Part shown: positions 1 to 64,000 of the stretch, piece by piece | How the letters are laid out: the number at the start of each line of letters is the position of its first letter | Numbering within the stretch: the stretch's first letter is position 1 | Assembly (NCBI RefSeq): GCF_000421645.1 | Contig: NZ_ATXK01000007.1 | Location: forward strand, 124,001-188,000 | Length of the DNA stretch: 64,000 nucleotides | Reading direction: 5' to 3' | Source of the DNA: Aurantimonas coralicida DSM 14790 | GTDB taxonomy: Bacteria; Pseudomonadota; Alphaproteobacteria; Rhizobiales; Rhizobiaceae | The notes under the pieces: generated by a model | The model's input: the letters and a program-made list of their open reading frames with translations, nothing else | What the model was told of the DNA's origin: nothing | Database searches by the model: none | Made by a program: the position numbers and the translations under genes

Positions 1-1
1 C

Positions 2-745
2 GCCTCGATCATCGACTTCCTGCTGCGCGACCGGGACAATCCGTCGAGCGTGCGCTCGTCGATCGACACGGCACGGATGAACGGGCGGATGGTGCGGACC
101 GCCCTCACCCGCGACCTGTGGGAGACGATCAACGAGAGCTGGCTGATCATCAAGAGCCGGCTCGACAAGCCGCTGAACCCGCTCGAACTGACGGCCATTC
201 TGGAGCTGGTGAAGCGCCAGACGGCGCTGATCCGGGGCGTCTTCCACGGCACGATGCTGCGCAACGAGATCTTCGACTTCTGCTCGCTCGGTGCCTTCAT
301 CGAGCGGGCCGACAACACGGCCCGCATCCTTGACGTGAAATACTGGGTGCTGCTGCCGGAACACTCCTCCGTCGGCTCGTCGCTCGACAATTTCCAGTGG
401 GCGTCGATCCTGCGCTCGGTCTCGGCGCACCGCGCCTATGCTTGGGAATATGACGGCGAGTACCGGGCGACGAACATCATCGACTTCCTGATGCTGAACC
501 GCAGGTTGCCGCGCTCGCTGGCCTATTGCTATCTCTGCATCGAGGAAAGCCTGAAATATCTGAACCGGAACTACGAGACCCAGCACCCCTGCTCGCGCAC
601 CGCCAGCGATATCACACGCAAGCTGTCGGACGCGTCGGTGAAGGAGATCATCGACGGCGGCATGCACGAGTTCCTCGAGAACTTCATCATCGAGAACAAC
701 CGGGTGGCCAGGGAGATCGCCGAGAGCTACCGCTTCTACGCCTGA
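2..745 (+). CDS. Alpha-E domain protein (DUF403), 5' end off the window
   Basis: This is the C-terminal 247 residues of an alpha-E (DUF403) protein. The frame is open to the left edge (it reads ASIIDFLLRDRDNPSSVRSS across the in-frame GTG at 50), so the GTG is not the start. The all-helical family is found beside circularly permuted ATP-grasp and transglutaminase-like proteins and the Anbu peptidase, and is thought to take part in a peptide ligation or tagging pathway; the biochemical role is unproven. The next gene on the same strand is Anbu, which supports the assignment. The usual transglutaminase-like partner is not between them. The stop is TGA at 743-745. Confidence 0.85.
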   Translation, partial: ASIIDFLLRDRDNPSSVRSSIDTARMNGRMVRTALTRDLWETINESWLIIKSRLDKPLNPLELTAILELVKRQTALIRGVFHGTMLRNEIFDFCSLGAFIERADNTARILDVKYWVLLPEHSSVGSSLDNFQWASILRSVSAHRAYAWEYDGEYRATNIIDFLMLNRRLPRSLAYCYLCIEESLKYLNRNYETQHPCSRTASDITRKLSDASVKEIIDGGMHEFLENFIIENNRVAREIAESYRFYA

Positions 746-810
746 TAGTGGCAAGACGGCTTCGCTCGCCTGCGAACCGTCACCCTCACGACCAATAACC
801 ATTGCGGAAG

Positions 811-844
811 GCGCGCGGCCTGCACAAAGATGCAGCCGCGCGCG
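811..844 (+). other. Strong hairpin between the alpha-E gene and Anbu
   Basis: The arms 811-824 and 831-844 pair over about 12 bp with one bulged C and a 6-nt loop. No T tract follows. It could be an attenuator, an RNA processing site or a weak terminator between the two genes. Confidence 0.45.
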
Positions 845-888
845 GATAGCTGATTCGTCCTGCGCGCCCCAGGGGGATGTCAGCCAAA

Positions 889-1620
889 ATGACCTATTGC
901 GTGGGGCTCCTCGTCGATCGTGGCCTCGTTTTCATGTCGGATACCCGTACCAATGCGGGCATCGACAACATTTCCGTCGTCTCGAAGATGAAGACGTGGG
1001 AGGTGCCGGGCGAGCGCTTCCTGTGCCTGCTCAGCGCCGGCAACCTGGCCACTACCCAGTCGACCGTGTCGCTTCTGGAAGAGCGCCTGCTCGCGCCCTC
1101 GGAGCGCCAGCCGGCGATCCTGACCCAGCCGTCGATGTTCCAGACCGCCAAGCTGGTCGGCGAGACGATCAAGGAGGTCATCTCCTACACGACGCCGGCC
1201 GGCCAGTCGGCCGATGCGCTGTTCTCGGGCACCTTCATTCTCGGCGGCCAGATCAAGGGCGGGCGTCCGCGCCTCTTCCTGATCTACCCGGAAGGCAATT
1301 TCATCGAGGCCGGGCCCGACAATCCCTTCTTCCAGATCGGCGAACACAAATACGGCCGGCCGATCATCATCCGCACCTACGATCCGCAGATGAGCCTGGA
1401 AGACTGCGCCAAGCTGCTGCTGGTCTCCTTCGATTCGACCATCCGCTCGAACCTGTCGGTCGGCGCGCCGATCGACATGCAGTTCTACGAGACCGACACG
1501 ATGGTGGCCGGCTACAAGCGACGCTTCGAATTGTCGGACCCGTATTACCAGGAGATCTCGGGCGGCTGGTCCGATGCCCTCAAGGATGCATTCGATCGCC
1601 TGCCGCCTTTCCAGCGTTAG
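889..1620 (+). CDS. Anbu: proteasome-type peptidase (COG3484)
   Basis: Anbu is a proteasome beta-subunit relative of the N-terminal nucleophile hydrolase fold that assembles into open rings and acts in the cytosol; its physiological substrate is unknown. From the ATG at 889 the protein is 243 aa and begins MTYCVGLLVD, placing the catalytic Thr at position 2 for exposure after Met removal. Asp18 (in SDTR) and Lys33 complete the expected catalytic set. An in-frame ATG at 877 also exists, but AGGGGG at 871-876 abuts it with no spacing, and it would add four residues before the catalytic Thr. The same AGGGGG lies 12 nt before 889. The upstream alpha-E gene is the normal neighbour of this family. 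Confidence 0.9.
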   Translation: MTYCVGLLVDRGLVFMSDTRTNAGIDNISVVSKMKTWEVPGERFLCLLSAGNLATTQSTVSLLEERLLAPSERQPAILTQPSMFQTAKLVGETIKEVISYTTPAGQSADALFSGTFILGGQIKGGRPRLFLIYPEGNFIEAGPDNPFFQIGEHKYGRPIIIRTYDPQMSLEDCAKLLLVSFDSTIRSNLSVGAPIDMQFYETDTMVAGYKRRFELSDPYYQEISGGWSDALKDAFDRLPPFQR

Positions 1621-1714
1621 AACGCCACAGGTCAAGACACGGGCCGTGTATCGGCATTAATCTTGCGGAAAAGATTGTTCGCAATACTGACGGAACACAG
1701 GAAACTGTTTCGGC

Positions 1715-2515
1715 ATGACGCGGACACTCACCCAGCAACCTCTGACGACACGCGGCTTGTGCAAGCTGGCGGGCATCACGCTTTGCGGTGTGCTGTCCTG
1801 CATGGCGGTCGCGCTCATCTACAACGCGGCACTGTTTCGCAACGCCGATCCGGAAGCCTTTCGCCTGGCGATGATCTGCGCGGTGGTCGTGCCGACCATC
1901 CTCGGCGGGCCGCTCTTCGTCTTCCTATCGCTGAAGCTGCGCGAGTTGCGCGTCCTGAATCGCCGCCTCGAGATCGTCGCCGCCCATGACGGGCTGACGA
2001 CGCTTCTCAACCGGCGAGCCTTCACCGAGCGGGTCGAGGCGCGGCTGGAATCCATGGCCACGGATGGCCTGGCCGGCGCACTGTTCCTGATCGATGCGGA
2101 TTTCTTCAAGTCGATCAACGACCGCTACGGCCACGCCACCGGCGACCGGGCGCTCAAGGCGATCGCGCTGCGGCTGCAGGATTCGGTCCGCGAGGGCGAC
2201 ATCATCGGCCGCCTGGGCGGCGAGGAATTCGGCGTGCTGCTCGCCGATGTGGACCGTCTCGCTTCGATACAGATCGCCGAACGGATGCGCTAGGCCGTGG
2301 CGACGATGGAACTGGCGTCGCCGGAGGGCAAGCCGGTGCCGGTGTCGGTCAGTATCGGCGGCGTCATCTTCGACCGGCCGGTCGGCTACAGCTATCTCTA
2401 TCAGGAGGCCGACAACCGGCTCTACGAGGCCAAGGCCCGCGGGCGGAACCGCGTCGTCGTGCGCGACACCGCCCCCGCCGCCGCCGCCGCCGCGCCGGAT
2501 CGGGTCCGCGCCTGA
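1715..2515 (+). pseudogene. Membrane diguanylate cyclase (GGDEF) interrupted by an in-frame amber codon
   Basis: The frame encodes two N-terminal transmembrane helices (about residues 16-36 and 47-70) and a GGDEF domain starting at AHDGLTTLLNRR, with an intact GGEEF active-site motif. A TAG at 2291-2293 stops translation after 192 residues. The same frame continues without a break (PVSVSIGGVI, then ARGRNRVVVRD) to a stop at 2513-2515, giving the missing C-terminal third of the domain. A single C-to-T change in a CAG codon would explain it. The truncated product keeps GGEEF but lacks the last strands and helix, so it is probably inactive. A GTG just downstream of the stop could initiate a fragment. 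A sequencing error or read-through is possible. Confidence 0.85.
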
Positions 2516-2533
2516 GGCCGGTGCCCGCCCGCC

Positions 2534-2899
2534 TCAGCGTTCGCGGCGCAGACCCTTGGCGTCGAGCTCGGCCAGATAGGCCTGCCAGCGCGTGTCCTTC
2601 TCGCGGAACAGCTCCGCAAGGTAGCTCCAGCTGAAGATGCCGGTATCGTGACCGTCGTCGAAGCCGATGCGCACGGCATAATTGCCGACCGGCGCGACCG
2701 AGGAGATGGCCACGTCGATCTTGCCACCGACGGTCTTGCGCTGATCCGGCGAATGGCCCTGAACCTCCGCAGACGGCGACATTACCCGCAGCATTTCGGC
2801 CGACAGATCCTGACGGGCGCCGCCGGCCTGGACGAGCACCAGCGTGCGCCGGTCGGGCGTGACGCGGATTTCCTGTGGCGGCGCGACGGTGTCGGTCAT
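2534..2899 (-). CDS. DUF971 family protein (gamma-butyrobetaine hydroxylase-like N-terminal domain)
   Basis: A 121-aa protein with the DUF971 fold signature ([16 protein letters not shown] near the N-terminus and [16 protein letters not shown] towards the C-terminus). In larger proteins this domain is the N-terminal part of gamma-butyrobetaine and trimethyllysine hydroxylases; the stand-alone bacterial form has no settled function and is often next to molybdenum-cofactor or Fe-S genes. Here it is divergent from moaA. The start is ATG at 2899, preceded by GGAGG at 7-8 nt. An upstream in-frame extension to 3010 has no ribosome site and overlaps the moaA leader. Confidence 0.85.
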
Positions 2900-3039
2900 G
2901 GCAGTTTCGCCTCCCGGGCGTGTTTCAATTTGTCTGGCAATGGTTTGTTCGATGCGTCGCGCTTGACCCGCACGCACCGCGCTTCCACATTCGCGGGCAT
3001 GGACATCCACATCACCCTCGCCTGCGAGGCCGCAATCTC

Positions 3040-4098
3040 ATGAGTCTCGTCCCCGACATCAAGACCGCGGTCTCCGAAGGCCGGTCGCGAACCGACGCGT
3101 TTCCGGAGATGATCGACCCGTTCGGCCGGGCAGTAACCTATCTGCGCGTGTCGGTCACGGACCGCTGCGATTTTCGCTGCGTCTACTGCATGGCCGAGGA
3201 CATGACGTTCCTGCCCAAGCGCGACCTGCTGACGCTGGAAGAGCTCGACCGGCTGTCCAGCGCCTTCATCGCCAAGGGCGTTCGCAAGCTGCGCCTGACC
3301 GGCGGCGAGCCGCTGGTGCGCAAGAACATCATGCATCTGGTGCGCTCGCTGTCGCGGCATCTGGAATCGGGCGCGCTCGAAGAGCTGACCCTGACCACCA
3401 ACGGCTCGCAGCTCGCCCGCTTCGCCGACGAACTGGCCGATTGCGGCGTCAAGCGCCTCAACGTCTCGCTGGACACGCTCGATCCCGACAAGTTCAAGCA
3501 GATCACGCGCTGGGGCGAACTCGACCGGGTGATGGGCGGCATTCGCGCCGCGCAGGCCGCCGGCATCAAGATCAAGCTCAATGCGGTCGCCCTGAAGGGC
3601 TTCAATGAGGACGAGATCCCCGGCATGATCGAGTGGGCCCATGGCCAGGGCATCGACTTCACGCTGATCGAGACGATGCCGCTGGGCGAGATCGACGAGG
3701 ACCGCACCGACCAGTATCTGCCGCTCAGCCAGGTCCGCCGCGATCTGTCGCAGCGCTGGACGCTGAACGACATCCCCTACAAGACCGGCGGTCCGGCGCG
3801 TTACGTGGAAGTGGCAGAGACCGGTGGGCGGCTCGGCTTCATCACGCCGATGACCCACAATTTCTGCGAAAGCTGCAACCGCGTCCGCGTCACCTGCACC
3901 GGCACCCTCTTCATGTGCCTCGGTCAGGAAGACGCCGCGGATCTCCGGGCGCCGCTGCGCGCCTCGGAGGGCGACGAATTGCTGTCGAACGCCATCGACG
4001 AGGCGATCGGCCGCAAGCCGAAGGGACATGACTTCATCATCGACCGCGACACGAGCAAGCCCTCGGTATCGCGGCACATGAGCATGACCGGAGGATAA
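3040..4098 (+). CDS. moaA: GTP 3',8-cyclase MoaA (molybdenum cofactor biosynthesis)
   Basis: MoaA is a radical-SAM enzyme that converts GTP to 3',8-cyclo-GTP, the first step of molybdopterin synthesis, with MoaC as the next enzyme. The 352-aa protein has the N-terminal SAM cluster motif C43-x3-C47-x2-C50 ([10 protein letters not shown]), the TGGEPL motif, the second cluster cysteines in [15 protein letters not shown], and the C-terminal Gly-Gly (MSMTGG) needed for activity. The ATG at 3040 gives the normal family length; an upstream in-frame extension to 2875 crosses the divergent DUF971 promoter and is rejected. The stop codon overlaps the start of the next gene, so the two are likely co-translated. 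No other moa or moe gene is in the window. Confidence 0.96.
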
Positions 4099-4580
4099 TG
4101 ATGCGCCTTGAAGGATTGTCCGTCGCCGCGCTGGCCCTGGCGGCGGCGCTGACCTGTGCCGCGCCGGCCAACGCCGACGACGTCACCTATCGCAACGAAC
4201 GCTTCGGCACGACGGCGAACTTTCCCGCCGAAGCCTTTCCGAACCAGCTGCCGGCGCCCACCAATGGCGACGGTCTCGGCTGGAGTTCGCCGGCGGGCGC
4301 GGAGATCTTCATCTATGCCCGGCCGCGCGAACCCGGCGAGACGCCGCAGGCGGTGGTGGGGCAGCGCGCCGATACGGACGAGGTTACCTATGACCGGTCC
4401 GGCAAGCGCTGGGCCGTCGTCTCGGGCTATCGCGACGGCCGGATCTTCTACGAGCGCTACATCTTCCGCGGCGATCTCGTGCATTCGGTCTCGATCCGCT
4501 ACCCGGAATCGGAGCGCGCGACCTATGACAAGCTGGTCGGCCCGATCACCATGACGCTGGACGGTCCCGCACGCGACTGA
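4098..4580 (+). CDS. Secreted hypothetical protein, coupled to moaA
   Basis: A 160-aa protein with a clear Sec signal peptide (hydrophobic run about residues 8-22, AANAD-like cleavage near residue 27) and a compact periplasmic domain. I do not recognise a family. It contains YRNERFGTTANFPAEAF and ITMTLDGPARD, reminiscent of small proteins that sense or bind at the cell envelope. The stop of moaA (TAA 4096-4098) overlaps the first ATG; a second ATG at 4101 is better spaced from GGAGG at 4090-4094. Coupling to moaA is clear from sequence, but a link to molybdenum metabolism is only inference. Confidence 0.75.
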   Translation: MMRLEGLSVAALALAAALTCAAPANADDVTYRNERFGTTANFPAEAFPNQLPAPTNGDGLGWSSPAGAEIFIYARPREPGETPQAVVGQRADTDEVTYDRSGKRWAVVSGYRDGRIFYERYIFRGDLVHSVSIRYPESERATYDKLVGPITMTLDGPARD

Positions 4581-4590
4581 GCCAAGAAGG

Positions 4591-4614
4591 GAGGCGCCCG
4601 TCGCCGGGCGCCTC
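4591..4614. terminator. Perfect 10-bp hairpin between convergent genes
   Basis: GAGGCGCCCG (4591-4600) pairs exactly with 4605-4614 around a TCGC loop. It lies between the stops of the gene ending at 4580 and the convergent gene ending at 4619. It has no T tract, so it may act as a weak bidirectional terminator or 3'-end stabiliser. Confidence 0.45.
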
Positions 4615-4618
4615 GCGA

Positions 4619-5143
4619 TCAGGCCCGTTCGCTTTCGCGATAGGCTTCCTTGACGGTCTCGACCACGGCCTGCGGCGCCTGCTGCGCGGCCTCGCCGACC
4701 GGCTCGTCTTCGGTCAGCAGCGTCTTCTGGGTCGCGGACGTCCCCAGATCGTCGATCAAGCTCTGCGTGCGCATGGCCTCGAGATTGGCCATCGCGGCTT
4801 CGCGCAACTGGTCGATCGCGGCGGCGGTCCGCGGCGCGACGGCCAGCGCCCGGGTCGCGGCCGCACCGGTCACCGGCGCGCTGTCGCGGTTCGCCGTGCC
4901 CGAAGCCGCAGCATTGCTGGACGATGCGCCTGCACCGGATGACGAGGACGTCGCACCGGCGGTCCCGGCATTCGCCGACGCCGACTGGGTCTCGTTCGAC
5001 GAGGTGCCGTTGGCCGGCGGTGCCGAGGCGCCCGAACCGCTGTTCGCTTCAGCCGGCGGCGGGGTCTGCTCGCTGGGCTGGGGCTGGCTGCTGGGCGGCG
5101 GCGTCTGCCGACTGCCGGGTGAGACGAGGTCGATCAATCCCAT
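4619..5143 (-). CDS. Hypothetical low-complexity protein
   Basis: A 174-aa protein whose first 95 residues are a Pro/Ser/Ala/Gly-rich, probably disordered linker with runs such as TPPPSSQPQPSEQTPPP. A short helical C-terminal part follows (AIDQLREAAMANLEAMRTQ). No signal peptide or transmembrane segment is visible and I recognise no family. The start is supported by AGGAG 8 nt before the ATG at 5143. The opposite strand also carries a long open frame (4650-5240), but that one has no ribosome site, so the minus-strand reading is preferred. The composition suggests a scaffold or regulatory tail; nothing more can be said. Confidence 0.6.
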   Translation of the reverse strand: MGLIDLVSPGSRQTPPPSSQPQPSEQTPPPAEANSGSGASAPPANGTSSNETQSASANAGTAGATSSSSGAGASSSNAAASGTANRDSAPVTGAAATRALAVAPRTAAAIDQLREAAMANLEAMRTQSLIDDLGTSATQKTLLTEDEPVGEAAQQAPQAVVETVKEAYRESERA

Positions 5144-5342
5144 AGGTTACGCTCCTGGATACAAAGAGCCGGAGCCTTACGCCTGCAGGGCTTTCCACGG
5201 TTTTGCAGAAATCGTTAAAGTTGCAATCACAACGACGTGACGGCTTTTCGCCGGCGGCGATGACGCTTTTCGTATCGCGCCGTCGTCGGCAAAGCGCTAA
5301 GGCTGCCTGACACTTCTCCAGCAACCGATCCGGCGGCTCCCC

Positions 5343-6236
5343 TTGCTCAGCGACAATGCCCGCGCCGCGCTTTTCATGCTCGTCTCCATGGCGGGTTTCG
5401 TCGTCAACGACACCTTCGTAAAGCTGGCGGCCGACCACATCTCGCCGCCCCAGATCATGGCCGTGCGCGGCGTCGTCGCCTCGCTGCTGCTGTTCCTCCT
5501 GGCCTGGCGGATGGGCGCGCTGCGCCCCCTCGCCATGGCGATGAAGCCGCGGCTCTTGGTGCGCACCATCGCCGACATCACCGCGACCCTGTCCTACATC
5601 ACCGCCCTGTCCCACATGCCCATCGCCAACGCCTCGGCGATCTTCCAGGCGCTGCCGCTGACCGTCACGCTGGGCGCGGCGCTGTTTCTCGGCGAGCCCG
5701 TCGGCTGGCGGCGCTGGGCGGCGATCGCCGTCGGCTTCGTCGGGGTCCTCGTCATCGTGCGGCCGGGCACCGACGGCTTCACCATCTATTCGCTCGCGGT
5801 GCTGGCGTCGGTCGCCGCGTCCGCCGTTCGCGACCTGACGACCCGGCGCATGGACCCCAAGGTGCCGTCGCTGTTCATCGCCATGATCACTGCGATCGCG
5901 GTTTCGCTGCTCGGCTGGCTGCTGATCCCGCTGGCGGGCGGCTGGCGGCCGATGCCGGCCTTGACGCTGGTCCATCTGAGCTGCGCGGCGGCGTCCATCG
6001 CGGTCGGCTACATCTTCATCGTCCAGGCGATGCGGATCGGCGATATGGGCTTCGTCGCGCCCTTCCGCTATGCGGTCCTCGTCTTCGCGCTGATCCTCGG
6101 GCTGGTCGTCTTCGGCGACCTGCCCTCGCCGCTGACGCTGCTGGGCGCGGCCATCGTGGTGGCGAGCGGACTTTACACCCTATATCGGGAACGGGTCCGG
6201 GGCGTCGCCGCGCCGGTCAAGACACAGGTGCACTGA
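5343..6236 (+). CDS. DMT superfamily transporter (two EamA domains)
   Basis: A 297-aa inner-membrane protein with about ten hydrophobic helices arranged as two EamA repeats (about residues 8-138 and 150-282). It resembles metabolite exporters of the drug/metabolite transporter superfamily, many of which export amino acids or related compounds; the substrate is not predictable. The start is a TTG (MLSDNARAALFML), the only reasonable initiation before the first helix. Its stop (TGA 6234-6236) overlaps the ATG of the next exporter, so the two genes form a translationally coupled pair. Confidence 0.85.
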   Translation: MLSDNARAALFMLVSMAGFVVNDTFVKLAADHISPPQIMAVRGVVASLLLFLLAWRMGALRPLAMAMKPRLLVRTIADITATLSYITALSHMPIANASAIFQALPLTVTLGAALFLGEPVGWRRWAAIAVGFVGVLVIVRPGTDGFTIYSLAVLASVAASAVRDLTTRRMDPKVPSLFIAMITAIAVSLLGWLLIPLAGGWRPMPALTLVHLSCAAASIAVGYIFIVQAMRIGDMGFVAPFRYAVLVFALILGLVVFGDLPSPLTLLGAAIVVASGLYTLYRERVRGVAAPVKTQVH

Positions 6237-7501
6237 TGCTGAGGGATACACCCGGTCACGACGCCGAGCCGACGGTCCTGCCGACGGCCGGAACGCCTCC
6301 CGCCGCCGCACCGGTCACGGGCGCCGCCGCGCGCCGCCCGATGCTGGTCACGCTGATGATCGCCTCGGCGCTGTCGCCGCTTGCGATCAACATCTTCATT
6401 CCGTCGATGGCCTCGATCGCCGCCGATCTGTCGGCCGACGGCGCGACGGTCGGCCTTGGCCTGTCGCTCTATCTGGTGGCGACGGCGCTGATCCAGCTCG
6501 TCGCCGGACCGCTCTCCGACCGCTACGGACGCCGGCCGATCATTCTCGGCGGCATGGTGCTGTTCCTCGTAGGCACGCTGCTCTGCCTGATGGCCGACGA
6601 CGTGGCGCTGTTCCTCGTCGGCCGCGTCGTGCAGGCGGCGAGCGCCACCGGCATCGCGCTGTCGCGGGCGATCGTGCGCGACGTCTACAGCCGCGAGCGG
6701 GCGGCCGCGATGATCGGCTACGTCACCATGGGGCTTGCCGTCGCGCCGATGATCGGGCCGCTGATCGGCGGCGTCCTCGACACCGCCTTCGGCTGGCGCA
6801 GCGTCTTTTGGCTGCTGACCGGCATCGGCATCGTCACGATCGTGCTTCTGGCCTTCGACCTGTCGGAGACCAACGGCGAGACCGGGCGGCCGATCCTGCC
6901 GCAGCTGCAGGCCTATGGCGAACTCGCCGGCTCGTCTGCCTTCTGGATCTATGTCGGCACCTCGTCGCTGACCTCGGCGGTGTTCTTCGGCTTCCTCGGC
7001 GGCGCGCCCTTCATCGCCATGACGGTGCTGGGCATGACGCCGGCCGGCTACAGCGTCTGGTTCGCGCTCTGCGCCATCGGCTACATGCTCGGCAATTTCG
7101 CCACCGCGCGGCTGTCGGAACGCTTCCGTATCAAGACCATGATGGTCACCGGTGCGGTGATCTCGCTGGCCGCGACCAGCCTGTCGCTGGCGCTGATCGC
7201 CGGCGGGCTGCTTTCGCCGCTGACGCTGTTCGCGCCGATGCTCTTCGTCGGTTTCGGCAACGGGCTCGTGCTGCCGACCGCAACGGCCGGCGGCGTCAGC
7301 GTCATGCCGCAGGCCGCCGGAGCCGCCGCGGGCATGCTCGGCGCCTGCCAGATCGGCGTCGGGGCCCTCAGCTCGATCCTCGCGGCGCTTCTGGCCACCG
7401 GCAGCGGGGGCGCCGTCCGCCTGCTCCTGCTGATGACCGGCATCGCCATTGCCGGCCTCGGCGTGGCGCTGTCGGCCAAGCGCGTGAACGCCGCCGGCTG
7501 A
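6236..7501 (+). CDS. Bcr/CflA-type multidrug efflux MFS transporter
   Basis: A 421-aa protein with twelve predicted transmembrane helices after a 35-residue Ala/Pro-rich cytoplasmic N-terminus. The major facilitator motif A, GPLSDRYGRRPI, is in the loop between helices 2 and 3. Overall pattern (IPSMASIAADL at helix 1, SRAIVRDVYSRERAAAMIGY in helix 4 to loop) is that of the DHA1 Bcr/CflA subfamily, proton-driven exporters of drugs such as bicyclomycin or of cysteine-type metabolites. It is coupled by a 1-nt overlap to the DMT transporter upstream, suggesting the pair exports related compounds. Substrate unknown. Confidence 0.88.
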   Translation: MLRDTPGHDAEPTVLPTAGTPPAAAPVTGAAARRPMLVTLMIASALSPLAINIFIPSMASIAADLSADGATVGLGLSLYLVATALIQLVAGPLSDRYGRRPIILGGMVLFLVGTLLCLMADDVALFLVGRVVQAASATGIALSRAIVRDVYSRERAAAMIGYVTMGLAVAPMIGPLIGGVLDTAFGWRSVFWLLTGIGIVTIVLLAFDLSETNGETGRPILPQLQAYGELAGSSAFWIYVGTSSLTSAVFFGFLGGAPFIAMTVLGMTPAGYSVWFALCAIGYMLGNFATARLSERFRIKTMMVTGAVISLAATSLSLALIAGGLLSPLTLFAPMLFVGFGNGLVLPTATAGGVSVMPQAAGAAAGMLGACQIGVGALSSILAALLATGSGGAVRLLLLMTGIAIAGLGVALSAKRVNAAG

Positions 7502-7639
7502 CGCCAATGATGGTTTCATCCGAGAACGCTTGGCGGTTGCCTCACCCGGCAAAAATTGCCAGCATTGGCGCCATAACAGGCATGCCTTCCTGACAGGCCG
7601 CACCGGTCCAGGCATGCCGTCCACCCAAAAGAGGTTTTC

Positions 7640-8437
7640 ATGCGTCTCACCCGAACTCTCGCCTTTGCCACCACCGTTGCCGCCCTCGCCCTGGGCCACG
7701 CCCAGGCGCAGGAGAGCGACGCCGACAAGGACTGGTCGAAGGTCGTCATCGGCACCGAAGGCGCATATCCGCCGTTCAACTTCCTCGACGCCTCCGGCGA
7801 ACTGCAGGGCTTCGACGTCGACATCGCCAAGGCGCTGTGCGCCGAGATGAAGGTCGAGTGCAGCTTCGTCACCCAGGATTGGGACGGCATCATCCCGGCG
7901 CTGCAGAACGGCAATTTCGACGCGCTCGTCGCCTCGATGTCGATCACGCCGGAGCGTGAGGAGCAGATCGCCTTCACCGATAAATACTACCAGACCCCGC
8001 CGGCCATCGCCGTGCCGAAGGATTCCGACATCACGGAAGCCACCGCCGAGGCACTGGCCGGCAAGGCGATCGGCGCGCAGACCTCGACCACCCATGCACG
8101 CGCCGCGGAAAGCTACTTCCCCGACGCCGACGTGCGCCAGTACCCGACTGCCGAGGAGTACAAGCTCGACATCGAGAGCGGCCGCGTCGACGCGGTGGTC
8201 GACGACGTCGTGGTGCTGGACGAATGGCTGAAGAGCGACGCCGGCGCCTGCTGCAAGCTGCTCGACACGCTGAAGGCCGACCCGGCGATCTACGGCAAGG
8301 GCATCGGCATCGGCCTGCGCCAGGGCAGCGACAAGCTGGCCGGCATGTTCAACGACGCGATCGCCGCGATCCGCGAGGACGGCACCTATGACGAGGTGCA
8401 GAAGAAGTATTTCGAGTTCGACGTCTACGGCGAGTAA
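7640..8437 (+). CDS. Polar amino-acid ABC transporter substrate-binding protein
   Basis: A 265-aa periplasmic solute-binding protein of the lysine/arginine/ornithine/histidine type (family 3). It has a Sec signal peptide ending near AQA (residue 24), the typical first-lobe sequence GTEGAYPPFNFLDASGELQG, and the ligand-lobe pattern FDALVASMSITPEREEQIAF. AGAGG lies just before the ATG. The two cognate permeases are downstream at 9599 and 10306 on the same strand, but a divergent metallo-beta-lactamase-fold gene and a strong terminator separate them from this gene, which suggests the binding protein is transcribed alone. No partner ATPase is nearby. Confidence 0.9.
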   Translation: MRLTRTLAFATTVAALALGHAQAQESDADKDWSKVVIGTEGAYPPFNFLDASGELQGFDVDIAKALCAEMKVECSFVTQDWDGIIPALQNGNFDALVASMSITPEREEQIAFTDKYYQTPPAIAVPKDSDITEATAEALAGKAIGAQTSTTHARAAESYFPDADVRQYPTAEEYKLDIESGRVDAVVDDVVVLDEWLKSDAGACCKLLDTLKADPAIYGKGIGIGLRQGSDKLAGMFNDAIAAIREDGTYDEVQKKYFEFDVYGE

Positions 8438-8457
8438 GCCCGGACCCGAGAGATGCG

Positions 8458-8490
8458 AAGCCGCGGCGGGGCGACCCGCCGCGGCTTTTT
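8458..8490 (+). terminator. Rho-independent terminator after the binding-protein gene
   Basis: A perfect 13-bp stem (8458-8470 with 8475-8487) around a GCGA tetraloop is followed by T residues to 8490. It sits 20 nt after the stop of the binding-protein gene. Confidence 0.9.
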
Positions 8491-8512
8491 CATGCGCGAT
8501 CGATCCCGGCGG

Positions 8513-9481
8513 TCAGCCGAGATCGTACTGCCATTCGGATGGCCGGAAGGCATAGGCGGCCTCGCCCGCACCCTTGACCACATGGCCGATGCTGGGAAAC
8601 GCGATGTGCATGCCGGCGATGCGCGTGCGATTGGCGGCGACATCCGCCAGCAGCGCCTCGCGCGTCGCGATCGCCGCCTGCGGGTCGCCGTCGAAGGCGA
8701 TGCCGACATCCGGCCGGGCGAACTGGATCGCGCCGGCATGGACGATGTCGCCCCAGACCAGGAGGCCATCGGCGCCCTCGCCGATCATGTAGCCGCAATG
8801 GCCGGGCGTGTGGCCGAAGAGCTCGCGCGCGGCGATGCCGGGCACGACGTCGCCGGCCGCCGCGAAGGTCTTCACCTTGTCGCCGGCGACTTCCATGGCG
8901 GTGCGGGCCGCGTCGAAGAAGCCCTTGACCGAATCCGGCGCCGCGTCGCGGTTCTCGATGCTGGTCCAGAAATCGTATTCGGCCTTGTGGACATGGACGG
9001 TGGCGTTTGGGAAGGCGAGCTTGCCGTCGAGCACCAGGCCGCCGACATGGTCGGGATGCAGATGCGTCAGGAGTACCGCGTCGATGTCCTCGGGCGGGAT
9101 GCCGGCCGCCGTCAGGCGATCCTGCAGCTTGCCCATCTGCGGGAAGGCGCCGGCGCCGCCGGTGTCGATCAGCACCGTCTGCTCGGGCAGATGCACGACA
9201 TAGGCGTTGACGCCGGTGGTCACCGGCGGGGCGCCCTTGAAGGCCTCGTCGAGCAGGCGTTCGGCCTCGGACGCCTCGATGTTGGACAGAAGCGTGATGT
9301 CGAGGTCGAGATAGCCGTCGGAGACAGCTGTGACGATCGCCTCGCCGACGCGAATCTGCTGGACCGGCAGCACCTGGCTCGTCGGCGCAGGCGCCTTGGC
9401 GGCGGCCGGCAGCGCGCCGAGGCGCAACAGGACGGGGGCGCTCAGCGCCCCGGCAACGAAATGGCGGCGGGAAACGGGCAT
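8513..9481 (-). CDS. MBL-fold metallo-hydrolase with Tat signal
   Basis: A 322-aa exported metallo-beta-lactamase-fold hydrolase. The N-terminus MPVSRRHFVAGALSAPVLL is a twin-arginine signal. The metal-binding motif is LLTHLHPDHVGG, and further ligands are in HTPGHCGYM and WGDIVHA. It resembles the lactonase-like/YtnP-like branch of the family; the true substrate is unknown. The start at 9481 has AAGGAG at 8-10 nt; the frame stays open to 9607 without a ribosome site. It is oriented against the ABC transporter genes that flank it, as if inserted into that operon. Confidence 0.88.
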   Translation of the reverse strand: MPVSRRHFVAGALSAPVLLRLGALPAAAKAPAPTSQVLPVQQIRVGEAIVTAVSDGYLDLDITLLSNIEASEAERLLDEAFKGAPPVTTGVNAYVVHLPEQTVLIDTGGAGAFPQMGKLQDRLTAAGIPPEDIDAVLLTHLHPDHVGGLVLDGKLAFPNATVHVHKAEYDFWTSIENRDAAPDSVKGFFDAARTAMEVAGDKVKTFAAAGDVVPGIAARELFGHTPGHCGYMIGEGADGLLVWGDIVHAGAIQFARPDVGIAFDGDPQAAIATREALLADVAANRTRIAGMHIAFPSIGHVVKGAGEAAYAFRPSEWQYDLG

Positions 9482-9598
9482 GGCGCGGGCTCCTTGAGGT
9501 TGGGAGCGTGGAAATATCGCCGCGTCCGGCCAATGCAATGAAACGGTGTGTCCGCCCGGCTTGATGATCCCGCCGGTGGCGGCTAACCATGGATTTTG

Positions 9599-10309
9599 AT
9601 GGATCATTACTGGACGCTCATCGGCTTTGGCCCCACGGGATGGGGAGACGACATCGCCTGGGGCGTCCTCGTCACCGTTTCGCTCGCCCTCGCGACGCTG
9701 CCGATCGGCCTCGTCTTCGGCTTCCTCCTGTCGCTGGCGAAACAGTCCGACGACCGCTATCTGAACCTGTCGGCCAACATCTACACCACGATCTTCCGGG
9801 GCCTGCCGGAGCTGTTGACGCTGTTCGTGGTGTATTTCGGCGCCAACGGCCTCCTGCGCTCCCTCACCCAGTCGACCGGCCTGCCGGACATCGCCCTGTC
9901 GAGCTTCGTGTCCGGCATGATCGCGCTGGGCTTCGTCTTCTCGGCCTTTGCCAGCGAGGTCTTCCTGTCGGCCTTCCGGGCGATTCCCCCCGGTCAGCGC
10001 GAGGGCGCGGCGGCGCTCGGCCTCGGTCCGGCGCGGATCATGATTCTCGTCATCCTGCCGCAGATCATCCGCATCGCCCTGCCGGGCCTCGCCAATCTGT
10101 GGATGAACCTCCTGAAGGACACGGCGCTGGTCTCGGTCATCGGGCTCGCCGACATCATGCGCCAGACCGGCATCGCGGCGCGCGTGACGCGCGAGCCGTT
10201 CTACTTCTTCGGCGTGGCGATCGTGCTCTATCTGGTGCTCACCATGCTGTCCTCGATCGCCATCGGCGGCATCGACCGCTGGACGAAGCGCGGGGACGTG
10301 GCGAAATGA
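9599..10309 (+). CDS. Polar amino-acid ABC permease (HisQ-type)
   Basis: A 236-aa inner-membrane permease of the His/Glu/Gln/Arg/opine family, with the conserved EAA loop AFRAIPPGQREGAAALGLGP and about five transmembrane helices. A TTG at 9596 directly precedes the ATG at 9599; the ATG is preferred. The stop overlaps the start of the second permease (ATGA), so the pair is translated together. The promoter must lie in the gap of about 115 bp shared with the divergent metallo-hydrolase gene. The matching ATP-binding subunit is not in the neighbourhood and must be supplied from elsewhere. Confidence 0.9.
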   Translation: MDHYWTLIGFGPTGWGDDIAWGVLVTVSLALATLPIGLVFGFLLSLAKQSDDRYLNLSANIYTTIFRGLPELLTLFVVYFGANGLLRSLTQSTGLPDIALSSFVSGMIALGFVFSAFASEVFLSAFRAIPPGQREGAAALGLGPARIMILVILPQIIRIALPGLANLWMNLLKDTALVSVIGLADIMRQTGIAARVTREPFYFFGVAIVLYLVLTMLSSIAIGGIDRWTKRGDVAK

Positions 10310-11112
10310 GCGATGCCGCCATGGCCGCGCCGCCGGTGGTCAAGCCGAAGCCGAAGATCGGCGGGCTGATCGCGATCGGCATCTGGATCGCCATCTCCAT
10401 CGGGCTGGCGATCTACATCATCCGCGGCTTCGACCCGACCTTGTTCACGCGGTTCGGCCCGTCCTACCTGTCGGGCCTGTGGATCACCATCACGCTGGTC
10501 GTCGGCTCCTTCGTCTGCGGCGCCGTGGTGTCCCTGCCGGTGGCGCTCGGCCGCATGTCGGCCAACCCGGTGGCGCGCACCCTCGCCTTCGTCTTCGTCT
10601 ATTTCTTCCGCGGCACGCCGCTGATCGCCCAGATCTTCCTCGTCTATTACGGCTTCGGCCAGTTCCGCGGCGCCTTCGAGACGGTCGGCCTGTGGTGGTT
10701 CTTCCGCGAAGCCTGGTACTGCGCGCTGTTCTCGCTGACCCTCAACACGGCGGCCTATCAGGCCGAGATCCTGCGCGGCGCCATCCAGAGCGTGCCGACC
10801 GGCCAGTGGGAGGGCGCCCGGTCGCTGGGCATGCCGCGGGCGGTGATCTTCTTCAAGGTGATCCTGCCCCAGGCGATGATCGTGGCGCTCAGGCCCTATG
10901 CCAACGAGATCATCCTGATGATCAAGGCCTCGGCGATCGTGGCGATCATCACCGTCTACGATCTCTTCGGCGAGACGCGGCAGGCCTATTCGCGCACCTT
11001 CGACTTCCAGACCTATGTCTGGGCGGCGGTGCTGTATCTCGCCATCGTCGAGGGGCTGAGACACGCAACCAACTTCATCGAGCGGCGGCTGACCCGGCAT
11101 CTGAAGCGTTAG
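10306..11112 (+). CDS. Polar amino-acid ABC permease (HisM-type)
   Basis: A 268-aa second permease subunit with an N-terminal cytoplasmic tail, a first helix at about residues 22-42, and the EAA loop AIQSVPTGQWEGARSLGMP. The motif VYFFRGTPLIAQIFLVYYG is typical of HisM/GlnP-type subunits. It starts at ATG 10306, overlapping the end of the first permease by 4 nt. It forms a heterodimeric membrane channel with that permease and takes substrate from the periplasmic binding protein encoded at 7640. No ATPase gene follows; the next gene is an oxidoreductase with its own ribosome site. Confidence 0.9.
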   Translation: MSDAAMAAPPVVKPKPKIGGLIAIGIWIAISIGLAIYIIRGFDPTLFTRFGPSYLSGLWITITLVVGSFVCGAVVSLPVALGRMSANPVARTLAFVFVYFFRGTPLIAQIFLVYYGFGQFRGAFETVGLWWFFREAWYCALFSLTLNTAAYQAEILRGAIQSVPTGQWEGARSLGMPRAVIFFKVILPQAMIVALRPYANEIILMIKASAIVAIITVYDLFGETRQAYSRTFDFQTYVWAAVLYLAIVEGLRHATNFIERRLTRHLKR

Positions 11113-11202
11113 CTTGGGAGCCGGGCGGCCACCGGATTGAAACGCGAGGCGACCGCGCAAGGTCACTCGCATCGCAGAACGACATATTGGGGGAGTGAGA
11201 AC

Positions 11203-12072
11203 ATGGCGAAAGTTGCATTCATCGGTCTCGGCGTCATGGGATATCCGATGGCCGGACATCTCAAGACGAAGGGCGGCCACGAGGTGACCGTGTTCAACCG
11301 GTCCGCCGCCAAAGCGCAGAAATGGGCCGACGAACATGGCGGCGCCCATGCCGCGACGCCGCGCGAAGCCGCCAAGGACGCCGATTTCGTGTTCTGCTGC
11401 GTCGGCAATGACGACGACGTGCGCTCGGTGATCTACGGGGACGACGGCGCCTTTGCCGGCATGAAGCCCGGCGCCATGCTGATCGACAACACCACCGCCT
11501 CGGCGGAGCTCGCCCGCGAGTTGGCGGAAGCGGCCAGCGCCAAGGGCTTCAAGTTCATCGACGCACCCGTCTCGGGCGGCCAGGCCGGCGCCGAGAACGG
11601 CGCCCTCACCGTGATGTGCGGCGGCGAACAGGGCGATTTCGATGCGGCCAAGCCGGTCATCGATGCCTATGCCAAGATGGTCGGCCTGATGGGTCCGGCC
11701 GGCGCCGGGCAGCTCACCAAGATGATGAACCAGATCTGCATCGCCGGTCTCGTCCAGGGCCTGTCCGAGGCGATCGCCTTCGGCAAGAAGTCCGGCCTCG
11801 ACATCGAGAACGTCGTCAGCGTCATCTCCAAGGGCGCCGCCGGCTCCTGGCAGATGGAGAACCGCCACAAGACGATGAATGCCGGCGAGTACGAGCACGG
11901 CTTCGCCATCGAATGGATGCGCAAGGATCTCGGCATCTGCCTCGCCGAGGCCAAGCGCAACGGCGCGACCCTGCCGGTCACCGCGCTGGTCGACCAGTTC
12001 TACGCCGAGGTCGAGGCGATGGGTGGAAAGCGCTGGGACACCTCGGCCCTGCTCGCCCGCCTGGAGCGCTGA
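11203..12072 (+). CDS. NAD(P)-dependent 3-hydroxyisobutyrate dehydrogenase-family oxidoreductase
   Basis: A 289-aa beta-hydroxyacid dehydrogenase. The Rossmann motif FIGLGVMGYPMAGHL is at the N-terminus, the substrate-binding DAPVSGGQAGAENG in the middle, and the catalytic lysine in GQLTKMMNQI. The family oxidises 3-hydroxyisobutyrate, tartronate semialdehyde or related acids; the exact substrate is not clear from sequence. GGGGGAG precedes the ATG at 11203 by about 9 nt. It lies 90 bp downstream of the ABC permeases on the same strand and may be co-transcribed with them, which would fit catabolism of the imported compound. Confidence 0.88.
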   Translation: MAKVAFIGLGVMGYPMAGHLKTKGGHEVTVFNRSAAKAQKWADEHGGAHAATPREAAKDADFVFCCVGNDDDVRSVIYGDDGAFAGMKPGAMLIDNTTASAELARELAEAASAKGFKFIDAPVSGGQAGAENGALTVMCGGEQGDFDAAKPVIDAYAKMVGLMGPAGAGQLTKMMNQICIAGLVQGLSEAIAFGKKSGLDIENVVSVISKGAAGSWQMENRHKTMNAGEYEHGFAIEWMRKDLGICLAEAKRNGATLPVTALVDQFYAEVEAMGGKRWDTSALLARLER

Positions 12073-12158
12073 GCGCGCTTCACACGCTGCATGAAGTGGC
12101 GGTCAGATCGATTCTGGTCTGGCCGCCAAGCTATTGATATGGCGCGCCGATCGCCGGC

Positions 12159-12644
12159 TCAGGTCTCGCGCGGTTCCTTGTCGAGGACCATGTAGTCCAG
12201 CGGCATCTGGGTCGTGTACTTGATCTGCTCCATGGCGAAGGACGAGGACACGTCGCGGATCTCGATCTTCGAGATCATGCGCTGGTAGAAGGCGTCATAG
12301 GCGGCGATGTCGGGCACGACGACGCGCAGCAGGTAATCGACGTCGCCGCTCATGCGGTAGAATTCCATCACTTCGGGAAACTCGCCGATCACCTCGGAGA
12401 AGCGCTTCAGCCATTCGTTGGAATGGGAATTGGTGCGGATCGAGACGAAGACGGTGACGCGGGCATTCACCTTGACCGGGTCGAGGATCGCCACGCGGCG
12501 GCGGATGACCCCCTCCTCCTCCAGCTTCTGGATGCGGCGCCAGCACGGCGTGGTCGACAGGCCGACGCGCTTGGCGACGTCGGCCACCGCCAGCGTCGCG
12601 TCTTCCTGCAGCAGTCTCAGTATCTTCTTGTCCAGCCGGTCCAT
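12159..12644 (-). CDS. Lrp/AsnC family transcriptional regulator
   Basis: A 161-aa feast/famine regulator. The N-terminal winged helix (MDRLDKKILRLLQEDATLAV, then VGLSTTPCWRRIQKLEEEGV) is followed by an AsnC-type ligand-binding domain (GDVDYLLRVVVPDIAAYDAF). Such proteins form octamers and respond to amino acids. The ATG at 12644 is preceded by AGGAG at 10 nt; the frame remains open to 12716 without such a site. Its target is not evident; it ends about 85 bp from the convergent dehydrogenase gene. It is downstream of, and in the same direction as, the uracil-DNA glycosylase-like and GST genes. Confidence 0.9.
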   Translation of the reverse strand: MDRLDKKILRLLQEDATLAVADVAKRVGLSTTPCWRRIQKLEEEGVIRRRVAILDPVKVNARVTVFVSIRTNSHSNEWLKRFSEVIGEFPEVMEFYRMSGDVDYLLRVVVPDIAAYDAFYQRMISKIEIRDVSSSFAMEQIKYTTQMPLDYMVLDKEPRET

Positions 12645-12724
12645 CGACGTGTCACTCCTGTCCTTGCGCCAGAGGATTACAGGAGCCGGCGGCAAATCGG
12701 TAGGGTGGCCGAACAATCGCCCGC

Positions 12725-13354
12725 TCAGACCAGCTCCCCGACGCGCCGGCGCAGTTCAGGCAGCAATTCCTCGCCGAACCAGGGATGACGCTTCAGCCAG
12801 CCGCTGTTGCGCCAGGAGGGATGCGGCAGAGGCAGGACGGGAGCAAAGCGCCCGCCCCGGGCGAGGATCGTCCGCCAGTTGGCCACCGTCTCGGTTAGGG
12901 TCCGCCCGGCGCCTGAGGCGATGTGGAAGCGCTGGGCATGATGGCCGATCGCCAGGATCAGCTCGATCTGCGGCATGGCCGCCATCGCCCGGTCGTGCCA
13001 CGTGGCGCGGCATTCGACGCGCGGCGGGCGGTCGCCGCCCTTCGGATCGGTGCCCGGAAAGCAGAAGCCCATGGGCAGGATCGCCACCCGTGCCGGATCG
13101 TAGAAGGCCTCCGGCGACAGTCCCAGCCAGTCGCGCAGCCGGACGCCCGACGGATCGTTGAACGGCGTCGTCGAGCGGTCGGCGAGGTTGCCGGGCGCCT
13201 GGCCGGCGATCAGCAGCCGGGCCCTGCCGGAGAGGGCCAGTACCGGATTGGGCGTGACCGGCAGCGGCGGCCCGACCGGCGCGTCGCGGCAGATCCGGCA
13301 GGCGCGGATCGTGTCGTAGAGCGTCGCCGGGTCCTCGGCCGCTGCCGACGTCAA
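12725..13354 (-). CDS. Uracil-DNA glycosylase family protein
   Basis: A 209-aa protein of the uracil-DNA glycosylase superfamily (COG1573-like). It has the N-terminal cysteine pair RACRICR, the water-activating-loop motif GQAPG, and the DNA-contact motif LPHPSWRN. This subgroup is widespread in proteobacteria and presumed to act in base excision repair, though few members are characterised. The start is a TTG at 13354, 7 nt after the stop of the GST gene, so the two genes form an operon. No better start is visible inside the conserved region. Confidence 0.82.
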   Translation of the reverse strand: MTSAAAEDPATLYDTIRACRICRDAPVGPPLPVTPNPVLALSGRARLLIAGQAPGNLADRSTTPFNDPSGVRLRDWLGLSPEAFYDPARVAILPMGFCFPGTDPKGGDRPPRVECRATWHDRAMAAMPQIELILAIGHHAQRFHIASGAGRTLTETVANWRTILARGGRFAPVLPLPHPSWRNSGWLKRHPWFGEELLPELRRRVGELV

Positions 13355-13361
13355 GGTGGCG

Positions 13362-13973
13362 TCAGGCCTTCGCGCTGGGCCGTGCCGAGATCTCGGCGTA
13401 CCAGCGCGCGACGTTGGAAAGGTTGTCCGGCAGCTCGATCTTCGCCGGTTTCATGAAGTCCATGGCGACGAGGCCGGTGATGTCGGCGATGCTGTAATCC
13501 GCACCGGCGGCAAAGCGGTTGTCGGCCAGATGCTGGTCGAGAAGGGCCAGGAAATCGAGCGCCTTGGGGCGGTTCGCCGCGCCCCATTCGGCGATCTGCG
13601 GCACTTCCCATTCGGCCATCGCCGGATGGGTGTGGCGGAAGGCAGCGGCGACGCAGGCGTAGAAGCCGAGCTCGATGCGGCGGTTCCACATCTCGACCAG
13701 GGCGCGGCCGAGAGCGCCGGTGCCGAACAGCGCCGGCTCGGGATGCAGTTCCTCGAAATAGCGGCAGATGGCGACGGATTCGGTCAGGATCGTGCCGTCG
13801 TTGAGTTCGAGGACAGGAAGCCGCTGCAGCGGATTGCGACGGCTGATTTCCTCGGACCGATGGCCGAGCTTGGCCATGTCCACCGCCTCGGTCCGCACCG
13901 ACAGGCCCTTCTCGGACAGGAAGATCCGCACCCGGCGCGGATTGGGCGCGCGGCCACCGTCGAACAGCTTCAT
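13362..13973 (-). CDS. Glutathione S-transferase
   Basis: A 203-aa cytosolic GST with an N-terminal thioredoxin-like domain (MKLFDGGRAPNPRRVRIFL; glutathione-binding LPVLELNDGTILTES) and an all-helical C-terminal domain (DYSIADITGLVAMDF). The substrate is unknown. GGGAGG lies 10 nt before the ATG. The gene is the first of a two-gene operon with the uracil-DNA glycosylase-like protein downstream. Confidence 0.9.
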   Translation of the reverse strand: MKLFDGGRAPNPRRVRIFLSEKGLSVRTEAVDMAKLGHRSEEISRRNPLQRLPVLELNDGTILTESVAICRYFEELHPEPALFGTGALGRALVEMWNRRIELGFYACVAAAFRHTHPAMAEWEVPQIAEWGAANRPKALDFLALLDQHLADNRFAAGADYSIADITGLVAMDFMKPAKIELPDNLSNVARWYAEISARPSAKA

Positions 13974-14128
13974 CGTAGAGGTCCTCCCACTCTTTTTTCG
14001 CCCCGAGCATTAGGCACGCGCCCGTCCGGCGGCAAGCCCGCATCCCCCGCCATGGGGGCGACGGCGCCCTGCTGCGGCGGGTCCGCACCGGCGGCTTTCC
14101 CCAGACAAACTCGACATTTCGGGAATCC

Positions 14129-14145
14129 TTAAGAGAGTTTCTTAA
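14129..14145. promoter_or_regulatory. Inverted repeat upstream of the histidine kinase gene
   Basis: TTAAGA and TCTTAA are separated by 5 nt, 16 nt before the kinase start. It is a possible operator or a short 5' untranslated hairpin; no regulator can be named. Confidence 0.25.
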
Positions 14146-14160
14146 TCTCCTCGAAACATC

Positions 14161-15708
14161 ATGGGCGCTCCGGCAAGCGTATGCAGGCGATCGATCGCGT
14201 TCATGACAATCGCAGCTCCCCACTCCTACGACCACACGGTCATCGCCAGGCGGCGGGCCGCCCGCAATGGCGACCTGACCCGGACGCTGAAGGCCGCGCG
14301 GGAACGTTTGTCGGCGCGTGGCGGGCTGCAGCCGAACTTCGAACGCGAGCTCCTGGTCCAGCATGCCGCGGCGATCCAGGCGGCGGCAATCGTCCTGCCC
14401 CTGCCGGTCATCCTCACCGGATTCGGCCTGTCGATCTTCACCGGTCCGCTGCCGGCGATCCTGTGGACCGGTTTCGCCCTGCTCGGCCATTTCGCCCTCG
14501 TCGTCGTGTCGCGGCGGTTTCCGGCCGACAATCTGACGCGCGCCGGCATCACCCGCTGGTCGCGGATCTTCCTCGCCGGCCATGTGGCGGCCGGCCTGTC
14601 CTGGGCGTATCTGGCGACGCTGGCCTGCGCCGAATGCCAGCCCCTGCGCTTCGAGCTCTTCCAGTTCACGGTGATCTTCCTCGCCATCGCGATGATCGCC
14701 ATGGTGTCCTCGACGCTGCGCGCCGTCGTCCCGCTCACCTTCCTGCCGACCATCCTGGTGCTCGGCTACGGCATCGTCACCACGGCCCAGCCCATGGCCT
14801 CGGCGATGTACGGTGTCCTGATCGGCGCCGTGCCGTTCTTCGCCTTCGTCGCCGAGATGCTGCGCCGCGCCAGCATCGCCCGGCTGAAGCACCAGAGCGA
14901 GAAGGACGAGCTGATCGCCGAGCTGGAAATGGCGAAGATCATGTCCGACGAGGCCCGCAGCCGGGCCGAAGAGGCCAACCTCGCCAAGTCGCGCTTCCTG
15001 GCGACGATGAGCCACGAGCTGCGCACGCCGCTGAACGCCATCCTCGGCTTCTCCGAAGTGATGAGCAACGAGATCCTCGGCCCCATCGGCAACGAATCCT
15101 ACAAGGACTACATCGCCGACATCCACGCCTCGGGGCAGCATCTGCTCGGCCTGATCAACGAGATCCTCGATCTGTCGCGGGTCGAGGCCGGGCGCTACGC
15201 CCTCAGCGAGGAAGCCGTCGACATCGTCGACATCGCCCGCGACTGCCTCGGCTATGTCCGGGTGAAGGCGGAAGCCAAGGATCTGGTGATCGGCGCGGAG
15301 TTCGAAGCCGGCCTGCCGGCCATGTGGGCCGACGAGCGCTCGCTGCGCCAGATCATCCTCAACCTCCTGTCCAACGCGGTGAAGTTCACCCCGCGCGGCG
15401 GCGAAATCACCCTGCGCGTCGGCTGGACCGCCGGCGGCGGCCAGTATCTGGCGGTCAAGGACAATGGTCCGGGCATCCCCGAGGAGGAGATCCCGATCGT
15501 CCTGTCCTCCTTCGGCCAGGGCTCCATCGCCATCAAGAGCGCCGAACAGGGCACCGGCCTCGGCCTGCCGATCGTCCAGGCGCTGATGAAGATGCATGAC
15601 GGCTCGTTCGAGCTGCGCTCGCGGCTGCGCGAGGGAACCGAGGCGATCGCGATCTTCCCCAATTCCCGCGTCCTGGAAGTCATGCCGGCCCTCGACGAAT
15701 ACGCCTGA
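14161..15708 (+). CDS. Membrane sensor histidine kinase
   Basis: A 515-aa kinase. A hydrophobic region of about six transmembrane helices (residues 75-235) is followed by a short coiled linker (KDELIAELEMAKIMSDEARS), the phosphoacceptor motif SHELRTPLNAILGFSE with His285, and an ATPase domain with N box (NLLSNAVKFTP) and DNGPGIPEEE. The multi-helix sensor lacks PAS domains. It resembles rhizobial kinases of the PdhS-like branch in the catalytic part, without enough to name it. No response regulator gene is adjacent, so it is an orphan. The start could also be ATG 14203; neither has a clear ribosome site. Confidence 0.88.
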   Translation: MGAPASVCRRSIAFMTIAAPHSYDHTVIARRRAARNGDLTRTLKAARERLSARGGLQPNFERELLVQHAAAIQAAAIVLPLPVILTGFGLSIFTGPLPAILWTGFALLGHFALVVVSRRFPADNLTRAGITRWSRIFLAGHVAAGLSWAYLATLACAECQPLRFELFQFTVIFLAIAMIAMVSSTLRAVVPLTFLPTILVLGYGIVTTAQPMASAMYGVLIGAVPFFAFVAEMLRRASIARLKHQSEKDELIAELEMAKIMSDEARSRAEEANLAKSRFLATMSHELRTPLNAILGFSEVMSNEILGPIGNESYKDYIADIHASGQHLLGLINEILDLSRVEAGRYALSEEAVDIVDIARDCLGYVRVKAEAKDLVIGAEFEAGLPAMWADERSLRQIILNLLSNAVKFTPRGGEITLRVGWTAGGGQYLAVKDNGPGIPEEEIPIVLSSFGQGSIAIKSAEQGTGLGLPIVQALMKMHDGSFELRSRLREGTEAIAIFPNSRVLEVMPALDEYA

Positions 15709-15856
15709 CGCCTCTGCACCGTGGCGGATTTCCAGCCGGACGCAACGACGCGGCGCGCTTGTAGGTCACGGCCCGAAAGGCCATATCCGGGTGACGACAC
15801 GCGGTGCGACGACGCCCGCCGACGCCCCGATTGTGACACCGACGCGCCGCGGACCC

Positions 15857-16102
15857 ATGAGCATCGAAAGCCCCTGCATCTCCCTGTGCGCGATCGATCC
15901 GCGCTCCGGCTATTGCTTCGGTTGCGGCCGCACCGGCGAGGAGATCGGCGCGTGGATCGCCTTCACAGCCGAACAGCGCCGCGCCGTGATGGACACCCTG
16001 CCGTCCCGCATGGCGACGATCGAGCGCCCGGCGCGGCGCGAGACGAAACGCCGGCGGCTGGAACGCGAGCGGGCCGAGGCGCAAGGAGCGGACGATGCGT
16101 AG
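15857..16102 (+). CDS. DUF1289 protein
   Basis: An 81-aa protein with the four-cysteine DUF1289 motif (C7, C11, C20, C23 in SPCISLCAIDPRSGYCFGC), probably binding a metal or Fe-S cluster, followed by a basic helical tail rich in Arg. Family function unknown. The start is ATG 15857, immediately before the conserved motif. It overlaps the next gene by 8 nt, so the two are translationally coupled, an arrangement also common elsewhere in Alphaproteobacteria. Confidence 0.85.
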   Translation: MSIESPCISLCAIDPRSGYCFGCGRTGEEIGAWIAFTAEQRRAVMDTLPSRMATIERPARRETKRRRLERERAEAQGADDA

Positions 16103-16805
16103 AGGCAGCCTCCTCTGGATCATCCTCGCCATTCTCGGCGTGGCGTGCCTGGCCCTCGTCCTCAACCAGGACGGCACCATCGCCGGCCTGCCGGACAACC
16201 AGTTCGCCAGCCTCGCCTATTACGGCGTCTGGGGCCTGGCGCTGGCCTCCGGCGCGATCCTGTTCCTGCGGACCAATCTCGCCGGCGCGCTGAAGGGCGC
16301 GGCGATCTGGGGCCTCGCCTTCCTCGTGCTGATCGCCGCCTATGGGTTTGCGCCGGAACTCTCGGCCCTGAAGGACCGTGTCGTCGCCGTCCTCCTGCCC
16401 GGCACGCTGGTTTCGCTCGGCGACGGCACCGAGGGCAGCCGCTTCATGTCGCTGCGCGGGGCCGACGACCATTTCCATCTCGACGGCGAGATCGACGGCA
16501 AGCCCATCTCCTTCATGGTCGATACCGGCGCTTCGATGATCGCGCTCGACCGCTCGACGGCCGAATCCGTCGGCATCGACACGACGCAACTGCGCTATTC
16601 GCAGCAGGTGATGACGGCCAATGGCGTCGTCGGCGCGGCGCCGGTGCGGCTCGACGAGGTGCGCGTCGGCGATATCGTACGGCACGGCGTAGCGGCGGCG
16701 GTGACGGAGAGCGACGGTCTCGGCGTCGCGCTGCTCGGCATGAGCTTCCTCAACACCCTCACCTCCTTCGACTTTCGCGGCGATCGGCTGATCCTGACCG
16801 ACTGA
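16095..16805 (+). CDS. Membrane-bound retropepsin-like aspartic protease (TIGR02281-type)
   Basis: A 236-aa protein with three transmembrane segments (about residues 5-23, 41-58 and 66-83) and a C-terminal single-lobe aspartic protease domain with the catalytic motif VDTGAS (Asp143) and the flap-like region following GIDTTQLRYSQQ. Such clan AA proteases act as dimers; the substrate is unknown. AAGGAG precedes the ATG within the end of DUF1289. The gene converges on the TauE permease gene with only 9 nt between stops. Confidence 0.88.
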   Translation: MRRGSLLWIILAILGVACLALVLNQDGTIAGLPDNQFASLAYYGVWGLALASGAILFLRTNLAGALKGAAIWGLAFLVLIAAYGFAPELSALKDRVVAVLLPGTLVSLGDGTEGSRFMSLRGADDHFHLDGEIDGKPISFMVDTGASMIALDRSTAESVGIDTTQLRYSQQVMTANGVVGAAPVRLDEVRVGDIVRHGVAAAVTESDGLGVALLGMSFLNTLTSFDFRGDRLILTD

Positions 16806-16814
16806 GCGACCCTC

Positions 16815-17639
16815 TCAGAGCAGCGAATAGGCGAAGCGCGCGGCGACGATCAGCAGGAAGGCGCCGAAGCCCAGCTCGAGCTGGCGGCGGGTCAGCCTGT
16901 GCGCCAGCGCGGCCCCCAGCGGCACCGCCAGGATCGAGGCCGGCGCGATCAGAAGCACCGCGGCAAGGCTGACGAAGCCGATGCTGTAGGCCGGCAGCAG
17001 CGGATCGCCCCAGCCGCCGATGGCGTAGGAGAGCAGGCCGGGAACCGAGATCAGCACGCCGACGCCGGCGCTGGTGGCCACCGCCTCGATCATCGGCCGG
17101 TTGTAGAGCGTCATGAAGGTGTTGTTCAGGACACCGCCGCCGATCCCCATCAGCGAGGACAACAGGCCGATCAGGAAGCCGGCGACCGAGCGACCGGCAA
17201 GGCCGGGAAGCTGCTTGCCGAAGGACATCGGCACCTTGCCGAAGACCAGCTTCAGCCCGAGCACCAGGGCCAGCGCCGCGAAGATGCCGCGCAATTCGCC
17301 CGACGAGGCCGCGGCGGCGACCATGGCCCCGGCGATCGCCCCGAGCGGGATCGCTACCACCCATTCCTTCAGAAGCCGCCAGTCGACGACGCCGCGCCGC
17401 CAGTGCGAGATCAGCGAGCGGATCGAGGTGGGCACGATGATCGCCAGGGACGAGCCGATGGCCAGATGCATCGAGACTTCGTGGCTGACGCCGAGTTCCT
17501 CGAAGGTCTGGTAGAGCACCGGCACGAAGATCGCGCCGCCGCCGATGCCGAACAGGCCGGCGAGGAAGCCCGCGGCCGCAGCCGCTCCGAAGAGCGGCAG
17601 GAGGTAGGGAATCAGAGCGGACGCTTCGATCGGCTGCAT
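16815..17639 (-). CDS. TauE/SafE family sulfite/organosulfur exporter
   Basis: A 274-aa membrane protein with about eight hydrophobic helices and the two glycine-rich repeats of the family (GFLAGLFGIGGGAIFVPVL and GLLSSLMGIGGGVLNNTF). The family exports sulfite, sulfoacetate or related anions; the substrate is not predictable here. GAGGAA precedes the ATG at 17639. No sulfur metabolism gene is adjacent. Confidence 0.88.
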   Translation of the reverse strand: MQPIEASALIPYLLPLFGAAAAAGFLAGLFGIGGGAIFVPVLYQTFEELGVSHEVSMHLAIGSSLAIIVPTSIRSLISHWRRGVVDWRLLKEWVVAIPLGAIAGAMVAAAASSGELRGIFAALALVLGLKLVFGKVPMSFGKQLPGLAGRSVAGFLIGLLSSLMGIGGGVLNNTFMTLYNRPMIEAVATSAGVGVLISVPGLLSYAIGGWGDPLLPAYSIGFVSLAAVLLIAPASILAVPLGAALAHRLTRRQLELGFGAFLLIVAARFAYSLL

Positions 17640-17729
17640 GGTTCCTCATAGGGGGGAACAGTCGCGAATGCATCCGTTATGTTGCACCGCGCAAAAAGCG
17701 GCGCGGCCGCGCTGCGGTTCGGCGCGGGA

Positions 17730-19142
17730 TCAGCGGCGCAGCATCAGCTGCGAGACCATGCGGGCTAGCCGGCCCCAGGGCGGGCCGAGCCGCTCGAAGA
17801 CGTTGATCGCCCCGACCTTGTAGACCGCCCGCGCGTGGCTGAAGCGCAGGAAACCGTCGCGGCCGTGATAGGCGCCCATGCCGCTGGGGCCGATCCCGCC
17901 GAAGGGCAGATTGTCCTGGGCGATGTGCAGGAGCGTGCCGTTCACCGTCACGCCGCCGGAAATCGCCCCGTCGAGGACCCGCGTCTCCGTCCGCTTGTCG
18001 CCGGTGAAGCAATAGAGCGCCAGCGGCCGCTCGCGGGAATTGACGATGGCCAGTGCCTCGTCGAGATCGCCATAGGGCACGACCGGCAGGATCGGGCCGA
18101 AGATTTCCTCGCGCATCAGGACACTGTCGTCGGGGGCGCCGACGACGATGGCCGGCGCCATCCGTGCCGCGCCCTCCCCCGTCTCGCTCGCCGCTGCGTC
18201 GGAATGGCGATGCACGGTGGCGCCGGCGGCCTCGGCCTCCGCCAGCGCGCCCGTCAGCCGCGCATGATGCCGCTCGCTGATGATGCTGGTGTAGTCGGCA
18301 TTCGCGGCCGGTTCCGGATAGGCGGATCGCGCTTGCGCCAACGCTGCGGCAACGAAGGCGTCGAGGGATGCGGCGGGCACCAGCACGTAGTCCGGCGCGA
18401 TGCAGGTCTGGCCGGCATTCAGCCATTTGCCGAAGGCGATCGACCGCGCCGCCGCGTCGATGGAATAGTCCGGGCAGATGATCGCCGGCGACTTGCCGCC
18501 GAGTTCGAGCGTCACCGGTGTCAGGTTCTCGGCCGCCGCGCGCATCACCTCGCGGCCGACATGGGTCGAGCCGGTGAACAGCAGATGATCGAAGGGCAGC
18601 GCCGAGAACGCCTTGGCGACCGGCACGTCACCGACGACGACGGTCACCTGTTCGGCGGCGAAATGCTCGGCGACCAGGCGCTGCAGCAGCTCGGAAAAGC
18701 GCGGCGTCAGTTCCGACGGCTTCAGCATGGCGCGGTTGCCGGCCGCCAGCGCATCGGCCAGCGGCGCCAGCGTCAGGATCAGCGGATAGTTCCAGGGCGC
18801 CATGATGCCGACGACGCCGAGCGGCTCGTGGCGCACCCAGGCCCGGCCCGGCTGGAAGGTGATGTCGATGCCGCGGCGCTGCGGCTTCATCCATCCGGCG
18901 AGCGATTTGGAGGCGTGGCGGATGGCGTTGAGGGTCGGGCCGATCTCCAGGAGCTCGGTCTCGGTCTTCGAGCGCTGGCCGAAATCGGCGGAGATCGCCG
19001 CGGCGAGGGCATCGACATTGCCGACGATCAGCCGGCGCAGACGGGCGAGCGCGTCGCGGCGCGCGGCGGCGTCCGGTGCCGGCTGGCTGCGCGAGGCCGC
19101 ATGCTGGCGGTCGAACCGCGCCTGGAGGGTGTCGTCGTTCAT
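17730..19142 (-). CDS. Coniferyl-aldehyde dehydrogenase-type ALDH
   Basis: A 470-aa NAD(P)-dependent aldehyde dehydrogenase. Catalytic Cys247 lies in NAGQTCIAPDYV and Glu213 in TLELGGKSP; the nucleotide-binding APWNYPLILTLAPL and GSTHVGREVM are intact. The length and the C-terminal basic, hydrophobic tail (GRLARMVSQLMLRR) match coniferyl-aldehyde dehydrogenases (CalB) and related fatty-aldehyde enzymes. The physiological aldehyde is not known. It starts at ATG 19142; the frame runs on to 19220 into the dusA end. It follows dusA on the same strand by 52 nt. Confidence 0.85.
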   Translation of the reverse strand: MNDDTLQARFDRQHAASRSQPAPDAAARRDALARLRRLIVGNVDALAAAISADFGQRSKTETELLEIGPTLNAIRHASKSLAGWMKPQRRGIDITFQPGRAWVRHEPLGVVGIMAPWNYPLILTLAPLADALAAGNRAMLKPSELTPRFSELLQRLVAEHFAAEQVTVVVGDVPVAKAFSALPFDHLLFTGSTHVGREVMRAAAENLTPVTLELGGKSPAIICPDYSIDAAARSIAFGKWLNAGQTCIAPDYVLVPAASLDAFVAAALAQARSAYPEPAANADYTSIISERHHARLTGALAEAEAAGATVHRHSDAAASETGEGAARMAPAIVVGAPDDSVLMREEIFGPILPVVPYGDLDEALAIVNSRERPLALYCFTGDKRTETRVLDGAISGGVTVNGTLLHIAQDNLPFGGIGPSGMGAYHGRDGFLRFSHARAVYKVGAINVFERLGPPWGRLARMVSQLMLRR

Positions 19143-19194
19143 GGCGCGATCCGTCCGTGCTGTCGGGTGATGGTCACCGGCGCGGTCGCCGGCG

Positions 19195-20256
19195 TCAGGC
19201 GGCGTGGCGCTTGTCGCCATCCAGTCGCACGGCGGCGAAGGCCTCGCGCAGCAGCTGCGGCCCGGCGTCCGGGCGCACCGCGCCGTCCGACAGGATCTGG
19301 CGCCAGCGCCGCGCGCCGGGCATGCCGTTGAACAGGCCGAGCATGTGCCGGGTCACCTGCCCCAGCCGGCCGCCGCGCTCCAGATGTCGCGCGGCGTAAT
19401 CCGCCATGGTGTCGATCAGCGCGGCATAGTCCACCGGCTGCGGCGCCGCGCCGAAGATGCGGGCATCGACCTCGGCCAGCCGGTCCGGCGTCTGGTAGGC
19501 CGCGCGGCCCATCATCACCCCGTCGACGCGGTCGAGCTCCTTGATGGCCGCATCCAGCGTCGTCAGCCCGCCATTGAGGCCGATGAACGCCTCCGGCAAC
19601 CGCTGCTTCAGCCGGTGGACGCGGTCGTAGTCGAGCGGCGGGATGTCCCGGTTTTCCTTCGGGCTCAGCCCTTGCAGCCATGCTTTTCGCGCATGGACCC
19701 AGATCGTGGTCACGCCGGCGGCAATCGCGGCATTGGCGAGATCGTCGAGCGCCGGCTCCGGGTCCTGCTCGTCGACGCCGATCCGGCACTTCACCGTCAC
19801 CGGCACGTCACTCGCCTCGACCATGGCCGCGAGGCAACGACCGACGAGGTCGGGCTCGCGCATCAGGCAGGCGCCGAACGCCCCGGACTGCACCCGGTCG
19901 GACGGGCAGCCGACATTCAGATTGATCTCGTCATACCCGAAATCCGCTGCGATCCGGCAGGCTTCCGCCAACTTCTGCGGCTCCGAACCGCCGATTTGCA
20001 GGGCCACCGGGCTCTCGACCGTATCATGGCCGAGCAACCGGTCGCGGTCGCCATGCAGGATCGCGTCGGCGACAACCATCTCGGTATAGAGCAGCGCATG
20101 CCGGGTGAGCTGCCGATGGAAGAACCGGCAACGCCGGTCGGTCCAGTCGATCATCGGAGCGATCGCGAACGGAGAACCCTTTGTTGTGCTGGTTTTTAAC
20201 GCTGATTCAGTCACTCGACCGGACTGCACTGATCTACTGTTCTCGACCAAACTCAA
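19195..20256 (-). CDS. dusA: tRNA-dihydrouridine(20/20a) synthase DusA
   Basis: A 353-aa FMN-dependent enzyme that reduces uridines 20/20a in tRNA. The core has APMIDWTDRRCRFFHR at the N-terminus, the catalytic cysteine in NLNVGCPSDRVQSGAFGAC, and the FMN and tRNA contacts VKCRIGVDEQ and GLNGGLTTL. The start is uncertain: TTG at 20256 or GTG at 20214, both lacking strong ribosome sites; the conserved domain begins at about residue 30 of the longer form. The 5' end of dusA is a known integration site for prophages and genomic islands, and phage-like debris lies directly upstream here. Confidence 0.93.
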   Translation of the reverse strand: MSLVENSRSVQSGRVTESALKTSTTKGSPFAIAPMIDWTDRRCRFFHRQLTRHALLYTEMVVADAILHGDRDRLLGHDTVESPVALQIGGSEPQKLAEACRIAADFGYDEINLNVGCPSDRVQSGAFGACLMREPDLVGRCLAAMVEASDVPVTVKCRIGVDEQDPEPALDDLANAAIAAGVTTIWVHARKAWLQGLSPKENRDIPPLDYDRVHRLKQRLPEAFIGLNGGLTTLDAAIKELDRVDGVMMGRAAYQTPDRLAEVDARIFGAAPQPVDYAALIDTMADYAARHLERGGRLGQVTRHMLGLFNGMPGARRWRQILSDGAVRPDAGPQLLREAFAAVRLDGDKRHAA

Positions 20257-20419
20257 CCATTTCCGACTGTCTTATAGCTATTGCTACGTCGTAGCGACCT
20301 CAGAGGCACGTAGCAACTTGGGAGCCATCAACGCACCCAAACGGGCCGACGGATCGTCAACCTATACCGCACAGATTCGCATCTCGCGAGCCGCAGCGCT
20401 CGTTCACTCTGAGGCACAG

Positions 20420-20635
20420 ACGTTCGAGCGGCGGCCAATTGAGTCGGCTGACTGAAGAAGCGGGAGAAGGATTTCGAGGTCCCAGGCGCGCCGGAGCCCT
20501 GATTGCGAACCATGGCGCGGCATAGTCGGGAAACACGCCCGGCAGCAACGGAAAGTTGCCGGTGCTGTCACATATAGCGCGGCCGAATTCTCCGATGGCC
20601 GATTTGCCCTTCTTGCTTGAGTAGGGGTTGCACGT
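20420..20635 (-). pseudogene. Decayed SRAP (SOS response-associated peptidase) remnant A
   Basis: On the minus strand from 20635 the sequence reads (ACG)CNPYSSKKGKSAIGEFGR and then DSTGNFPLLPGVFPDYAAP, then shifts frame to VRNQGSG. This matches the N-terminus of rhizobial SRAP (HMCES/YedK) proteins, which begin MCNLYS with catalytic Cys2 and continue through GN..LP.VFPD..APVVRN. The start codon is ACG, a frameshift follows AAP, and the rest of the gene is not recognisable. The family normally cross-links to abasic DNA. Confidence 0.7.
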
Positions 20636-20744
20636 AGAGGCAGAAGAGCACGCCGTGCGGACTCCCGTCGAGAAGCATCTAAGATGTGTCGTTCCCGCAA
20701 CCATAGGATTGCGACACTGAGGTAACTAGCGACTTCAAACGAGG

Positions 20745-20906
20745 ATGGTCACCGAGATGCAGAGCCAGCCGGAACAAGCGCAAAACGCCGGTCAAAAACC
20801 GCCGCTGAATTCAGAGGATCAGCATGATCCTTTCGTCAGCAGACGGTCGCGCTCGAACGACGACTACAGCTGGGATCGCTGGGAAACTGGAGGCGTGCGA
20901 GGATAA
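20745..20906 (+). CDS. Small hydrophilic ORF, 53 codons
   Basis: An open frame with ATG at 20745 and a second ATG at 20757 encodes a charged, Gln/Asp/Ser-rich peptide containing SQPEQAQNAGQKPP and ending NDDYSWDRWETGGVRG. GAGG at 20741-20744 abuts the first ATG and lies 12 nt before the second, so 20757 is the more likely start. No membrane segment, no signal peptide, no family recognised. It sits between the SRAP remnant and csbD in the decayed island; nothing there requires it to be functional, but it has no internal damage. Confidence 0.4.
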   Translation: MVTEMQSQPEQAQNAGQKPPLNSEDQHDPFVSRRSRSNDDYSWDRWETGGVRG

Positions 20907-20944
20907 GTCCTCCCTTCCACGCAACCTGATCACCGAAAACGAAA

Positions 20945-20976
20945 AAGCCGTCGCACGCGAGGGGATGCGACGGCTT
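20945..20976 (-). terminator. Rho-independent terminator downstream of csbD
   Basis: An 11-bp stem (20945-20955 with 20966-20976) with a 10-nt loop. Read on the minus strand it is followed by TTTC and GTTTTC. It lies 75 nt after the csbD stop. A close copy of this hairpin and its flank occurs at 21818-21895. Confidence 0.75.
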
Positions 20977-21050
20977 CGCTAAATGGTCAGCTCGCAAGAT
21001 CCAGCCGGATGGCTACTTCACTAGGATAAGATACTCACCCAAGCGATTTT

Positions 21051-21257
21051 CTAGATATCGTTCCGCCCTGTGGCCCACTCATCCACTTGCCGGTGAGCTT
21101 CTTCTTTCTCGACCCCGTAGGCTTCCTGGATTCGCCCAGCGAGCATATCCTTGTTTCCCTCGACGCGGTCGAGGTCGTCGTCCGTCAGCTTTCCCCACTG
21201 TTCCTTCGCGCTGCCCTTGAACTGCTTCCACTTTCCTTCGATCTGAACCCAGTTCAT
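21051..21257 (-). CDS. CsbD family stress-response protein
   Basis: A 68-aa hydrophilic protein matching CsbD along its length (MNWVQIEGKWKQFKGSAKEQ, then LTDDDLDRVEGNKDMLAGRI). CsbD-like proteins are abundant general-stress proteins of unknown biochemical role. GGAG is 5-8 nt before the ATG at 21257. An EcfG-type promoter lies just upstream at 21289-21314 and a terminator downstream at 20945-20976, giving a complete monocistronic unit. It is intact although it sits among gene remnants. The frame is open upstream to 21605, but that part is unrelated. Confidence 0.92.
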   Translation of the reverse strand: MNWVQIEGKWKQFKGSAKEQWGKLTDDDLDRVEGNKDMLAGRIQEAYGVEKEEAHRQVDEWATGRNDI

Positions 21258-21288
21258 AACTCCATCTCCCACGATGACATGGGCGTAC

Positions 21289-21314
21289 AACCACGATCGC
21301 TGGCTAGTTGTTCC
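21289..21314 (-). promoter_or_regulatory. EcfG-type (general stress) promoter of csbD
   Basis: On the minus strand GGAAC (21314-21310) is followed after 17 nt by GGTT (21292-21289). The alphaproteobacterial EcfG consensus is GGAAC, 16-17 nt, CGTT, so there is one mismatch in the -10 element. The position, about 32 nt before the csbD ATG, fits. Confidence 0.65.
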
Positions 21315-21365
21315 GTTTGCGCTATTTTCTCTGGGACGGATCGTTGTATTTTGATACAGTAGAAA

Positions 21366-21396
21366 GCCCGGTCGCTTCCCAAAGGAGCGACCGGGC
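21366..21396 (-). terminator. Hairpin terminator upstream of csbD
   Basis: An 11-bp perfect stem (21366-21376 with 21386-21396) and 9-nt loop, followed on the minus strand by TTTCT. It would end transcription coming from the decayed genes at 21.5-21.8 kb, insulating csbD. Confidence 0.65.
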
Positions 21397-21539
21397 CGGT
21401 CAGGACTGACGCACTCACGATGCGCGCCTTTCATGTTAACGATGGGGAGCGAACACGGCAATGGCGCAGCGTCAGCGCCGCCGACTCGTTTCGGGCCAAG
21501 CTCCTGGGCCTCCTCCTTCAGCCCCAGTACCGCCCGCGA

Positions 21540-21675
21540 CGATTCCCTGATCACCTTGGTCTGCGCCGCCGGTGCCGCGGTCTGTTCGGTGATTTCTCCG
21601 GACAACGACCGCGCTATCGACGAGCGCGCAGGTCATCTCGACGGTGTCGCTATACCGTTGCGGACCACCGGCGCG
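21540..21675 (-). pseudogene. Fragment of a cell-wall hydrolase tail (copy B)
   Basis: The minus strand reads YSDTVEMTCALVDSAVVV and, after a frame change, LSGEITEQTAAPAAQTKVIRES. This parallels the tail of the larger remnant at 22453-22800 (VIRALVVSVVVRQLSREITG, then DAAAEAQTNVIRG). It is fused directly to the SRAP remnant upstream, so the unit is a chimera of two decayed genes. Confidence 0.5.
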
Positions 21676-21788
21676 GATGGTCAGGGAACACACCCGGCAA
21701 CGACTGAAGGTTGCCCATGCTGTCCCGTCCGCGCAGGTAAACTGTCAGATATCCGTTTGGCGGCAGCTGATTTTTATAGGTTGCACAT
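21645..21788 (-). pseudogene. Decayed SRAP remnant B
   Basis: From ATG at 21788 the minus strand reads MCNL then TAA at codon 5. In the next frame it continues YKNQLPPNG and RDSMGNLQSLPGVFPDH, and in a third frame APVVRNG. The MCNL start and the GN..LPGVFPD..APVVRN block are those of rhizobial SRAP proteins. It has at least two frameshifts and is truncated after about 50 codons. It is a diverged relative of the remnant at 20420-20635. Confidence 0.7.
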
Positions 21789-21817
21789 GCTACGGGATAC
21801 AGGCGTCACCAAAGAGA

Positions 21818-21854
21818 AAGCCGCCGCACTACGCTTCAACGAGTGCGGCGGCTT
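21818..21854 (-). repeat. Second copy of the csbD terminator hairpin and flank
   Basis: A 13-bp stem (21818-21830 with 21842-21854) whose arms, and the following 40 nt to GATGGC at 21890-21895, resemble the csbD terminator region 20945-21013. The loops differ completely while arms and flank are conserved, as expected for a duplicated functional hairpin that has drifted. Confidence 0.6.
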
Positions 21855-22452
21855 AGCCAATGGGTGGTCCTGCAAGATTCATCCAGATGGCACAATCGAA
21901 TAATAGCACAAATGTGCAGCACCCGGAATACGGAAAATGGCGCCCCCCCCCCCAGGACGGGCCGGTGACGCCGCGTATGTAATGGCTGGCATCAGGTTTG
22001 CTGCTGTGCCTCGCTTTCCGCGTCATGAATATAGATGTCTGCAGCATTTTGTAGGGCGTGTAGAGCGGATTTCGTTGGTGATACGAAGGTGTTCCCGGAA
22101 ATAGGCGCTGGAGAATCCGGCGCGGATCAGTCCACCGAATGCCTCCTCCAAGAATGCCCTCAATAGCTTTGGTCACTATCGAGCCCGACTTAGATATCTT
22201 CCGTCTGCGGTGCCAGAGTCAGGAGTGCTTGAGGGAAATCTTCCCTGCTGAAATCACCACCTTCGCTGTGCGGGCCGCCTGGGCGGCGGCCCGCAATCTC
22301 CTTGGCCAGCCGGAGTACGAAACCGGGCGCGGGAGGATGGGAGCGAATTTACAGCCTGAACCTATGACTTTTCTTGCCCCCGCGAGTTGCAGCATTCAGG
22401 GGCCCTTCGCGATTTCAGTGACGCGTCCATAACGGGCTTGATGCCTGATCGT
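21855..22452. other. Gene-free decayed stretch with an 11-C tract
   Basis: No supportable gene. Short open frames exist on both strands but none has a ribosome site or a family signature. A homopolymer of 11 C lies at 21943-21953. The base composition is lower in GC and more irregular than in the flanking chromosome, in keeping with remnants of foreign DNA. A GC-rich inverted repeat lies near 22270-22295 (GGGCCGCC and GGCGGCCC). Confidence 0.5.
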
Positions 22453-22800
22453 TCACAGAGGCTTTCGGTAGAGACGTCCCCTGATCACGTTGGTCTGCGC
22501 CTCAGCTGCCGCATCATGATCGGTGATGGCAATCGCCTCACCGGTAATCTCTCGGGACAACTGCCGCACGACCACGCTAACCACGAGCGCGCGGATCACC
22601 TAGACGGTGTGGCCATCATGATAGCCGCCGAGGACCTGCTAGGTGCCCGCGGCCTCTCCGACGTAAACGGTAACATGCCCGGAGATGCCGTTCCACGAGC
22701 CATGCCAGAACACCATCACCGCGCCGTGGCGGGGCGGGCTTGGTTTCGACACCGAACAAGAATCAGTTGCGGGCCAGGTGGGGCTGCCCGGGATCAAGCC
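22453..22800 (-). pseudogene. Decayed TIGR02594/CHAP-like peptidoglycan hydrolase
   Basis: On the minus strand, FLFGVETKPAPP is followed (after a frameshift) by GAVMVFWHGSWNGISGHVTVYVGEAAGT, TAG, QVLGGYHDGHTV, TAG, and a tail ending at TGA 22453. Intact relatives carry ARNWL.FGVET, RGAVMVFWRGS, GHVGFYVGED and HVLGGNQSDAV, the core of small TIGR02594 cell-wall hydrolases often found in prophages. There are two in-frame TAGs, another stop where the Trp of ARNW should be, and a frameshift. The N-terminal part is absent: the remnant stops where the MarR gene ends. Confidence 0.7.
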
Positions 22801-22809
22801 GGTCGAGCT

Positions 22810-23286
22810 CTACTGGCCGAAGGCGCGGTCCAGGCCGTCGAGGCCGCGTTCCAGCCCGTCGCGCTCCTCGACGGTCAGCAGCGCCAGCACGTTGCTCTCG
22901 GCCTTTTCCACCTTGGGCATCAGCTCAGCGTAGACTCTCGAGCCCTCTGACGTCAGGGCGAGATATTCGAAGCGCCGGTCGGCGGTCGCACGGGTACGAT
23001 GCAGCCAGCCCCGCTCATCGAGGGCGGAGACGGCGCGGCTAACCTTGGTCTTGTCCATCTCGGTGGCCTCGACGATATGCGAGGACGTCACTGTCTCGCC
23101 GTCAGCGCTGCCGAGGATGACGAGGACACTGAATTCGGGGGCCGATAGCCGATGCTCCCTTTTGTGGACCTGCGCGGCGACGCGGCCCAGAACCGTGGCC
23201 GCACGGATCAGGCGACTGGTCAGGAACAGGTCGGACCGGCGGTCGGCCGACCGAGATTTTCTTGCCGTGATCTGGCGCGCGGTCAT
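22810..23286 (-). CDS. MarR family transcriptional regulator
   Basis: A 158-aa winged-helix regulator. The helix-turn-helix is in SSHIVEATEMDKTKVSRAVS and the wing in RTRATADRRFEYLALT; flanking helices would form the dimer interface. The N-terminus MTARQITARKSRSADRR is basic and probably disordered. The ATG at 23286 is chosen because upstream residues are unlike the family. It is divergent from acpXL with 312 bp between, and its 3' end marks the border of the decayed island. Target genes and ligand unknown. Confidence 0.88.
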   Translation of the reverse strand: MTARQITARKSRSADRRSDLFLTSRLIRAATVLGRVAAQVHKREHRLSAPEFSVLVILGSADGETVTSSHIVEATEMDKTKVSRAVSALDERGWLHRTRATADRRFEYLALTSEGSRVYAELMPKVEKAESNVLALLTVEERDGLERGLDGLDRAFGQ

Positions 23287-23598
23287 CGTTCTTGTTCCCG
23301 GTGGCCGGAGGGGTCGCGGGGAAACAGCCGTGGCGATTGCCGTGCCGACACTTGCACCGCCAATCGTTGGAAACTGATCCGGTCTTGTCCTGTGAACGTC
23401 ACATGAGCGCCGTGCGTTCCCGACCACCGACCGCTATTCGCCATGCCTTTGCCACAGGAAGGCGCCACGAGGGCCGCCGGCGACGCGCCGCAAGCGCGTC
23501 GGCCAAGGCATCACCACAGTCCTCGCTTTGCTTTTTCGGGCGAATTCCCTATAGCTTCGCGCCCAAATCGCTCTTCCAGACATGACAAGGATAATTCA
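23287..23598. other. Divergent intergenic region between marR and acpXL
   Basis: 312 bp without a gene. It contains the presumed promoter of acpXL near its right end and must also hold the marR promoter. No convincing operator palindrome is visible. Confidence 0.5.
23528..23555 (+). promoter_or_regulatory. Possible sigma-70 promoter of the acpXL operon
   Basis: TTGCTT (23528-23533), 16 nt, then TATAGC (23550-23555), about 44 nt before the acpXL start. Spacing is slightly short and the -35 has one mismatch. Confidence 0.4.
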
Positions 23599-23880
23599 TT
23601 GTCTTCTACCTTCGACCGGGTCGCGGATATCATCGCCGAGACCAGCGAGATCGACCGCGCCGAGATCACGCCGGAAAGCCACACGATCGACGATCTGGGC
23701 ATCGATTCGCTCGACTTCCTCGACATCGTCTTCGCGATCGACAAGGAATTCGGCATCAAGATCCCGCTCGAGAAATGGACCCAGGCGGTCAATGACGGCG
23801 AGGCGCCGACCGAGGAATACTTCGTCCTGAAGAACCTCTGCGCCAAGATCGACGAACTGCGCGCCGCCAAGGCCGGCTGA
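23599..23880 (+). CDS. acpXL: Acyl carrier protein AcpXL (very-long-chain fatty acid of lipid A)
   Basis: A 93-aa special acyl carrier protein that carries the growing 27-hydroxyoctacosanoate chain for transfer to lipid A in rhizobia and relatives. It matches AcpXL strongly ([39 protein letters not shown]); Ser37 in DSL is the 4'-phosphopantetheine site. The start is TTG at 23599, with AAGGA 7 nt before; an upstream in-frame ATG at 23443 would add an unlikely Arg-rich leader. It is the first gene of the acpXL-fabF2-fabF1-adh-lpxXL operon. The fabZXL dehydratase gene that follows acpXL in rhizobia is absent from the 95-bp gap downstream. Confidence 0.95.
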
Positions 23881-23975
23881 CACAGCGGAACGGCGCCCGG
23901 CGCCGTTCGCCAGCGGGAGGCCCTCGGGAACCGATCGCCGGGCGGGACGGACGATTGGGATAGTGGAACGATTGC

Positions 23976-25187
23976 ATGACACAGAATGCCAGAGACGTGG
24001 TGATCACCGGGATCGGGCTGGTGTCCTCGCTCGGCGAGGGCATCGCAACCCATCTCGACGCCATGGGCCGCGCGCCGGCACCGCAGCCGCGGATCGATGC
24101 CGAGACCTACGCGCCCTATTTCGTGCACCCGTTGCCGCCCATCGACTGGTCCAGCCAGATTCCCAAGCGGGGTGACCAGCGGCAGATGGAGACCTGGCAG
24201 AAGCTGGGCACCTATGCGGCCGGACTGGCGCTCGCCGATGCCGGCATCCCGGCCGACGAGGCCGTGCGCGCCAAGATCGACATGGTCGTGGCCGCCGGCG
24301 GCGGCGAACGCGACACCGCCGTCGACGCACTGGTCATGGACAAGGCGCGCGGCGCCAACGACCGCGACCGGATCGTCAACGAGACGCTGGGCAGCGAACT
24401 GCGCCCGACCCTGTTCCTGGCGCAGCTCTCCAACCTTCTCGCCGGCAACATCTCCATCGTCCACAAGGTGACGGGCTCCTCGCGCACCTTCATGGGCGAG
24501 GAAGCGGCCGGCATCTCGGCCATCGCCTCGGCGCGGGCACGGATTGCCGCCGGCCAGAGCGACATCTGCCTCGTCGGCGGCTCGTTCTCGGCCGAGCGCA
24601 AGGACCTGATCCTGAACTTCGACCTCGCCGGCCTGATGCTGCGCGACGACTGGCGCCCGGTCTCCTCGCGCACCGAGGGCCATGACGGCATCACCGTGGG
24701 CAGCGTCGGGGCGTTCCTCATTTTGGAATCGGCCGAACACGCCGCAGCCCGTTCGGCCCTCGCCTATGCCCGGTTGGTCAGCGCTTCTGGCGACCGCGGC
24801 AAGCGCGACGCCGAGCGCACGGCCGCGCGCTTCGAGGCGCTGCTGCCGCAGGGCGGATCGGCGAGCGACGAGACGCTGATCCTCAGCGGCGCCGCCGGCA
24901 TCAAGCCGTTGCTGGATGTGGAACGCAGCGTCCTGAACAAACGGTTTCCCGATGCCCCGGTCAGGGCGTATGGGACGATGCTCGGCCATGCTTTCGAGGC
25001 GCAGGTCCCGGCCGGCGTGGCGCTGGCCGCCGGCGCGCTGTCTCGCGGTGCGGTGATCCCGCCCTTCGATGTCGGCGAGGAACGCCCGGCTTCAGCGGCC
25101 CCGCGGCGCGCCATCGTGACCGCGATCGGTCACCTTCACGCCGAGGGTGCCTGCGAACTGGAAGCCGTGGACGGGCGCAGACTGTAA
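23976..25187 (+). CDS. Beta-ketoacyl-ACP synthase homologue without catalytic residues (FabF2XL-type)
   Basis: A 403-aa thiolase-fold protein of the ketosynthase family and second gene of the acpXL operon. Where active ketosynthases have the nucleophilic Cys (TACASG), this protein has SSRTFMGEEAAG, with Met173 in that place. The first catalytic His motif (NAHGTS) is also missing (LILSGAAGIKPLL), while the last GH is kept (TMLGHAFEA). It therefore resembles a chain-length-factor (KS-beta) and probably pairs with the active synthase encoded next, setting the C28 chain length. It starts at ATG 23976. Confidence 0.88.
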   Translation: MTQNARDVVITGIGLVSSLGEGIATHLDAMGRAPAPQPRIDAETYAPYFVHPLPPIDWSSQIPKRGDQRQMETWQKLGTYAAGLALADAGIPADEAVRAKIDMVVAAGGGERDTAVDALVMDKARGANDRDRIVNETLGSELRPTLFLAQLSNLLAGNISIVHKVTGSSRTFMGEEAAGISAIASARARIAAGQSDICLVGGSFSAERKDLILNFDLAGLMLRDDWRPVSSRTEGHDGITVGSVGAFLILESAEHAAARSALAYARLVSASGDRGKRDAERTAARFEALLPQGGSASDETLILSGAAGIKPLLDVERSVLNKRFPDAPVRAYGTMLGHAFEAQVPAGVALAAGALSRGAVIPPFDVGEERPASAAPRRAIVTAIGHLHAEGACELEAVDGRRL

Positions 25188-25194
25188 GGATCGG

Positions 25195-26496
25195 ATGATG
25201 AGCGCGAACGGCAACAGCGCAGAGCTGGACTTTCTCGGGCGCCCGGTGATCGCGATCACCGGGCTCGGCCTCGTCTCGTCGCTGGGCCGCGGCATCGACG
25301 ATAATTGGGACGCTTTGTCCTCGGGCCGCTCGGGCATCCACCGGATCGAGCGCTTCTCGACCGACAGCCTGCGCACCACGATCTCCGGCTCGGTGGACTT
25401 CATGGGTCCCGGCTCGGAGACCTCGACGGGTCTTTCCTACATGATGGCGGAAGCCGCCGGCTCGGAAGCCGTGCGCATGGCCGGCCTCGCCGACGACGAT
25501 TTCGGCGGACCGCTGTTCCTCGCCGCCCCGCCGGTGGAGATGGAGTGGCAGCATCGCCTCGCCCTCGACGCGATGGACGGCGCGACCATCGCGGAGGCCG
25601 GCTACGACCGGCTGCTGCAGATTGCGCGCAGCCGCCCCGACAAGGCGATCTACAACCTGACCCAGTGCAGCCGCATCTCCGAGCTCCTGGCCGACCGACT
25701 GGGCACACGCGGCCTGCCGATCACCCTGTCGACCGCCTGCGCATCCGGCGCCTCGGCGATCCAGCTCGGCGTCGAGGCGATCCGCCGGGGCGAGACCGAC
25801 CGCGCCATCGCCATCGGCACCGACGGCTCGATCACCCAGGAATCGCTAATCCGCTTCTCGCTGCTGTCGGCCCTGTCGACCAACAACGAGTATCCGGAAA
25901 AGGCCTCCAAGCCCTTCTCCAAGGATCGCGAAGGCTTCGTCATGGCCGAGGGCGCCGGCGCGTTGGTGCTGGAATCGCTGAGCGCCGCCAAGGCACGCGG
26001 CGCAAAGATCCTCGGCGTCATCCATGGCTGCGGCGAGCGGGCCGACGACTTCCACCGCACCCGCTCCAAGCCGGACGGGTCGCCGATCATCGCGACCATC
26101 GCGGCCGGCATTGCCGACGCCGGCATGGAGCCGTCGAACATCGACTACATCAACGCCCATGGCACCTCGACGCCGGAGAACGACCGCATGGAGGCCACCG
26201 GCCTTGCCGCGGTGTTCGGCGAGGCGCTGAAGACGACGCCGATCTCCTCGAACAAGTCGATGATCGGCCATACGCTGACCGCGGCGGGCGCGATCGAGGC
26301 AGTGTTCTCGGTGCTGTCGATCCAGAACGGCCTGCTGCCGCCGACGATCAATTACGAAGTGCCGGACCCGGCGATCGAGCTGGACACCGTGCCGAACAAG
26401 GCCCGTCCGGCCGAGATCGATACAGTGCTGTCGAACTCCTTCGGCTTCGGCGGGCAGAACGCCTGCCTCGTCATAGGGCGCGAACCGCGTCACTGA
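25195..26496 (+). CDS. Beta-ketoacyl-ACP synthase II, catalytic (FabF1XL-type)
   Basis: A 433-aa condensing enzyme with the full catalytic triad: Cys182 in TACASGAS, His322 in NAHGTSTPEND and His359 in NKSMIGHTL. It extends acyl chains on AcpXL. AAGGA precedes the ATG at 25195 (a second ATG follows at 25198); the frame is open upstream but that part overlaps the preceding gene. Only 7 nt separate it from the non-catalytic homologue, so the two are made together, as for KS-alpha/KS-beta pairs. Confidence 0.93.
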   Translation: MMSANGNSAELDFLGRPVIAITGLGLVSSLGRGIDDNWDALSSGRSGIHRIERFSTDSLRTTISGSVDFMGPGSETSTGLSYMMAEAAGSEAVRMAGLADDDFGGPLFLAAPPVEMEWQHRLALDAMDGATIAEAGYDRLLQIARSRPDKAIYNLTQCSRISELLADRLGTRGLPITLSTACASGASAIQLGVEAIRRGETDRAIAIGTDGSITQESLIRFSLLSALSTNNEYPEKASKPFSKDREGFVMAEGAGALVLESLSAAKARGAKILGVIHGCGERADDFHRTRSKPDGSPIIATIAAGIADAGMEPSNIDYINAHGTSTPENDRMEATGLAAVFGEALKTTPISSNKSMIGHTLTAAGAIEAVFSVLSIQNGLLPPTINYEVPDPAIELDTVPNKARPAEIDTVLSNSFGFGGQNACLVIGREPRH

Positions 26497-26600
26497 ATGC
26501 CGGGGCCGCGGCGGGATCGACCCCCCGGCCGGCCATCGGCGTCGCGCAGCCCTCGGGGCCGCACGGCAACGCCGTCTTTATCCAGTCTGAGGATCTTCCC

Positions 26601-27668
26601 ATGCGGGCATTGCAACTCGTCGGCGACCGCGAACTCAAGCAGGTGGACCTGCCGCCGCCGCCGCCGCCCGGCCCCGGCGAGGTCACCGTCGACATTGCTG
26701 CGGTCGCGCTGAACCACATCGACGTCTGGGGCTGGCGCGGCATGGCCTTCGCCAAGCGCAAGATGCCGCTGGTCGTCGGCGCCGAAGCCTCGGGCGTCGT
26801 CTCGGCAATCGGACCTGGCGTCGCCTCGGTGCTGCCCGGCCAGCTGGTGGCGATCTACGGCGCGCAGACCTGTGGCCTGTGCCGCCCCTGCCGCGAAGGC
26901 CGCGACAATCTCTGCGAACACGTCTCGGGCGTGCACGGCTTCCATCTCGACGGCTTCGCCCAGGAGAAGGTCAATCTGCCGGCGCGTCTCTTGGTCCCCG
27001 CCCCTCCCGGCTGCGACGCCATCGGCGCGGCCTTGGCGCCGGTGACCTTCGGCACGGTCGAGCACATGCTGTTCGACAATGCCAAGCTCGAGCCGGGCGA
27101 GACCATCCTCGTCCATGCCGGCGGGTCCGGCATTGGCTCGGCCGCGATACAGCTTGCCAAGCGGCACGGCGCGACGGTGATCACCACGGTCGGTTCCGAC
27201 GACAAGGCCGAGCGCGCCCGGGGGCTGGGTGCCGACCACGTCATCAACTACCGCGTCGACCGCTTCGAGGGCGTCACCCGCAAACTGACCAAGAAGAAGG
27301 GCGTCGACGTCGTCTTCGAGCATGTCGGCGCCGACACCTGGGCGGGCTCCATGCTGTGCATGAAGCGCGGCGGCCGGCTGGTCACCTGCGGCTCGACCTC
27401 GGGCGTGTCCACCCAGATGAACCTGATGCAGCTCTTCCAGCAGCAGCTGAAGCTGTTCGGCTCCTTCGGCTGCCGCATGGAGAACATGCGCGACGCCATG
27501 CAGAAGATGGCCCGCGGCATCGTCCATCCGGTGATCGACACGGAGATCGGCTTCGACCAGATCGACATCGCGCTGAAGCGGATGGAGGCGCGCGAGGTGT
27601 TCGGCAAGATCGTGCTGCGCGTCGCCGACGAGGCCGGCACCGAGAGCGCAAACCCGCGCGCCGCATGA
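26601..27668 (+). CDS. Zinc-binding alcohol dehydrogenase/enoyl reductase-like MDR protein
   Basis: A 355-aa medium-chain dehydrogenase/reductase. It has the substrate-domain start MRALQLVGDRELKQVDLPPP, the structural-zinc cysteine cluster QTCGLCRPCREGRDNLC, and the NAD(P)-binding HAGGSGIGSAAIQLAKRHG. In rhizobia the equivalent gene of the acpXL operon is thought to act as the reductase of the long-chain fatty-acid cycle, for example enoyl reduction; this is not proven. The start ATG 26601 lies 104 nt after fabF1; a longer open frame reaching back to 25305 runs inside fabF1 and is rejected. The stop overlaps the lpxXL start. Confidence 0.88.
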   Translation: MRALQLVGDRELKQVDLPPPPPPGPGEVTVDIAAVALNHIDVWGWRGMAFAKRKMPLVVGAEASGVVSAIGPGVASVLPGQLVAIYGAQTCGLCRPCREGRDNLCEHVSGVHGFHLDGFAQEKVNLPARLLVPAPPGCDAIGAALAPVTFGTVEHMLFDNAKLEPGETILVHAGGSGIGSAAIQLAKRHGATVITTVGSDDKAERARGLGADHVINYRVDRFEGVTRKLTKKKGVDVVFEHVGADTWAGSMLCMKRGGRLVTCGSTSGVSTQMNLMQLFQQQLKLFGSFGCRMENMRDAMQKMARGIVHPVIDTEIGFDQIDIALKRMEAREVFGKIVLRVADEAGTESANPRAA

Positions 27669-28621
27669 ACCTCTTCGTCGCGCGCTATGCGCTGCGGGCC
27701 AAGCGCGCCGCGGACTTCGTCATTGCCCAGGTGCTGTTCGCCGTGCTGCGGACCATCCGGCTGCTGCCGGCCGATGTCGGCCTGTCCTTTGCCGACCGCA
27801 CGGCGCGGCTGCTCGGCCCGTGGACGAGCCGCCACCGGCTGGCGGTCGACAATCTGCAGCAGGCCTATCCGGAAAAGGACGCGGCCTGGGTCGAGCAGGT
27901 GGCGCGGGACAATTGGGGCCAGATGGGCCGGCTCGCCGCCGAGTTCGTATTCCTCGACGACCTCTTCGATTTCGACCCGGAAAACCCGGAGGCCGGGCGC
28001 ATCGAGGTCGAGGGCGCGGAAATCTTCGCCGAACTGCGCGAGCGCAAGGGCCCGTTCATTTTTTTCACCGGCCATCTCGGCTGCTTCGAGCTGCTGCCGA
28101 TCGCGGCGGCCGCTTTCGACCTGGAGTTCACCGCCCTCTTCCGGCAGCCCAACAACCGCTATATCGCCAAGGAAGTGCAGGCCGCGCGGCGGACCAGCGG
28201 CGGCCACATGGTGCCGTCCAAGGCCGGCGCGGCGTGGTCACTGGCCGGCATCCTGCAGCGCTCCGGCTCGGTCGGCATGCTGGTGGACCAGAAATTCCGC
28301 AAGGGCGAACCCACGACCTTCTTCGGCCGGGAATGCCGCACCAATCCGTTGCTGCCGAAGCTGGCGCGCCAGTTCGATTGCGAGATCTACCCGGCGCGGT
28401 CGATCCGCCTGCCGGGCGGGCGCTACCGGCTCGAGCTGCAGCCGCGTCTGGAGCTGCCGCGGGCCGACAGCGGCGAGATCGACGTGACCGCCACCTGCCA
28501 GCTGCTCAACGACGTGGTCGAGGGCTGGGTGCGCGAGCATCCCGAACAATGGATGTGGTTTCACGACCGCTGGAAGAGCGGCAAGGGCCGCCGCAAACCG
28601 GCGCAGCCGAAGCCCGCTTGA
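27665..28621 (+). CDS. lpxXL: Lipid A very-long-chain acyltransferase LpxXL
   Basis: A 318-aa LpxL/HtrB-family acyltransferase, the last gene of the operon, which transfers the C28 chain from AcpXL to lipid A at the inner membrane. The N-terminus is a membrane-associated helix; the catalytic HX4E motif is in GHLGCFELLP, and the second conserved block is SGSVGMLVDQKFRKGEPTTF. The ATG at 27665 overlaps the upstream TGA (ATGA), so translation is coupled. The frame stays open far upstream but that is a shadow of the dehydrogenase gene. The C-terminus is basic (GKGRRKPAQPKP). Confidence 0.93.
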   Translation: MNLFVARYALRAKRAADFVIAQVLFAVLRTIRLLPADVGLSFADRTARLLGPWTSRHRLAVDNLQQAYPEKDAAWVEQVARDNWGQMGRLAAEFVFLDDLFDFDPENPEAGRIEVEGAEIFAELRERKGPFIFFTGHLGCFELLPIAAAAFDLEFTALFRQPNNRYIAKEVQAARRTSGGHMVPSKAGAAWSLAGILQRSGSVGMLVDQKFRKGEPTTFFGRECRTNPLLPKLARQFDCEIYPARSIRLPGGRYRLELQPRLELPRADSGEIDVTATCQLLNDVVEGWVREHPEQWMWFHDRWKSGKGRRKPAQPKPA

Positions 28622-28668
28622 GGGCTCGCAACGCGACCCGGCCGCTTGCATGGCCGGGCGCAGGTCGT

Positions 28669-29097
28669 TCAGCGCTGGACGACGACCCTCGTGTTGCGCA
28701 TGCCCATCTTGCGGACCATCGTATAGAAGATCTTGGCATTGGCGGTGTGCAGGCGCACGCAGCCATGCGAGGCCGGGCGGCCGAGGCGGCTGACGGCACC
28801 GGTGCCGTGAATGGCGTAGCCGCGGTGGTAGAAGACCGAATACGGCATCGGCGACATGTCGTATTTGCGCGAATGCCACATGCGGTGGATGCGCTTGGCC
28901 CGCCAGCTTCCCGTCGGCGTGACATAGCCGCGACGGGCCGTCGAGACCGGCCAGCGATACATCACCCGGCCGTTCTTGATCACCGTCATCGTCTGGGCGG
29001 ACAGGTCCACCTTGGCCACCAGGCCGGCGGATGCTGTCGAGATGCCGCAGCCGAGGATGCCCACGATCATCACGATCGCGACCAGTAGTTTTTTCAT
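28669..29097 (-). CDS. L,D-transpeptidase (YkuD domain)
   Basis: A 142-aa exported enzyme with a short signal peptide (MKKLLVAIVMIVGILGCGIS; a lipobox is possible) and a YkuD catalytic motif SHGCVRLH with the nucleophilic Cys, preceded by HGTGAVSRLGRPA. Such enzymes form 3-3 cross-links in peptidoglycan or attach outer-membrane proteins to it; rhizobia carry many. The start is ATG 29097 with GGAG at about 8 nt. It converges on lpxXL, with a 7-bp GC hairpin between the stops (28637-28658). Confidence 0.9.
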   Translation of the reverse strand: MKKLLVAIVMIVGILGCGISTASAGLVAKVDLSAQTMTVIKNGRVMYRWPVSTARRGYVTPTGSWRAKRIHRMWHSRKYDMSPMPYSVFYHRGYAIHGTGAVSRLGRPASHGCVRLHTANAKIFYTMVRKMGMRNTRVVVQR

Positions 29098-29383
29098 GTT
29101 TTCGACTCCGACCCAAGAACTCCACATTCCCGCCGCCGAAAAACCTAGTTTCAATTCCGCCGAGCGGTCAACTGGCAAAAGCGTGAACAGATTAACACCT
29201 GACGGCGGCGCGAATTCTGGTCGATCGACCGTGCTCGCGTGACTCCCGCTGGGTAAGCATTCCCACGCCGCGGAATGGGCGCGCAGGTTTCCCGCAATCC
29301 CGCAAATCGGCCGTTCGGCCATTGTTCGATAAATCTTTACGTCTCGGACATACGGTCGCAGCGAAATCGGCGCGGAATGGGCG

Positions 29384-31363
29384 ATGGCGCTCAAGTTTTT
29401 CTACAGGAATGGACTGACTGTTCTCGGCGGGCTGGCGATCGCCGGCACCGTCGTGTTCGGCGCGCTGTCCATCGGTGGCGCCACCGTCGGCGGTCTCGTC
29501 GAGACCGAGATGCGGACCAAGGGCGAGAACTTTGCCCGGCTCCTGACCCAGCCCGGTGGCAATGTGGATGCCTTCCTCACCGGCCTGTCCCGCAACCCCG
29601 ACGCCGAAACCGACATCCGCCGGCTGGCCGACCTCGCCAATATCGAGAGTTTCGCGATCTTCGATCGCAACGGCGAAGAGGTCTATCGCACGCGCTCCGA
29701 CCGCTATGAATGGCTGCTGCGCGACCGCCCCGGCGGCATGCAGTCGAGCGACCGGCTGTCCGAGAGCGTCCTGGCGCGCGAGGGCGACTGGCAGGTCGTC
29801 GAGGATGACGGCTTCACCAATCCGACGGTGATCATGCCGCTGATCCGGAACGACCGGACGATCGGCTATGTCTCGATGGTCGGCAACATGGTCGCCAACC
29901 GCAGTGCGTTCAAAACGACGCTGGCGAACGCCTCCGCCCTGTTGCTGGTGCTGATCTTCTTCGCCACCGCGGTGCCGCTGCTTCTCTATATCCGCCGCAA
30001 GCGCAAGATCGCCGAGGCGGACGAGCGTATCATCTTCCTGGCCAATCACGACGCCCTGACCAAGCTGCTCAACCGGCATCGCATGCAGGAGGAGAGCGAC
30101 CGGGTGCTGGCCACCGTTCGCGCCACCCGCGAGCGCATGGCCTATCTGTATATCGACATCGACGAGATGTCGGAGATCAACGACCGGCTGGGCCAGGCCG
30201 CCGGCGACGAGCTCCTGCGCGTGGTCGCCGACCGCCTGATCGGCGTCGTCGACCGCAACGACCTGCTGGCCCGCCTCGGCGCCGACGATTTCGCCGTCCT
30301 GCAGCGCCGGGTCGCCTCGCAGGAAGATGTCGCGGCGCTCTGCAAGCGGATCGTCGACGCGGTGACCGAGCCGGTCGAGATCGAGGGCACGACGGTGACC
30401 CCGAGCGTCTCCATCGGCTGCGCGCTCGCGCCCCAGGACGGACGCACCCATTCGGAACTGGTCAAGCATGCCGAGCTCGCGCATCTGCAGCACAAGACCG
30501 ACAAATCCCGCAACCTGATCTATTTCGAACCGTCCATGGACGAGGCGATGCATCATCGCCGGCATATCGAAGGTCTGGTGCGTCGGGCTCTGGAGAACCA
30601 GAGCTTCGAACTGTTCTACCAGCCGATCGTCAATGGCGACGGATCGCGGCTGCTCGGCTTCGAGGCGCTGATCCGCATGCGCGACGAAGAGGGCAACCAG
30701 ATCTCGCCGGCGGTCTTCATCCCGATCGCCGAGGCACGCGGCTACATCAAGACCATCGGCACCTGGGTGATCGGCGAGGCCGTCCGCCAGATCGCGCTGT
30801 GGCCAAAGCATCTCTTTGTCTCGGTCAATCTGAGCCCGGTGCAGTTCGGCGACGGCGACCTCGTCTCGATCGTCAGATCGGCGCTCGACAAGGCCGGCGT
30901 TGACGGCAGCCGCCTCGAGATCGAGGTGGTCGAGTCGCTGGTCCTGGAGCGCTCCGACGAGATCCTCGCCCAGCTGCGCGAGCTGAAGGCCCTCGGCATC
31001 TCCATCGACATGGACGATTTCGGCACCGGCTATTCCTCGCTCGGCTATCTCTGGCGCTTCCCGTTCGACAAACTGAAGATCGACCAGTCCTTCATGGTGG
31101 CCTACGAGAATGGCGAGCCCAGCGTGCCGCAGATTCTCGACACCATTGTCTCGATGGCCCACCATATGAACATGAAGGTCACTGCCGAGGGCATCGAGAC
31201 CCGCGAGCAGGTCGATCTGCTCAAGAGCCTTGGCTGCGACCAGCTCCAGGGCTTCTACTTCGGCAAGCCGATGCCGGCCGAACGCGTGGCCAGCGAAGCG
31301 CTGGCGCGGTTCCGCCACGGACCGTCCGACGACAGCGCGGTGCGTCCGTCGGCGGCCGCATAG
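29384..31363 (+). CDS. Membrane GGDEF-EAL protein with degenerate GGDEF
   Basis: A 659-aa inner-membrane protein: transmembrane helices at about residues 12-34 and 185-207 around a periplasmic sensor, then GGDEF (about 218-380) and EAL (about 395-645) domains. The GGDEF active site is GADDF (Gly299-Phe303), so cyclase activity is doubtful. The EAL domain looks complete: EAL at 427-429 and DDFGTG from Asp544. It is most likely a c-di-GMP phosphodiesterase whose GGDEF domain is regulatory. It is monocistronic, divergent from the L,D-transpeptidase gene with 286 bp between. Confidence 0.9.
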   Translation: MALKFFYRNGLTVLGGLAIAGTVVFGALSIGGATVGGLVETEMRTKGENFARLLTQPGGNVDAFLTGLSRNPDAETDIRRLADLANIESFAIFDRNGEEVYRTRSDRYEWLLRDRPGGMQSSDRLSESVLAREGDWQVVEDDGFTNPTVIMPLIRNDRTIGYVSMVGNMVANRSAFKTTLANASALLLVLIFFATAVPLLLYIRRKRKIAEADERIIFLANHDALTKLLNRHRMQEESDRVLATVRATRERMAYLYIDIDEMSEINDRLGQAAGDELLRVVADRLIGVVDRNDLLARLGADDFAVLQRRVASQEDVAALCKRIVDAVTEPVEIEGTTVTPSVSIGCALAPQDGRTHSELVKHAELAHLQHKTDKSRNLIYFEPSMDEAMHHRRHIEGLVRRALENQSFELFYQPIVNGDGSRLLGFEALIRMRDEEGNQISPAVFIPIAEARGYIKTIGTWVIGEAVRQIALWPKHLFVSVNLSPVQFGDGDLVSIVRSALDKAGVDGSRLEIEVVESLVLERSDEILAQLRELKALGISIDMDDFGTGYSSLGYLWRFPFDKLKIDQSFMVAYENGEPSVPQILDTIVSMAHHMNMKVTAEGIETREQVDLLKSLGCDQLQGFYFGKPMPAERVASEALARFRHGPSDDSAVRPSAAA

Positions 31364-31683
31364 GGTCTTCGTCGTATTCGCGGGGACCTGTTCGCCGCGC
31401 CGGCGCAATTTCCCGCCCTTCTCAAATCCCCGCGGCAGGCTGTCGCTGCCAGCCCGCCGGACGCCCCGAGGAGCCCTGCCCGGCTGCCCCACGAGCGCCA
31501 TATTTGAGAAAACAGGTTGGATTCCGGCCGTTAGCAGGCTAGCCTCTCTAAGAACGTTCAAAGAGATGTCTGCCGTCCGGCAGCAACGAGTCGTATGCGG
31601 GCGACATGGGCACAATCACCCCGTGTTCGCGTCGCCATTCCTGCGTACGATACTCGCCTCGCACAAAGAAGTAAGGATTACGC
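31364..31683. other. Intergenic region before proX
   Basis: 320 bp with no gene. It must contain the proXWV promoter. Small GC-rich hairpins are present (for example GGCAG and CTGCC around 31434-31450), but no clear -35/-10 pair or riboswitch is visible. Confidence 0.5.
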
Positions 31684-32682
31684 ATGAAATTTCTTCTCGC
31701 CTCAACCTGTCTCGCAGCCGCCCTGTTCGGGTTCAGCGCCACCGCCTCGGCGCAGGAGAACTGTGAACTGAGCGTGTCGAACATGAACTGGGCGTCGGCG
31801 GAGGTTCTGGCGGCGATCGACAAGATCATCCTCGAAGAGGGCTATGGCTGCACCGTGCGCCTCCTGCCAGGCGACACCATGCCGACCTTCGCCTCGATGA
31901 CCGAGAAGCAGGAGCCGGACGTCGCGCCCGAAATGTGGGTCAACCAGTTCCGCGACCAGATCGACAAGGCCGCCGAGGAAGGCACCATCGCGTTCGGCGC
32001 CGAGGTCCTGTCGGACGGCGGCGAGGAAGGCTGGTGGGTCCCGACCTACTTCGCCGAGGCCCATCCCGAGATCAAAACCGTCGGCGACGCGCTGGAGCAT
32101 CCCGAGCTGTTCCCGGCGAACGAGGATCCGTCCAAGGGCGCCGTCTACAACTGCCCGGCCGGCTGGGGCTGCCAGATCACCACGGCGAACCTGTTCAAGG
32201 CCTATGACGGCGAGGAGAAGGGCTTCACCCTGATCGACACCGGCTCGGCCGCCGGGCTCGATGGCTCGATTGCCAAGGCCTACGAGAACAAGGAGCCGTG
32301 GCTCGGCTATTACTGGGCGCCAACCGCCATTCTCGGCAAGTACCCGATGAAGAAGCTGCCCTTCGACGCCGAGCACGATCCCAAGGAATGGGCCGAGTGC
32401 ACGACACAGGTTGATTGCGCCGAGCCGAAGATCAATGCCTGGACCAAGTCCGAGGTCTTCACCGTCCTGACGCCGAAGGTGCAGGAACAGTCGCCCGAGG
32501 TGGCTGAGTATCTGAACACCCGCGCCTGGGGCAACGACACGGTTAACAAGCTCCTCGCCTGGAAGGAAGAGCAGCAGGCGACCGGCGAAGACACCGCCTA
32601 CTACTTCCTCGAGAACAACCCGGACCTGTGGACCGGCTGGGTCTCCGAAGATGCGGCCGAGAAGATCAAGTCGGCGCTCTGA
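31684..32682 (+). CDS. proX: Glycine betaine/proline ABC transporter substrate-binding protein
   Basis: A 332-aa periplasmic binding protein of the ProX type. The Sec signal peptide ends at SATASA (residue 23); the mature part begins with an unusual QENCEL. The family pattern LEEGYGCTVRLLPGDTMPTF and PDVAPEMWVNQF is clear, with many tryptophans (EEGWWVPTYF, WLGYYWAPTAILG) that form the aromatic box for the quaternary ammonium group. It heads the proX-proW-proV operon. A hairpin lies between proX and proW, common after binding-protein genes that are made in excess. Confidence 0.93.
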   Translation: MKFLLASTCLAAALFGFSATASAQENCELSVSNMNWASAEVLAAIDKIILEEGYGCTVRLLPGDTMPTFASMTEKQEPDVAPEMWVNQFRDQIDKAAEEGTIAFGAEVLSDGGEEGWWVPTYFAEAHPEIKTVGDALEHPELFPANEDPSKGAVYNCPAGWGCQITTANLFKAYDGEEKGFTLIDTGSAAGLDGSIAKAYENKEPWLGYYWAPTAILGKYPMKKLPFDAEHDPKEWAECTTQVDCAEPKINAWTKSEVFTVLTPKVQEQSPEVAEYLNTRAWGNDTVNKLLAWKEEQQATGEDTAYYFLENNPDLWTGWVSEDAAEKIKSAL

Positions 32683-32710
32683 TCCGGGCCGGCTGACACG
32701 ATGACGACGG

Positions 32711-32740
32711 ACCTGCCGGGGGGGCGCACCACCGGCAGGT
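32711..32740 (+). other. Intra-operon hairpin between proX and proW
   Basis: ACCTGCCGG (32711-32719) pairs perfectly with 32732-32740, 12-nt loop, no T tract. It probably stabilises the proX transcript end or reduces transcription into proWV. Confidence 0.45.
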
Positions 32741-32927
32741 CATTCTCGCTCCTGCCCGATTCCGGGCAACGCGCCTGGCGGGCGCTTGACGGCCGATCCC
32801 GCCGACGCGCCCTGCCCCACGGTTGCGACCGGCACCACGGCCCCCTCGCGGGTCCATCGCCGGCCGTGCGACCGCAGGCCCGCCCCGGGCCCCATGATCC
32901 AGAAAACATGCCAAGGAGACCTCGACT

Positions 32928-33815
32928 GTGGATTGGTTGACCGAATTTCCACAACTGGCGGGGCGAGACCTGCGCTTGATGTCGCGCACGATCGACCAGT
33001 ACTACCGCTCGTTCTCGCGCGCCTATGGCGACACGATCGAAGCGATCTTCCGCCCGTTGCTCGAGTTCCTCCTGTGGTTCGAACGGCTTCTGATCCAGAC
33101 CCCGTGGTGGATCATCCTGCTCGTCATTGTCGGCATCGTCTGGCTGGCCAGCCGATCGAAGGCGATCACCGTCGGCACCTTCGTGGCCCTGATCCTCATC
33201 GGCGTGTTCGGCATGTGGGAAGACACCATGCGAACCCTGTCGATCATCGTCGTCTGCACGCTGATGTCGATCATCATCGGCATGCCGATCGGCATCATCA
33301 TGTCGCGCTCCAACAAGGTGCAGGCGGTGATCAATCCGATCCTCGACGTGATGCAGACGATGCCGTCCTTCGTCTATCTCATCCCGATCGTCATGCTGCT
33401 CGGCATCGGCCTCATTCCGGGTCTGCTGGTGGTGGTGATCTACGCCATGCCGCCGATCATCCGGCTGACCAATCTCGGCATCCGGCTGGTCGACAAGGAA
33501 GTGCTGGAGGCCGCCAATGCCTTCGGCTCCTCGGGCTGGCAGAAGCTGACACAGGTGCAGCTGCCGCTCGCCTTGCCGACCATCATGGCCGGCATCAACC
33601 AGACCATCATGATGGCCCTCGCCATGGTCGTCGTCGCTTCGCTGATCGGCGTGCGCGGTCTCGGCCAGCCGGTGCTGCAGGCCATCACCAATCAGTATTT
33701 CACGCAGGGCGTCCTGAATGGCCTGGCGATCGTCGCCATCGCCATCATCTTCGACCGCTCCAGCCAGGCCTACGGCAAGCGCCTGCAGCGTCACCGGGAG
33801 GCCGCCCATGGCTGA
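32928..33815 (+). CDS. proW: Glycine betaine ABC transporter permease
   Basis: A 295-aa inner-membrane subunit with about six helices and the permease EAA loop VLEAANAFGSSGWQKLTQVQ. The first 60 residues form a cytoplasmic/amphipathic part typical of ProW. The start is GTG at 32928 with AAGGAG at 32913-32918, 9 nt upstream. It overlaps proV by 8 nt. Confidence 0.92.
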   Translation: MDWLTEFPQLAGRDLRLMSRTIDQYYRSFSRAYGDTIEAIFRPLLEFLLWFERLLIQTPWWIILLVIVGIVWLASRSKAITVGTFVALILIGVFGMWEDTMRTLSIIVVCTLMSIIIGMPIGIIMSRSNKVQAVINPILDVMQTMPSFVYLIPIVMLLGIGLIPGLLVVVIYAMPPIIRLTNLGIRLVDKEVLEAANAFGSSGWQKLTQVQLPLALPTIMAGINQTIMMALAMVVVASLIGVRGLGQPVLQAITNQYFTQGVLNGLAIVAIAIIFDRSSQAYGKRLQRHREAAHG

Positions 33816-34875
33816 TGAGATCGCCATCAAGATCCGCAATCTCTACAAGATCTTCGGCCCCGAAGACAAAGCGATGGTGGATCTCGTACGCCAGGGCATG
33901 TCGAAGTCCGAGCTCCTCGCCGAGCACAGCCATGTGCTCGGGCTGAAGGACATCAACATCGACATCCCGGCCTCCGGCATCCAGGTGGTGATGGGGCTGT
34001 CGGGCTCCGGCAAGTCCACCCTGATCCGCCACATCAACCGGCTGATCGAACCGTCGGCCGGCGAGATCCTGATCGACGACGAGGATGTCCTTGCCATGTC
34101 GGACACGCGCCTGCGGGACTTCCGGCGACACAAGATCTCGATGGTCTTCCAGCGCTTCGGCCTCCTGCCCCACAAGACCGTGATCGACAATGTCGCCTAC
34201 GGGCTGGAGGTGATGGGCAAGTCGCGCAAGGAGCAGCGCGACGGCGCGATGCGCTGGATCGAGCGCGTCGGGCTGAAGGGCTACGAGGACAATTATCCGG
34301 CTCAGCTGTCCGGCGGCATGCAGCAGCGCGTCGGCCTGGCGCGGGCGCTGGCGACGGACGCCGACATCCTGTTGATGGACGAGGCCTTCTCGGCGCTCGA
34401 CCCGCTGATCCGCACCGACATGCAGAGCGTGCTCCTCGACCTGCAGACCGAACTGCACAAGACTATCGTGTTCATCACCCACGATCTCGACGAGGCGCTG
34501 CGGCTCGGCGAGCAGATCGCCATCCTGCGGGCCGGCGAGATCGTCCAGCAGGGCACCGCGCAGGACATCGTGCTGCGCCCGGCCGACGACTACATCTCGT
34601 CCTTCGTGCGCGAGGTGAACCGTGGTCGGGTGATTCAGGTCGAGACGGTGATGGAGCCGATCGCGCCGGGCGAGGCGCCGGCGCCGGAAAGCGTGCCGAT
34701 CCAGCGCGGCACGATCCTGGAGGAAGCTGCGCGCCGCATGACCGGCGACGGCGTCACCAAGGCGCATGTGGTCAACGGGACCGGCATGCCGATGGGCACC
34801 CTGACCATGCGCGGCCTGATGGCGGCCATGGTTACGCCGGTTCTGAAGGACGCGCTGGACGCCAGCGAACTGTAA
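33808..34875 (+). CDS. proV: Glycine betaine ABC transporter ATP-binding protein
   Basis: A 355-aa ATPase of the ProV/OpuAA type. Walker A GLSGSGKSTL, signature LSGGMQQRVGLARAL and Walker B ILLMDEAFSALDP are intact. The N-terminal 60 residues carry the ProV-specific extension (MVDLVRQGMSKSELL). The C-terminus keeps one shortened CBS-like segment (ILEEAARRMTGDGVTKAHV). It starts at ATG 33808 inside the end of proW, so the two are co-translated. Confidence 0.94.
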   Translation: MADEIAIKIRNLYKIFGPEDKAMVDLVRQGMSKSELLAEHSHVLGLKDINIDIPASGIQVVMGLSGSGKSTLIRHINRLIEPSAGEILIDDEDVLAMSDTRLRDFRRHKISMVFQRFGLLPHKTVIDNVAYGLEVMGKSRKEQRDGAMRWIERVGLKGYEDNYPAQLSGGMQQRVGLARALATDADILLMDEAFSALDPLIRTDMQSVLLDLQTELHKTIVFITHDLDEALRLGEQIAILRAGEIVQQGTAQDIVLRPADDYISSFVREVNRGRVIQVETVMEPIAPGEAPAPESVPIQRGTILEEAARRMTGDGVTKAHVVNGTGMPMGTLTMRGLMAAMVTPVLKDALDASEL

Positions 34876-34934
34876 TCCTGCAAGGATGGCCGGCGGCGCA
34901 GGGCGTCGCCGGTCGCCGCAGCGATCTCATCCGG

Positions 34935-34963
34935 CCCGCGACATCCCCACGTCGCGGGTTTCG
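34935..34963 (+). terminator. Rho-independent terminator of proXWV
   Basis: CCCGCGAC (34935-34942) pairs with 34951-34958 across an 8-nt loop and is followed by TTTCGT. It lies 60 nt after the proV stop. Confidence 0.7.
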
Positions 34964-34995
34964 TGCGATCGGCGACGGCCGCGCCGCCGCGGCAA

Positions 34996-35205
34996 TCAGG
35001 CGGCGATGCGGTCCGGCAGCGCGGAGGCGCCAGCCCCGCCGAAGATGCGCTCGTAGCATTCGGCCAGGAGGTCGAGATCCACCGGCGCCTGGCGGATCAG
35101 CGCCTGCTCGATCCGGGCGCGGTCGTAGCCCTCACGGGCCAGCGCGCGAATGGCCGCCGTGACGATGTCGATCTCGTCCAGTCGCTTCGGCAATCGCTCG
35201 AACAT
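34996..35205 (-). CDS. Small conserved-looking hypothetical protein
   Basis: A 69-aa acidic, mostly helical soluble protein (LDEIDIVTAAIRALAREGYD, VDLDLLAECYERIF). AGGGGG 8-9 nt before the ATG at 35205 supports expression. It has no signal peptide and I recognise no family. It converges on proV. Confidence 0.6.
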   Translation of the reverse strand: MFERLPKRLDEIDIVTAAIRALAREGYDRARIEQALIRQAPVDLDLLAECYERIFGGAGASALPDRIAA

Positions 35206-35620
35206 GCAAAATCCCCCTGCTTCGTCCCTCTGCGGCGATTCCCCTCGCGCGCTGCCGCGCGAATCGCCATGGTCAAATTATTAACAAAACCTTGCCGGAA
35301 CTTTGCGGCAACCCCGTTTGCCGCCACGGAAGGCCGTCTGCCATCCGGTGCGTGAGCTCCCTCTTGGCCGCCGATTGTGGCGGTTGCACCGCACAATCCG
35401 ACTTGTCCCCAAGACATTGTGTCTCAGGCCCCCGCGTCTTCCGCGGCGTACGCCGCTTGCCGCGCGCTGACTGCGCGATGACGCGTTCGGAAGATCGCGG
35501 CCCCTGCAAGGCCGGCATCATCCGGCCAGACGCACACGGGCCGCTCGTCGCGAGGCCCCGTGCCGCCGTCGCATCATCATCAGGCGTCGCCGCGACGCCG
35601 CTCGAACCGGAGGCCGCCCG
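35206..35620. other. Intergenic region upstream of the BHMT gene
   Basis: 415 bp without a supportable gene. It includes an AT-rich stretch near 35272-35292 (AAATTATTAACAAAACC) that may be a promoter region, and a GCGCGCTGCCGCGCG inverted repeat at 35249-35263. No SAM, SAH or cobalamin riboswitch was recognised. Confidence 0.5.
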
Positions 35621-36631
35621 ATGCCGCATTCGCTGACGCAGCTCCTGGACGCGAAGGGCGTCCTCCTCGCGGACGGGGCCACCGGGACCAATCTGTTCGA
35701 GGTGGGGCTGGAGGCCGGCGAAGCGCCGGAGATGTGGCTGGAGAGCCATCCCGACCGGATCACGGCGCTGCACCAGGCCTTTGTCGACAACGGCGCCGAC
35801 ATCATCCTCAGCTGCTCCTTCGGCGCCAACCGCCACCGGCTGAAGCTGCACCAGGCCGAAGATCGCACCCACGCGCTCAACCGGATTGCCGCCGAACTGG
35901 CGCGGGCGGTGGCCGACGCGGCCGGCCGTCCTGTCGTCGTCGGCGGATCGGTCGGCCCGACGGGCGAGCTGCTGCAGCCGCTGGGCGCCCTCTCCTACGC
36001 CGAGGCCGTCGAAGCCTTCCGCGAGCAGATCGCCGGGCTGAAGGACGGCGGCGTCGACGTCGTGTGGATCGAGACCATGTCGGCGGCCGAAGAGGTGCGC
36101 GCGGCGGCCGAGGCGGCGCTCGCCTGCGACATGCCCTATGTCGTCACCGGCTCCTTCGACAGCGCCGGCCGCACCATGATGGGCATCCACCCCTGCGACT
36201 TCCACAAGGCGGTCGACGGCCTGTCGCCGCGCCCCGTCGCGGTCGGCGCGAATTGCGGCGTCGGCGCGTCCGACATGCTGGCGACGGCTCTGGAGCTGGA
36301 AACGGGCTCGCCGGACTCCGCTTTGGTCGTGAAGGCCAATTGCGGCATCCCACGCTTCGTCGACGGCGGCACGGTCTATTCCGGCACGCCCGAGCAGATG
36401 GCCGATTACGCCCGGCTGGCGATCGATGCTGGCGCCCGGATCATCGGCGGCTGCTGCGGGACCTCGCCACATCATCTCGGCGCCATGCGCCACGCCATCG
36501 ATACCCATGTGCGCCGTCAGCGGCCGAGCATCGCCGAAATCGTCGAGGCCGTCGGCCCGCTGGTCAACAAGGCGGCGTCGGCCGCCGGCGAAACAGCGCC
36601 GCGCACGGGCCGGCGGCGAAGCCGGGACTGA
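35621..36631 (+). CDS. Betaine-homocysteine S-methyltransferase
   Basis: A 336-aa zinc methyltransferase of the homocysteine S-methyltransferase family. Zinc ligands Cys212 (GANCGVG) and Cys278-Cys279 (GGCCGTSP) are present, as is the N-terminal ADGATGTNLFEVGLEAGEAP. The closest sequence style is bacterial BHMT, which moves a methyl group from glycine betaine to homocysteine, giving methionine and dimethylglycine. The location between proXWV and a dimethylglycine dehydrogenase-like gene fits. A related S-methylmethionine or selenohomocysteine activity is possible. The C-terminus is basic and probably disordered. Confidence 0.85.
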   Translation: MPHSLTQLLDAKGVLLADGATGTNLFEVGLEAGEAPEMWLESHPDRITALHQAFVDNGADIILSCSFGANRHRLKLHQAEDRTHALNRIAAELARAVADAAGRPVVVGGSVGPTGELLQPLGALSYAEAVEAFREQIAGLKDGGVDVVWIETMSAAEEVRAAAEAALACDMPYVVTGSFDSAGRTMMGIHPCDFHKAVDGLSPRPVAVGANCGVGASDMLATALELETGSPDSALVVKANCGIPRFVDGGTVYSGTPEQMADYARLAIDAGARIIGGCCGTSPHHLGAMRHAIDTHVRRQRPSIAEIVEAVGPLVNKAASAAGETAPRTGRRRSRD

Positions 36632-36652
36632 GCCGGCTTCGCACTTTCGCGG

Positions 36653-38233
36653 TCAGTGGTAGCGCGGGATCTTGCCGGCCCGCAGCTTGGCGAGGTAGCC
36701 GGTCATCTCCCGCTTCACCACCGGCATCAGGAAGTACAGGCCGATGATGTTGGCGATGCCCATGGCGAACAGCGAGGCGTCGGAGAAGTCGAGTACCGCG
36801 CCGAGGCTGACCGAGGCGCCGAGGACGACGAACAGGCAGAACAGGATCTTGAAGAACAGGTCCGAGGTCTTGGAATCGCCGAACAGGAACAGCCACGCCT
36901 TCAGCCCGTAATAGGACCAGGAGATCATCGTCGAGAAGGCGAAGAGCACCACGGCGAGCCCCAGGACATAGGGGAACCACGGGATCGCCGTACCGAAGGC
37001 CGCCGAGGTCAGCTCGACCCCGCTGAGCGAGCCTTCCGTGGCGATCTGGCCGAGGCCCTGATCCCAGACATACAGGCCGGTCGCCGGGTCCTGCTGCATG
37101 ACGCCGCTGATGGTGATCACCAGCGCCGTCGCCGTGCAGATCACCACCGTGTCGATGAACGGCTCGAGCATCGACACGAAGCCCTCGGTGACCGGGTGGT
37201 CGGTCTGCACCGCCGCATGGGCGATCGCCGCCGAGCCGATGCCGGCCTCGTTGGAGAAGGTCGCACGGCGCAGGCCCTGGATCAGCGCGCCGACAATGCC
37301 GCCGGCGACCCCCAGCCCGGTGAAGGCGCCGGCGAAGATCTGGCCGATCGCCCAGCCGATCCGGTCGTATTCGACGCCGATGATCACCAGGGCGGCGCCC
37401 AGATACAGCAGCCCCATGAAAGGCACGAGCTTCTCGGTGACGCGGGCGATCGACTTGATGCCGCCGACGATGACCATGAAGACGATGATCGCCATGACGA
37501 CACCGGTGATCCATCCGCGGCCGTTCAGGAAGCTCTCCTCGCCGCCGGTGATGACGACCAGCTGCGCATGGGCCTGGTTGGCCTGGAACATGTTGCCGCC
37601 ACCCCAAGAGGCGAAGACGCAGAAGATCGCGAAGAGCACGGCGAGGAACCGGCCGAGCTTGGCGTATCCGAGTTCCGCCATGCCCTTGCGCAGATAGTGC
37701 ATCGGTCCGCCGGAGACGCGCCCGTCGGGAAATTCCTCGCGGTATTTCACGCCGAGGGTGCATTCGGTGAATTTCGACGCCATGCCGAGAAGGCCGGCAA
37801 GGATCATCCAGAAGGTCGCGCCCGGACCGCCGATCGACACCGCGACGGCGACACCGGCGATATTGCCGAGGCCGACCGTGCCCGAGACCGCCGTCGCCAG
37901 CGCCTGGAAATGGGTGACCTCACCCGCCGCATCCGGCGAGGTGTACTGGCCCCGCACGAGCTGGATGGCATGGCCGACCAGACGGAACTGCACGAAGCCG
38001 AAATAGACCGTGAAGATTGCCGCCGCCGTGATCAGCCACAGGACGATCCAGGGCAGTTCGGTGCCTGGCAGCGGCGCGAAGATGAAGCTGACGAAGGGGG
38101 TCGTCACCGGCTCCATGATCGCTGAAAGGGTCGCGTCGATGGAAAAGCCCGGCTCGGCGTCCTGCGCTGCGGCGGGCCCGGTCAGGAGAAGGCTGGCGCC
38201 CGCCAGCGGCAGGAGAGCGGCGGTCTTCGGCAT
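36653..38233 (-). CDS. Sodium:alanine (glycine) symporter, AGCS family
   Basis: A 526-aa membrane protein with about eleven helices. An N-terminal signal-like segment ending PAAAQDAEPG precedes the first core helix. AGCS signatures are clear: GTVGLGNIAGVAVAVSIGGP, the substrate motif ATFSNEAGIGSAAIAHAA, and WSYYGLKAWLFLFGD. The family imports alanine or glycine with Na+. ATG 38233 is chosen; the longer open frame is the tail of the uspA region in another frame. It is the second gene after uspA (50-nt gap). Confidence 0.92.
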   Translation of the reverse strand: MPKTAALLPLAGASLLLTGPAAAQDAEPGFSIDATLSAIMEPVTTPFVSFIFAPLPGTELPWIVLWLITAAAIFTVYFGFVQFRLVGHAIQLVRGQYTSPDAAGEVTHFQALATAVSGTVGLGNIAGVAVAVSIGGPGATFWMILAGLLGMASKFTECTLGVKYREEFPDGRVSGGPMHYLRKGMAELGYAKLGRFLAVLFAIFCVFASWGGGNMFQANQAHAQLVVITGGEESFLNGRGWITGVVMAIIVFMVIVGGIKSIARVTEKLVPFMGLLYLGAALVIIGVEYDRIGWAIGQIFAGAFTGLGVAGGIVGALIQGLRRATFSNEAGIGSAAIAHAAVQTDHPVTEGFVSMLEPFIDTVVICTATALVITISGVMQQDPATGLYVWDQGLGQIATEGSLSGVELTSAAFGTAIPWFPYVLGLAVVLFAFSTMISWSYYGLKAWLFLFGDSKTSDLFFKILFCLFVVLGASVSLGAVLDFSDASLFAMGIANIIGLYFLMPVVKREMTGYLAKLRAGKIPRYH

Positions 38234-38283
38234 GACGCAACCTCTGTCTGGATCGAAATTCCGTGCGGCGGATGCAGGGCGGC

Positions 38284-38715
38284 TCATGGCACGATCACGG
38301 TCGGGATGCGGGCGACCTGTGCCAGTCCCAGGGTGACGCTGCCGAAGATCTTGTTCTGGACCGGGCCTCTGCCCGTGCGCCCGACGAAGATCATCGCCGC
38401 CTTCTGATGCTCGGCGACCGCGAGGATGATCTCGGTCGGTGCGCCGAAACGGATCTCGCAATCGACGGTGACCCCTTCGGCCGAAATCTCGGCGACGAGC
38501 GGATCGAGCAGCGTGGTCCTGGCGCGTTCGAGCTCCTGGCGCCGGCGCATCTTGCGCTCGTCGAGTTCCTCGGCGGTCAGGAAGCTGTAGGGCGACCATT
38601 GCAGGACATGGACGATGTGGAGGGCCGCCCCGCTCGCCTTGGCCCGCACCACCGCGTAGTCGACGACGCTGCGATCATGCCCGTCATAGGCAACGACAAA
38701 GATCTCGGTCGCCAT
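38284..38715 (-). CDS. Universal stress protein (UspA family)
   Basis: A 143-aa cytosolic UspA-domain protein (MATEIFVVAYDGHDRSVVDY) with the ATP-binding motif GRTGRGPVQNKIFGSV. It precedes the AGCS symporter gene on the same strand, an arrangement in which UspA proteins often modulate a neighbouring transporter. Whether it does so here is inference. Confidence 0.92.
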   Translation of the reverse strand: MATEIFVVAYDGHDRSVVDYAVVRAKASGAALHIVHVLQWSPYSFLTAEELDERKMRRRQELERARTTLLDPLVAEISAEGVTVDCEIRFGAPTEIILAVAEHQKAAMIFVGRTGRGPVQNKIFGSVTLGLAQVARIPTVIVP

Positions 38716-39028
38716 GGGCGATCACCCCTCTATCGGTCGGTCGGGCAGCAAGACGATCTGAGCCAAACCATCAATATTGATTATGGTAGGTTCAATTTCG
38801 GTGATGGCAAACGCTTTTCGCGCCATGCGTGTTGCCGCCGAGGCCGCAGCGCTCGGCTTGGCCTCCGTCATCCGGTCCCGATCGGCGGGAAATCCTCCGT
38901 GTTTCCAGAAAGCTGGGCTCCGGCCGCGGTCACGCGCCCGGTCGCGGGATGCGGCTCCGTCGCCTGAGAGCATCCGGCCCAGCCGACGCGCTCCGAGGGC
39001 GTGCGATGCCGCAGGGGCAGCCCTCCGG
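38716..39028. other. Intergenic region between uspA and the adenylate cyclase gene
   Basis: 313 bp. It holds the uspA promoter; an AT-rich patch at 38768-38790 (CATCAATATTGATTATGG, containing the palindrome ATCAATATTGAT) is the best candidate regulatory element. No gene is visible. Confidence 0.45.
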
Positions 39029-40612
39029 TCAGGATGTCAGCGGCTGGCGGCGCTTCAGCGCTTCCACGGCGTCTGTCAGGACGGCGTGCAGGCGGTCCCG
39101 CTCGACCTCGGTCAGCCGTTCGAGATCGAGGAAGATGCGGGCGCCCTCGGCATATTCATTGATCACGCCGGGCGCCGCGTCCGTAGCCTCGTCGTGGATG
39201 CCCTCGACCACATAGGGGATCACCTCGCGGCTGATGCCCTTCAGCGAGATCGGCGCCAGCGGCCGGGCCCGCACGTCGTCCTCCACATGGGCATAGGTCT
39301 CGTAGCTCATCACGATGCCGCCGGGCTCGGCGATCTGCTCGAGCCGGGCGGCGAGGTTCGCCTCGGCCCCGATGATCGTGTAGTCCATGCGGTCGGCGCT
39401 GCCGAAATTGCCGACATTACAGAAGCCGGTATTGATGCCCATCCGGGCCTGGAACGGCTTCTCGATGCCGCGGCGACGCCATTCGGCGTTGAGCTCGACC
39501 ATCCGCCGCTGCATGGCGATCGCCATGGCGAGGCACGCCTTGGCGTCCTCGCGCGGGCCCATCGTTTCGGGATCGCCGAAGAAGGCGAGGATCGCGTCGC
39601 CGATGAACTTGTCGACCGTGGCGCCGTGCTCCTGCGCGATCTTCGACATCTCGGTGAAATACTCGTTCAGAAGCTGGGTCAGCTCCTCCGGCTGCAGCCT
39701 CTCTGAGGTGACGGTGAAATCCTTGATGTCGGAGAAGAAGATCGTCAGCTTCTTGCGCTCGGTCGAGATGGTGACGTCGCGCTCGCCGCTGAAAATGCTG
39801 CGATAGACCTGCGGCGACAGATATTTGGAAATCTTCATGGAGACCGAGGCGAGGAAGGAATTCGCCTCTTCCAGTTCGGTGTTCATACGGCCGAAGGTGC
39901 GGGCCTGGCGCCATTGCAGGGCGGCAAAGCAGACGCCGAACAGGCCGGCGCCGACGAAATAGGCGAGGAGATACTTGAAGGAGAGAAGATTGGCGGCGAT
40001 CGGCTGCTCGATCTCAACCTCTTGGATGCCGCGGATGTCGCCGACCTGCCAGTCCCGCTTCGGGCTCTCGGGATGGGCGTTGTGGCAGGCGACGCAGGCC
40101 TCCCCCATGACCACCGGCGCCGCCAGCCGGATGTTGCGGTCGAGCAGCGAGCCGTTGACCTGGGTGATCAGCGGATGGTCGGCGCCTTTGGTCCGGAAGG
40201 TCTGCAGCGCATCGCGCTCGAAGGCGTCGAGGACATGCGGCGCGCGCTTGGCGAAGACTAGGTCGGAGGCGAAGCGGTAGCGGATATTCTCGCCGCGCCG
40301 GCCGATCACCTCGCCCAGCTCCAGCGACAGGGTGGCCGGGATCGGGATCGCGCCTGGTACCTCCAGATAATTATGGGCGGCGATGGTCCGGCCCTCGGGG
40401 TTGGCCAGTACCCGGCCGACGACGTTGCGCGCATAATAGCTGCGGATATCGGTGATCATGGAATTCAGGCTGTTCGCCTGGGCGTTCAGCGCCGTGTCGG
40501 AGAGATGGCGCAGATCCATCCAGACCGCCACCGGCAGAAGCGCCAGCGCCAGCGCCACCGTGATGGCGAAGTAGATCGGCCGTGCCATCAGATACCGGAA
40601 GATCGCGCCCAT
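39029..40612 (-). CDS. Heme-c sensor adenylate/guanylate cyclase
   Basis: A 527-aa class III nucleotide cyclase. Helices at about 12-31 and 211-233 enclose a periplasmic DUF3365/Tll0287-type domain that contains a c-type heme motif Cys173-Val-Ala-Cys176-His177. The cyclase domain (about 280-470) has both metal aspartates (Asp295 in FFSDIKDF, Asp339 in FIGDA), Lys335 and Asp410 expected for ATP selectivity, and the transition-state pair Asn419/Arg423. It is probably a redox- or gas-sensing adenylate cyclase. GAGGAG precedes ATG 40612. Confidence 0.92.
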   Translation of the reverse strand: MGAIFRYLMARPIYFAITVALALALLPVAVWMDLRHLSDTALNAQANSLNSMITDIRSYYARNVVGRVLANPEGRTIAAHNYLEVPGAIPIPATLSLELGEVIGRRGENIRYRFASDLVFAKRAPHVLDAFERDALQTFRTKGADHPLITQVNGSLLDRNIRLAAPVVMGEACVACHNAHPESPKRDWQVGDIRGIQEVEIEQPIAANLLSFKYLLAYFVGAGLFGVCFAALQWRQARTFGRMNTELEEANSFLASVSMKISKYLSPQVYRSIFSGERDVTISTERKKLTIFFSDIKDFTVTSERLQPEELTQLLNEYFTEMSKIAQEHGATVDKFIGDAILAFFGDPETMGPREDAKACLAMAIAMQRRMVELNAEWRRRGIEKPFQARMGINTGFCNVGNFGSADRMDYTIIGAEANLAARLEQIAEPGGIVMSYETYAHVEDDVRARPLAPISLKGISREVIPYVVEGIHDEATDAAPGVINEYAEGARIFLDLERLTEVERDRLHAVLTDAVEALKRRQPLTS

Positions 40613-40857
40613 CGTTCTCTCCTCGAACGGGTGGCACAAATATAACGACAAAACGCGGCAGATGTCTTTGCGTCATTTTTTCGGGGCGCCGCGAGCTGAG
40701 GGGAAACGCCCCGGCCGCGCAGCCAGTACCGGGCCCGTCCGGTACGCCTCAGCGGTCAGCGCTTGTCGCCGCCGCGCCAGACCGCGCGGTGGATCGTCCG
40801 GGCGATCCTCGCCGCCGAGGTGGTTTCGGGCTGGGCGGCCGGGTCCGCCTCTCCCTT

Positions 40858-42441
40858 TCAGGCGAAGGCGTCCGCCTCGGCGGCCTTGCGCTTTGCCACG
40901 AACGCCGTCAGCGCGTCGGCGATGGCGGGATCGAGCGCCGGCGCCTCGTAGGACTCCAGCCAGCGGCGACAGAGCTGGCCGGCGCGGCTCTCGGCGCGCA
41001 ACGCGCCTTCCGCGGACCATTGCTCGAAGGAATTGTTGTCGGCGATGGCCGAGCGGTAGAACGCCGTCTGGAAATTGTCCTGGGTATGCTGGCAGCCAAG
41101 GAAGTGGCTACCCGGACCGACCTCGCGGATCGCCGACATGGCCTGCCCGTTCTCCGTCAGATCGACGCCGCGCGAGAAGGCCTGCATCATGCCGAGCTGG
41201 TCGCAATCCATCACGAATTTCTCGAAGCAGACGGCCAGTCCGCCCTCCAGCCAGCCGGCCGCATGCAGGACGAAATTGGTGCCCGCCAGCATGGTGGAGT
41301 TCAGCGTGTTGGCGCTCTCATAGGCGGCCTGGGCATCGGGCACCTTGGAGGCGCAAAGCGACCCGCCGGTGCGGAACGGCAGGCCGAGGCGGCGCGCCAG
41401 CTGGGCCGCGCCGTAGGAGACCAGCGCCGGCTCGGGCGTGCCGAAGGTCGGCGCCCCGGACTGCATCGAGATCGACGAGGCGAAGGTACCGAAGACCACA
41501 GGCGCGCCGGGCCGGCAGAGCTGGGTGAAGGCGGCGCCGGCCAGCGCTTCGGCCAAAACCTGCGCCAGCGTGCCGGCGACCGTGACCGGGCTCATTGCGC
41601 CGGCGAGGATGAAGGGGGTGACGATGCAGGCCTGGTTGGCGCGGGCATAGACCTTCAGCGCGCCGAGCATGGTGCCGTCGAAGGTCATCGGCGAATTGGC
41701 GTTGATCAGGTTGATGACCACGCAGTTCTCGTCGACGAACTTTTCGCCGAACAGGATGCGGCACATCTCCACCGTGTCGCGGGCGCGTTCCGGCGCCGTC
41801 ACCGAGCCCATGAACGGCTTGTCCGACAGAGTCATGTGGGCCAGCAGCATGTCGAGATGCCGCTTGTTGACCGGGATGTCGACGGGCTCGCAGACGGTGC
41901 CGCCGGAATGATGCAGCGACGGCGCCAGATAGGCGAGCTTCACGATATTGCGGAAATCCTCGATGGTCGCATAGCGCCGCACGCCGTCGAGATCGCGGAC
42001 GAAGGGCGGGCCGTAGACCGGGGCGAAGACCGTCGCCTTGCCGCCGATCTCGACCGAGTTCTCCGGATTGCGCGCATGCTGGACGAAGGTCCGCGGCGCC
42101 GTCTTCAGAAGCTCGCGGCACAGGCCCTTGGGAAACCGGACGCGCTCGCCCGAGACCTCGGCCCCCGCCGCCTTCCACATCTCCAGCGCCTCGGCGTCGT
42201 CGCGGAACTCGATGCCGATCTCTTCGAGGATGGTGTCGGCATTCGCCTCGATGATCGCGAGGCCGGCCTCGTCGAGGAGCTCGTATTCCGGCACGTTGCG
42301 GCGGATGTAGCTCAGCTTCTTTCCGGACGCGCTCTGGACCCGGGCGGCGCGCCGGGCCGTCGCCCCGCCGCCGGTGCCGCGGCCGCGGCGGCCGCCTTCG
42401 GTGCGCGGCATCTCGCTCAGATGTCCGGTTTCGTCGCTCAT
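40858..42441 (-). CDS. MttB-superfamily (trimethylamine methyltransferase-like) protein, non-pyrrolysine
   Basis: A 527-aa TIM-barrel methyltransferase of the MttB superfamily (NVPEYELLDEAGLAIIEANA near the start; YGPPFVRDLDGVRRYATIED; GGTVCEPVDIPVNKRHLDML). Archaeal MttB has a pyrrolysine encoded by in-frame UAG; this frame has none, so it belongs to the MtgB-like branch whose known members demethylate glycine betaine, proline betaine or carnitine to a corrinoid protein. The substrate here is unknown. The N-terminus carries an unusual Arg/Gly-rich stretch (GGRRGRGTGGGATARRAAR). The corrinoid partner is divergently encoded at 42794. GGAG precedes ATG 42441 by 8 nt. Confidence 0.9.
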   Translation of the reverse strand: MSDETGHLSEMPRTEGGRRGRGTGGGATARRAARVQSASGKKLSYIRRNVPEYELLDEAGLAIIEANADTILEEIGIEFRDDAEALEMWKAAGAEVSGERVRFPKGLCRELLKTAPRTFVQHARNPENSVEIGGKATVFAPVYGPPFVRDLDGVRRYATIEDFRNIVKLAYLAPSLHHSGGTVCEPVDIPVNKRHLDMLLAHMTLSDKPFMGSVTAPERARDTVEMCRILFGEKFVDENCVVINLINANSPMTFDGTMLGALKVYARANQACIVTPFILAGAMSPVTVAGTLAQVLAEALAGAAFTQLCRPGAPVVFGTFASSISMQSGAPTFGTPEPALVSYGAAQLARRLGLPFRTGGSLCASKVPDAQAAYESANTLNSTMLAGTNFVLHAAGWLEGGLAVCFEKFVMDCDQLGMMQAFSRGVDLTENGQAMSAIREVGPGSHFLGCQHTQDNFQTAFYRSAIADNNSFEQWSAEGALRAESRAGQLCRRWLESYEAPALDPAIADALTAFVAKRKAAEADAFA

Positions 42442-42793
42442 CGTCAGGTCTCCGGCCAAAGCGGCGGCCCGTACCGGCTCCAGCCACGCACGGGCGTTCG
42501 ATCTGTCACCGATACTAGGAGCAGCACCGGCCGTTGCCGTCTTACCTGCGAAGGCCGGTGACGCGCCGAGAACAATGACGGCGCGGGTCCGCATCGGCCG
42601 GACCCTGGCGGGCGCCTGCGCGCCGTGTCACACCGCGTCGCGCACGTCGCTTTCGTAATGGCGGATGTCGCAGCAAAGAGATTGCGCGGCTGCGGCTGCC
42701 CTAGAGTGAGGGCTGCGGACGGACGAGGCGGCGCAGTCGCTGAAAGTCGCGTTCGGGGCAGTTCCGGGTTCGTCCCGCCACAAGGAATGCGCC
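42442..42793. promoter_or_regulatory. Divergent promoter region of the corrinoid methyltransferase locus
   Basis: 352 bp between the MttB-like gene (minus) and the corrinoid-protein gene (plus). It must hold both promoters. I saw no cobalamin-riboswitch core and no clear operator; a near-palindromic GCGGATGTCGC lies about 42660-42670. Confidence 0.4.
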
Positions 42794-43486
42794 ATGGCCG
42801 ATGCCGACGACATCATTCTGGCCGAACTGTCGGACGACGATCTCGTCGCCCAGATGAAGGACGACCTCTATGACGGCCTGCGCGAGGAGATCGAGGAGGG
42901 AACGCAGATCCTCCTCGAACGCGGATGGACGCCCTACGACGTCCTGACCAAGGCGCTGGTCGGCGGCATGCAGATCGTCGGCGAGGATTTTCGCGACGGC
43001 ATCCTGTTCGTGCCCGAGGTGCTTCTGTCGGCCAATGCGATGAAGGCCGGCATGGCCATCCTGCGGCCGCTGCTCGCCGAGACCGGCGCGCCGAAGCAGG
43101 GCAAGATGGTCATCGGCACGGTGAAGGGCGACATCCACGACATCGGCAAGAATCTCGTCGGCATGATGATGGAAGGCGCCGGCTTCGAGATCGTCGATCT
43201 CGGCATCAATATCGACGTCGACAAATATCTCGCGGCGATCGAGGACCACCAGCCGGAATTCCTCGGCATGTCGGCGCTGCTGACGACGACCATGCCCTAC
43301 ATGAAGGTCGTCATCGACACGCTCGTCCAGAAGGGCATTCGCGACAATGTCATCGTGCTGGTCGGCGGCGCGCCGCTGAACGAGGATTTTGCCAACCAGG
43401 TCGGCGCCGACGCCTATTGCCGCGACGCGGCGGTCACGGTGGAGACAGCCCGGAACCTGATGGAACGGCGGCACAACCAGCTGTGA
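42794..43486 (+). CDS. Corrinoid (B12-binding) methyl carrier protein
   Basis: A 230-aa protein with an N-terminal helical cap (about 1-95) and a B12-binding Rossmann domain. The cobalt-coordinating motif Asp113-x-His115-x-x-Gly118 is in GDIHDIGKNLVG; the dimethylbenzimidazole pocket residues are in GMSALLTTTMPYM and VGGAPLN. It carries methyl groups as methyl-Co(III) between the substrate-specific methyltransferase (MttB-like, divergent) and the pterin methyltransferase encoded at 46820. AAGGA lies 8 nt before the ATG. Confidence 0.94.
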   Translation: MADADDIILAELSDDDLVAQMKDDLYDGLREEIEEGTQILLERGWTPYDVLTKALVGGMQIVGEDFRDGILFVPEVLLSANAMKAGMAILRPLLAETGAPKQGKMVIGTVKGDIHDIGKNLVGMMMEGAGFEIVDLGINIDVDKYLAAIEDHQPEFLGMSALLTTTMPYMKVVIDTLVQKGIRDNVIVLVGGAPLNEDFANQVGADAYCRDAAVTVETARNLMERRHNQL

Positions 43487-43536
43487 CGCCGGCCCTGCCC
43501 GCTCGTCCGGCTGCGCGCCGGACCCCGGATACGCAA

Positions 43537-43567
43537 AAGGCGCGGCGACCGTTGGTCACCACGCCTT
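43537..43567. terminator. Hairpin terminator between convergent corrinoid and entericidin genes
   Basis: An interrupted stem of about 12 bp (43537-43550 with 43554-43567), loop GTT. On the minus strand it is followed by TT of the TTTT at 43535-43538, so it ends the entericidin transcript; it may also work on the plus strand. Confidence 0.6.
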
Positions 43568-43589
43568 CTCGAACTGCTGACGGGCGCGT

Positions 43590-43736
43590 TTACCGGGCGA
43601 CGTCGTTCACGGCGGCGCCGGTGGCATCCACCGTGTTGCCCACGTCGCGGCCGACGCCGCGCACGGTGTTGGCGCAGGCCGAAAGCGCCAGGGCTCCGGC
43701 GAGAAGAGTGGACACGATGGCGATGCGCTTGGTCAT
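43590..43736 (-). CDS. Entericidin A/B-family lipoprotein
   Basis: A 48-aa lipoprotein. The signal ends in the lipobox LSAC with lipid-modified Cys21, and the mature part is the short entericidin body (CANTVRGVGRDVGNTV). These small membrane lipoproteins belong to the general stress response in Alphaproteobacteria; the exact role is unknown. A perfect EcfG-type promoter (43770-43794) lies 34 nt upstream and a hairpin terminator downstream. Confidence 0.92.
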   Translation of the reverse strand: MTKRIAIVSTLLAGALALSACANTVRGVGRDVGNTVDATGAAVNDVAR

Positions 43737-43769
43737 TGTGGGGTCTCCGGTTGGCAAATGTGACCGAAA

Positions 43770-43794
43770 AACGGTGCAGTGCCCCGCTGGTTCC
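43770..43794 (-). promoter_or_regulatory. EcfG-type promoter of the entericidin gene
   Basis: On the minus strand GGAAC (43794-43790), 16 nt, CGTT (43773-43770). Both elements match the alphaproteobacterial EcfG consensus exactly. Confidence 0.8.
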
Positions 43795-43826
43795 CACCAT
43801 GCTCCGGTTTTTGACAGGCGTGGTGA

Positions 43827-44507
43827 ATGTCAGGTGACCGGGCAATGAATCCCCTGCCGCATGACAGCGCGCAGATGTCGGCCACGCCCGCCCCCGAAAC
43901 GCTGACGGTCATCGCCTGTGGCGCCGTCGCCCGCGAGGTTCTGGCCGTCCTGTCGGCCAACGGGCTGGCGCATGTCACGGTCACCTGCCTGCCGGCCGAC
44001 CTGCACAACGCGCCGCAGAAGATCGCGCCTGCGGTCGAGGCCGCCATCATGGCGGCCCGCGCAGACGGCGCCGGGCGGATCTTCATCGCCTATGCCGATT
44101 GCGGCACCGGCGGCCTCCTCGACGCGGTCTGTGCGCGCCACGACGTCGAACGCATCGCCGGGCCGCACTGCTACGCGTTCTTTGCCGGCAACGATCGCTT
44201 CGCCGCCGATGCGGAGGCGCAGATGACGACCTTCTGGCTGACCGACTTTCTCGCCCGCCAGTTCGATGCCTTCGTCACCCGGCCGATGAAGCTCGACCGC
44301 CATCCCGAACTGATCGGCATGCTCTTCGGTCACTACGAACGCGTGGTCTATCTCGCCCAGACCGACGCCCCGGATCTCGACCGGCGCGGCCGGGAGATCG
44401 CGGCGAAACTGGGGCTTGGCTACGAGCGCCGCTTCGTCGGCTACGGCGACCTGAGCGACGCCATCGTCGCTGCCGCCGCGCCCGTGCCGGAGCACGCGCC
44501 CGCCTGA
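43827..44507 (+). CDS. DUF1638 protein of the corrinoid methyltransferase locus
   Basis: A 226-aa cytosolic protein of DUF1638, function unknown. Conserved-looking Cys/His/Asp motifs include VIACGAVAREV, CLPADLHNAPQ, YADCGTGG and GPHCYAFFAG, which could bind a metal or a corrinoid. The family is repeatedly found with MttB-like and corrinoid proteins, in archaea as well as bacteria, which suggests an accessory role in methyl transfer or corrinoid handling; no activity is established. An alternative start at ATG 43845 has a better ribosome site (AGGTGA). Confidence 0.85.
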   Translation: MSGDRAMNPLPHDSAQMSATPAPETLTVIACGAVAREVLAVLSANGLAHVTVTCLPADLHNAPQKIAPAVEAAIMAARADGAGRIFIAYADCGTGGLLDAVCARHDVERIAGPHCYAFFAGNDRFAADAEAQMTTFWLTDFLARQFDAFVTRPMKLDRHPELIGMLFGHYERVVYLAQTDAPDLDRRGREIAAKLGLGYERRFVGYGDLSDAIVAAAAPVPEHAPA

Positions 44508-44572
44508 GTCCCCCTGCTGCCGGCCCGTTTGCGCGGTTCGCACCCGTGGACGGCGGGCGGCACGATCATGGT

Positions 44573-44591
44573 CCCTGCGACCTTCGCAGGG
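44573..44591. other. Hairpin downstream of DUF1638
   Basis: CCCTGCGA (44573-44580) pairs with 44584-44591 around a CCT loop; no T tract. Possible 3' end of the DUF1638 transcript. Confidence 0.35.
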
Positions 44592-44730
44592 CCCGCGGGG
44601 ATCACGTCTTGATCTTTACAGGGAAAACCCCGATTTAACGCCTTCAAGGGCACAGTGGATCGACGAAGCCCGGTCAGGCGGCAGCGTCGTTCGCGGACCG
44701 TTCCTCACACGCGACGGAACAGGCCGCATC

Positions 44731-45414
44731 ATGAGCTTTTCCAAAGTCCCCGTTCCCAGAGCGTCCTCCGTGTCACCTGCCGTCTTCTCCAGCCTCCGAC
44801 AATCGCTCCGGCGGCGTGGTGCCAAGCGGCAGAAGCGGATTTCGGCGATCCTGCGCGGGCTGTCCCACCGCAACCGTGCCGGCGCGACGATCGGCGAGCT
44901 CTCCCAGGCCTTCGACACCCGCTCCTTCGGCGCCTTCTTCATCCTGTTCGGCGGCCTGAACCTGGTGCCGTTGCCGCCCGGCGCGTCGATCTTTCTCGGC
45001 CTGCCGCTGGTGCTGTTCACGCTGCAGCTGGCGGTCGGCCGGCATCGGCTGTGGCTGCCCGAGCGCATCCGCAAGATCCGGATCACCTCCGAAATGCTGG
45101 GGCGCGTGGTCACCCGCATCGGACCGATGCTGCGCCGGATCGAGCGGCTCGCCCGGCATCGCTACTGGCCCGAGCCCGAATGGCTGCTGCTGTCGGGCAT
45201 TGGCTGGTTCTGCTTCGTCATGTCGATCCTGATCGCCATTCCGTTTCCGCTGACCAACATGTTCCCGGGCGTCTCCGTCGCCATCGCCGGCATCGCCATC
45301 ACGGCGCGCGACGGTCTCTGGCTGATCGCCTCGATCCTCGTCGGCATCGCCTCGACGATCTTCCTTCTCAGCGTCTACGGCGCCGCGGCCCTGGCCGTGA
45401 TGGGGCTCTTCTAG
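44731..45414 (+). CDS. exoD: ExoD family membrane protein
   Basis: A 227-aa protein with four to five hydrophobic helices and the ExoD start (TIGELSQAFDTRSFGAFFIL, then LNLVPLPPGASIFLGLPLV). ExoD was named for an effect on exopolysaccharide in rhizobia and tolerance to alkaline pH; the mechanism is unknown. It sits inside the corrinoid locus but has 223 bp upstream and 157 bp downstream, so it may be an independent unit. Confidence 0.88.
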   Translation: MSFSKVPVPRASSVSPAVFSSLRQSLRRRGAKRQKRISAILRGLSHRNRAGATIGELSQAFDTRSFGAFFILFGGLNLVPLPPGASIFLGLPLVLFTLQLAVGRHRLWLPERIRKIRITSEMLGRVVTRIGPMLRRIERLARHRYWPEPEWLLLSGIGWFCFVMSILIAIPFPLTNMFPGVSVAIAGIAITARDGLWLIASILVGIASTIFLLSVYGAAALAVMGLF

Positions 45415-45571
45415 CCGCCCCACGCCCCACCGGCTGCCGTGGCCGGACCGCATCAGGACGCCTGTCCCCGCGCTCCGCGCGCCCGATGTCGCAAACGGCA
45501 TCGCGCCCCGTCGCGCCCGGCATATCCGCACCGTTTCCGCCGGACCACAGTGGGGTCATCGGAGGTGGCGG

Positions 45572-45871
45572 ATGGCAGAACTGCAGATCGTCTACTGGCG
45601 TGACATTCCCGCCCAGATCGTGGTGCGGCAGGGTCGCAAATCCGCCCGCCGCGAACTTCCTTCCCGCTTCATCGAGGCCATCGACCGCTGCGCCATGCGC
45701 GTCGGCGCGAAGGACAGCGACACCTATCTCGCCGAATGGCGGCGGGGCTCGTCGCCGGCCGAAGTGAGCGACCTCGAAGCCGAAGCCGAACGGCTGACCC
45801 GCGATATCGAACAGAGCTACGACGGCGACCGTCTCAAGGCGCTCGTCGCGAACGAGGGGCGCGAACCATGA
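45572..45871 (+). CDS. PF13769 'Virulence factor' family protein
   Basis: A 99-aa soluble protein starting MAELQIVYWRDIPAQIVVRQ, the signature of PF13769. Despite the name no virulence role is established. The gene precedes and overlaps the MetF-like gene (ATGA), tying it to one-carbon metabolism. It may be a small partner of the MetF-like or methyltransferase proteins. GGAGG lies 6-7 nt before the ATG. Confidence 0.88.
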   Translation: MAELQIVYWRDIPAQIVVRQGRKSARRELPSRFIEAIDRCAMRVGAKDSDTYLAEWRRGSSPAEVSDLEAEAERLTRDIEQSYDGDRLKALVANEGREP

Positions 45872-46776
45872 AGCCGATCGGATACGACATGCATGCCGGC
45901 CGCACGGCCATGCCCGCCTCCATCGAGATCGCCCCGCGCCAGGCGCTGGAATCGCGCGATCTGCCGGGGCTCTTTCCGCCCGGCACGAAGACCTATCTCT
46001 GCGATGTCGGCGTCGATGCGGTGAAGGATTTCGTCCATGCCGTCCGGCGGGTCCGCGACCTCGGCTACGAACCGGTGCCGCATATTCCGGCGCGCCGTAT
46101 GCGCAGCCATGCCGAATTGCGCGATCGCGTCCAGGCCTATGCCGAAGAAGGCGGCGCCAGCGACGTGCTGGTGATCGGCGGCGGGCTGACGCGACCGGCC
46201 GGGCCCTACAGCTCGACCATGGAGGTCATCTCGACGGGCATCCTCGACCGCCACGGCTTTCGCGACATCGGCGTCGCCGGCCACCCGGAGGGCACGCCCG
46301 ACTTTTCCGCCGCCACCGCATCGGAAGCGCTGCGGCTGAAACGCGATTTCGCCCGGCGCAGCGATGCCCGGCTGCGGATCGTCACGCAGTTCGGCTTCGA
46401 CGCGGCGGTCTATCTGCACTGGGCGGAGTCCGTCCGCGCGGCGGCCATCGACCTGCCGATCCATCTCGGTGTCGCCGGCCCCGCGAAGATCGCGACGCTG
46501 ATCCGCTTCGCGGCCCTCTGCGGCATCGGCAATTCGGTGTCCGTCCTGAAGAAGCGGCCGAGCGCCCTCACCACGCTCGCCACCTCCCATTCGCCCGAAT
46601 CCGTCGCCGGGCCGATCGAGCGCCACTGGGCCGAGACGCCAGATACCCCGGTCAGGCAGCTTCACGTCTTTCCCTTCGGAGGTCTCGCGGCCTCGGCGCA
46701 ATGGCTCTACGGCCGCGGCTCCTGGATGGACGCGACGGCGATCCAGACGGCGGCGGGCGCCCGCCAGCAAGCCTGA
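45868..46776 (+). CDS. MetF-like methylenetetrahydrofolate reductase-family protein
   Basis: A 302-aa TIM-barrel protein. It matches the MetF family distantly: GYEPVPHIPARRMRSHAEL, VLVIGGGL, GVAGHPEGTP, QFGFDAAVYLHWAESV and HLGVAGPAKIATL. It is a divergent paralogue of true MetF and is likely to interconvert methyl- and methylene-tetrahydrofolate, so that methyl groups from the corrinoid pathway enter the folate pool. Cofactor use is unproven. It starts at ATG 45868, overlapping the PF13769 stop, and is followed 43 nt later by the pterin methyltransferase. Confidence 0.85.
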   Translation: MKPIGYDMHAGRTAMPASIEIAPRQALESRDLPGLFPPGTKTYLCDVGVDAVKDFVHAVRRVRDLGYEPVPHIPARRMRSHAELRDRVQAYAEEGGASDVLVIGGGLTRPAGPYSSTMEVISTGILDRHGFRDIGVAGHPEGTPDFSAATASEALRLKRDFARRSDARLRIVTQFGFDAAVYLHWAESVRAAAIDLPIHLGVAGPAKIATLIRFAALCGIGNSVSVLKKRPSALTTLATSHSPESVAGPIERHWAETPDTPVRQLHVFPFGGLAASAQWLYGRGSWMDATAIQTAAGARQQA

Positions 46777-46819
46777 CGCCGCTTACCGCGCGACGCCTTT
46801 ACCGACCGGAGCTTCGGCC

Positions 46820-47773
46820 ATGACCCGCACCATCGTCGCATCCGCCAGCCGCGAGGTCGTGATCGGCTTCGACCAGCCCTTCTGCGTCATCGGCGAACGC
46901 ATCAATCCGACCGGCCGCAAGGTCCTCGCCGCCGAGATGGTCGCGGGCAATTTCGAGACGGTGACGCGCGACGTCCTCGCCCAGGTCGCCGCCGGCGCCA
47001 CCATGCTCGACGTCAATGCCGGCGTCACCGCCGTCGACCCGAACGTCTCCGAACCGCCGCTGCTGGTCGAGACCATCCGCCTCGTCCAGAGCCTCACCGA
47101 CCTGCCGATCTCGATCGATTCCTCCGTCTCCCCGGCGCTGAGCGCCGCGCTGGCGGTCGCCAAGGGACGGCCGCTGGTCAATTCGGTCACCGGCGAGGTG
47201 GAAAAACTCGAGGCGATCCTGCCGCTGGTGAAGCAATACGACGTGCCGGTCGTTGCCATCTCCAACGACGAGACCGGCATCTCCGAAGACCCGGATGTGC
47301 GCTTCGAGGTGGCAAGGCGCATCGTCCGCCATGCCGCCGATTACGGCATCAGCGCCGCCGACATCGTCGTCGATCCGCTGGTCATGCCGATCGGCGCGAT
47401 GGGCACCGCCGGCCGGCAGGTCTTTGCGCTGGTCCGCCGGCTGCGCGAGGAGCTCGGGGTGAACACCACCTGCGGCGCCTCGAACATCTCCTTCGGCCTG
47501 CCCCACCGCCACGCCGTCAACGCCGCCTTCCTGCCGATGGCCATCGCCGCCGGCATGACCTCGGCCATCATGAATCCCTGCCGGCCGCAGGAAATGGAAG
47601 CGGTGCGGGCCGCCAACGTTTTGATGGGCAATGATCCCTCCTGCGGCGAGTGGATCCGCCACTATCGCGACGCGGCGCCGGCGGGCGGTGCGTCCGCAGC
47701 GGCCGCCGCTCCTGCCGCCGGAGCAGGAGGGCGGCGGCGTGGCGGGCGCGAAGGCCGGAGGGCGGCGTCTTGA
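46820..47773 (+). CDS. Methyltetrahydrofolate:corrinoid methyltransferase (pterin-binding domain)
   Basis: A 317-aa pterin-binding TIM barrel. Signatures are VIGERINPTGRKVLAAEM, MLDVNAGVT, ISIDSSVSPALSAAL and NTTCGASNISFGLPHR. It is of the MtgA/AcsE-type, transferring the methyl group from the corrinoid protein (42794) to tetrahydrofolate (or the reverse). After about residue 285 the protein has a low-complexity Ala/Gly/Arg tail that other family members lack. The order with the MetF-like gene completes the path from methyl-corrinoid to methylene-tetrahydrofolate. Confidence 0.92.
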   Translation: MTRTIVASASREVVIGFDQPFCVIGERINPTGRKVLAAEMVAGNFETVTRDVLAQVAAGATMLDVNAGVTAVDPNVSEPPLLVETIRLVQSLTDLPISIDSSVSPALSAALAVAKGRPLVNSVTGEVEKLEAILPLVKQYDVPVVAISNDETGISEDPDVRFEVARRIVRHAADYGISAADIVVDPLVMPIGAMGTAGRQVFALVRRLREELGVNTTCGASNISFGLPHRHAVNAAFLPMAIAAGMTSAIMNPCRPQEMEAVRAANVLMGNDPSCGEWIRHYRDAAPAGGASAAAAAPAAGAGGRRRGGREGRRAAS

Positions 47774-47870
47774 CCGGCCGGCCGTTTAAACTGCAGATCG
47801 TGTCGTTGCGGCGCTTTTTGCAGGTGCGAAATAAAGCTACGGATCGGGAGACCATTTCGCCATCTGGCGC

Positions 47871-47891
47871 GTTTGGTAGCAACTACCGAAC
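47871..47891. promoter_or_regulatory. Inverted repeat before the gene at 47906
   Basis: GTTTGGTAG and CTACCGAAC are separated by CAA: nine positions per arm with one G-T type mismatch. It lies just before the AAGGA ribosome site and could be an operator or a hairpin masking translation. Confidence 0.35.
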
Positions 47892-47905
47892 AAGGAACAC
47901 CCCGC

Positions 47906-48271
47906 ATGAGCCGCAACCCGAACCCCGCGTCCTTCTTCCACGCACCCAAGACGGCGGCGGAACTCACGACGCTGATGCTGATGTCGCCCTTTGTCATCGG
48001 CACGCGCCTGACCCAGTTCTCGATGGCCGCCGCGTCGCCGCAGGCCAAGGATCGAGACGAAGTCTCCCGCATGCTGAGCGAAAAGATGCAGGCGGCCGGC
48101 GAATCCATCGTGGCGATGAACCTCGCCACCATCGAGGCGATGACCTCTCTCGCCATGGCAACGGTGACCGGCTCCGGCCGCGGCAGCAACCACGGCGACA
48201 CGATCCTGTCAGCCGGGCTGAAGCCCTATTCCCAGCGCGTGCGCGCCAACCGCAAGCGTCTCGCCCAGTAA
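47906..48271 (+). CDS. Unknown 121-aa protein (possibly phasin-like)
   Basis: A 121-aa protein of mostly helical, Ala/Met-rich character (LTTLMLMSPFVIGTRLTQFS, then ESIVAMNLATIEAMTSLAMA) with a basic end (YSQRVRANRKRLAQ). It has no signal peptide. The amphipathic helices recall phasins that coat polyhydroxyalkanoate granules, but the match is only in character. AAGGA precedes ATG 47906. It lies between the pterin methyltransferase and the corrinoid activator, so a role in the same pathway is conceivable. Confidence 0.65.
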   Translation: MSRNPNPASFFHAPKTAAELTTLMLMSPFVIGTRLTQFSMAAASPQAKDRDEVSRMLSEKMQAAGESIVAMNLATIEAMTSLAMATVTGSGRGSNHGDTILSAGLKPYSQRVRANRKRLAQ

Positions 48272-48296
48272 GCCTCAGCCGGAACACGGCGCGCCG

Positions 48297-50549
48297 ATGA
48301 CCACCGGCGCCGATCCCCTCGTCCTGTTCATGCCGTCCGGCCGGCGCGGCCGCTTTCCCCGCGGCACGCCCGTCATCGAGGCGGCGCGAACGCTCGGGGT
48401 CTATGTGGAAAGCGTCTGCGGCGGACGCGGCATCTGCGGGCGCTGCCAGATCGAGATCGCCGAAGGCGTCTTCGCCAAGCACAAGATCGTCTCGGCCGCC
48501 GACCATCTCTCCGCCTGGTCGGCCAAGGAAGCGCGCTACGCCGCCAAGCGGCCCTTCCCGGCGGGCCGGCGCCTGTCCTGCTCGGCGACCATCGAGGGCG
48601 ACCTCGTCGTCGACCTGCCCACCGGCATGGCGATCAATTCCGCCGTCGTGCGCAAGGCGGTCGACACCCGCGACATTGCCCGCGATCCGGCCATTCGCCT
48701 GCTCTATGTCGAGGTGGCCGAGCCCGACATGCATGCGCCGCTCGGCGATCTCGACCGGATCTTCGCGGCGCTGGAACGGGACTGGGACGTGGCGGCGCCG
48801 ATCGTCGATCCGGCGATCCTGCCCGAGGTGCAGGCGATCCTGCGCCGCGGCGGCTGGAAGGTGACCTGCGCCATCGCGCTGGACCGGGACGACGAGCGTC
48901 CGCGCCTCATGGGACTCTATCCGGGCCTGAAGAACGAGGCCTATGGCATCGCGGTCGACATCGGCTCGACGAGCATCGCGCTGCATCTCTCCTCGCTGCT
49001 GTCCGGCGCGACCATCGCCTCGGCCGGGGCGCCCAATCCGCAGATCCGCTTCGGCGAGGACCTGATGAGCCGGGTGTCCTACGTGATGATGAACCCGCAG
49101 GGCCGGCCGCAGATGACCGTGGCAGTCCGCGCCGCGATCCAGGCGCTGATCGAAGAGGTCGCGGCGGAGGCACGCATCGCCACCGCCGACATCATGGACT
49201 GCGTCTTCGTCGGCAATCCGATCATGCATCATCTGTTTCTCGGCATCGACCCGACCGAGCTCGGCCAGGCGCCCTTCGCGCTGGCGGTCTCGGGCGCCGT
49301 CGCCGTGCCGGCCAGCGATCTCGACCTGACCCTGCATCCGGCGGCGCGCGCCTATCTGCTCCCCTGCATCGCCGGCCATGTCGGCGCCGATGCGGCCGCC
49401 GTGACCCTGTCGGAAGGGCCGCACCGCCAGGACGAGACCATGCTGATCGTCGATGTGGGCACCAATGCCGAGATCGTCCTAGGCAACCGCAGCCGGCTGC
49501 TTGCCGCCTCCTCGCCCACCGGCCCGGCCTTCGAGGGGGCCGAGATCTCCAGCGGCCAGCGCGCGGCACCCGGCGCGATCGAGCGCGTGCGGATCGATCC
49601 CGAGACGCTGGAGCCGCGCTTCAAGGTGATCGGCGTCGAAACATGGTCGCACGAGGCGGGCTTCGCCGAGGCCGCGCGAGCCGTGGGCGTCACCGGCATT
49701 TGCGGATCGGGTATCATCGAGGTCATCGCCGAGATGTTCCTTGCCGGGATCGTTACCGAAGACGGCGTCATCGACGGCGCGGCCGCCGCGCGGTCGCCGC
49801 GGATCGTGCAGGAAGGCCGCACCTTCGCCTATGTGCTGCACGAGACGGCGGTCCAGACAATCCGCGTCCTGCAGACAGACATCCGCGCCATCCAGCTCGG
49901 CAAGGCGGCCCTCTACGCCGGCATCAAGCTGCTGATGGACCGGTTCGCGGTTCCGCCTGCACCCGCCGCGGCTTCGGACGATCTGCCGCTCGACCTCGAC
50001 CCCGCCGAAGCCCCGGCCCTCGCCGACGCGCTGTTTGCCGCGCAGGCCGGGCGGGCCGCCGAACCGGCCATCCCCCTGCCGCCGCCGCTTCCCGTACCCG
50101 AGACATCCGCGACGGCAGTGCCGATCCGCATCGACCGGATCGCGCTGGCCGGCGCCTTCGGCTCCTTCATCGAACCGCGCTATGCGATGATCCTGGGACT
50201 GGTGCCCGATTGCGACCTGGCAAAATGCGGCTCCATCGGCAACGCGGCGGGCGCCGGTGCCCGCATGGCGCTGCTCAACCGGGCCTATCGCCGCGAGATC
50301 GAGGCGACGGTCACCCGCATCGCCAAGATCGAGACCGCGCTGGAGCCCGATTTCCAGCGCCATTTCGTCGCCGCCATGGCGTTTCCCAACAAGCTCGACG
50401 CCTATCCCGAGCTCTGCCGGGTGCAGCCGCTGCCCAATCGCAGCGCGGACGGCAGTGTCGTTGCAAATCGCCCAGACACCGGCGGTAGTCCCGTCGGCGA
50501 CGGGCGCCGGCGCCGGGCCGGATCGCGGGCGCGCGAACGCCAGGCGTGA
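48297..50549 (+). CDS. RACo-like reductive activator of corrinoid proteins (2Fe-2S + ASKHA, DUF4445)
   Basis: A 750-aa protein. The N-terminal ferredoxin domain has a [2Fe-2S] set at Cys41, Cys47, Cys50 and Cys95 (SVCGGRGICGRC and RRLSCSA). A linker is followed by an ASKHA ATPase fold (VDIGSTSIALHL, LIVDVGTNAEIVLGN, GICGSGIIEVIAEM). This is the layout of RACo and of the activators in O-demethylase and methylamine systems, which use ATP to return oxidised Co(II) corrinoid to Co(I). An Ala/Pro-rich insert of about 60 residues (near 560-610) interrupts the ASKHA domain. The partner is the corrinoid protein at 42794. Confidence 0.92.
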   Translation: MTTGADPLVLFMPSGRRGRFPRGTPVIEAARTLGVYVESVCGGRGICGRCQIEIAEGVFAKHKIVSAADHLSAWSAKEARYAAKRPFPAGRRLSCSATIEGDLVVDLPTGMAINSAVVRKAVDTRDIARDPAIRLLYVEVAEPDMHAPLGDLDRIFAALERDWDVAAPIVDPAILPEVQAILRRGGWKVTCAIALDRDDERPRLMGLYPGLKNEAYGIAVDIGSTSIALHLSSLLSGATIASAGAPNPQIRFGEDLMSRVSYVMMNPQGRPQMTVAVRAAIQALIEEVAAEARIATADIMDCVFVGNPIMHHLFLGIDPTELGQAPFALAVSGAVAVPASDLDLTLHPAARAYLLPCIAGHVGADAAAVTLSEGPHRQDETMLIVDVGTNAEIVLGNRSRLLAASSPTGPAFEGAEISSGQRAAPGAIERVRIDPETLEPRFKVIGVETWSHEAGFAEAARAVGVTGICGSGIIEVIAEMFLAGIVTEDGVIDGAAAARSPRIVQEGRTFAYVLHETAVQTIRVLQTDIRAIQLGKAALYAGIKLLMDRFAVPPAPAAASDDLPLDLDPAEAPALADALFAAQAGRAAEPAIPLPPPLPVPETSATAVPIRIDRIALAGAFGSFIEPRYAMILGLVPDCDLAKCGSIGNAAGAGARMALLNRAYRREIEATVTRIAKIETALEPDFQRHFVAAMAFPNKLDAYPELCRVQPLPNRSADGSVVANRPDTGGSPVGDGRRRRAGSRARERQA

Positions 50550-50766
50550 GCGCGAACGCGGCGGTGCTTTGCAACACCGGCTGCAGATTCGGCCCGTCAG
50601 GCCGCGAATTTCCGCCGCATCGGCGAGAAACGACCGAAGTTTTGCCCGCCAACCGTTGCGCCGGGACGCGCGGAAGCCTATCCAACAGCATCCATAGCGA
50701 TGACAGGCGACCCCGAAATCCGCGCAGGCATTGCGCGGCGCCGTACCGACGACCACTGGTGATGAT

Positions 50767-51132
50767 TTGAAGCCCAAGGATACCGATTTCGCCGAACGCC
50801 GTAATGCGGCCCGCGACGCCAAGATGGCGCTGCTGCAGAAGGCCAAGGAGCGGCTGGACAGCCCCGAGGCCGAAAAGGCCCGGCAGGAACGCGCGGAGAT
50901 CGCAGCGGCCCGTGAGGAGCGCCTCGCCAAGAAGCGCGCCGAGGACGAGGTGAAAGCCCGCGAGAAGGCCGCACGCGACGCCGAGGCGGAAGCCGAGCGG
51001 CTCGCCGAGGAAGAGGCCCGCAAGGCCGAGAAGAACCGGCCGCTGGCGCAGATGGTCGCCGACGAGGCCGCCAAGAAGGCCGAGCGCGACGCCCGCTACG
51101 CCGCCCGCAAGGCGCGCAAGGGCAAGAAGTAA
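50767..51132 (+). CDS. DUF6481-like charged coiled-coil protein
   Basis: A 121-aa protein, almost entirely Ala/Glu/Lys/Arg and predicted as one long helix or coiled coil (KARQERAEIAAAREERLAKK). It resembles DUF6481 proteins of Alphaproteobacteria, function unknown. No ATG is in frame: TTG at 50767 (LKPKDTDFAERR) is the likely start, an upstream TTG at 50731 is possible. Confidence 0.65.
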   Translation: MKPKDTDFAERRNAARDAKMALLQKAKERLDSPEAEKARQERAEIAAAREERLAKKRAEDEVKAREKAARDAEAEAERLAEEEARKAEKNRPLAQMVADEAAKKAERDARYAARKARKGKK

Positions 51133-51261
51133 TCCGCACCCGCCGATCGCCGCCGACTGTCTGACATCGGCGGCCGTTCCCGGCTTGCGAAACCCGTCAT
51201 TCCACTCCACCTTGGGCCGCGCACGCGATGCGTGAATGGCCCTTGATGCGGAGCGGGCGGT

Positions 51262-52314
51262 ATGGGTCCAGGAAATGTGGGCGGCCTGATCGAGAAGCCC
51301 CGGCCCGGCGCGAGCGAGGGTCCGGGCTCCGGCCCGAAGCGGACCATCGTCTTCCTGCTCGTTCCGAATTTCTCGATGATCGCCTTCGCGACCGCCATCG
51401 AGCCGTTGCGGATCGCCAATCGCGTCGTCGGCCGCGAGATCTATCGCTGGCGCCTCGCCTCGCCGAACGGTCAGCCGGTGCGCGCCTCCAACGGCGTCGA
51501 AGTGGCGGTCACCAGTTCGGTGGAAGCCGAGCGCAAGGCGCTGCCCTCCGAGCACCGTCCGTCGATGGTGTTTGCCTGTTCCGGCGTCTTCGTCGAGGAC
51601 TTCACCGACAAGACCAGCTTCTCCTATCTGCGCGAAAGCCATCAGCGCGGGATCAGCATCGGCGGCCTGTGTACCGGGGCGTGGATTCTGGCCCGCGCCG
51701 GGCTTCTGGCCGACCGGCGCTGCGCCATCCACTGGGAGAACCTGCCCGGCTTTTCCGAGGCCTTCCCGCGGGTCGATGCCTATGCCGATCTCTACGAGAT
51801 CGACCACAACATCTACACCTGCGCCGGCGGCACCGCCGCCCTCGACATGATGCTGACGCTGATCGGCGAGGATCTCGGCGAGGACGTGGTCAACCGGGTC
51901 TGCGAGCAGGCGCTGACCGACCGGGTCCGCAGTTCACAGGATCGCCAGCGACTGCCGCTGCGCGCCCGGCTCGGCGTGCAGCACTCCAAGGTGCTGCGGG
52001 TGATCGAGATCATGGAGGCCAATCTCGCCGACCCGTTGTCGCTGGTCGAGATCGCCGAGGATGTCGGCCTGTCGCGCCGGCAGGTGGAGCGGCTGTTTCA
52101 CCGGGAGATGGGCCGCTCGCCGGCCCGCTACTATCTGGAGATCCGGCTCGACCGGGCGCGGCATCTGCTGCTGCAGTCGCAATTGCCGATCGTCGAGATC
52201 GCGGTGGCCAGCGGCTTCGTCTCGGCCTCGCATTTTTCCAAATGCTACCGCGAACTCTATTCGCGCTCGCCCCAGCAGGAGCGCGCGACGCGTTCGGTTC
52301 TCGCCCCGGCCTGA
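51262..52314 (+). CDS. GlxA/GbdR-type AraC family regulator (DJ-1/PfpI + HTH)
   Basis: A 350-aa regulator. A DJ-1/PfpI-like amidotransferase fold (about 28-195; IVFLLVPNFSMIAFATAIEP and ISIGGLCTGAWILARAGLL) senses the ligand, and a C-terminal AraC double helix-turn-helix (about 240-340; LVEIAEDVGLSRRQVERLF and VASGFVSASHFSKCYREL) binds DNA. This architecture includes GbdR, which activates glycine betaine/dimethylglycine catabolism, and CdhR for carnitine. The position between the corrinoid locus and the dimethylglycine dehydrogenase-like gene makes a similar role likely. The first 25 residues are Gly/Pro-rich and disordered. Confidence 0.88.
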   Translation: MGPGNVGGLIEKPRPGASEGPGSGPKRTIVFLLVPNFSMIAFATAIEPLRIANRVVGREIYRWRLASPNGQPVRASNGVEVAVTSSVEAERKALPSEHRPSMVFACSGVFVEDFTDKTSFSYLRESHQRGISIGGLCTGAWILARAGLLADRRCAIHWENLPGFSEAFPRVDAYADLYEIDHNIYTCAGGTAALDMMLTLIGEDLGEDVVNRVCEQALTDRVRSSQDRQRLPLRARLGVQHSKVLRVIEIMEANLADPLSLVEIAEDVGLSRRQVERLFHREMGRSPARYYLEIRLDRARHLLLQSQLPIVEIAVASGFVSASHFSKCYRELYSRSPQQERATRSVLAPA

Positions 52315-52350
52315 CGGGCGACACGTCACGGGGCCTCGCCAAGGGCGGAG

Positions 52351-53244
52351 CTAGAAATCTTCCATCCAGCGGCGCTGCCGCTCCTGCCACTGACGTTCGC
52401 CGATCAGGCAATCGCTGGTGGTCGCGTTCTGCACCGGCACCACGACAGGCGCCTGCGAGGCTGGATCGGGCCAGGCATCGGCCAGTTCCATCACCAGCTT
52501 GCGGCGGACGGCGGCCGGAAACTGGTCCCATTCGTTGACCGGGATCATGAACGCGCCGGGGCCGCCGATGACGCAATCGGCGTAGTAGCGGTCGAGATCG
52601 GGGATCGAGCCCCATGAGCTGAAGCCGCCGGTGGTCATCAGCGGCAGGCCGTTGATGACGATGCCGCGGGCGACCGCCGCATCGCGCGCTTCGGTGACCA
52701 TGCGGCCCTGATTGTTCGGCCCGTCGCCGGAAATGTCGATGACCCGCCGCAGGCCGGCATAGCCATTGTCGTCGAAGAGGGTCGCGGCATAGTCGATGGC
52801 CGAGGAGATCGACGTGCGCCGCTCGCGATCCGGCTCCTCCGTCTGGAGGCGATAGGCGAAGCCATCGGCGGCCTCGCGGGAATCGATCAGCGTCCAGGAC
52901 ACCACGACCGCCTGAGACAGGGTGCCGGCCCATTCGATATAGGCGACGGCGACGCGGCCGTGCGGGCCGCCGAGGATCGCCTTCTGCACGTCCTCGCTGC
53001 GAAAGGCGGCGGCGTAGCCGGCCCGCTGGATCTCCTGCTCGCCGCGATCCATCGACCAGGAGACGTCGACGGCGAGAACCAGTTCGGCGTCGACCCTGAT
53101 GCCGTCGTCGGGGCGGGCTCCGAGGCCGGAACCGAGGTCGTGCAGGCCGCGCTGTTGAGCGCCGGCCGCCGGATGTCCGGTCAGCGCCGGCAGAAGCGCC
53201 AGCGCCGCCGACAGGAAGGCGAGGATCAGGGTGCGATGTCCCAT
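52351..53244 (-). CDS. DUF1194 von Willebrand factor A-like secreted protein
   Basis: A 297-aa exported protein. Signal peptide to about AAGAQQ (residue 31), then a VWA-like fold beginning ELVLAVDVSWSMDRGEQEI with a metal-adhesion DxSxS motif. The family (DUF1194) is common in rhizobia and of unknown function. It is not obviously linked to its neighbours; its start at 53244 faces away from the peroxiredoxin-like gene behind it on the same strand (80-nt gap). Confidence 0.88.
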   Translation of the reverse strand: MGHRTLILAFLSAALALLPALTGHPAAGAQQRGLHDLGSGLGARPDDGIRVDAELVLAVDVSWSMDRGEQEIQRAGYAAAFRSEDVQKAILGGPHGRVAVAYIEWAGTLSQAVVVSWTLIDSREAADGFAYRLQTEEPDRERRTSISSAIDYAATLFDDNGYAGLRRVIDISGDGPNNQGRMVTEARDAAVARGIVINGLPLMTTGGFSSWGSIPDLDRYYADCVIGGPGAFMIPVNEWDQFPAAVRRKLVMELADAWPDPASQAPVVVPVQNATTSDCLIGERQWQERQRRWMEDF

Positions 53245-53324
53245 TGTGGAAGCGTCACGCCGGATGGCCGGCCGCGCAATTCACAAAGGCGTCACCTCGT
53301 CCCCCCGCCTTCCAGCGAGGCCGA

Positions 53325-53852
53325 TCAGGCCGCGAGTTCACCGCGGGTCGGGTAGCCCTTGTCGACGACGAAGCTCAGCCCGCCGAGGAGATCGTCGAGG
53401 CTCGGCCGCGTGAAGGGTACCGTCTGCAGCCACATGGCGTAGATCGTGCCATCCGGGCGCACCGCCACCAGACCTGGCTCGGCAAAGCGCGCCGGCTCGG
53501 AATCCTGCGCCTTGGAGGAGATGTAGAGGCCCCATTCGCGGGCGCTCTCCTCGCTGAGGCCGTAGCCCACCGGCATGTCGCCGAGGTCCCATTCGGCCTT
53601 CTGGCGCTGGACGCGGGTCTCGTCATCCATCGAGACGGCGTGGACGTTGAAGCCCTTGGCGCGGAATTCCTCGCGGCGCTCTGCCAGTTCGCCGATCTGC
53701 TTCTTGCAGATCGGGCAGTGGACGCCGCGATAGAAGAAGACCAGCGAGAAGTTCTCGGGATTGTCGTTCGCCAGATCGAGCTGGCCGCCGTCGCTCGTTG
53801 CGACCTTGAGGGCCGGTGCCTTGTCGCCGGGCATGGGCGTCGTATGGGGCAT
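53325..53852 (-). CDS. Peroxiredoxin-like (AhpC/TSA redoxin) protein
   Basis: A 175-aa thioredoxin-fold protein. FYRGVHCPICKKQ carries a CxxC pair in the peroxidatic position, and the fold continues through KGFNVHAVSMDDETRVQRQK. It may be a peroxidase or disulfide-active redoxin of the peroxiredoxin-like (DUF899/AhpC-TSA) group. ATG 53852 is followed by PHTTPMPGDKAPAL. It lies downstream of the dimethylglycine dehydrogenase-like gene, which would generate H2O2 if it were an oxidase, so a protective role is possible. Confidence 0.88.
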   Translation of the reverse strand: MPHTTPMPGDKAPALKVATSDGGQLDLANDNPENFSLVFFYRGVHCPICKKQIGELAERREEFRAKGFNVHAVSMDDETRVQRQKAEWDLGDMPVGYGLSEESAREWGLYISSKAQDSEPARFAEPGLVAVRPDGTIYAMWLQTVPFTRPSLDDLLGGLSFVVDKGYPTRGELAA

Positions 53853-53948
53853 GGAATCGTCCTTTCGATGATGAAAAACGCCGCCGGCGGCATTGCGCGG
53901 GCGGCGGAAGCTGCGCCAGCAACGGGCGGCCGGACGGCCCGTTCCATG

Positions 53949-56462
53949 TCAGCCGCGCAGACGGACATTCTCCGGGTCGAAGGGACTTTCGCCGATCACC
54001 GTAGCGTCGTGGAGCGTGCCGAGGATGCGGATCGTCAGCCGCGTCCCCTCGCCGGCATGGGCCGGATCGAGCATCGCCAGGGCAAGGCTCTTGCCGACCC
54101 GCCAGCCGAAGCCGCCATTGGTGGCGCGGCCGACCAACACGCCGTCGGCATAGACCGGTTCGGAGCCGCGGGCGTCGGCGTCGGTCACGCCGTGCACCTC
54201 GAGGGTCGCGAACTGCCAGCGCAGGCCGTTCTCGCGGGCCGCCACCACGGCGTCCCGGCCAATGAAATCGCCCTTGCTGGGATGAACGAACCTCTCAAGG
54301 CCCGACTCGAAGGCATTGTATTCGATCGACAGTTCGCGCGGGATCTGGCGGTAGGACTTCTCCAGCGCCATCGCCCCCATGGCGCGAATACCGAAGGGGC
54401 GGATGCCGAATTCGGCCCCGGCCTCCATCAAGAGGTCGTAGAGCGCGTTCTGCATCTCGATCGGGTGATGCAGCTCCCAGCCGAGTTCGCCGACGAAATT
54501 GACCCGCAGGGCGGTGCAGGCCACCGGACCGACCGACAGGCGCTGTCCGGTCAGCCAGGGAAACGCCGCGTTGGAGAGGTCCGTGCGGGTGAGCTTCGCC
54601 AGCACCTCGCGTGATTTCGGGCCGACGACCACGAGGACGCCGAGCGCATGGGTCACTGGATGCATCGCCACGCTGACGTCGCCCGGCAGCGCCTTCTGCA
54701 GGATGTCATGGTCGATGCCCTCATAGGCGCCGCCGGAGACCAGATAGTAGCTCTCCGCGCCGGCCTTGTAGACGGTGAACTCCGAGCGCACGCCGCCTGC
54801 CGGGGTCAGGAGATGGCAGAGCGCCACGCGGCCCGGCGTTTTCGGAATGCGGTTGGCAAGGAGCCCGTCGAGCCAGGCGGCGGCGCCCGGCCCGCTGACA
54901 TAGGCCTTGGCGAAGGGCGTCATGTCGAGGAGGCCGACAGCCTCGTGGACCGCCCGCACCTCGGCGCCAACATGCTCGAAATAGTTGGAGCGGCGGAAGG
55001 ACCAGCGCTCGCGGATGCGGCCGGTGTGATCGGCCGGCGCATGATTGTGCTTCATCAGGACGTCGGCGCCGACATCGAGCTCTGCCTCGGGCACCGCATA
55101 GCCGTCGGGGGCGAACCAGTTGGCCCGTTCCCAGCCATAGACGGAGCCGAAAACGGCACCGAGCACCTTCTGCCGCTCATAGGACGGCGAGGTTTTCAGC
55201 GGCCGGGCGGCGGCGCGTTCCTCGTCGGGATAATGCACCGAGAAGACGTTGGCATAGGCCTCCTCGTTCTTGGCGCGCAGATAGCCTTCGCCGGCATAGG
55301 GGCCGAAGCGGCGCGGATCGACGCCGGCCAGATCCACGGTGGGTTCGCCGTCGACGATCCATTCGGCGAGCTGCCAGCCCGCCCCGCCGGCCGCGGTGAT
55401 GCCGAAGGAATGGCCCTCGTTGAGCCAGAAATTGGTGCGGTTCGGCGCCGGACCGACAATGGGCGAGCCATCGGGCGTATAGGCGATGGCGCCGTTATAG
55501 ACCTTCTTGATGCCGACCTCACCAAAGGCCGGCACGCGGGCGATGGCGGCCTCGATATGCGGCATCAGCCGGTCGAGATCCTCCTGGAAGAGCTCGTATT
55601 CGCTGTCGGCGTCCGGCCCGTCGAGATAGCAGCAGGGCGCGCCGATCTCGTAGGGGCCGAGCAGCAGGCCGCCATTCTCCTCGCGCATGTACCAGGAGGA
55701 ATCGCTTTCCCGCAGCACTCCCATTTCCGGCAGGCCCTGGCGGCGGCGCTCGACGATCGCCGGATGCGGTTCGGTGACGATGTACTGGTGCTCGACCGGG
55801 ATCACCGGCACGTCCAGCCCGACCATGCGCCCCGTCCGCCGGGCGAAATTGCCGCTGGCCGAGATGACGTGGTCGCAGACGATCTCGCCCTTGTCGGTGA
55901 CGATCTTCCACTCGCCGGAGGCGAGCTGCTCGATGGCGCTGACGGTGGTGTTGCGGTGGATGGTGGCGCCGCGGTCGCGGGCGCCGCGGGCCAGCGCCTG
56001 GGTCAGGTCGGCGGGCTGAATATAGCCGTCCTCGGGATGCTGGATCGCGCCGAGAATGCCGTCGGTCTCGCAGAGCGGCCAGATCTCCTTCAGCTCTGCG
56101 GGCGTCAGCAGCCTGACCGGCACACCGATCGTCTCGGCGACGCCGGCATAGTACATGTACTCGTCCCAGCGGTCCCTGGTGCGCGCCAGCCGGATATTGG
56201 TGACGTTCGAGAAGCCGACATTCATGCCGGTTTCTTCCTGCAGCTTGCGATAGAAGCGCACGGAATAGCGGTGCAGCTGGCCGACGGCATAGCTCATGTT
56301 GAACAGCGGCAGCAGGCCGGCGGCGTGCCAGGTGGAGCCGGAAGTCAGTTCGCGACGCTCGATCAGGACGCTGTCGGTCCAGCCCTTGCGGGCCAGATGA
56401 TAGAGCGTCGACACGCCGACCACGCCGCCGCCGATGACCACTGCCCGCGCCCGATCCTGCAT
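53949..56462 (-). CDS. Dimethylglycine dehydrogenase-like FAD/GcvT protein
   Basis: An 837-aa two-domain enzyme. The N-terminal FAD domain (about 1-400) has VVIGGGVVGVSTLYHLARKG and GSTWHAAGLL with the His that binds FAD covalently in DMGDH/sarcosine dehydrogenase. The C-terminal half (about 430-830) is a GcvT-type folate-binding aminomethyltransferase domain (TPFAKAYVSGPGAAAWLDGL; LRVNFVGELGWELHHP). Such enzymes demethylate dimethylglycine or sarcosine and pass the formaldehyde unit to tetrahydrofolate. The substrate is inferred from the BHMT, proXWV and GbdR-type context. The start is ATG 56462 with GAGGGG; the longer frame upstream has no ribosome site. Confidence 0.9.
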   Translation of the reverse strand: MQDRARAVVIGGGVVGVSTLYHLARKGWTDSVLIERRELTSGSTWHAAGLLPLFNMSYAVGQLHRYSVRFYRKLQEETGMNVGFSNVTNIRLARTRDRWDEYMYYAGVAETIGVPVRLLTPAELKEIWPLCETDGILGAIQHPEDGYIQPADLTQALARGARDRGATIHRNTTVSAIEQLASGEWKIVTDKGEIVCDHVISASGNFARRTGRMVGLDVPVIPVEHQYIVTEPHPAIVERRRQGLPEMGVLRESDSSWYMREENGGLLLGPYEIGAPCCYLDGPDADSEYELFQEDLDRLMPHIEAAIARVPAFGEVGIKKVYNGAIAYTPDGSPIVGPAPNRTNFWLNEGHSFGITAAGGAGWQLAEWIVDGEPTVDLAGVDPRRFGPYAGEGYLRAKNEEAYANVFSVHYPDEERAAARPLKTSPSYERQKVLGAVFGSVYGWERANWFAPDGYAVPEAELDVGADVLMKHNHAPADHTGRIRERWSFRRSNYFEHVGAEVRAVHEAVGLLDMTPFAKAYVSGPGAAAWLDGLLANRIPKTPGRVALCHLLTPAGGVRSEFTVYKAGAESYYLVSGGAYEGIDHDILQKALPGDVSVAMHPVTHALGVLVVVGPKSREVLAKLTRTDLSNAAFPWLTGQRLSVGPVACTALRVNFVGELGWELHHPIEMQNALYDLLMEAGAEFGIRPFGIRAMGAMALEKSYRQIPRELSIEYNAFESGLERFVHPSKGDFIGRDAVVAARENGLRWQFATLEVHGVTDADARGSEPVYADGVLVGRATNGGFGWRVGKSLALAMLDPAHAGEGTRLTIRILGTLHDATVIGESPFDPENVRLRG

Positions 56463-56643
56463 GACCACCCCTCGTCTGCCAGACTGCCGTAGCGGCGTGT
56501 CGAGCCTAGTGGAGCGGTTGGCGCACACGCAGTCTCTTTGCGACATCGGCTGTCGGGCGAACGGCGCAGCCTGGCTGCCGGCCGACCGGGACCGCCACCG
56601 GACCAACCTGCCGGGAGGGTTTTGTTAACCATGTTCGGGGAGG

Positions 56644-58413
56644 ATGCCGTTCCGAGACAGATCGCGATGGGACGGATCCGTGACGCTCATTTCCTCCGTT
56701 GACCGACAGGATGCTGGAACGGTGAAATCCGCCCTCACCTCGCCGCTTCTTCTGCTCGCGCTGGTCTGCGCCGTCCTCGCCGCGCTTCTCACCCTGAAGC
56801 TGACGCTGCCGATCGGCGCCTTCTACTGGGACCTGTTCATCTATTTCGACGCGGCGAACCGCATCTGGAGCGGCCAGCTTCCCGGCGTCGACTTCTTTAC
56901 GCCGGTCGGGCCGCTGGGCTACTGGCTCTTCGCCCTGTTCGTGGGGCTGTTTCCCGACGGCCAGCCGCTGCTGATCGCGCAATGGTCGCTCATGGCGGTC
57001 ACCGCGCCGCTGCTGGCGCTGGTGCTGGTCGATATCGACCGCCGTTCGCGGCTCGTCGCGCTGGCGCTCCTTGCGCCGTTCCTGGTCTTCCAGATCCTGC
57101 CGATCAATGTCGAGACCTATTACAGCTTTCCCGGTGTGGACGGCTTCGGCATTTACAACCGGCAGATGTGCCTGCTGCTCTACGTGCTGACGGCCGGGCT
57201 GGTCTTCGCCCGGGGCCGCATAACGGTGCTGGCGACGATCGCCGGCACGATGCTGGCGCTGTTTCTCGTCAAGATCACCGGTTTTGCCGGCGGCGCGCTG
57301 ATCTGCGCCTTCGCCTTCGCCGCCGGACGCGTGTCCCTGCGCACGGCGATCGGGGCGCTTGTCGGCTTCCTCGCCACGCTGGCGCTCCTGGAACTGACGA
57401 CCGGCGTCGTCAGCGCCTATGTCGGCGATATCGCCGCGCTGGTGGCGCTCAACGAAGGCAGCATCCTGCCGCGCTTCCTGCAGGCGGCCTCGATCCATTT
57501 CATGGCCTTCGGCCCGCTGGCGATCCTGATCGCCGCGCTCGCTCTGATCGGGCTGCCCGACATTCTGCAAGCAACGACCACGCTTGTCCGCTCGCGGCGC
57601 GTCGCCGCTCTGGCGGCGCTCATCGACCGCGACGTCTTCTGGCTCGGCGTGGTGAGCTTCGCGGCGCTGTTCGTGGAAACCCAGAACACCGGCGGTCTTG
57701 CCTTCATCTTCGTCTGGCCAGTGCTCTTGCGCATTCTGGTGCGGGCCGGCGGCGCGCCGACATGGCGGCTGGCGCTGGTCCTCAGCCTCGTCGCCGCCAG
57801 TGCCCTGCCGACCTTCGTGCAGGTGATCCATCGCGGTGCCCGCGCCCTTGTCGGGCAGATCGCCTATGTCGATCTCGACGCGCCCCGCCTCGGCACCCTC
57901 GCCGCCGTCTCGCAGCGGCCGGAGCTGATCCGGCGCGCCACGGTGATGCTGGACACCTACCAGCGCTTTCCCGAGGCCTTCGACCATCTGGCGGACGAGG
58001 AGCAGCTGCCGAGCTTCACCCTCTACAACGAGCCGGATTTCCACCTGACCTGGCTCATGGGGGTCGAGGAGGCGGTCGAGGCGATCGAGGCGCTGGAAGC
58101 GGCACGCGGCGTGCGCTTCGAGACGATCATGAACCTGAATTTCGTCAATCCCTTCCCCTGGCTTCTCGACCGGCAGGCGCCGCGCGGCATCGCCATCGGC
58201 GCCGATCCGTTCCGCGCAGTGCCGGACCCGGACCAGGCGGTGCTCGCCTCGGTGAAGGAAACGGACCTGCTGCTCTACCCGCTCTGCCCGGTCACCGTGG
58301 CCAATCGCCTGCTGCGCGACCTCTACGCGCCGGGCCTGGCCGGCCACAGCCGCATCCAGCTCTCGCCCTGCTGGGACGCCTATGTCCGCAACGATCTGCT
58401 GCCACCGCAGTAG
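56644..58413 (+). CDS. Polytopic membrane protein, GT-C glycosyltransferase-like
   Basis: A 589-aa protein with about ten to eleven transmembrane helices and a hydrophilic C-terminal domain of about 170 residues. After the first helix it reads FYWDLFIYFDAANRIWSGQL and then GVDFFTPVGPLGYWLFALF, the pattern of GT-C enzymes, which carry acidic residues in the first long periplasmic loop and use lipid-linked sugars. I recognise no specific family. Alternative starts are GTG 56680 and GTG 56722 (the last with AGGA at 10 nt). It is followed by the rsgA unit, and the lipid-linked-sugar type cluster at 59.8-64 kb may be related. Confidence 0.6.
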   Translation: MPFRDRSRWDGSVTLISSVDRQDAGTVKSALTSPLLLLALVCAVLAALLTLKLTLPIGAFYWDLFIYFDAANRIWSGQLPGVDFFTPVGPLGYWLFALFVGLFPDGQPLLIAQWSLMAVTAPLLALVLVDIDRRSRLVALALLAPFLVFQILPINVETYYSFPGVDGFGIYNRQMCLLLYVLTAGLVFARGRITVLATIAGTMLALFLVKITGFAGGALICAFAFAAGRVSLRTAIGALVGFLATLALLELTTGVVSAYVGDIAALVALNEGSILPRFLQAASIHFMAFGPLAILIAALALIGLPDILQATTTLVRSRRVAALAALIDRDVFWLGVVSFAALFVETQNTGGLAFIFVWPVLLRILVRAGGAPTWRLALVLSLVAASALPTFVQVIHRGARALVGQIAYVDLDAPRLGTLAAVSQRPELIRRATVMLDTYQRFPEAFDHLADEEQLPSFTLYNEPDFHLTWLMGVEEAVEAIEALEAARGVRFETIMNLNFVNPFPWLLDRQAPRGIAIGADPFRAVPDPDQAVLASVKETDLLLYPLCPVTVANRLLRDLYAPGLAGHSRIQLSPCWDAYVRNDLLPPQ

Positions 58414-58563
58414 CGGCAGGAGTGCCGCGGCGGTCGCCGCCCGCGATCTGGACGTGGTTCTGCAGCACACCCGATCGCGCGTTGAACGGGATCTTGTATC
58501 GAGACCGAACGGGTTTCGATAAGACTTCCGGATCTGCCGCTTTCAAGCGTTGAGGAACAGGAC

Positions 58564-58638
58564 ATGATGGCAGGGAAGCCCCGCCTCGATATTGGAGAGC
58601 AGATGGCGACAGCCCTTTCTCATCGGACGCCCCATTGA
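58564..58638 (+). CDS. 24-codon leader ORF overlapping the rsgA start
   Basis: ATG 58564 (a second ATG follows at 58567), preceded by GAGG at 8-9 nt, opens a 24-codon frame (MMAGKPRLDIGEQMATALSH, then RTPH) that ends at TGA 58636-58638. This stop overlaps the TTG start of rsgA (TTGA), so ribosomes ending the leader could restart on rsgA. A real leader peptide is not proven. Confidence 0.4.
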   Translation: MMAGKPRLDIGEQMATALSHRTPH

Positions 58639-59669
58639 GCACGCGAGCTGAAACCGCAGAGCATGAGCTGCTTTCCGCCCTGGGCTGGAGTTCGTTCTTT
58701 GCCGAACAGATCACGCCGGACGATGCTGGTTTAGAGCCAGTTCGTATCGCGAGGGTCCACCGCTCGCGGCTCACGGCCCTGTCGCCACAGGGGCCGGTCG
58801 AACCGGTCCTGACGTCCGACGTCACGACGAGCGATTTCGCCGTCGGCGACTTCGTTCTCATCCACCCCGCCACCCTCCTTCTCCAGCGCCGCCTCGAGCG
58901 ACGCTCCGTCATCCAGCGTCGCGTTTCCGGGGGCACGGTTCCGCAGCTTGCCGGGGCCAATATCGACACGCTGTTCATCGTGACATCCTGCAACATGGAT
59001 TTCAGCCCAGCCCGGCTTGAACGCTATCTTGCCTGGGCCAATCAGGCAGGAATGGAGCCGGTCATCTTGTTGACGAAGGCCGATCTTACAGACGATCTGG
59101 ATTCATACGAGCATCAGGCCCGCGCGCTGCAGCGCGGGCTCGAGGTGGTGATCGTCAATCCAAAGTCGAGCGATGCGACAGCCTCCCTGGCGCAATGGTG
59201 CAAGCCTGGGCAAACGGTCGCGCTGGTCGGCTCATCCGGCGTCGGCAAATCGACCCTGGTGAACACGCTTGTCGGCGTGACCGAGGAACCGCAGCAGGAG
59301 ACCGGCTCCATTCGGGAAGACGACGCGAAAGGACGTCACACCACGACGGCCCGCTCCCTTCACCCGATTGCAGGTGGCGGTTGGGTGATCGACACGCCGG
59401 GGATCCGGACATTGCAGGTCAGCGACGTCGCCGACGGCCTCGACATCTTGTTCGCCGAGATCACGGAACAGGCGGCACAGTGCCGATTTCGCGACTGTAC
59501 GCACGCGCATGAGCCGGGATGCGCCGTCCAGGCGGCGGTGGCCGCAGGAGCCATCGATCGAGAACGGCTCGAGCGCTGGCGCAAGCTGCAGGACGAGAAC
59601 GCCGAGAGCGACCTCGCCAAGACCCCCTGGGCCGGCGGCACAGGCGGAAGGCGCAACAAGAGGCGCTAG
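58635..59669 (+). CDS. rsgA: Ribosome small subunit-dependent GTPase A
   Basis: RsgA is a 30S-maturation GTPase. The 344-aa protein shows the circularly permuted motif order typical of the family: N-terminal OB fold (FAVGDFVLIH), G4 (TKAD), then G1 (GSSGVGKSTL) and G3 (IDTPGIR), and a C-terminal zinc knuckle with CRFRDCTHAHEPGC. The C-terminus is basic (GGRRNKRR). The start is TTG at 58635; it overlaps the end of a short leader ORF by 3 nt and lacks a strong ribosome site of its own, which fits coupled initiation. Confidence 0.95.
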   Translation: MSTRAETAEHELLSALGWSSFFAEQITPDDAGLEPVRIARVHRSRLTALSPQGPVEPVLTSDVTTSDFAVGDFVLIHPATLLLQRRLERRSVIQRRVSGGTVPQLAGANIDTLFIVTSCNMDFSPARLERYLAWANQAGMEPVILLTKADLTDDLDSYEHQARALQRGLEVVIVNPKSSDATASLAQWCKPGQTVALVGSSGVGKSTLVNTLVGVTEEPQQETGSIREDDAKGRHTTTARSLHPIAGGGWVIDTPGIRTLQVSDVADGLDILFAEITEQAAQCRFRDCTHAHEPGCAVQAAVAAGAIDRERLERWRKLQDENAESDLAKTPWAGGTGGRRNKRR

Positions 59670-59782
59670 GATCAGGTTGCGCGAAGCCATCCGGGGAGAG
59701 AGCGGTGCCTCCAGGGGACGATAGCGCCCGTCGGTGGCCTTGCACCCTGAACCCGCATCGACACGTGCAGCCGCCACAACGC

Positions 59783-59809
59783 AAAAAGGCCGGGCGGGGG
59801 CCCGGCCTT
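59783..59809 (-). terminator. Rho-independent terminator after the aminotransferase gene
   Basis: A 10-bp stem (59786-59795 with 59800-59809) around GGGG. On the minus strand it is followed by TTT and lies 31 nt past the stop at 59840. Confidence 0.7.
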
Positions 59810-59839
59810 GCCGTGTCTGTCGCCCGGGTTGCCCGGCGG

Positions 59840-61294
59840 TCAGCTCATCTGGGAGCGGATGAAGTCCTTGACGATGAAGACGATGCCGCGGCCCAGCAGC
59901 GTGTCGAGCGCGTCGCAGAACTGGTCGACATGGCCCTCGTCGCAGATCAGCGGCGGCTCCAGCCGGATGACGTTGCGATTGTACTCGGTAAACGCCACCA
60001 GCACGTCGTGATCGCGCAGCAGGAGCGCGCCGACGAAGCCCGACAGCGAGCCCTTCAGCTTGTCGTCGAGGATCGCCACCATCGGACGCAGCGCCATCGG
60101 CAGGGTCCGCGAGAAGTCGTGGAACTCGAGACCGACCATCAGCCCCTGCCCGCGCACGTCCTTGACGATGGACGGGTATTTCGCCTGGATCGCCTGGAGG
60201 CGCTCCAGGAGATAGGCCCCGACCTCGGCGGAATTGCCGATCAGATCGTCGTCATAGAGGACGTTCAGCCCCTCGATGGCGGTGACGCAGGCCTCGCCGA
60301 TGCCGCCGAAGGTCGCCTGGGCATGGATCATCGCCGTCTTCGGCGTGCCATAGGCCTTCATGTAGACCTCGCGCCGGGCGATCATCGCACCGACAGCGGC
60401 CTTGCCGGCGCCCAGCGATTTGGCCAGCGCGGTGACGTCCGGCACCACGCCGTGATGCTCGAAGGCGTAGAAGCGGCCGGTGCGCCCGTAGCCGCACTGC
60501 ACCTCGTCGGCGACCCACAGGACGTTGTGCTTGTCGCAGAGAGCGCGCACGCCCTGCCAGTAATCCGTCGAGGCGGTGATGATGCCGCCGCCGCCCTGCA
60601 CCGTCTCCAGCACCACGACGCCGATCTCCGGGTCGCTGCGGATGGCGTTGGTGAGCGCCTCAAGATCGCCGAAGGGCACCTTGCAGGTGTTGCCGACCAG
60701 CTTGAACTCGCCCTGATAGAGCGGCGAATCCGTCAGCGACAGGACGCCCTTGGTCTTGCCGTGGAAGGAGTTCTCGGCATGGACGATCTTGCAGTTCTTG
60801 CGGCCCGAGGCGCGCTCGGCGACCTTGATCGCCGCTTCCATGGCTTCGGACCCGGAGGAGCCGAGGAAGACCATGTCGAGATCGCCGGGCGAACAGGCCG
60901 CCAGGTTTTTGGCCAGCGCCGAGGCGTATTGCGACAGGAAGGCGATGGCGATCTCGTGCCGGCGCTCGTCCTGGAAGCGCTGACGCGCCTCGATGATGCG
61001 CGGATGGTTGTGGCCGAAGGCCAGCGAGCCGAAACCGCCGAAGAAATCGAGGATCTTTCGGCCGTTCTGGTCGATGTAATACATCCCCTCGGCGCGTTCG
61101 ACCTTCACCTTGTGAAAGCCGAGCAGCTTCATGAAATGAAACTGGCCGGGATTGATGTAGTCCTTGAACAGGTCCGCCATCGTCTTGACGTCGAGCGCCT
61201 TGGCGTCCTCGACGGTCAAGAGGTTCGGCTTGGCCGGTCCGCGACGATGGGTCGGGGCGAGGTCGGGGTTCGCAGCCATGGGACGGTCGAGCAT
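59840..61294 (-). CDS. Class III PLP-dependent aminotransferase
   Basis: A 484-aa fold-type I aminotransferase. The cofactor and catalytic features are GSSGSEAMEAAIKVAERASG, WVADEVQCGYGRTG (Asp for the pyridine nitrogen) and the Schiff-base Lys in ALAKSLGAGKAAVGA. The family includes acetylornithine, 4-aminobutyrate and amino-sugar transaminases; the substrate is unclear. It is the last gene of the minus-strand cluster with the FAD oxidoreductase, small transporter and epimerase, and a terminator follows. ATG 61294 has AGGAG; the frame upstream is short. Confidence 0.88.
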   Translation of the reverse strand: MLDRPMAANPDLAPTHRRGPAKPNLLTVEDAKALDVKTMADLFKDYINPGQFHFMKLLGFHKVKVERAEGMYYIDQNGRKILDFFGGFGSLAFGHNHPRIIEARQRFQDERRHEIAIAFLSQYASALAKNLAACSPGDLDMVFLGSSGSEAMEAAIKVAERASGRKNCKIVHAENSFHGKTKGVLSLTDSPLYQGEFKLVGNTCKVPFGDLEALTNAIRSDPEIGVVVLETVQGGGGIITASTDYWQGVRALCDKHNVLWVADEVQCGYGRTGRFYAFEHHGVVPDVTALAKSLGAGKAAVGAMIARREVYMKAYGTPKTAMIHAQATFGGIGEACVTAIEGLNVLYDDDLIGNSAEVGAYLLERLQAIQAKYPSIVKDVRGQGLMVGLEFHDFSRTLPMALRPMVAILDDKLKGSLSGFVGALLLRDHDVLVAFTEYNRNVIRLEPPLICDEGHVDQFCDALDTLLGRGIVFIVKDFIRSQMS

Positions 61295-61320
61295 CGTGTC
61301 TCTCCTCGCTAGGGGTCGGC

Positions 61321-62334
61321 TCACTCGGCCGGCTGCGGGTACGAACCGGCGGCGGGGGCCTGGCCCTCGCGCTTGGCCCGATATTCGGAATAGGCGGCGA
61401 TCAGCATGTCTCCGTCACGGTACTGGGGCACCCAGCCGAGATCGCGCTCGCCCTTGCCGACGTCCAGCACGCACATCTCGTCGGCGATGAGATACTGCTC
61501 GGGATCCATCAGCGGCATGTTGATCAGATCAAGGAAGTCGAGCGTGCGCTTGACGGCCCAGCCCGGTGTCGGGATCAGCAGCGACTTCGAGCCGGCATGC
61601 TTCACCAGGTCGCCGAGCAGCTTCTTCACCGGCGGCGGGTTCAAGGAGCCGAGATTGTAGGCCTCGTTGGGCACGCCCGCCTTCCAGGCCAGCCGCGCCG
61701 CCTCGGCGCAGTCGAAGACCGAGATGAACTGATACGGGTTGCGGCCCGAGCCGATCATCGGCACCGGCAGATTGGCGTCGATCAGCTTGAACAGCTTCTC
61801 AAGGATGCCGAGACGGCCGGGCCCGATGATCAGCCGGGGCCGGAACAGGGTGATGTCCATGCCGCGCTCGCGCCATTCGGCCGCCAGATGCTCGGTGTCG
61901 AGCTTGGACTGGCCGTATTCGCCGAGCGGCGAGACCGGGTGCTCCTCGGTCATCGGATAGACCTTGGTGTGACCGTAGATCATGTCGGTGGTGAAGTGGA
62001 CGAGCTTCGTCGCGCCCGCCTCGCCCACCGCTTCCATGATGTGCTTGGTGCCGTGGTAGTTCACCGGATAGAAGAAATCGTGGCGCTTGGCCCGCGGCAT
62101 GATCGGCGACAGCATCTTGGCCGACAGATTGTAGACCATGTCGTCCGCCGCGATCGGCACGGCGCGCACGGCAGCCGGATCGGTGACGTCGGTGTGCAGG
62201 AACTCGCACTGGGCGTAATGCGGCAGGTCGCTCTTGACGATGTCGGCGACGAGGACGCTTTCGCCGTCGGCGACGAGCTTCTGGGCCAGGTGGCGGCCGA
62301 CGAAACCGTCGCCGCCGAAGAGAACGTGCTTCAT
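61321..62334 (-). CDS. NAD-dependent epimerase/dehydratase family protein
   Basis: A 337-aa extended short-chain dehydrogenase. The Rossmann motif is MKHVLFGGDGFVGRHLAQKL, and the catalytic Tyr-x3-Lys is YGQSK in LGEYGQSKLDTEHLAA. The substrate is probably a nucleotide- or lipid-linked sugar, or a sterol-like compound as in 3-beta-HSD relatives (ENFYPVNYHGT-like region). It overlaps the transporter gene upstream by 4 nt (ATGA) and is 26 nt from the aminotransferase gene. Confidence 0.88.
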   Translation of the reverse strand: MKHVLFGGDGFVGRHLAQKLVADGESVLVADIVKSDLPHYAQCEFLHTDVTDPAAVRAVPIAADDMVYNLSAKMLSPIMPRAKRHDFFYPVNYHGTKHIMEAVGEAGATKLVHFTTDMIYGHTKVYPMTEEHPVSPLGEYGQSKLDTEHLAAEWRERGMDITLFRPRLIIGPGRLGILEKLFKLIDANLPVPMIGSGRNPYQFISVFDCAEAARLAWKAGVPNEAYNLGSLNPPPVKKLLGDLVKHAGSKSLLIPTPGWAVKRTLDFLDLINMPLMDPEQYLIADEMCVLDVGKGERDLGWVPQYRDGDMLIAAYSEYRAKREGQAPAAGSYPQPAE

Positions 62335-62768
62335 CGGGAAACCTCGTTTGCAGGAGCCTGGGCGACGTCGAGCGCGGGCTCCTCGCCGTGAATCGTGGTG
62401 CCGCCCTGGGCGATCAGGATCGTGCCGACGCAGATCAGGCCGATGCCGGCGATGCGCAGGGCGTTGAGGTCCTCGCGGAAGACGAAATAGGCGAAGACCG
62501 CCACCGCCACATAGGCCAGCGACAGGAAGGGATAGGCGAAGGACAGTTCGACCTTGGACAGGACGTAGAGATGCGAGGCCATGGAGATCACGAAGGTGCA
62601 GAGCCCGAGGAACACCCAGGGGCTAAACACGATCTGCAGGATCTTCAGGATCGGGTTGACGCCGGCAAAGCTCAGCGGCCCGAGCTGCATCATGCCGTAT
62701 TTCAGCATCACCTGCGCCGCGGCGTTGGTGAACACCGTGAACAGGATGAAGGGAAGGAATTTCGCCAT
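62331..62768 (-). CDS. Small EamA/SMR-like transporter (ArnE-type flippase-like)
   Basis: A 145-aa membrane protein with four helices: FLPFILFTVFTNAAAQVMLK in helix 1, and LSFAYPFLSLAYVAVAVFAY and GIGLICVGTILIAQG towards the end. Half-size EamA proteins of this sort include ArnE/ArnF, which flip undecaprenyl-phosphate-aminoarabinose. ATG 62768 (GAGG at 8 nt) is preferred to GTG 62774. Its place between an oxidoreductase related to DprE1 and an epimerase supports a flippase role for a lipid-linked sugar. Confidence 0.82.
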   Translation of the reverse strand: MAKFLPFILFTVFTNAAAQVMLKYGMMQLGPLSFAGVNPILKILQIVFSPWVFLGLCTFVISMASHLYVLSKVELSFAYPFLSLAYVAVAVFAYFVFREDLNALRIAGIGLICVGTILIAQGGTTIHGEEPALDVAQAPANEVSR

Positions 62769-62925
62769 CGGCACTGCCTCGTTCCAACGTCCGGACCGGC
62801 CGGATCTGCTGAAGCTGATCTAAGGGAAACCCGTGTGATATGTTTTAAGATCGGCGTATTCGCCCCGCCGGACCACCGACGGTTCATGTCACGGTAAACA
62901 AACCCTTTGCCGCAACCTGACGGCT

Positions 62926-63999
62926 TTACAGTTGCTTGGGCGTCTTCGTCGATGTCGTGTCGAGCCGCAGCGCCGTCCGCTTCCAGAAATCGGAAACGAT
63001 GGCCGGGTCGCGCAACGCTTCCAGTTCGCGCCAGCGTGGAAAGCCCGCTGCGAAGGTGTCCGGCGACATGCGGGCATCCTTGTAGGGATTGACTGCACCG
63101 CCGGCTGCGACGGTGATCCGGTCGAGCTCGGCGAGCAGTCTCAGGGTGATCTCGCCGCGATGGGGAAAGTCGAGGGTCAGCGTGTAGCCCGGCCGCGGAA
63201 AGCTGGTGAGGCCGGGGCTCGGCCTGTCGCCGAACCGTTTCAGCACCGTCAGGAACGAGCCCTGCTTGTGGCTGCGGGCGCATTCGATGAGAGCGCGCAC
63301 GGCATCCGGGCCCGTGGTCGTCGGCACGACGCTCTGGTGCTGGTGCAGACCGCGCGGGCCATAGAGCCGGTTCCACCGGCCCACCCGGTCCAGCGGATAG
63401 AAGAACTGGTCGAAGGAGACCAATCCTTGCGTCGTGCCGGGGCGGGCCTTGCGATAATAGGCCTCGTTGAAGGCGCGCAGCGCAAGGCCGCGCAGCGGGC
63501 TGATCGGCGGGGTAATGGGCACCGCCGCGAGCGGCGCGCGGGCCATGCCGGTCCGCTCGCCATCGCGGGCATGGTCGCCGGCGATCAGATGGCCGCGGCC
63601 CAGCGCCCGGCCCGTGGCCAGCGAGTCGATCCAGGCGACGGCATATTCATGGCGCTCGTCCGCCGCCTCGGCCAGTTCGAAATAGTCGGCCAGGCTGTCG
63701 AAGCGGGTCGTCGTTTCGGCGATCGTCAGCGACGGCACCTTGAGAAGCCGGATCGTCGCCTCGCGGATCAGCCCGGTCAGGCCCATGCCGGAAATCGTCG
63801 CGGCGAAGAGTTCGGGATGGGTTTCGCGGCTGCAGTGCAGGCGCCCCGCGTCGGAGCGGTCGAGGACGATCGATTCCACCCAGGCGCCGAATGTGCCGCG
63901 GCGATGGTGGTTCTTGCCGTGGATGTCGTTGGCGATGGCGCCGCCCAGCGTGACGAACTGGGTGCCGGGCGTCACGGGTAGGAACCAGCCGGCCTGCGC
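62926..63999 (-). CDS. FAD-binding oxidoreductase, DprE1-like, running off the right edge
   Basis: The C-terminal 357 residues of a vanillyl-alcohol-oxidase-type flavoprotein. The frame continues past the right edge (AQAGWFLPVTPGTQFVTLGG reads through the GTG at 63975). GGAIANDIHGKNHHRRGTFG is the FAD-binding block of DprE1-type enzymes, and WNRLYGPRGLHQHQSVVP is typical of the same group. DprE1 and an SDR partner (DprE2) epimerise decaprenyl-phosphoryl-ribose to arabinose in mycobacteria; homologues in rhizobia exist near arabinosylation genes. 157 bp separate it from the transporter gene downstream. Confidence 0.85.
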   Translation of the reverse strand, partial: AQAGWFLPVTPGTQFVTLGGAIANDIHGKNHHRRGTFGAWVESIVLDRSDAGRLHCSRETHPELFAATISGMGLTGLIREATIRLLKVPSLTIAETTTRFDSLADYFELAEAADERHEYAVAWIDSLATGRALGRGHLIAGDHARDGERTGMARAPLAAVPITPPISPLRGLALRAFNEAYYRKARPGTTQGLVSFDQFFYPLDRVGRWNRLYGPRGLHQHQSVVPTTTGPDAVRALIECARSHKQGSFLTVLKRFGDRPSPGLTSFPRPGYTLTLDFPHRGEITLRLLAELDRITVAAGGAVNPYKDARMSPDTFAAGFPRWRELEALRDPAIVSDFWKRTALRLDTTSTKTPKQL

Positions 64000-64000
64000 G

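Follow-up and report, generated by a model that had tools for sequence, protein, structure and literature searches.

Gene content of the locus

The 64,000-nt window (the whole stretch of DNA that was analysed) encodes, between positions 40858 and 50549, all seven proteins that an earlier note had named there, with family matches above Pfam cut-offs (Table 1). The genes lie where that note placed them, but its borders were drawn too narrowly, as a transporter and MtgE-like, GbdR-like and DMGDH-like genes share the same context.

Table 1. Features of the locus and its surroundings (positions in the 64,000-nt window; scores in bits).
Feature	Position	Strand	Family match
OpuAC-type substrate-binding protein, glycine betaine/choline-type ABC transporter	31684..32682	+	PF04069, 193
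ABC permease, choline/glycine betaine type	32928..33815	+	TIGR03416, 261; ProW, 252 (both below cut-off)
ABC ATPase, betaine/proline/choline family	33718..34875	+	TIGR01186, 340.5 (cut-off 326.6); PF00005
MtgE-like homocysteine S-methyltransferase	35621..36631	+	PF02574, 222.6; PRK07534, 504 (cut-off 338)
MtgB, MttB-superfamily methyltransferase	40858..42441	-	PF06253, 784.5
MtgC, corrinoid-binding protein	42794..43486	+	PF02607; PF02310
DUF1638 protein, presumed corrinoid-reactivation partner	43827..44507	+	PF07796, 98.5
ExoD-like protein, inserted in operon	44731..45414	+	PF06055, 148
PF13769 ('Virulence_fact') protein, 99 aa	45572..45871	+	PF13769, 83.7
MetF2, short MTHFR, presumed 5-methyl-THF oxidising	45868..46776	+	PF02219, 29.1 (cut-off 24)
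MtgD, methyl-THF:corrinoid protein methyltransferase	46820..47773	+	PRK07535, 374.9 (cut-off 259)
Phasin-like ORF (PhaP6 family)	47909..48271	+	NF045536, 66.8 (below cut-off 100)
RACo-like ATP-dependent reductive activator of corrinoid proteins, N-terminal 2Fe-2S type domain	48297..50549	+	PF14574; PF17651; PF17650
GbdR-like AraC/GlxA-type regulator	51262..52314	+	NF052371 GbdR, 366 (below cut-off 480)
Dimethylglycine/sarcosine dehydrogenase-like (DMGDH-like) flavoprotein with folate domain	53949..56606	-	DAO; FAO_M; GCV_T; GCV_T_C

Families and motifs support the claim of a corrinoid methyl-transfer route to tetrahydrofolate (THF) with its own reductive activator. The frame of MtgB, which was searched from residue 2 (40858-42438), is open and free of internal stops, consistent with an MttB-superfamily methyltransferase without pyrrolysine; against TIGR02369, the model of the pyrrolysine-type trimethylamine methyltransferase MttB, it reached 274.2 bits, below the cut-off of 525. 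MtgC is a separate corrinoid protein with a DxHxxG motif (DIHDIG at residue 113), matched by both NCBIfam MtgC models below their cut-offs (NF047996, 208.6 bits, cut-off 370), and MtgD is a separate pterin-binding methyltransferase that also matches Pterin_bind (PF00809, 101.6 bits). A separate homocysteine-binding MtgE is present in the MtgE-like protein, whose annotated family is betaine-homocysteine S-methyltransferase and which has Cys212, Cys278 and Cys279 within NCG and GGCCG motifs. The RACo-like protein (278 bits to PDB 3zyy) has cysteines 41, 47, 50 and 95 in the N-terminal 2Fe-2S type pattern; its linker, middle and C-terminal ASKHA domains score above cut-off, and Fer2 falls just under (20.5 bits, cut-off 21). 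Against TIGR04270, which describes RamA, the archaeal methylamine corrinoid activase, it scored 91.8 bits, short of the cut-off of 500. Both a RamA/RACo-like activator and DUF1638, as expected of an MtgBCD(E) system, are present. No RNA families were found in the window, and promoter and terminator scans of it gave no excess over chance.

Conservation across genomes and loci

What had been put forward as an incompletely described system is, as a whole, already in print (PMC12478193, 2025; its DUF1638 and RamA-like parts in PMC5764234, 2018; both papers are cited throughout from the portions of their text that were available). The accompanying claim of two co-conserved families without known function, DUF1638 and PF13769, stands: we found no assigned role for either in the literature, and across 289 genomes of the class (Alphaproteobacteria) both show strong co-conservation with MttB-like and RACo genes. 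DUF1638 occurs with MttB in 52 of 53 genomes and with RACo in the same number, while PF13769 occurs with MttB in 53 of 54 and with a RACo match in all 54 (one a sub-cut-off fragment). Of the 55 places where PF13769 occurs in these genomes, 33 have it downstream of DUF1638 at a distance of no more than 200 bp. Five genomes have DUF1638 without PF13769, including G125 (98% complete) and G281 (97% complete), and six have PF13769 without DUF1638. The two families are among the most constant proteins of the system.

Gene order was surveyed in sets of 80 and 40 loci picked for carrying PF13769. The one-strand order MtgC, DUF1638, PF13769, MtgD, RACo was found in 69 of the 80 loci and in 14 of the 40, half of the smaller set having been picked because PF13769 does not adjoin DUF1638, and many loci being cut by contig ends. 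Since this order recurs across loci, the arrangement is more than chance. The GbdR-like gene was present in 47/80 and 5/40 loci, the ExoD-like gene in 22/80 and 0/40, and the phasin-like ORF in 8/80 and 0/40.

DUF1638 as a presumed partner of the activator

We propose that DUF1638 would act as RACo's dedicated partner in the reactivation of MtgC. The DCGTGG (91-96) and HCY (114-116) motifs pointed out earlier were confirmed, and neither alignment (22 and 51 sequences) shows any variation at C31, H60, C92, G93, G96, H114 or C115. The secondary-structure prediction places C31, C54 and C92 where the first three strands end or up to four residues beyond, positions from which they could form a metal or cofactor site. 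Such a site, together with the invariant C31, C92, C115, H60 and H114, would suit a protein that loads the corrinoid, or inserts or handles a metal, instead of helping reactivation; we nevertheless consider this role unlikely, given that DUF1638 is so tightly tied to RACo (52/53 genomes) and that in Phaeobacter inhibens the cobalamin synthesis genes are probably essential while DUF1638 is not (Price et al., PMC5764234). The presence of DUF1638 shows no association with that of the reactivation domain of MetH, which occurs in 25 of the 53 DUF1638 genomes (Fisher p 0.36).

The structural model of DUF1638 is confident (pLDDT 92.6) and gave no significant fold match in the PDB, the best Foldseek E being 6.4e-3, with none of the 50 listed of 1219 matches (E up to 10) exceeding a TM-score of 0.36 by query length. 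Because these scores are low we claim no fold family, and weak matches to two-lobed folds such as arylmalonate decarboxylase were dropped. The sequence profile produced one PDB match, at chance level. As a separate observation, one table row in a source available in part ties DUF1638 of Sinorhizobium meliloti to polyhydroxybutyrate regulation via AniA/PhaR.

PF13769 follows the corrinoid machinery

The model of PF13769 (pLDDT 77.7) had a best Foldseek match of only E 0.68, its sequence profile found no match in the PDB, and our literature search found no paper naming the family, with queries for CvfC and Virulence_fact yielding nothing useful. The P. inhibens fitness screen names the RamA-like and DUF1638 proteins, not PF13769, and 'virulence' does not occur in its available text (PMC5764234). 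It seems that PF13769 has not been linked to the glycine betaine demethylation system before.

Gene position might suggest that PF13769 is the partner of the MetF-like protein, as the earlier note had offered, perhaps as electron acceptor or stabilizing subunit: its stop overlaps the MetF2 start by 4 nt in the window, and in 36 of 47 short-MetF loci the short MetF has PF13769 on one side and MtgD on the other. Among the 20 loci retrieved, out of 22, in which PF13769 does not adjoin DUF1638, 18 have MetF, MtgD or RACo as the next recognized same-strand gene downstream. Co-occurrence in the 289 genomes, which were searched with a profile of short MetF, speaks against such a partnership, which we regard as distinctly improbable. 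PF13769 was found in 36/39 genomes with short MetF and RACo and in 18/26 with RACo and no short MetF, but in 0/13 with short MetF and no RACo match (one of these, G127, is 74% complete and has DUF1638). Because PF13769 accompanies RACo in every one of its genomes and is absent from all 13 short-MetF genomes without a RACo match, its distribution there goes with the corrinoid machinery rather than with MetF. Corrinoid activation neither always includes PF13769 nor is the only setting in which it occurs, since in control genomes Bacillus subtilis has PF13769, with RACo, MttB and DUF1638 not found, and Methanosarcina acetivorans has RACo, MttB and DUF1638, with PF13769 not found.

PF13769 would therefore be placed, in the reading we prefer, on the corrinoid/activator side rather than on the side of MetF2. 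We tentatively suggest, as a possibility that falls short of probable, that it takes an unrecognized part in reactivating corrinoids in aerobic Alphaproteobacteria and, together with DUF1638, lets RACo hold or restore MtgC as Co(I) under oxygen; it may, for example, bind RACo at its 2Fe-2S domain, or MtgC in the Co(II) state. If so, a Pfam 'virulence factor' would be an accessory of a vitamin B12 enzyme, and DUF1638 and PF13769 would explain how oxygen-labile chemistry runs in air. Co-occurrence turns a misleadingly labelled family into a specific, testable candidate for corrinoid activation.

Methyl-THF oxidation modules

MetF2 qualifies as a short MTHFR: its family profile matches PDB 7xg9 over nearly its full length (284 bits, profile positions 6-281), and E20, HPE and TQF, which we take to be catalytic in MTHFR, are invariant in 22 sequences. 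PDB 7xg9 and 7xlf presumably originate from Sphingobium SYK-6; MetF2 shares its family with 7xg9, but is here mostly tied to the corrinoid system. An MTHFR subfamily that prefers 5-methyl-THF oxidation, to which the SYK-6 enzyme belongs, was found recently (review PMC13001107, available in part), and by analogy MetF2 is presumed to oxidize 5-methyl-THF. The Asp of the GD motif is kept by 7xg9 and 1v93, whereas all 22 aligned MetF2-family sequences carry G, E, A or S in its place. We dropped the idea that this loss marks the oxidative direction; the argument fails because 7xg9 retains the Asp.

The genome has no match to PF12225 (MetV), and in this the locus differs from the MetVF arrangement of acetogens. 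Many relatives carry MetV and a long MetF in place of the short MTHFR, and in 58 of 59 MetV-bearing relative loci this pair is enclosed by PF13769 and MtgD. Short MetF, or MetV with long MetF, thus replace each other as methyl-THF oxidation modules in related operons.

Glycine betaine as the likely substrate

The MttB-like gene has a single copy in the whole genome. Family resemblance does not fix its substrate, as members of the MttB superfamily act on several quaternary amines. We name glycine betaine as the likely substrate because transporter, regulator and DMGDH-like genes surround the cluster. The OpuAC-type protein matches NCBIfam ProX/ChoX weakly and below cut-off, and the true start of the ABC ATPase probably lies further in than 33718. 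The DMGDH-like protein scored 241 bits for DAO and 211 bits for GCV_T, with no NCBIfam model above cut-off among the matches listed (25 of 26); SoxD is encoded elsewhere in the genome.

The same machinery could in principle serve a different tertiary or quaternary amine such as proline betaine, carnitine, gamma-butyrobetaine or trimethylamine, and MttB-superfamily enzymes for several such amines exist (PMC12478193). We judge another substrate to be quite unlikely, as betaine-related genes surround the MttB-like gene and MtgB is far nearer to PDB 4yyc (887 bits, an entry itself labelled only as putative) and to 2qne and 9yce (415 and 413 bits, the latter named glycine betaine methyltransferase) than to the trimethylamine methyltransferase 7xcl (133 bits).

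Proposed route and comparison with known systems

Taken together, families, motifs, gene order and co-occurrence indicate that the locus is very probably an aerobic corrinoid-dependent glycine betaine demethylation system of the MtgBCDE kind. The function of MtgC and MtgD, and the need for RamA-like and DUF1638 proteins in methionine synthesis, are taken from published relatives; an aerobic lifestyle is assumed from Aurantimonas relatives, and for this organism we infer the substrate, the direction and the roles of DUF1638 and PF13769. Glycine betaine would be imported via the OpuA-type transporter, and MtgB would methylate the Co(I) of MtgC with one methyl group of the betaine; the dimethylglycine left over would go to the DMGDH-like enzyme. 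From MtgC, the methyl group would be handed on to THF by MtgD, and MetF2 would oxidize the resulting 5-methyl-THF to 5,10-methylene-THF. MtgC oxidized to Co(II) would be brought back to Co(I) by RACo, driven by ATP. MtgE could use methyl-MtgC to make methionine, which should be an optional role here because the genome also encodes a full MetH.

That the cluster is instead mainly a split methionine synthase, in which homocysteine is methylated from methyl-THF through MtgD, MtgC and MtgE, with the MttB-like protein as a side entry, would agree with the MtgE-like gene in the window and with the requirement of P. inhibens and Ruegeria pomeroyi for homologues to make methionine (PMC5764234, PMC12478193), but is highly improbable given that the genome has a full-length MetH which carries a reactivation domain itself, that DUF1638 shows no association with this domain, that MetF2 is part of the operon and that betaine transport, GbdR-like and DMGDH-like genes adjoin it.

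The closest described system is the aerobic MtgBCD(E) glycine betaine demethylase/split methionine synthase of R. pomeroyi DSS-3, where mtgC and mtgD mutants do not grow on glycine betaine and need methionine; the same paper reports that S. meliloti has MtgBCDE plus both reactivation modules together, and that aerobic corrinoid glycine betaine demethylation is a major ocean route (PMC12478193). The MtgB, MtgC, MtgD, MtgE, MetF2, RamA-like and DUF1638 families are all shared with our locus, which differs in that nearly all genes lie in one region, MetH is also present and we count PF13769 among the parts ('virulence' is absent from the available text of PMC12478193). With the three-part methionine synthase of P. 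inhibens and its two reactivation proteins, where methionine rescues mutants in the RamA-like and DUF1638 genes, the locus has the MtgC, MtgD, MtgE, RamA-like and DUF1638 families in common; P. inhibens was found to lack a methionine synthase gene of the usual kind, and that work, in its available text, concerns methionine rather than glycine betaine and proposes no role for DUF1638 (PMC5764234). Compared with RACo/AcsV of anaerobes (PDB 3zyy), the activator has the same domain set and N-terminal 2Fe-2S type cysteine pattern, but is found beside DUF1638 and PF13769 and carries a Pro-rich stretch of ~60 residues inside its C-terminal ASKHA domain.

Gene content and probable substrate

The seven proteins read in the earlier note as a methyl-transfer route (MttB-like, B12-binding, DUF1638, PF13769, MTHFR, Pterin_bind and RACo) were all found, each with a Pfam match over cut-off. 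The MttB-like gene is the single copy found in the genome (4.6 Mb in 38 contigs, the window being C7:124001–188000), and the PF13769 gene overlaps the MetF gene by 4 nt. By PF13769, A. marina and A. aggregata (Aurantimonas; Hyphomicrobiales) were the nearest relatives among the matches listed. In the RACo-like protein, a Pro-rich insertion at about residues 550–610 interrupts the match to the C-terminal ASKHA domain.

Features of the corrinoid methyltransferase region and its neighbours in the window
Feature	Position	Strand	Basis or remark
Betaine/choline-type ABC transporter	31684–34875		ATPase over family cut-off, remaining two subunits below
Homocysteine methyltransferase, MtgE counterpart	35621–36631		PF02574; PRK07534, 504 bits
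Adenylate/guanylate cyclase	39029–40651		N-terminal Tll0287-like domain; between MtgE and MtgB genes
MTTB domain gene (MttB-like)	within 40858–50549	minus	Pfam, over cut-off
B12-binding gene	within 40858–50549	plus	Pfam, over cut-off
DUF1638 gene	within 40858–50549	plus	Pfam, over cut-off
ExoD-like gene	44731–45414	plus	Pfam, over cut-off
PF13769 gene	within 40858–50549	plus	Pfam, over cut-off
MTHFR gene (MetF2)	45868–46776	plus	Pfam, 29.1 bits against cut-off of 24
Pterin_bind gene	within 40858–50549	plus	Pfam, over cut-off
Phasin-like ORF	47909–48271	plus	between pterin and RACo genes
RACo-domain gene	48297–50549	plus	Pfam, over cut-off
GbdR-like regulator	51262–52314		NCBIfam match below cut-off
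Flavoprotein	53949–56606		DAO, FAO_M, GCV_T domains

The MtgE counterpart (with Cys residues in NCG and GGCCG motifs), the betaine/choline-type transporter, the GbdR-like regulator and the flavoprotein, whose domain set is presumably that of dimethylglycine/sarcosine dehydrogenases, together with the sarcosine oxidase SoxD encoded elsewhere in the genome, point by context to glycine betaine as the probable substrate.

Relation to described systems

In Ruegeria pomeroyi, MtgB, MtgC, MtgD, MtgE, MetF2, RamA and DUF1638 have been described, and mtgC and mtgD mutants require methionine and cannot use glycine betaine (PMC12478193, accessible part). The window system is a compact member of this described kind and ordinary as such, so that the earlier label of an incompletely described system falls away for the whole (accessible parts of PMC12478193 and PMC5764234) and stands for the pair of DUF1638 and PF13769, which is the part worth follow-up. 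The authors put forward no role for DUF1638 in the accessible part of PMC5764234. Among 5.39 million open papers, DUF1638 is mentioned in 3 and PF07796 in 1; we found there no mention of PF13769 or pfam13769 and no text joining at least four of the terms virulence factor, RACo, corrinoid, glycine betaine and methylenetetrahydrofolate reductase.

Sinorhizobium meliloti has both reactivation proteins, RamA-like and DUF1638, despite having MetH (PMC5764234, accessible part), and A. coralicida likewise carries the activator pair alongside MetH. Its genome encodes a full MetH with its own PF02965 reactivation domain. The simplest reading is that the pair here serves betaine demethylation. Direct betaine use in vitro, as reported for Bmt, the P. 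inhibens homologue of MtgE, differs from the view taken in PMC12478193 (PMC12366255; both as far as accessible).

Co-conservation and gene order

Five Pfam families were searched for in one set of 289 Alphaproteobacteria genomes; 53 genomes had a match to DUF1638, 54 to PF13769, 65 to RACo_C_ter, 62 to MTTB and 155 to PF02965. Co-conservation with the MttB-like gene, whose absence would have counted against the earlier proposal, is evident for both families (52 of the 53 DUF1638 and 53 of the 54 PF13769 genomes); RACo was matched in 52/53 and 54/54, the match in G228 being a 19.4-bit fragment below cut-off. The contrast family PF02965 showed no association with DUF1638 (25/53, Fisher p 0.36; 289 genomes, Fisher values uncorrected for kinship). 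DUF1638 and PF13769 occurred together in 48 genomes, DUF1638 alone in five and PF13769 alone in six. Six of these 11 genomes are <90% complete (G074, G127, G173, G178, G193, G228), while DUF1638 lacks PF13769 in G125 (98% complete) and G281 (97%), and PF13769 lacks DUF1638 in G109 (99%), and in G176 and G007 (93%). Six families of mixed presence (f17, f30, f43, f67, f108, f132) each include a genome that lacks all three of DUF1638, PF13769 and RACo (G247, G028, G265, G065, G212, G131), though G247 retains an MttB match; in other families, e.g. f50, f58, f110, f123, f126 and f143, the sets diverge.

Genome-neighbourhood statistics were a check proposed for the two families. Of the 55 PF13769 places in the 289-genome set, 33 share the strand of DUF1638 and lie ≤200 bp downstream of it, eight are further away but share its contig, and 14 are on other contigs. 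We retrieved 40 of these places (20 out of 22 non-adjacent, 20 out of 33 adjacent) together with the best 80 of at least 595 confirmed relatives, all bounded at 10 kb or by contig ends; because these 120 loci were selected by PF13769, its presence there is no statistic. The full window-type order runs from MtgB (MttB superfamily) on one strand to MtgC (corrinoid protein), DUF1638, optionally ExoD, PF13769, a MetF module, MtgD (methyl-THF:corrinoid protein methyltransferase), optionally a phasin, RACo (the reductive activator) and GbdR on the other. MtgC, DUF1638, PF13769, MtgD and RACo follow in this order on one strand at 69 of the best 80 loci and 14 of the 40 from the 289-genome set. Among the 80, we recognized MtgB in 62, MtgC in 73, DUF1638 in 75, MtgD in 79, RACo in 74, GbdR in 47 and MtgE in 23. 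The ExoD-like gene, which separates DUF1638 from PF13769 in the window, is present in 22 of these 80 loci, and a phasin-like ORF within the operon in eight. Locus L082 (G185:C88) has two PF13769 genes about 1.3 kb apart on the same strand, encoding identical proteins, which may be an assembly artefact.

PF13769 and the MetF modules

A partnership of PF13769 with the MetF-like protein had been proposed. With a short MetF profile (E ≤ 1e-20), 52 of the same 289 genomes were matched; PF13769 occurred in 0/13 of those without a RACo match (one of which, G127, is 74% complete and contains DUF1638), in 36/39 with both short MetF and RACo, and in 18/26 RACo genomes without short MetF. PF13769 thus tracks RACo better than MetF, which argues against the partnership. 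As controls, Methanosarcina acetivorans gave matches to RACo, MttB and DUF1638 and none to PF13769, and Bacillus subtilis contains PF13769, with RACo, MttB and DUF1638 not found. These patterns speak against a general role of PF13769; one special to aerobes would fit both. In Pfam, PF13769 is presumably named after a staphylococcal conserved virulence factor.

The 120 PF13769-selected loci contain either short MetF (47) or MetV (PF12225; 59), never both, and 14 have neither. At 36 of its 47 loci short MetF is flanked by PF13769 and MtgD; at four it comes after PF13769 with no MtgD recognized in the stretch, and at seven it is elsewhere, mostly after RACo. MetV with a long MetF stands between PF13769 and MtgD at 58 of 59. 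The two modules exclude each other at a single locus but can share a genome: in G200, MetV is at the locus and a short MetF is encoded on a different contig. In the A. coralicida genome no match to MetV was found, and the biosynthetic MetF (310 bits) is a gene separate from the short one. A profile of 22 short MetFs matched PDB 7xg9, which we take to be the Sphingobium SYK-6 MTHFR, at 284 bits, against 26–37 bits for classical MTHFRs. All 22, aligned from mtg-type loci (alignment A5), carry G, E, A or S in place of the GD-motif Asp that PDB 7xg9 and 1v93 retain. A recently found MTHFR subfamily, e.g. in Sphingobium SYK-6, favours 5-methyl-THF oxidation (PMC13001107, accessible part).

The DUF1638 protein

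Residues invariant in both DUF1638 alignments include C31, E37, H60, C92, H114, C115, T139, D140 and Q178. A structural model from 51 sequences (mean pLDDT 92.6) has mostly alternating strands and helices, and yielded no significant match in the PDB. In the predicted secondary structure, the first three strands end at, or up to four residues before, C31, C54 and C92, and later strands end at T139/D140 and Q178, a placement as would be expected for one cleft in an alpha/beta protein. The S. meliloti DUF1638 protein, SMc04333, is listed with a log2 change of −3.60 in the accessible table of an AniA/PhaR study.
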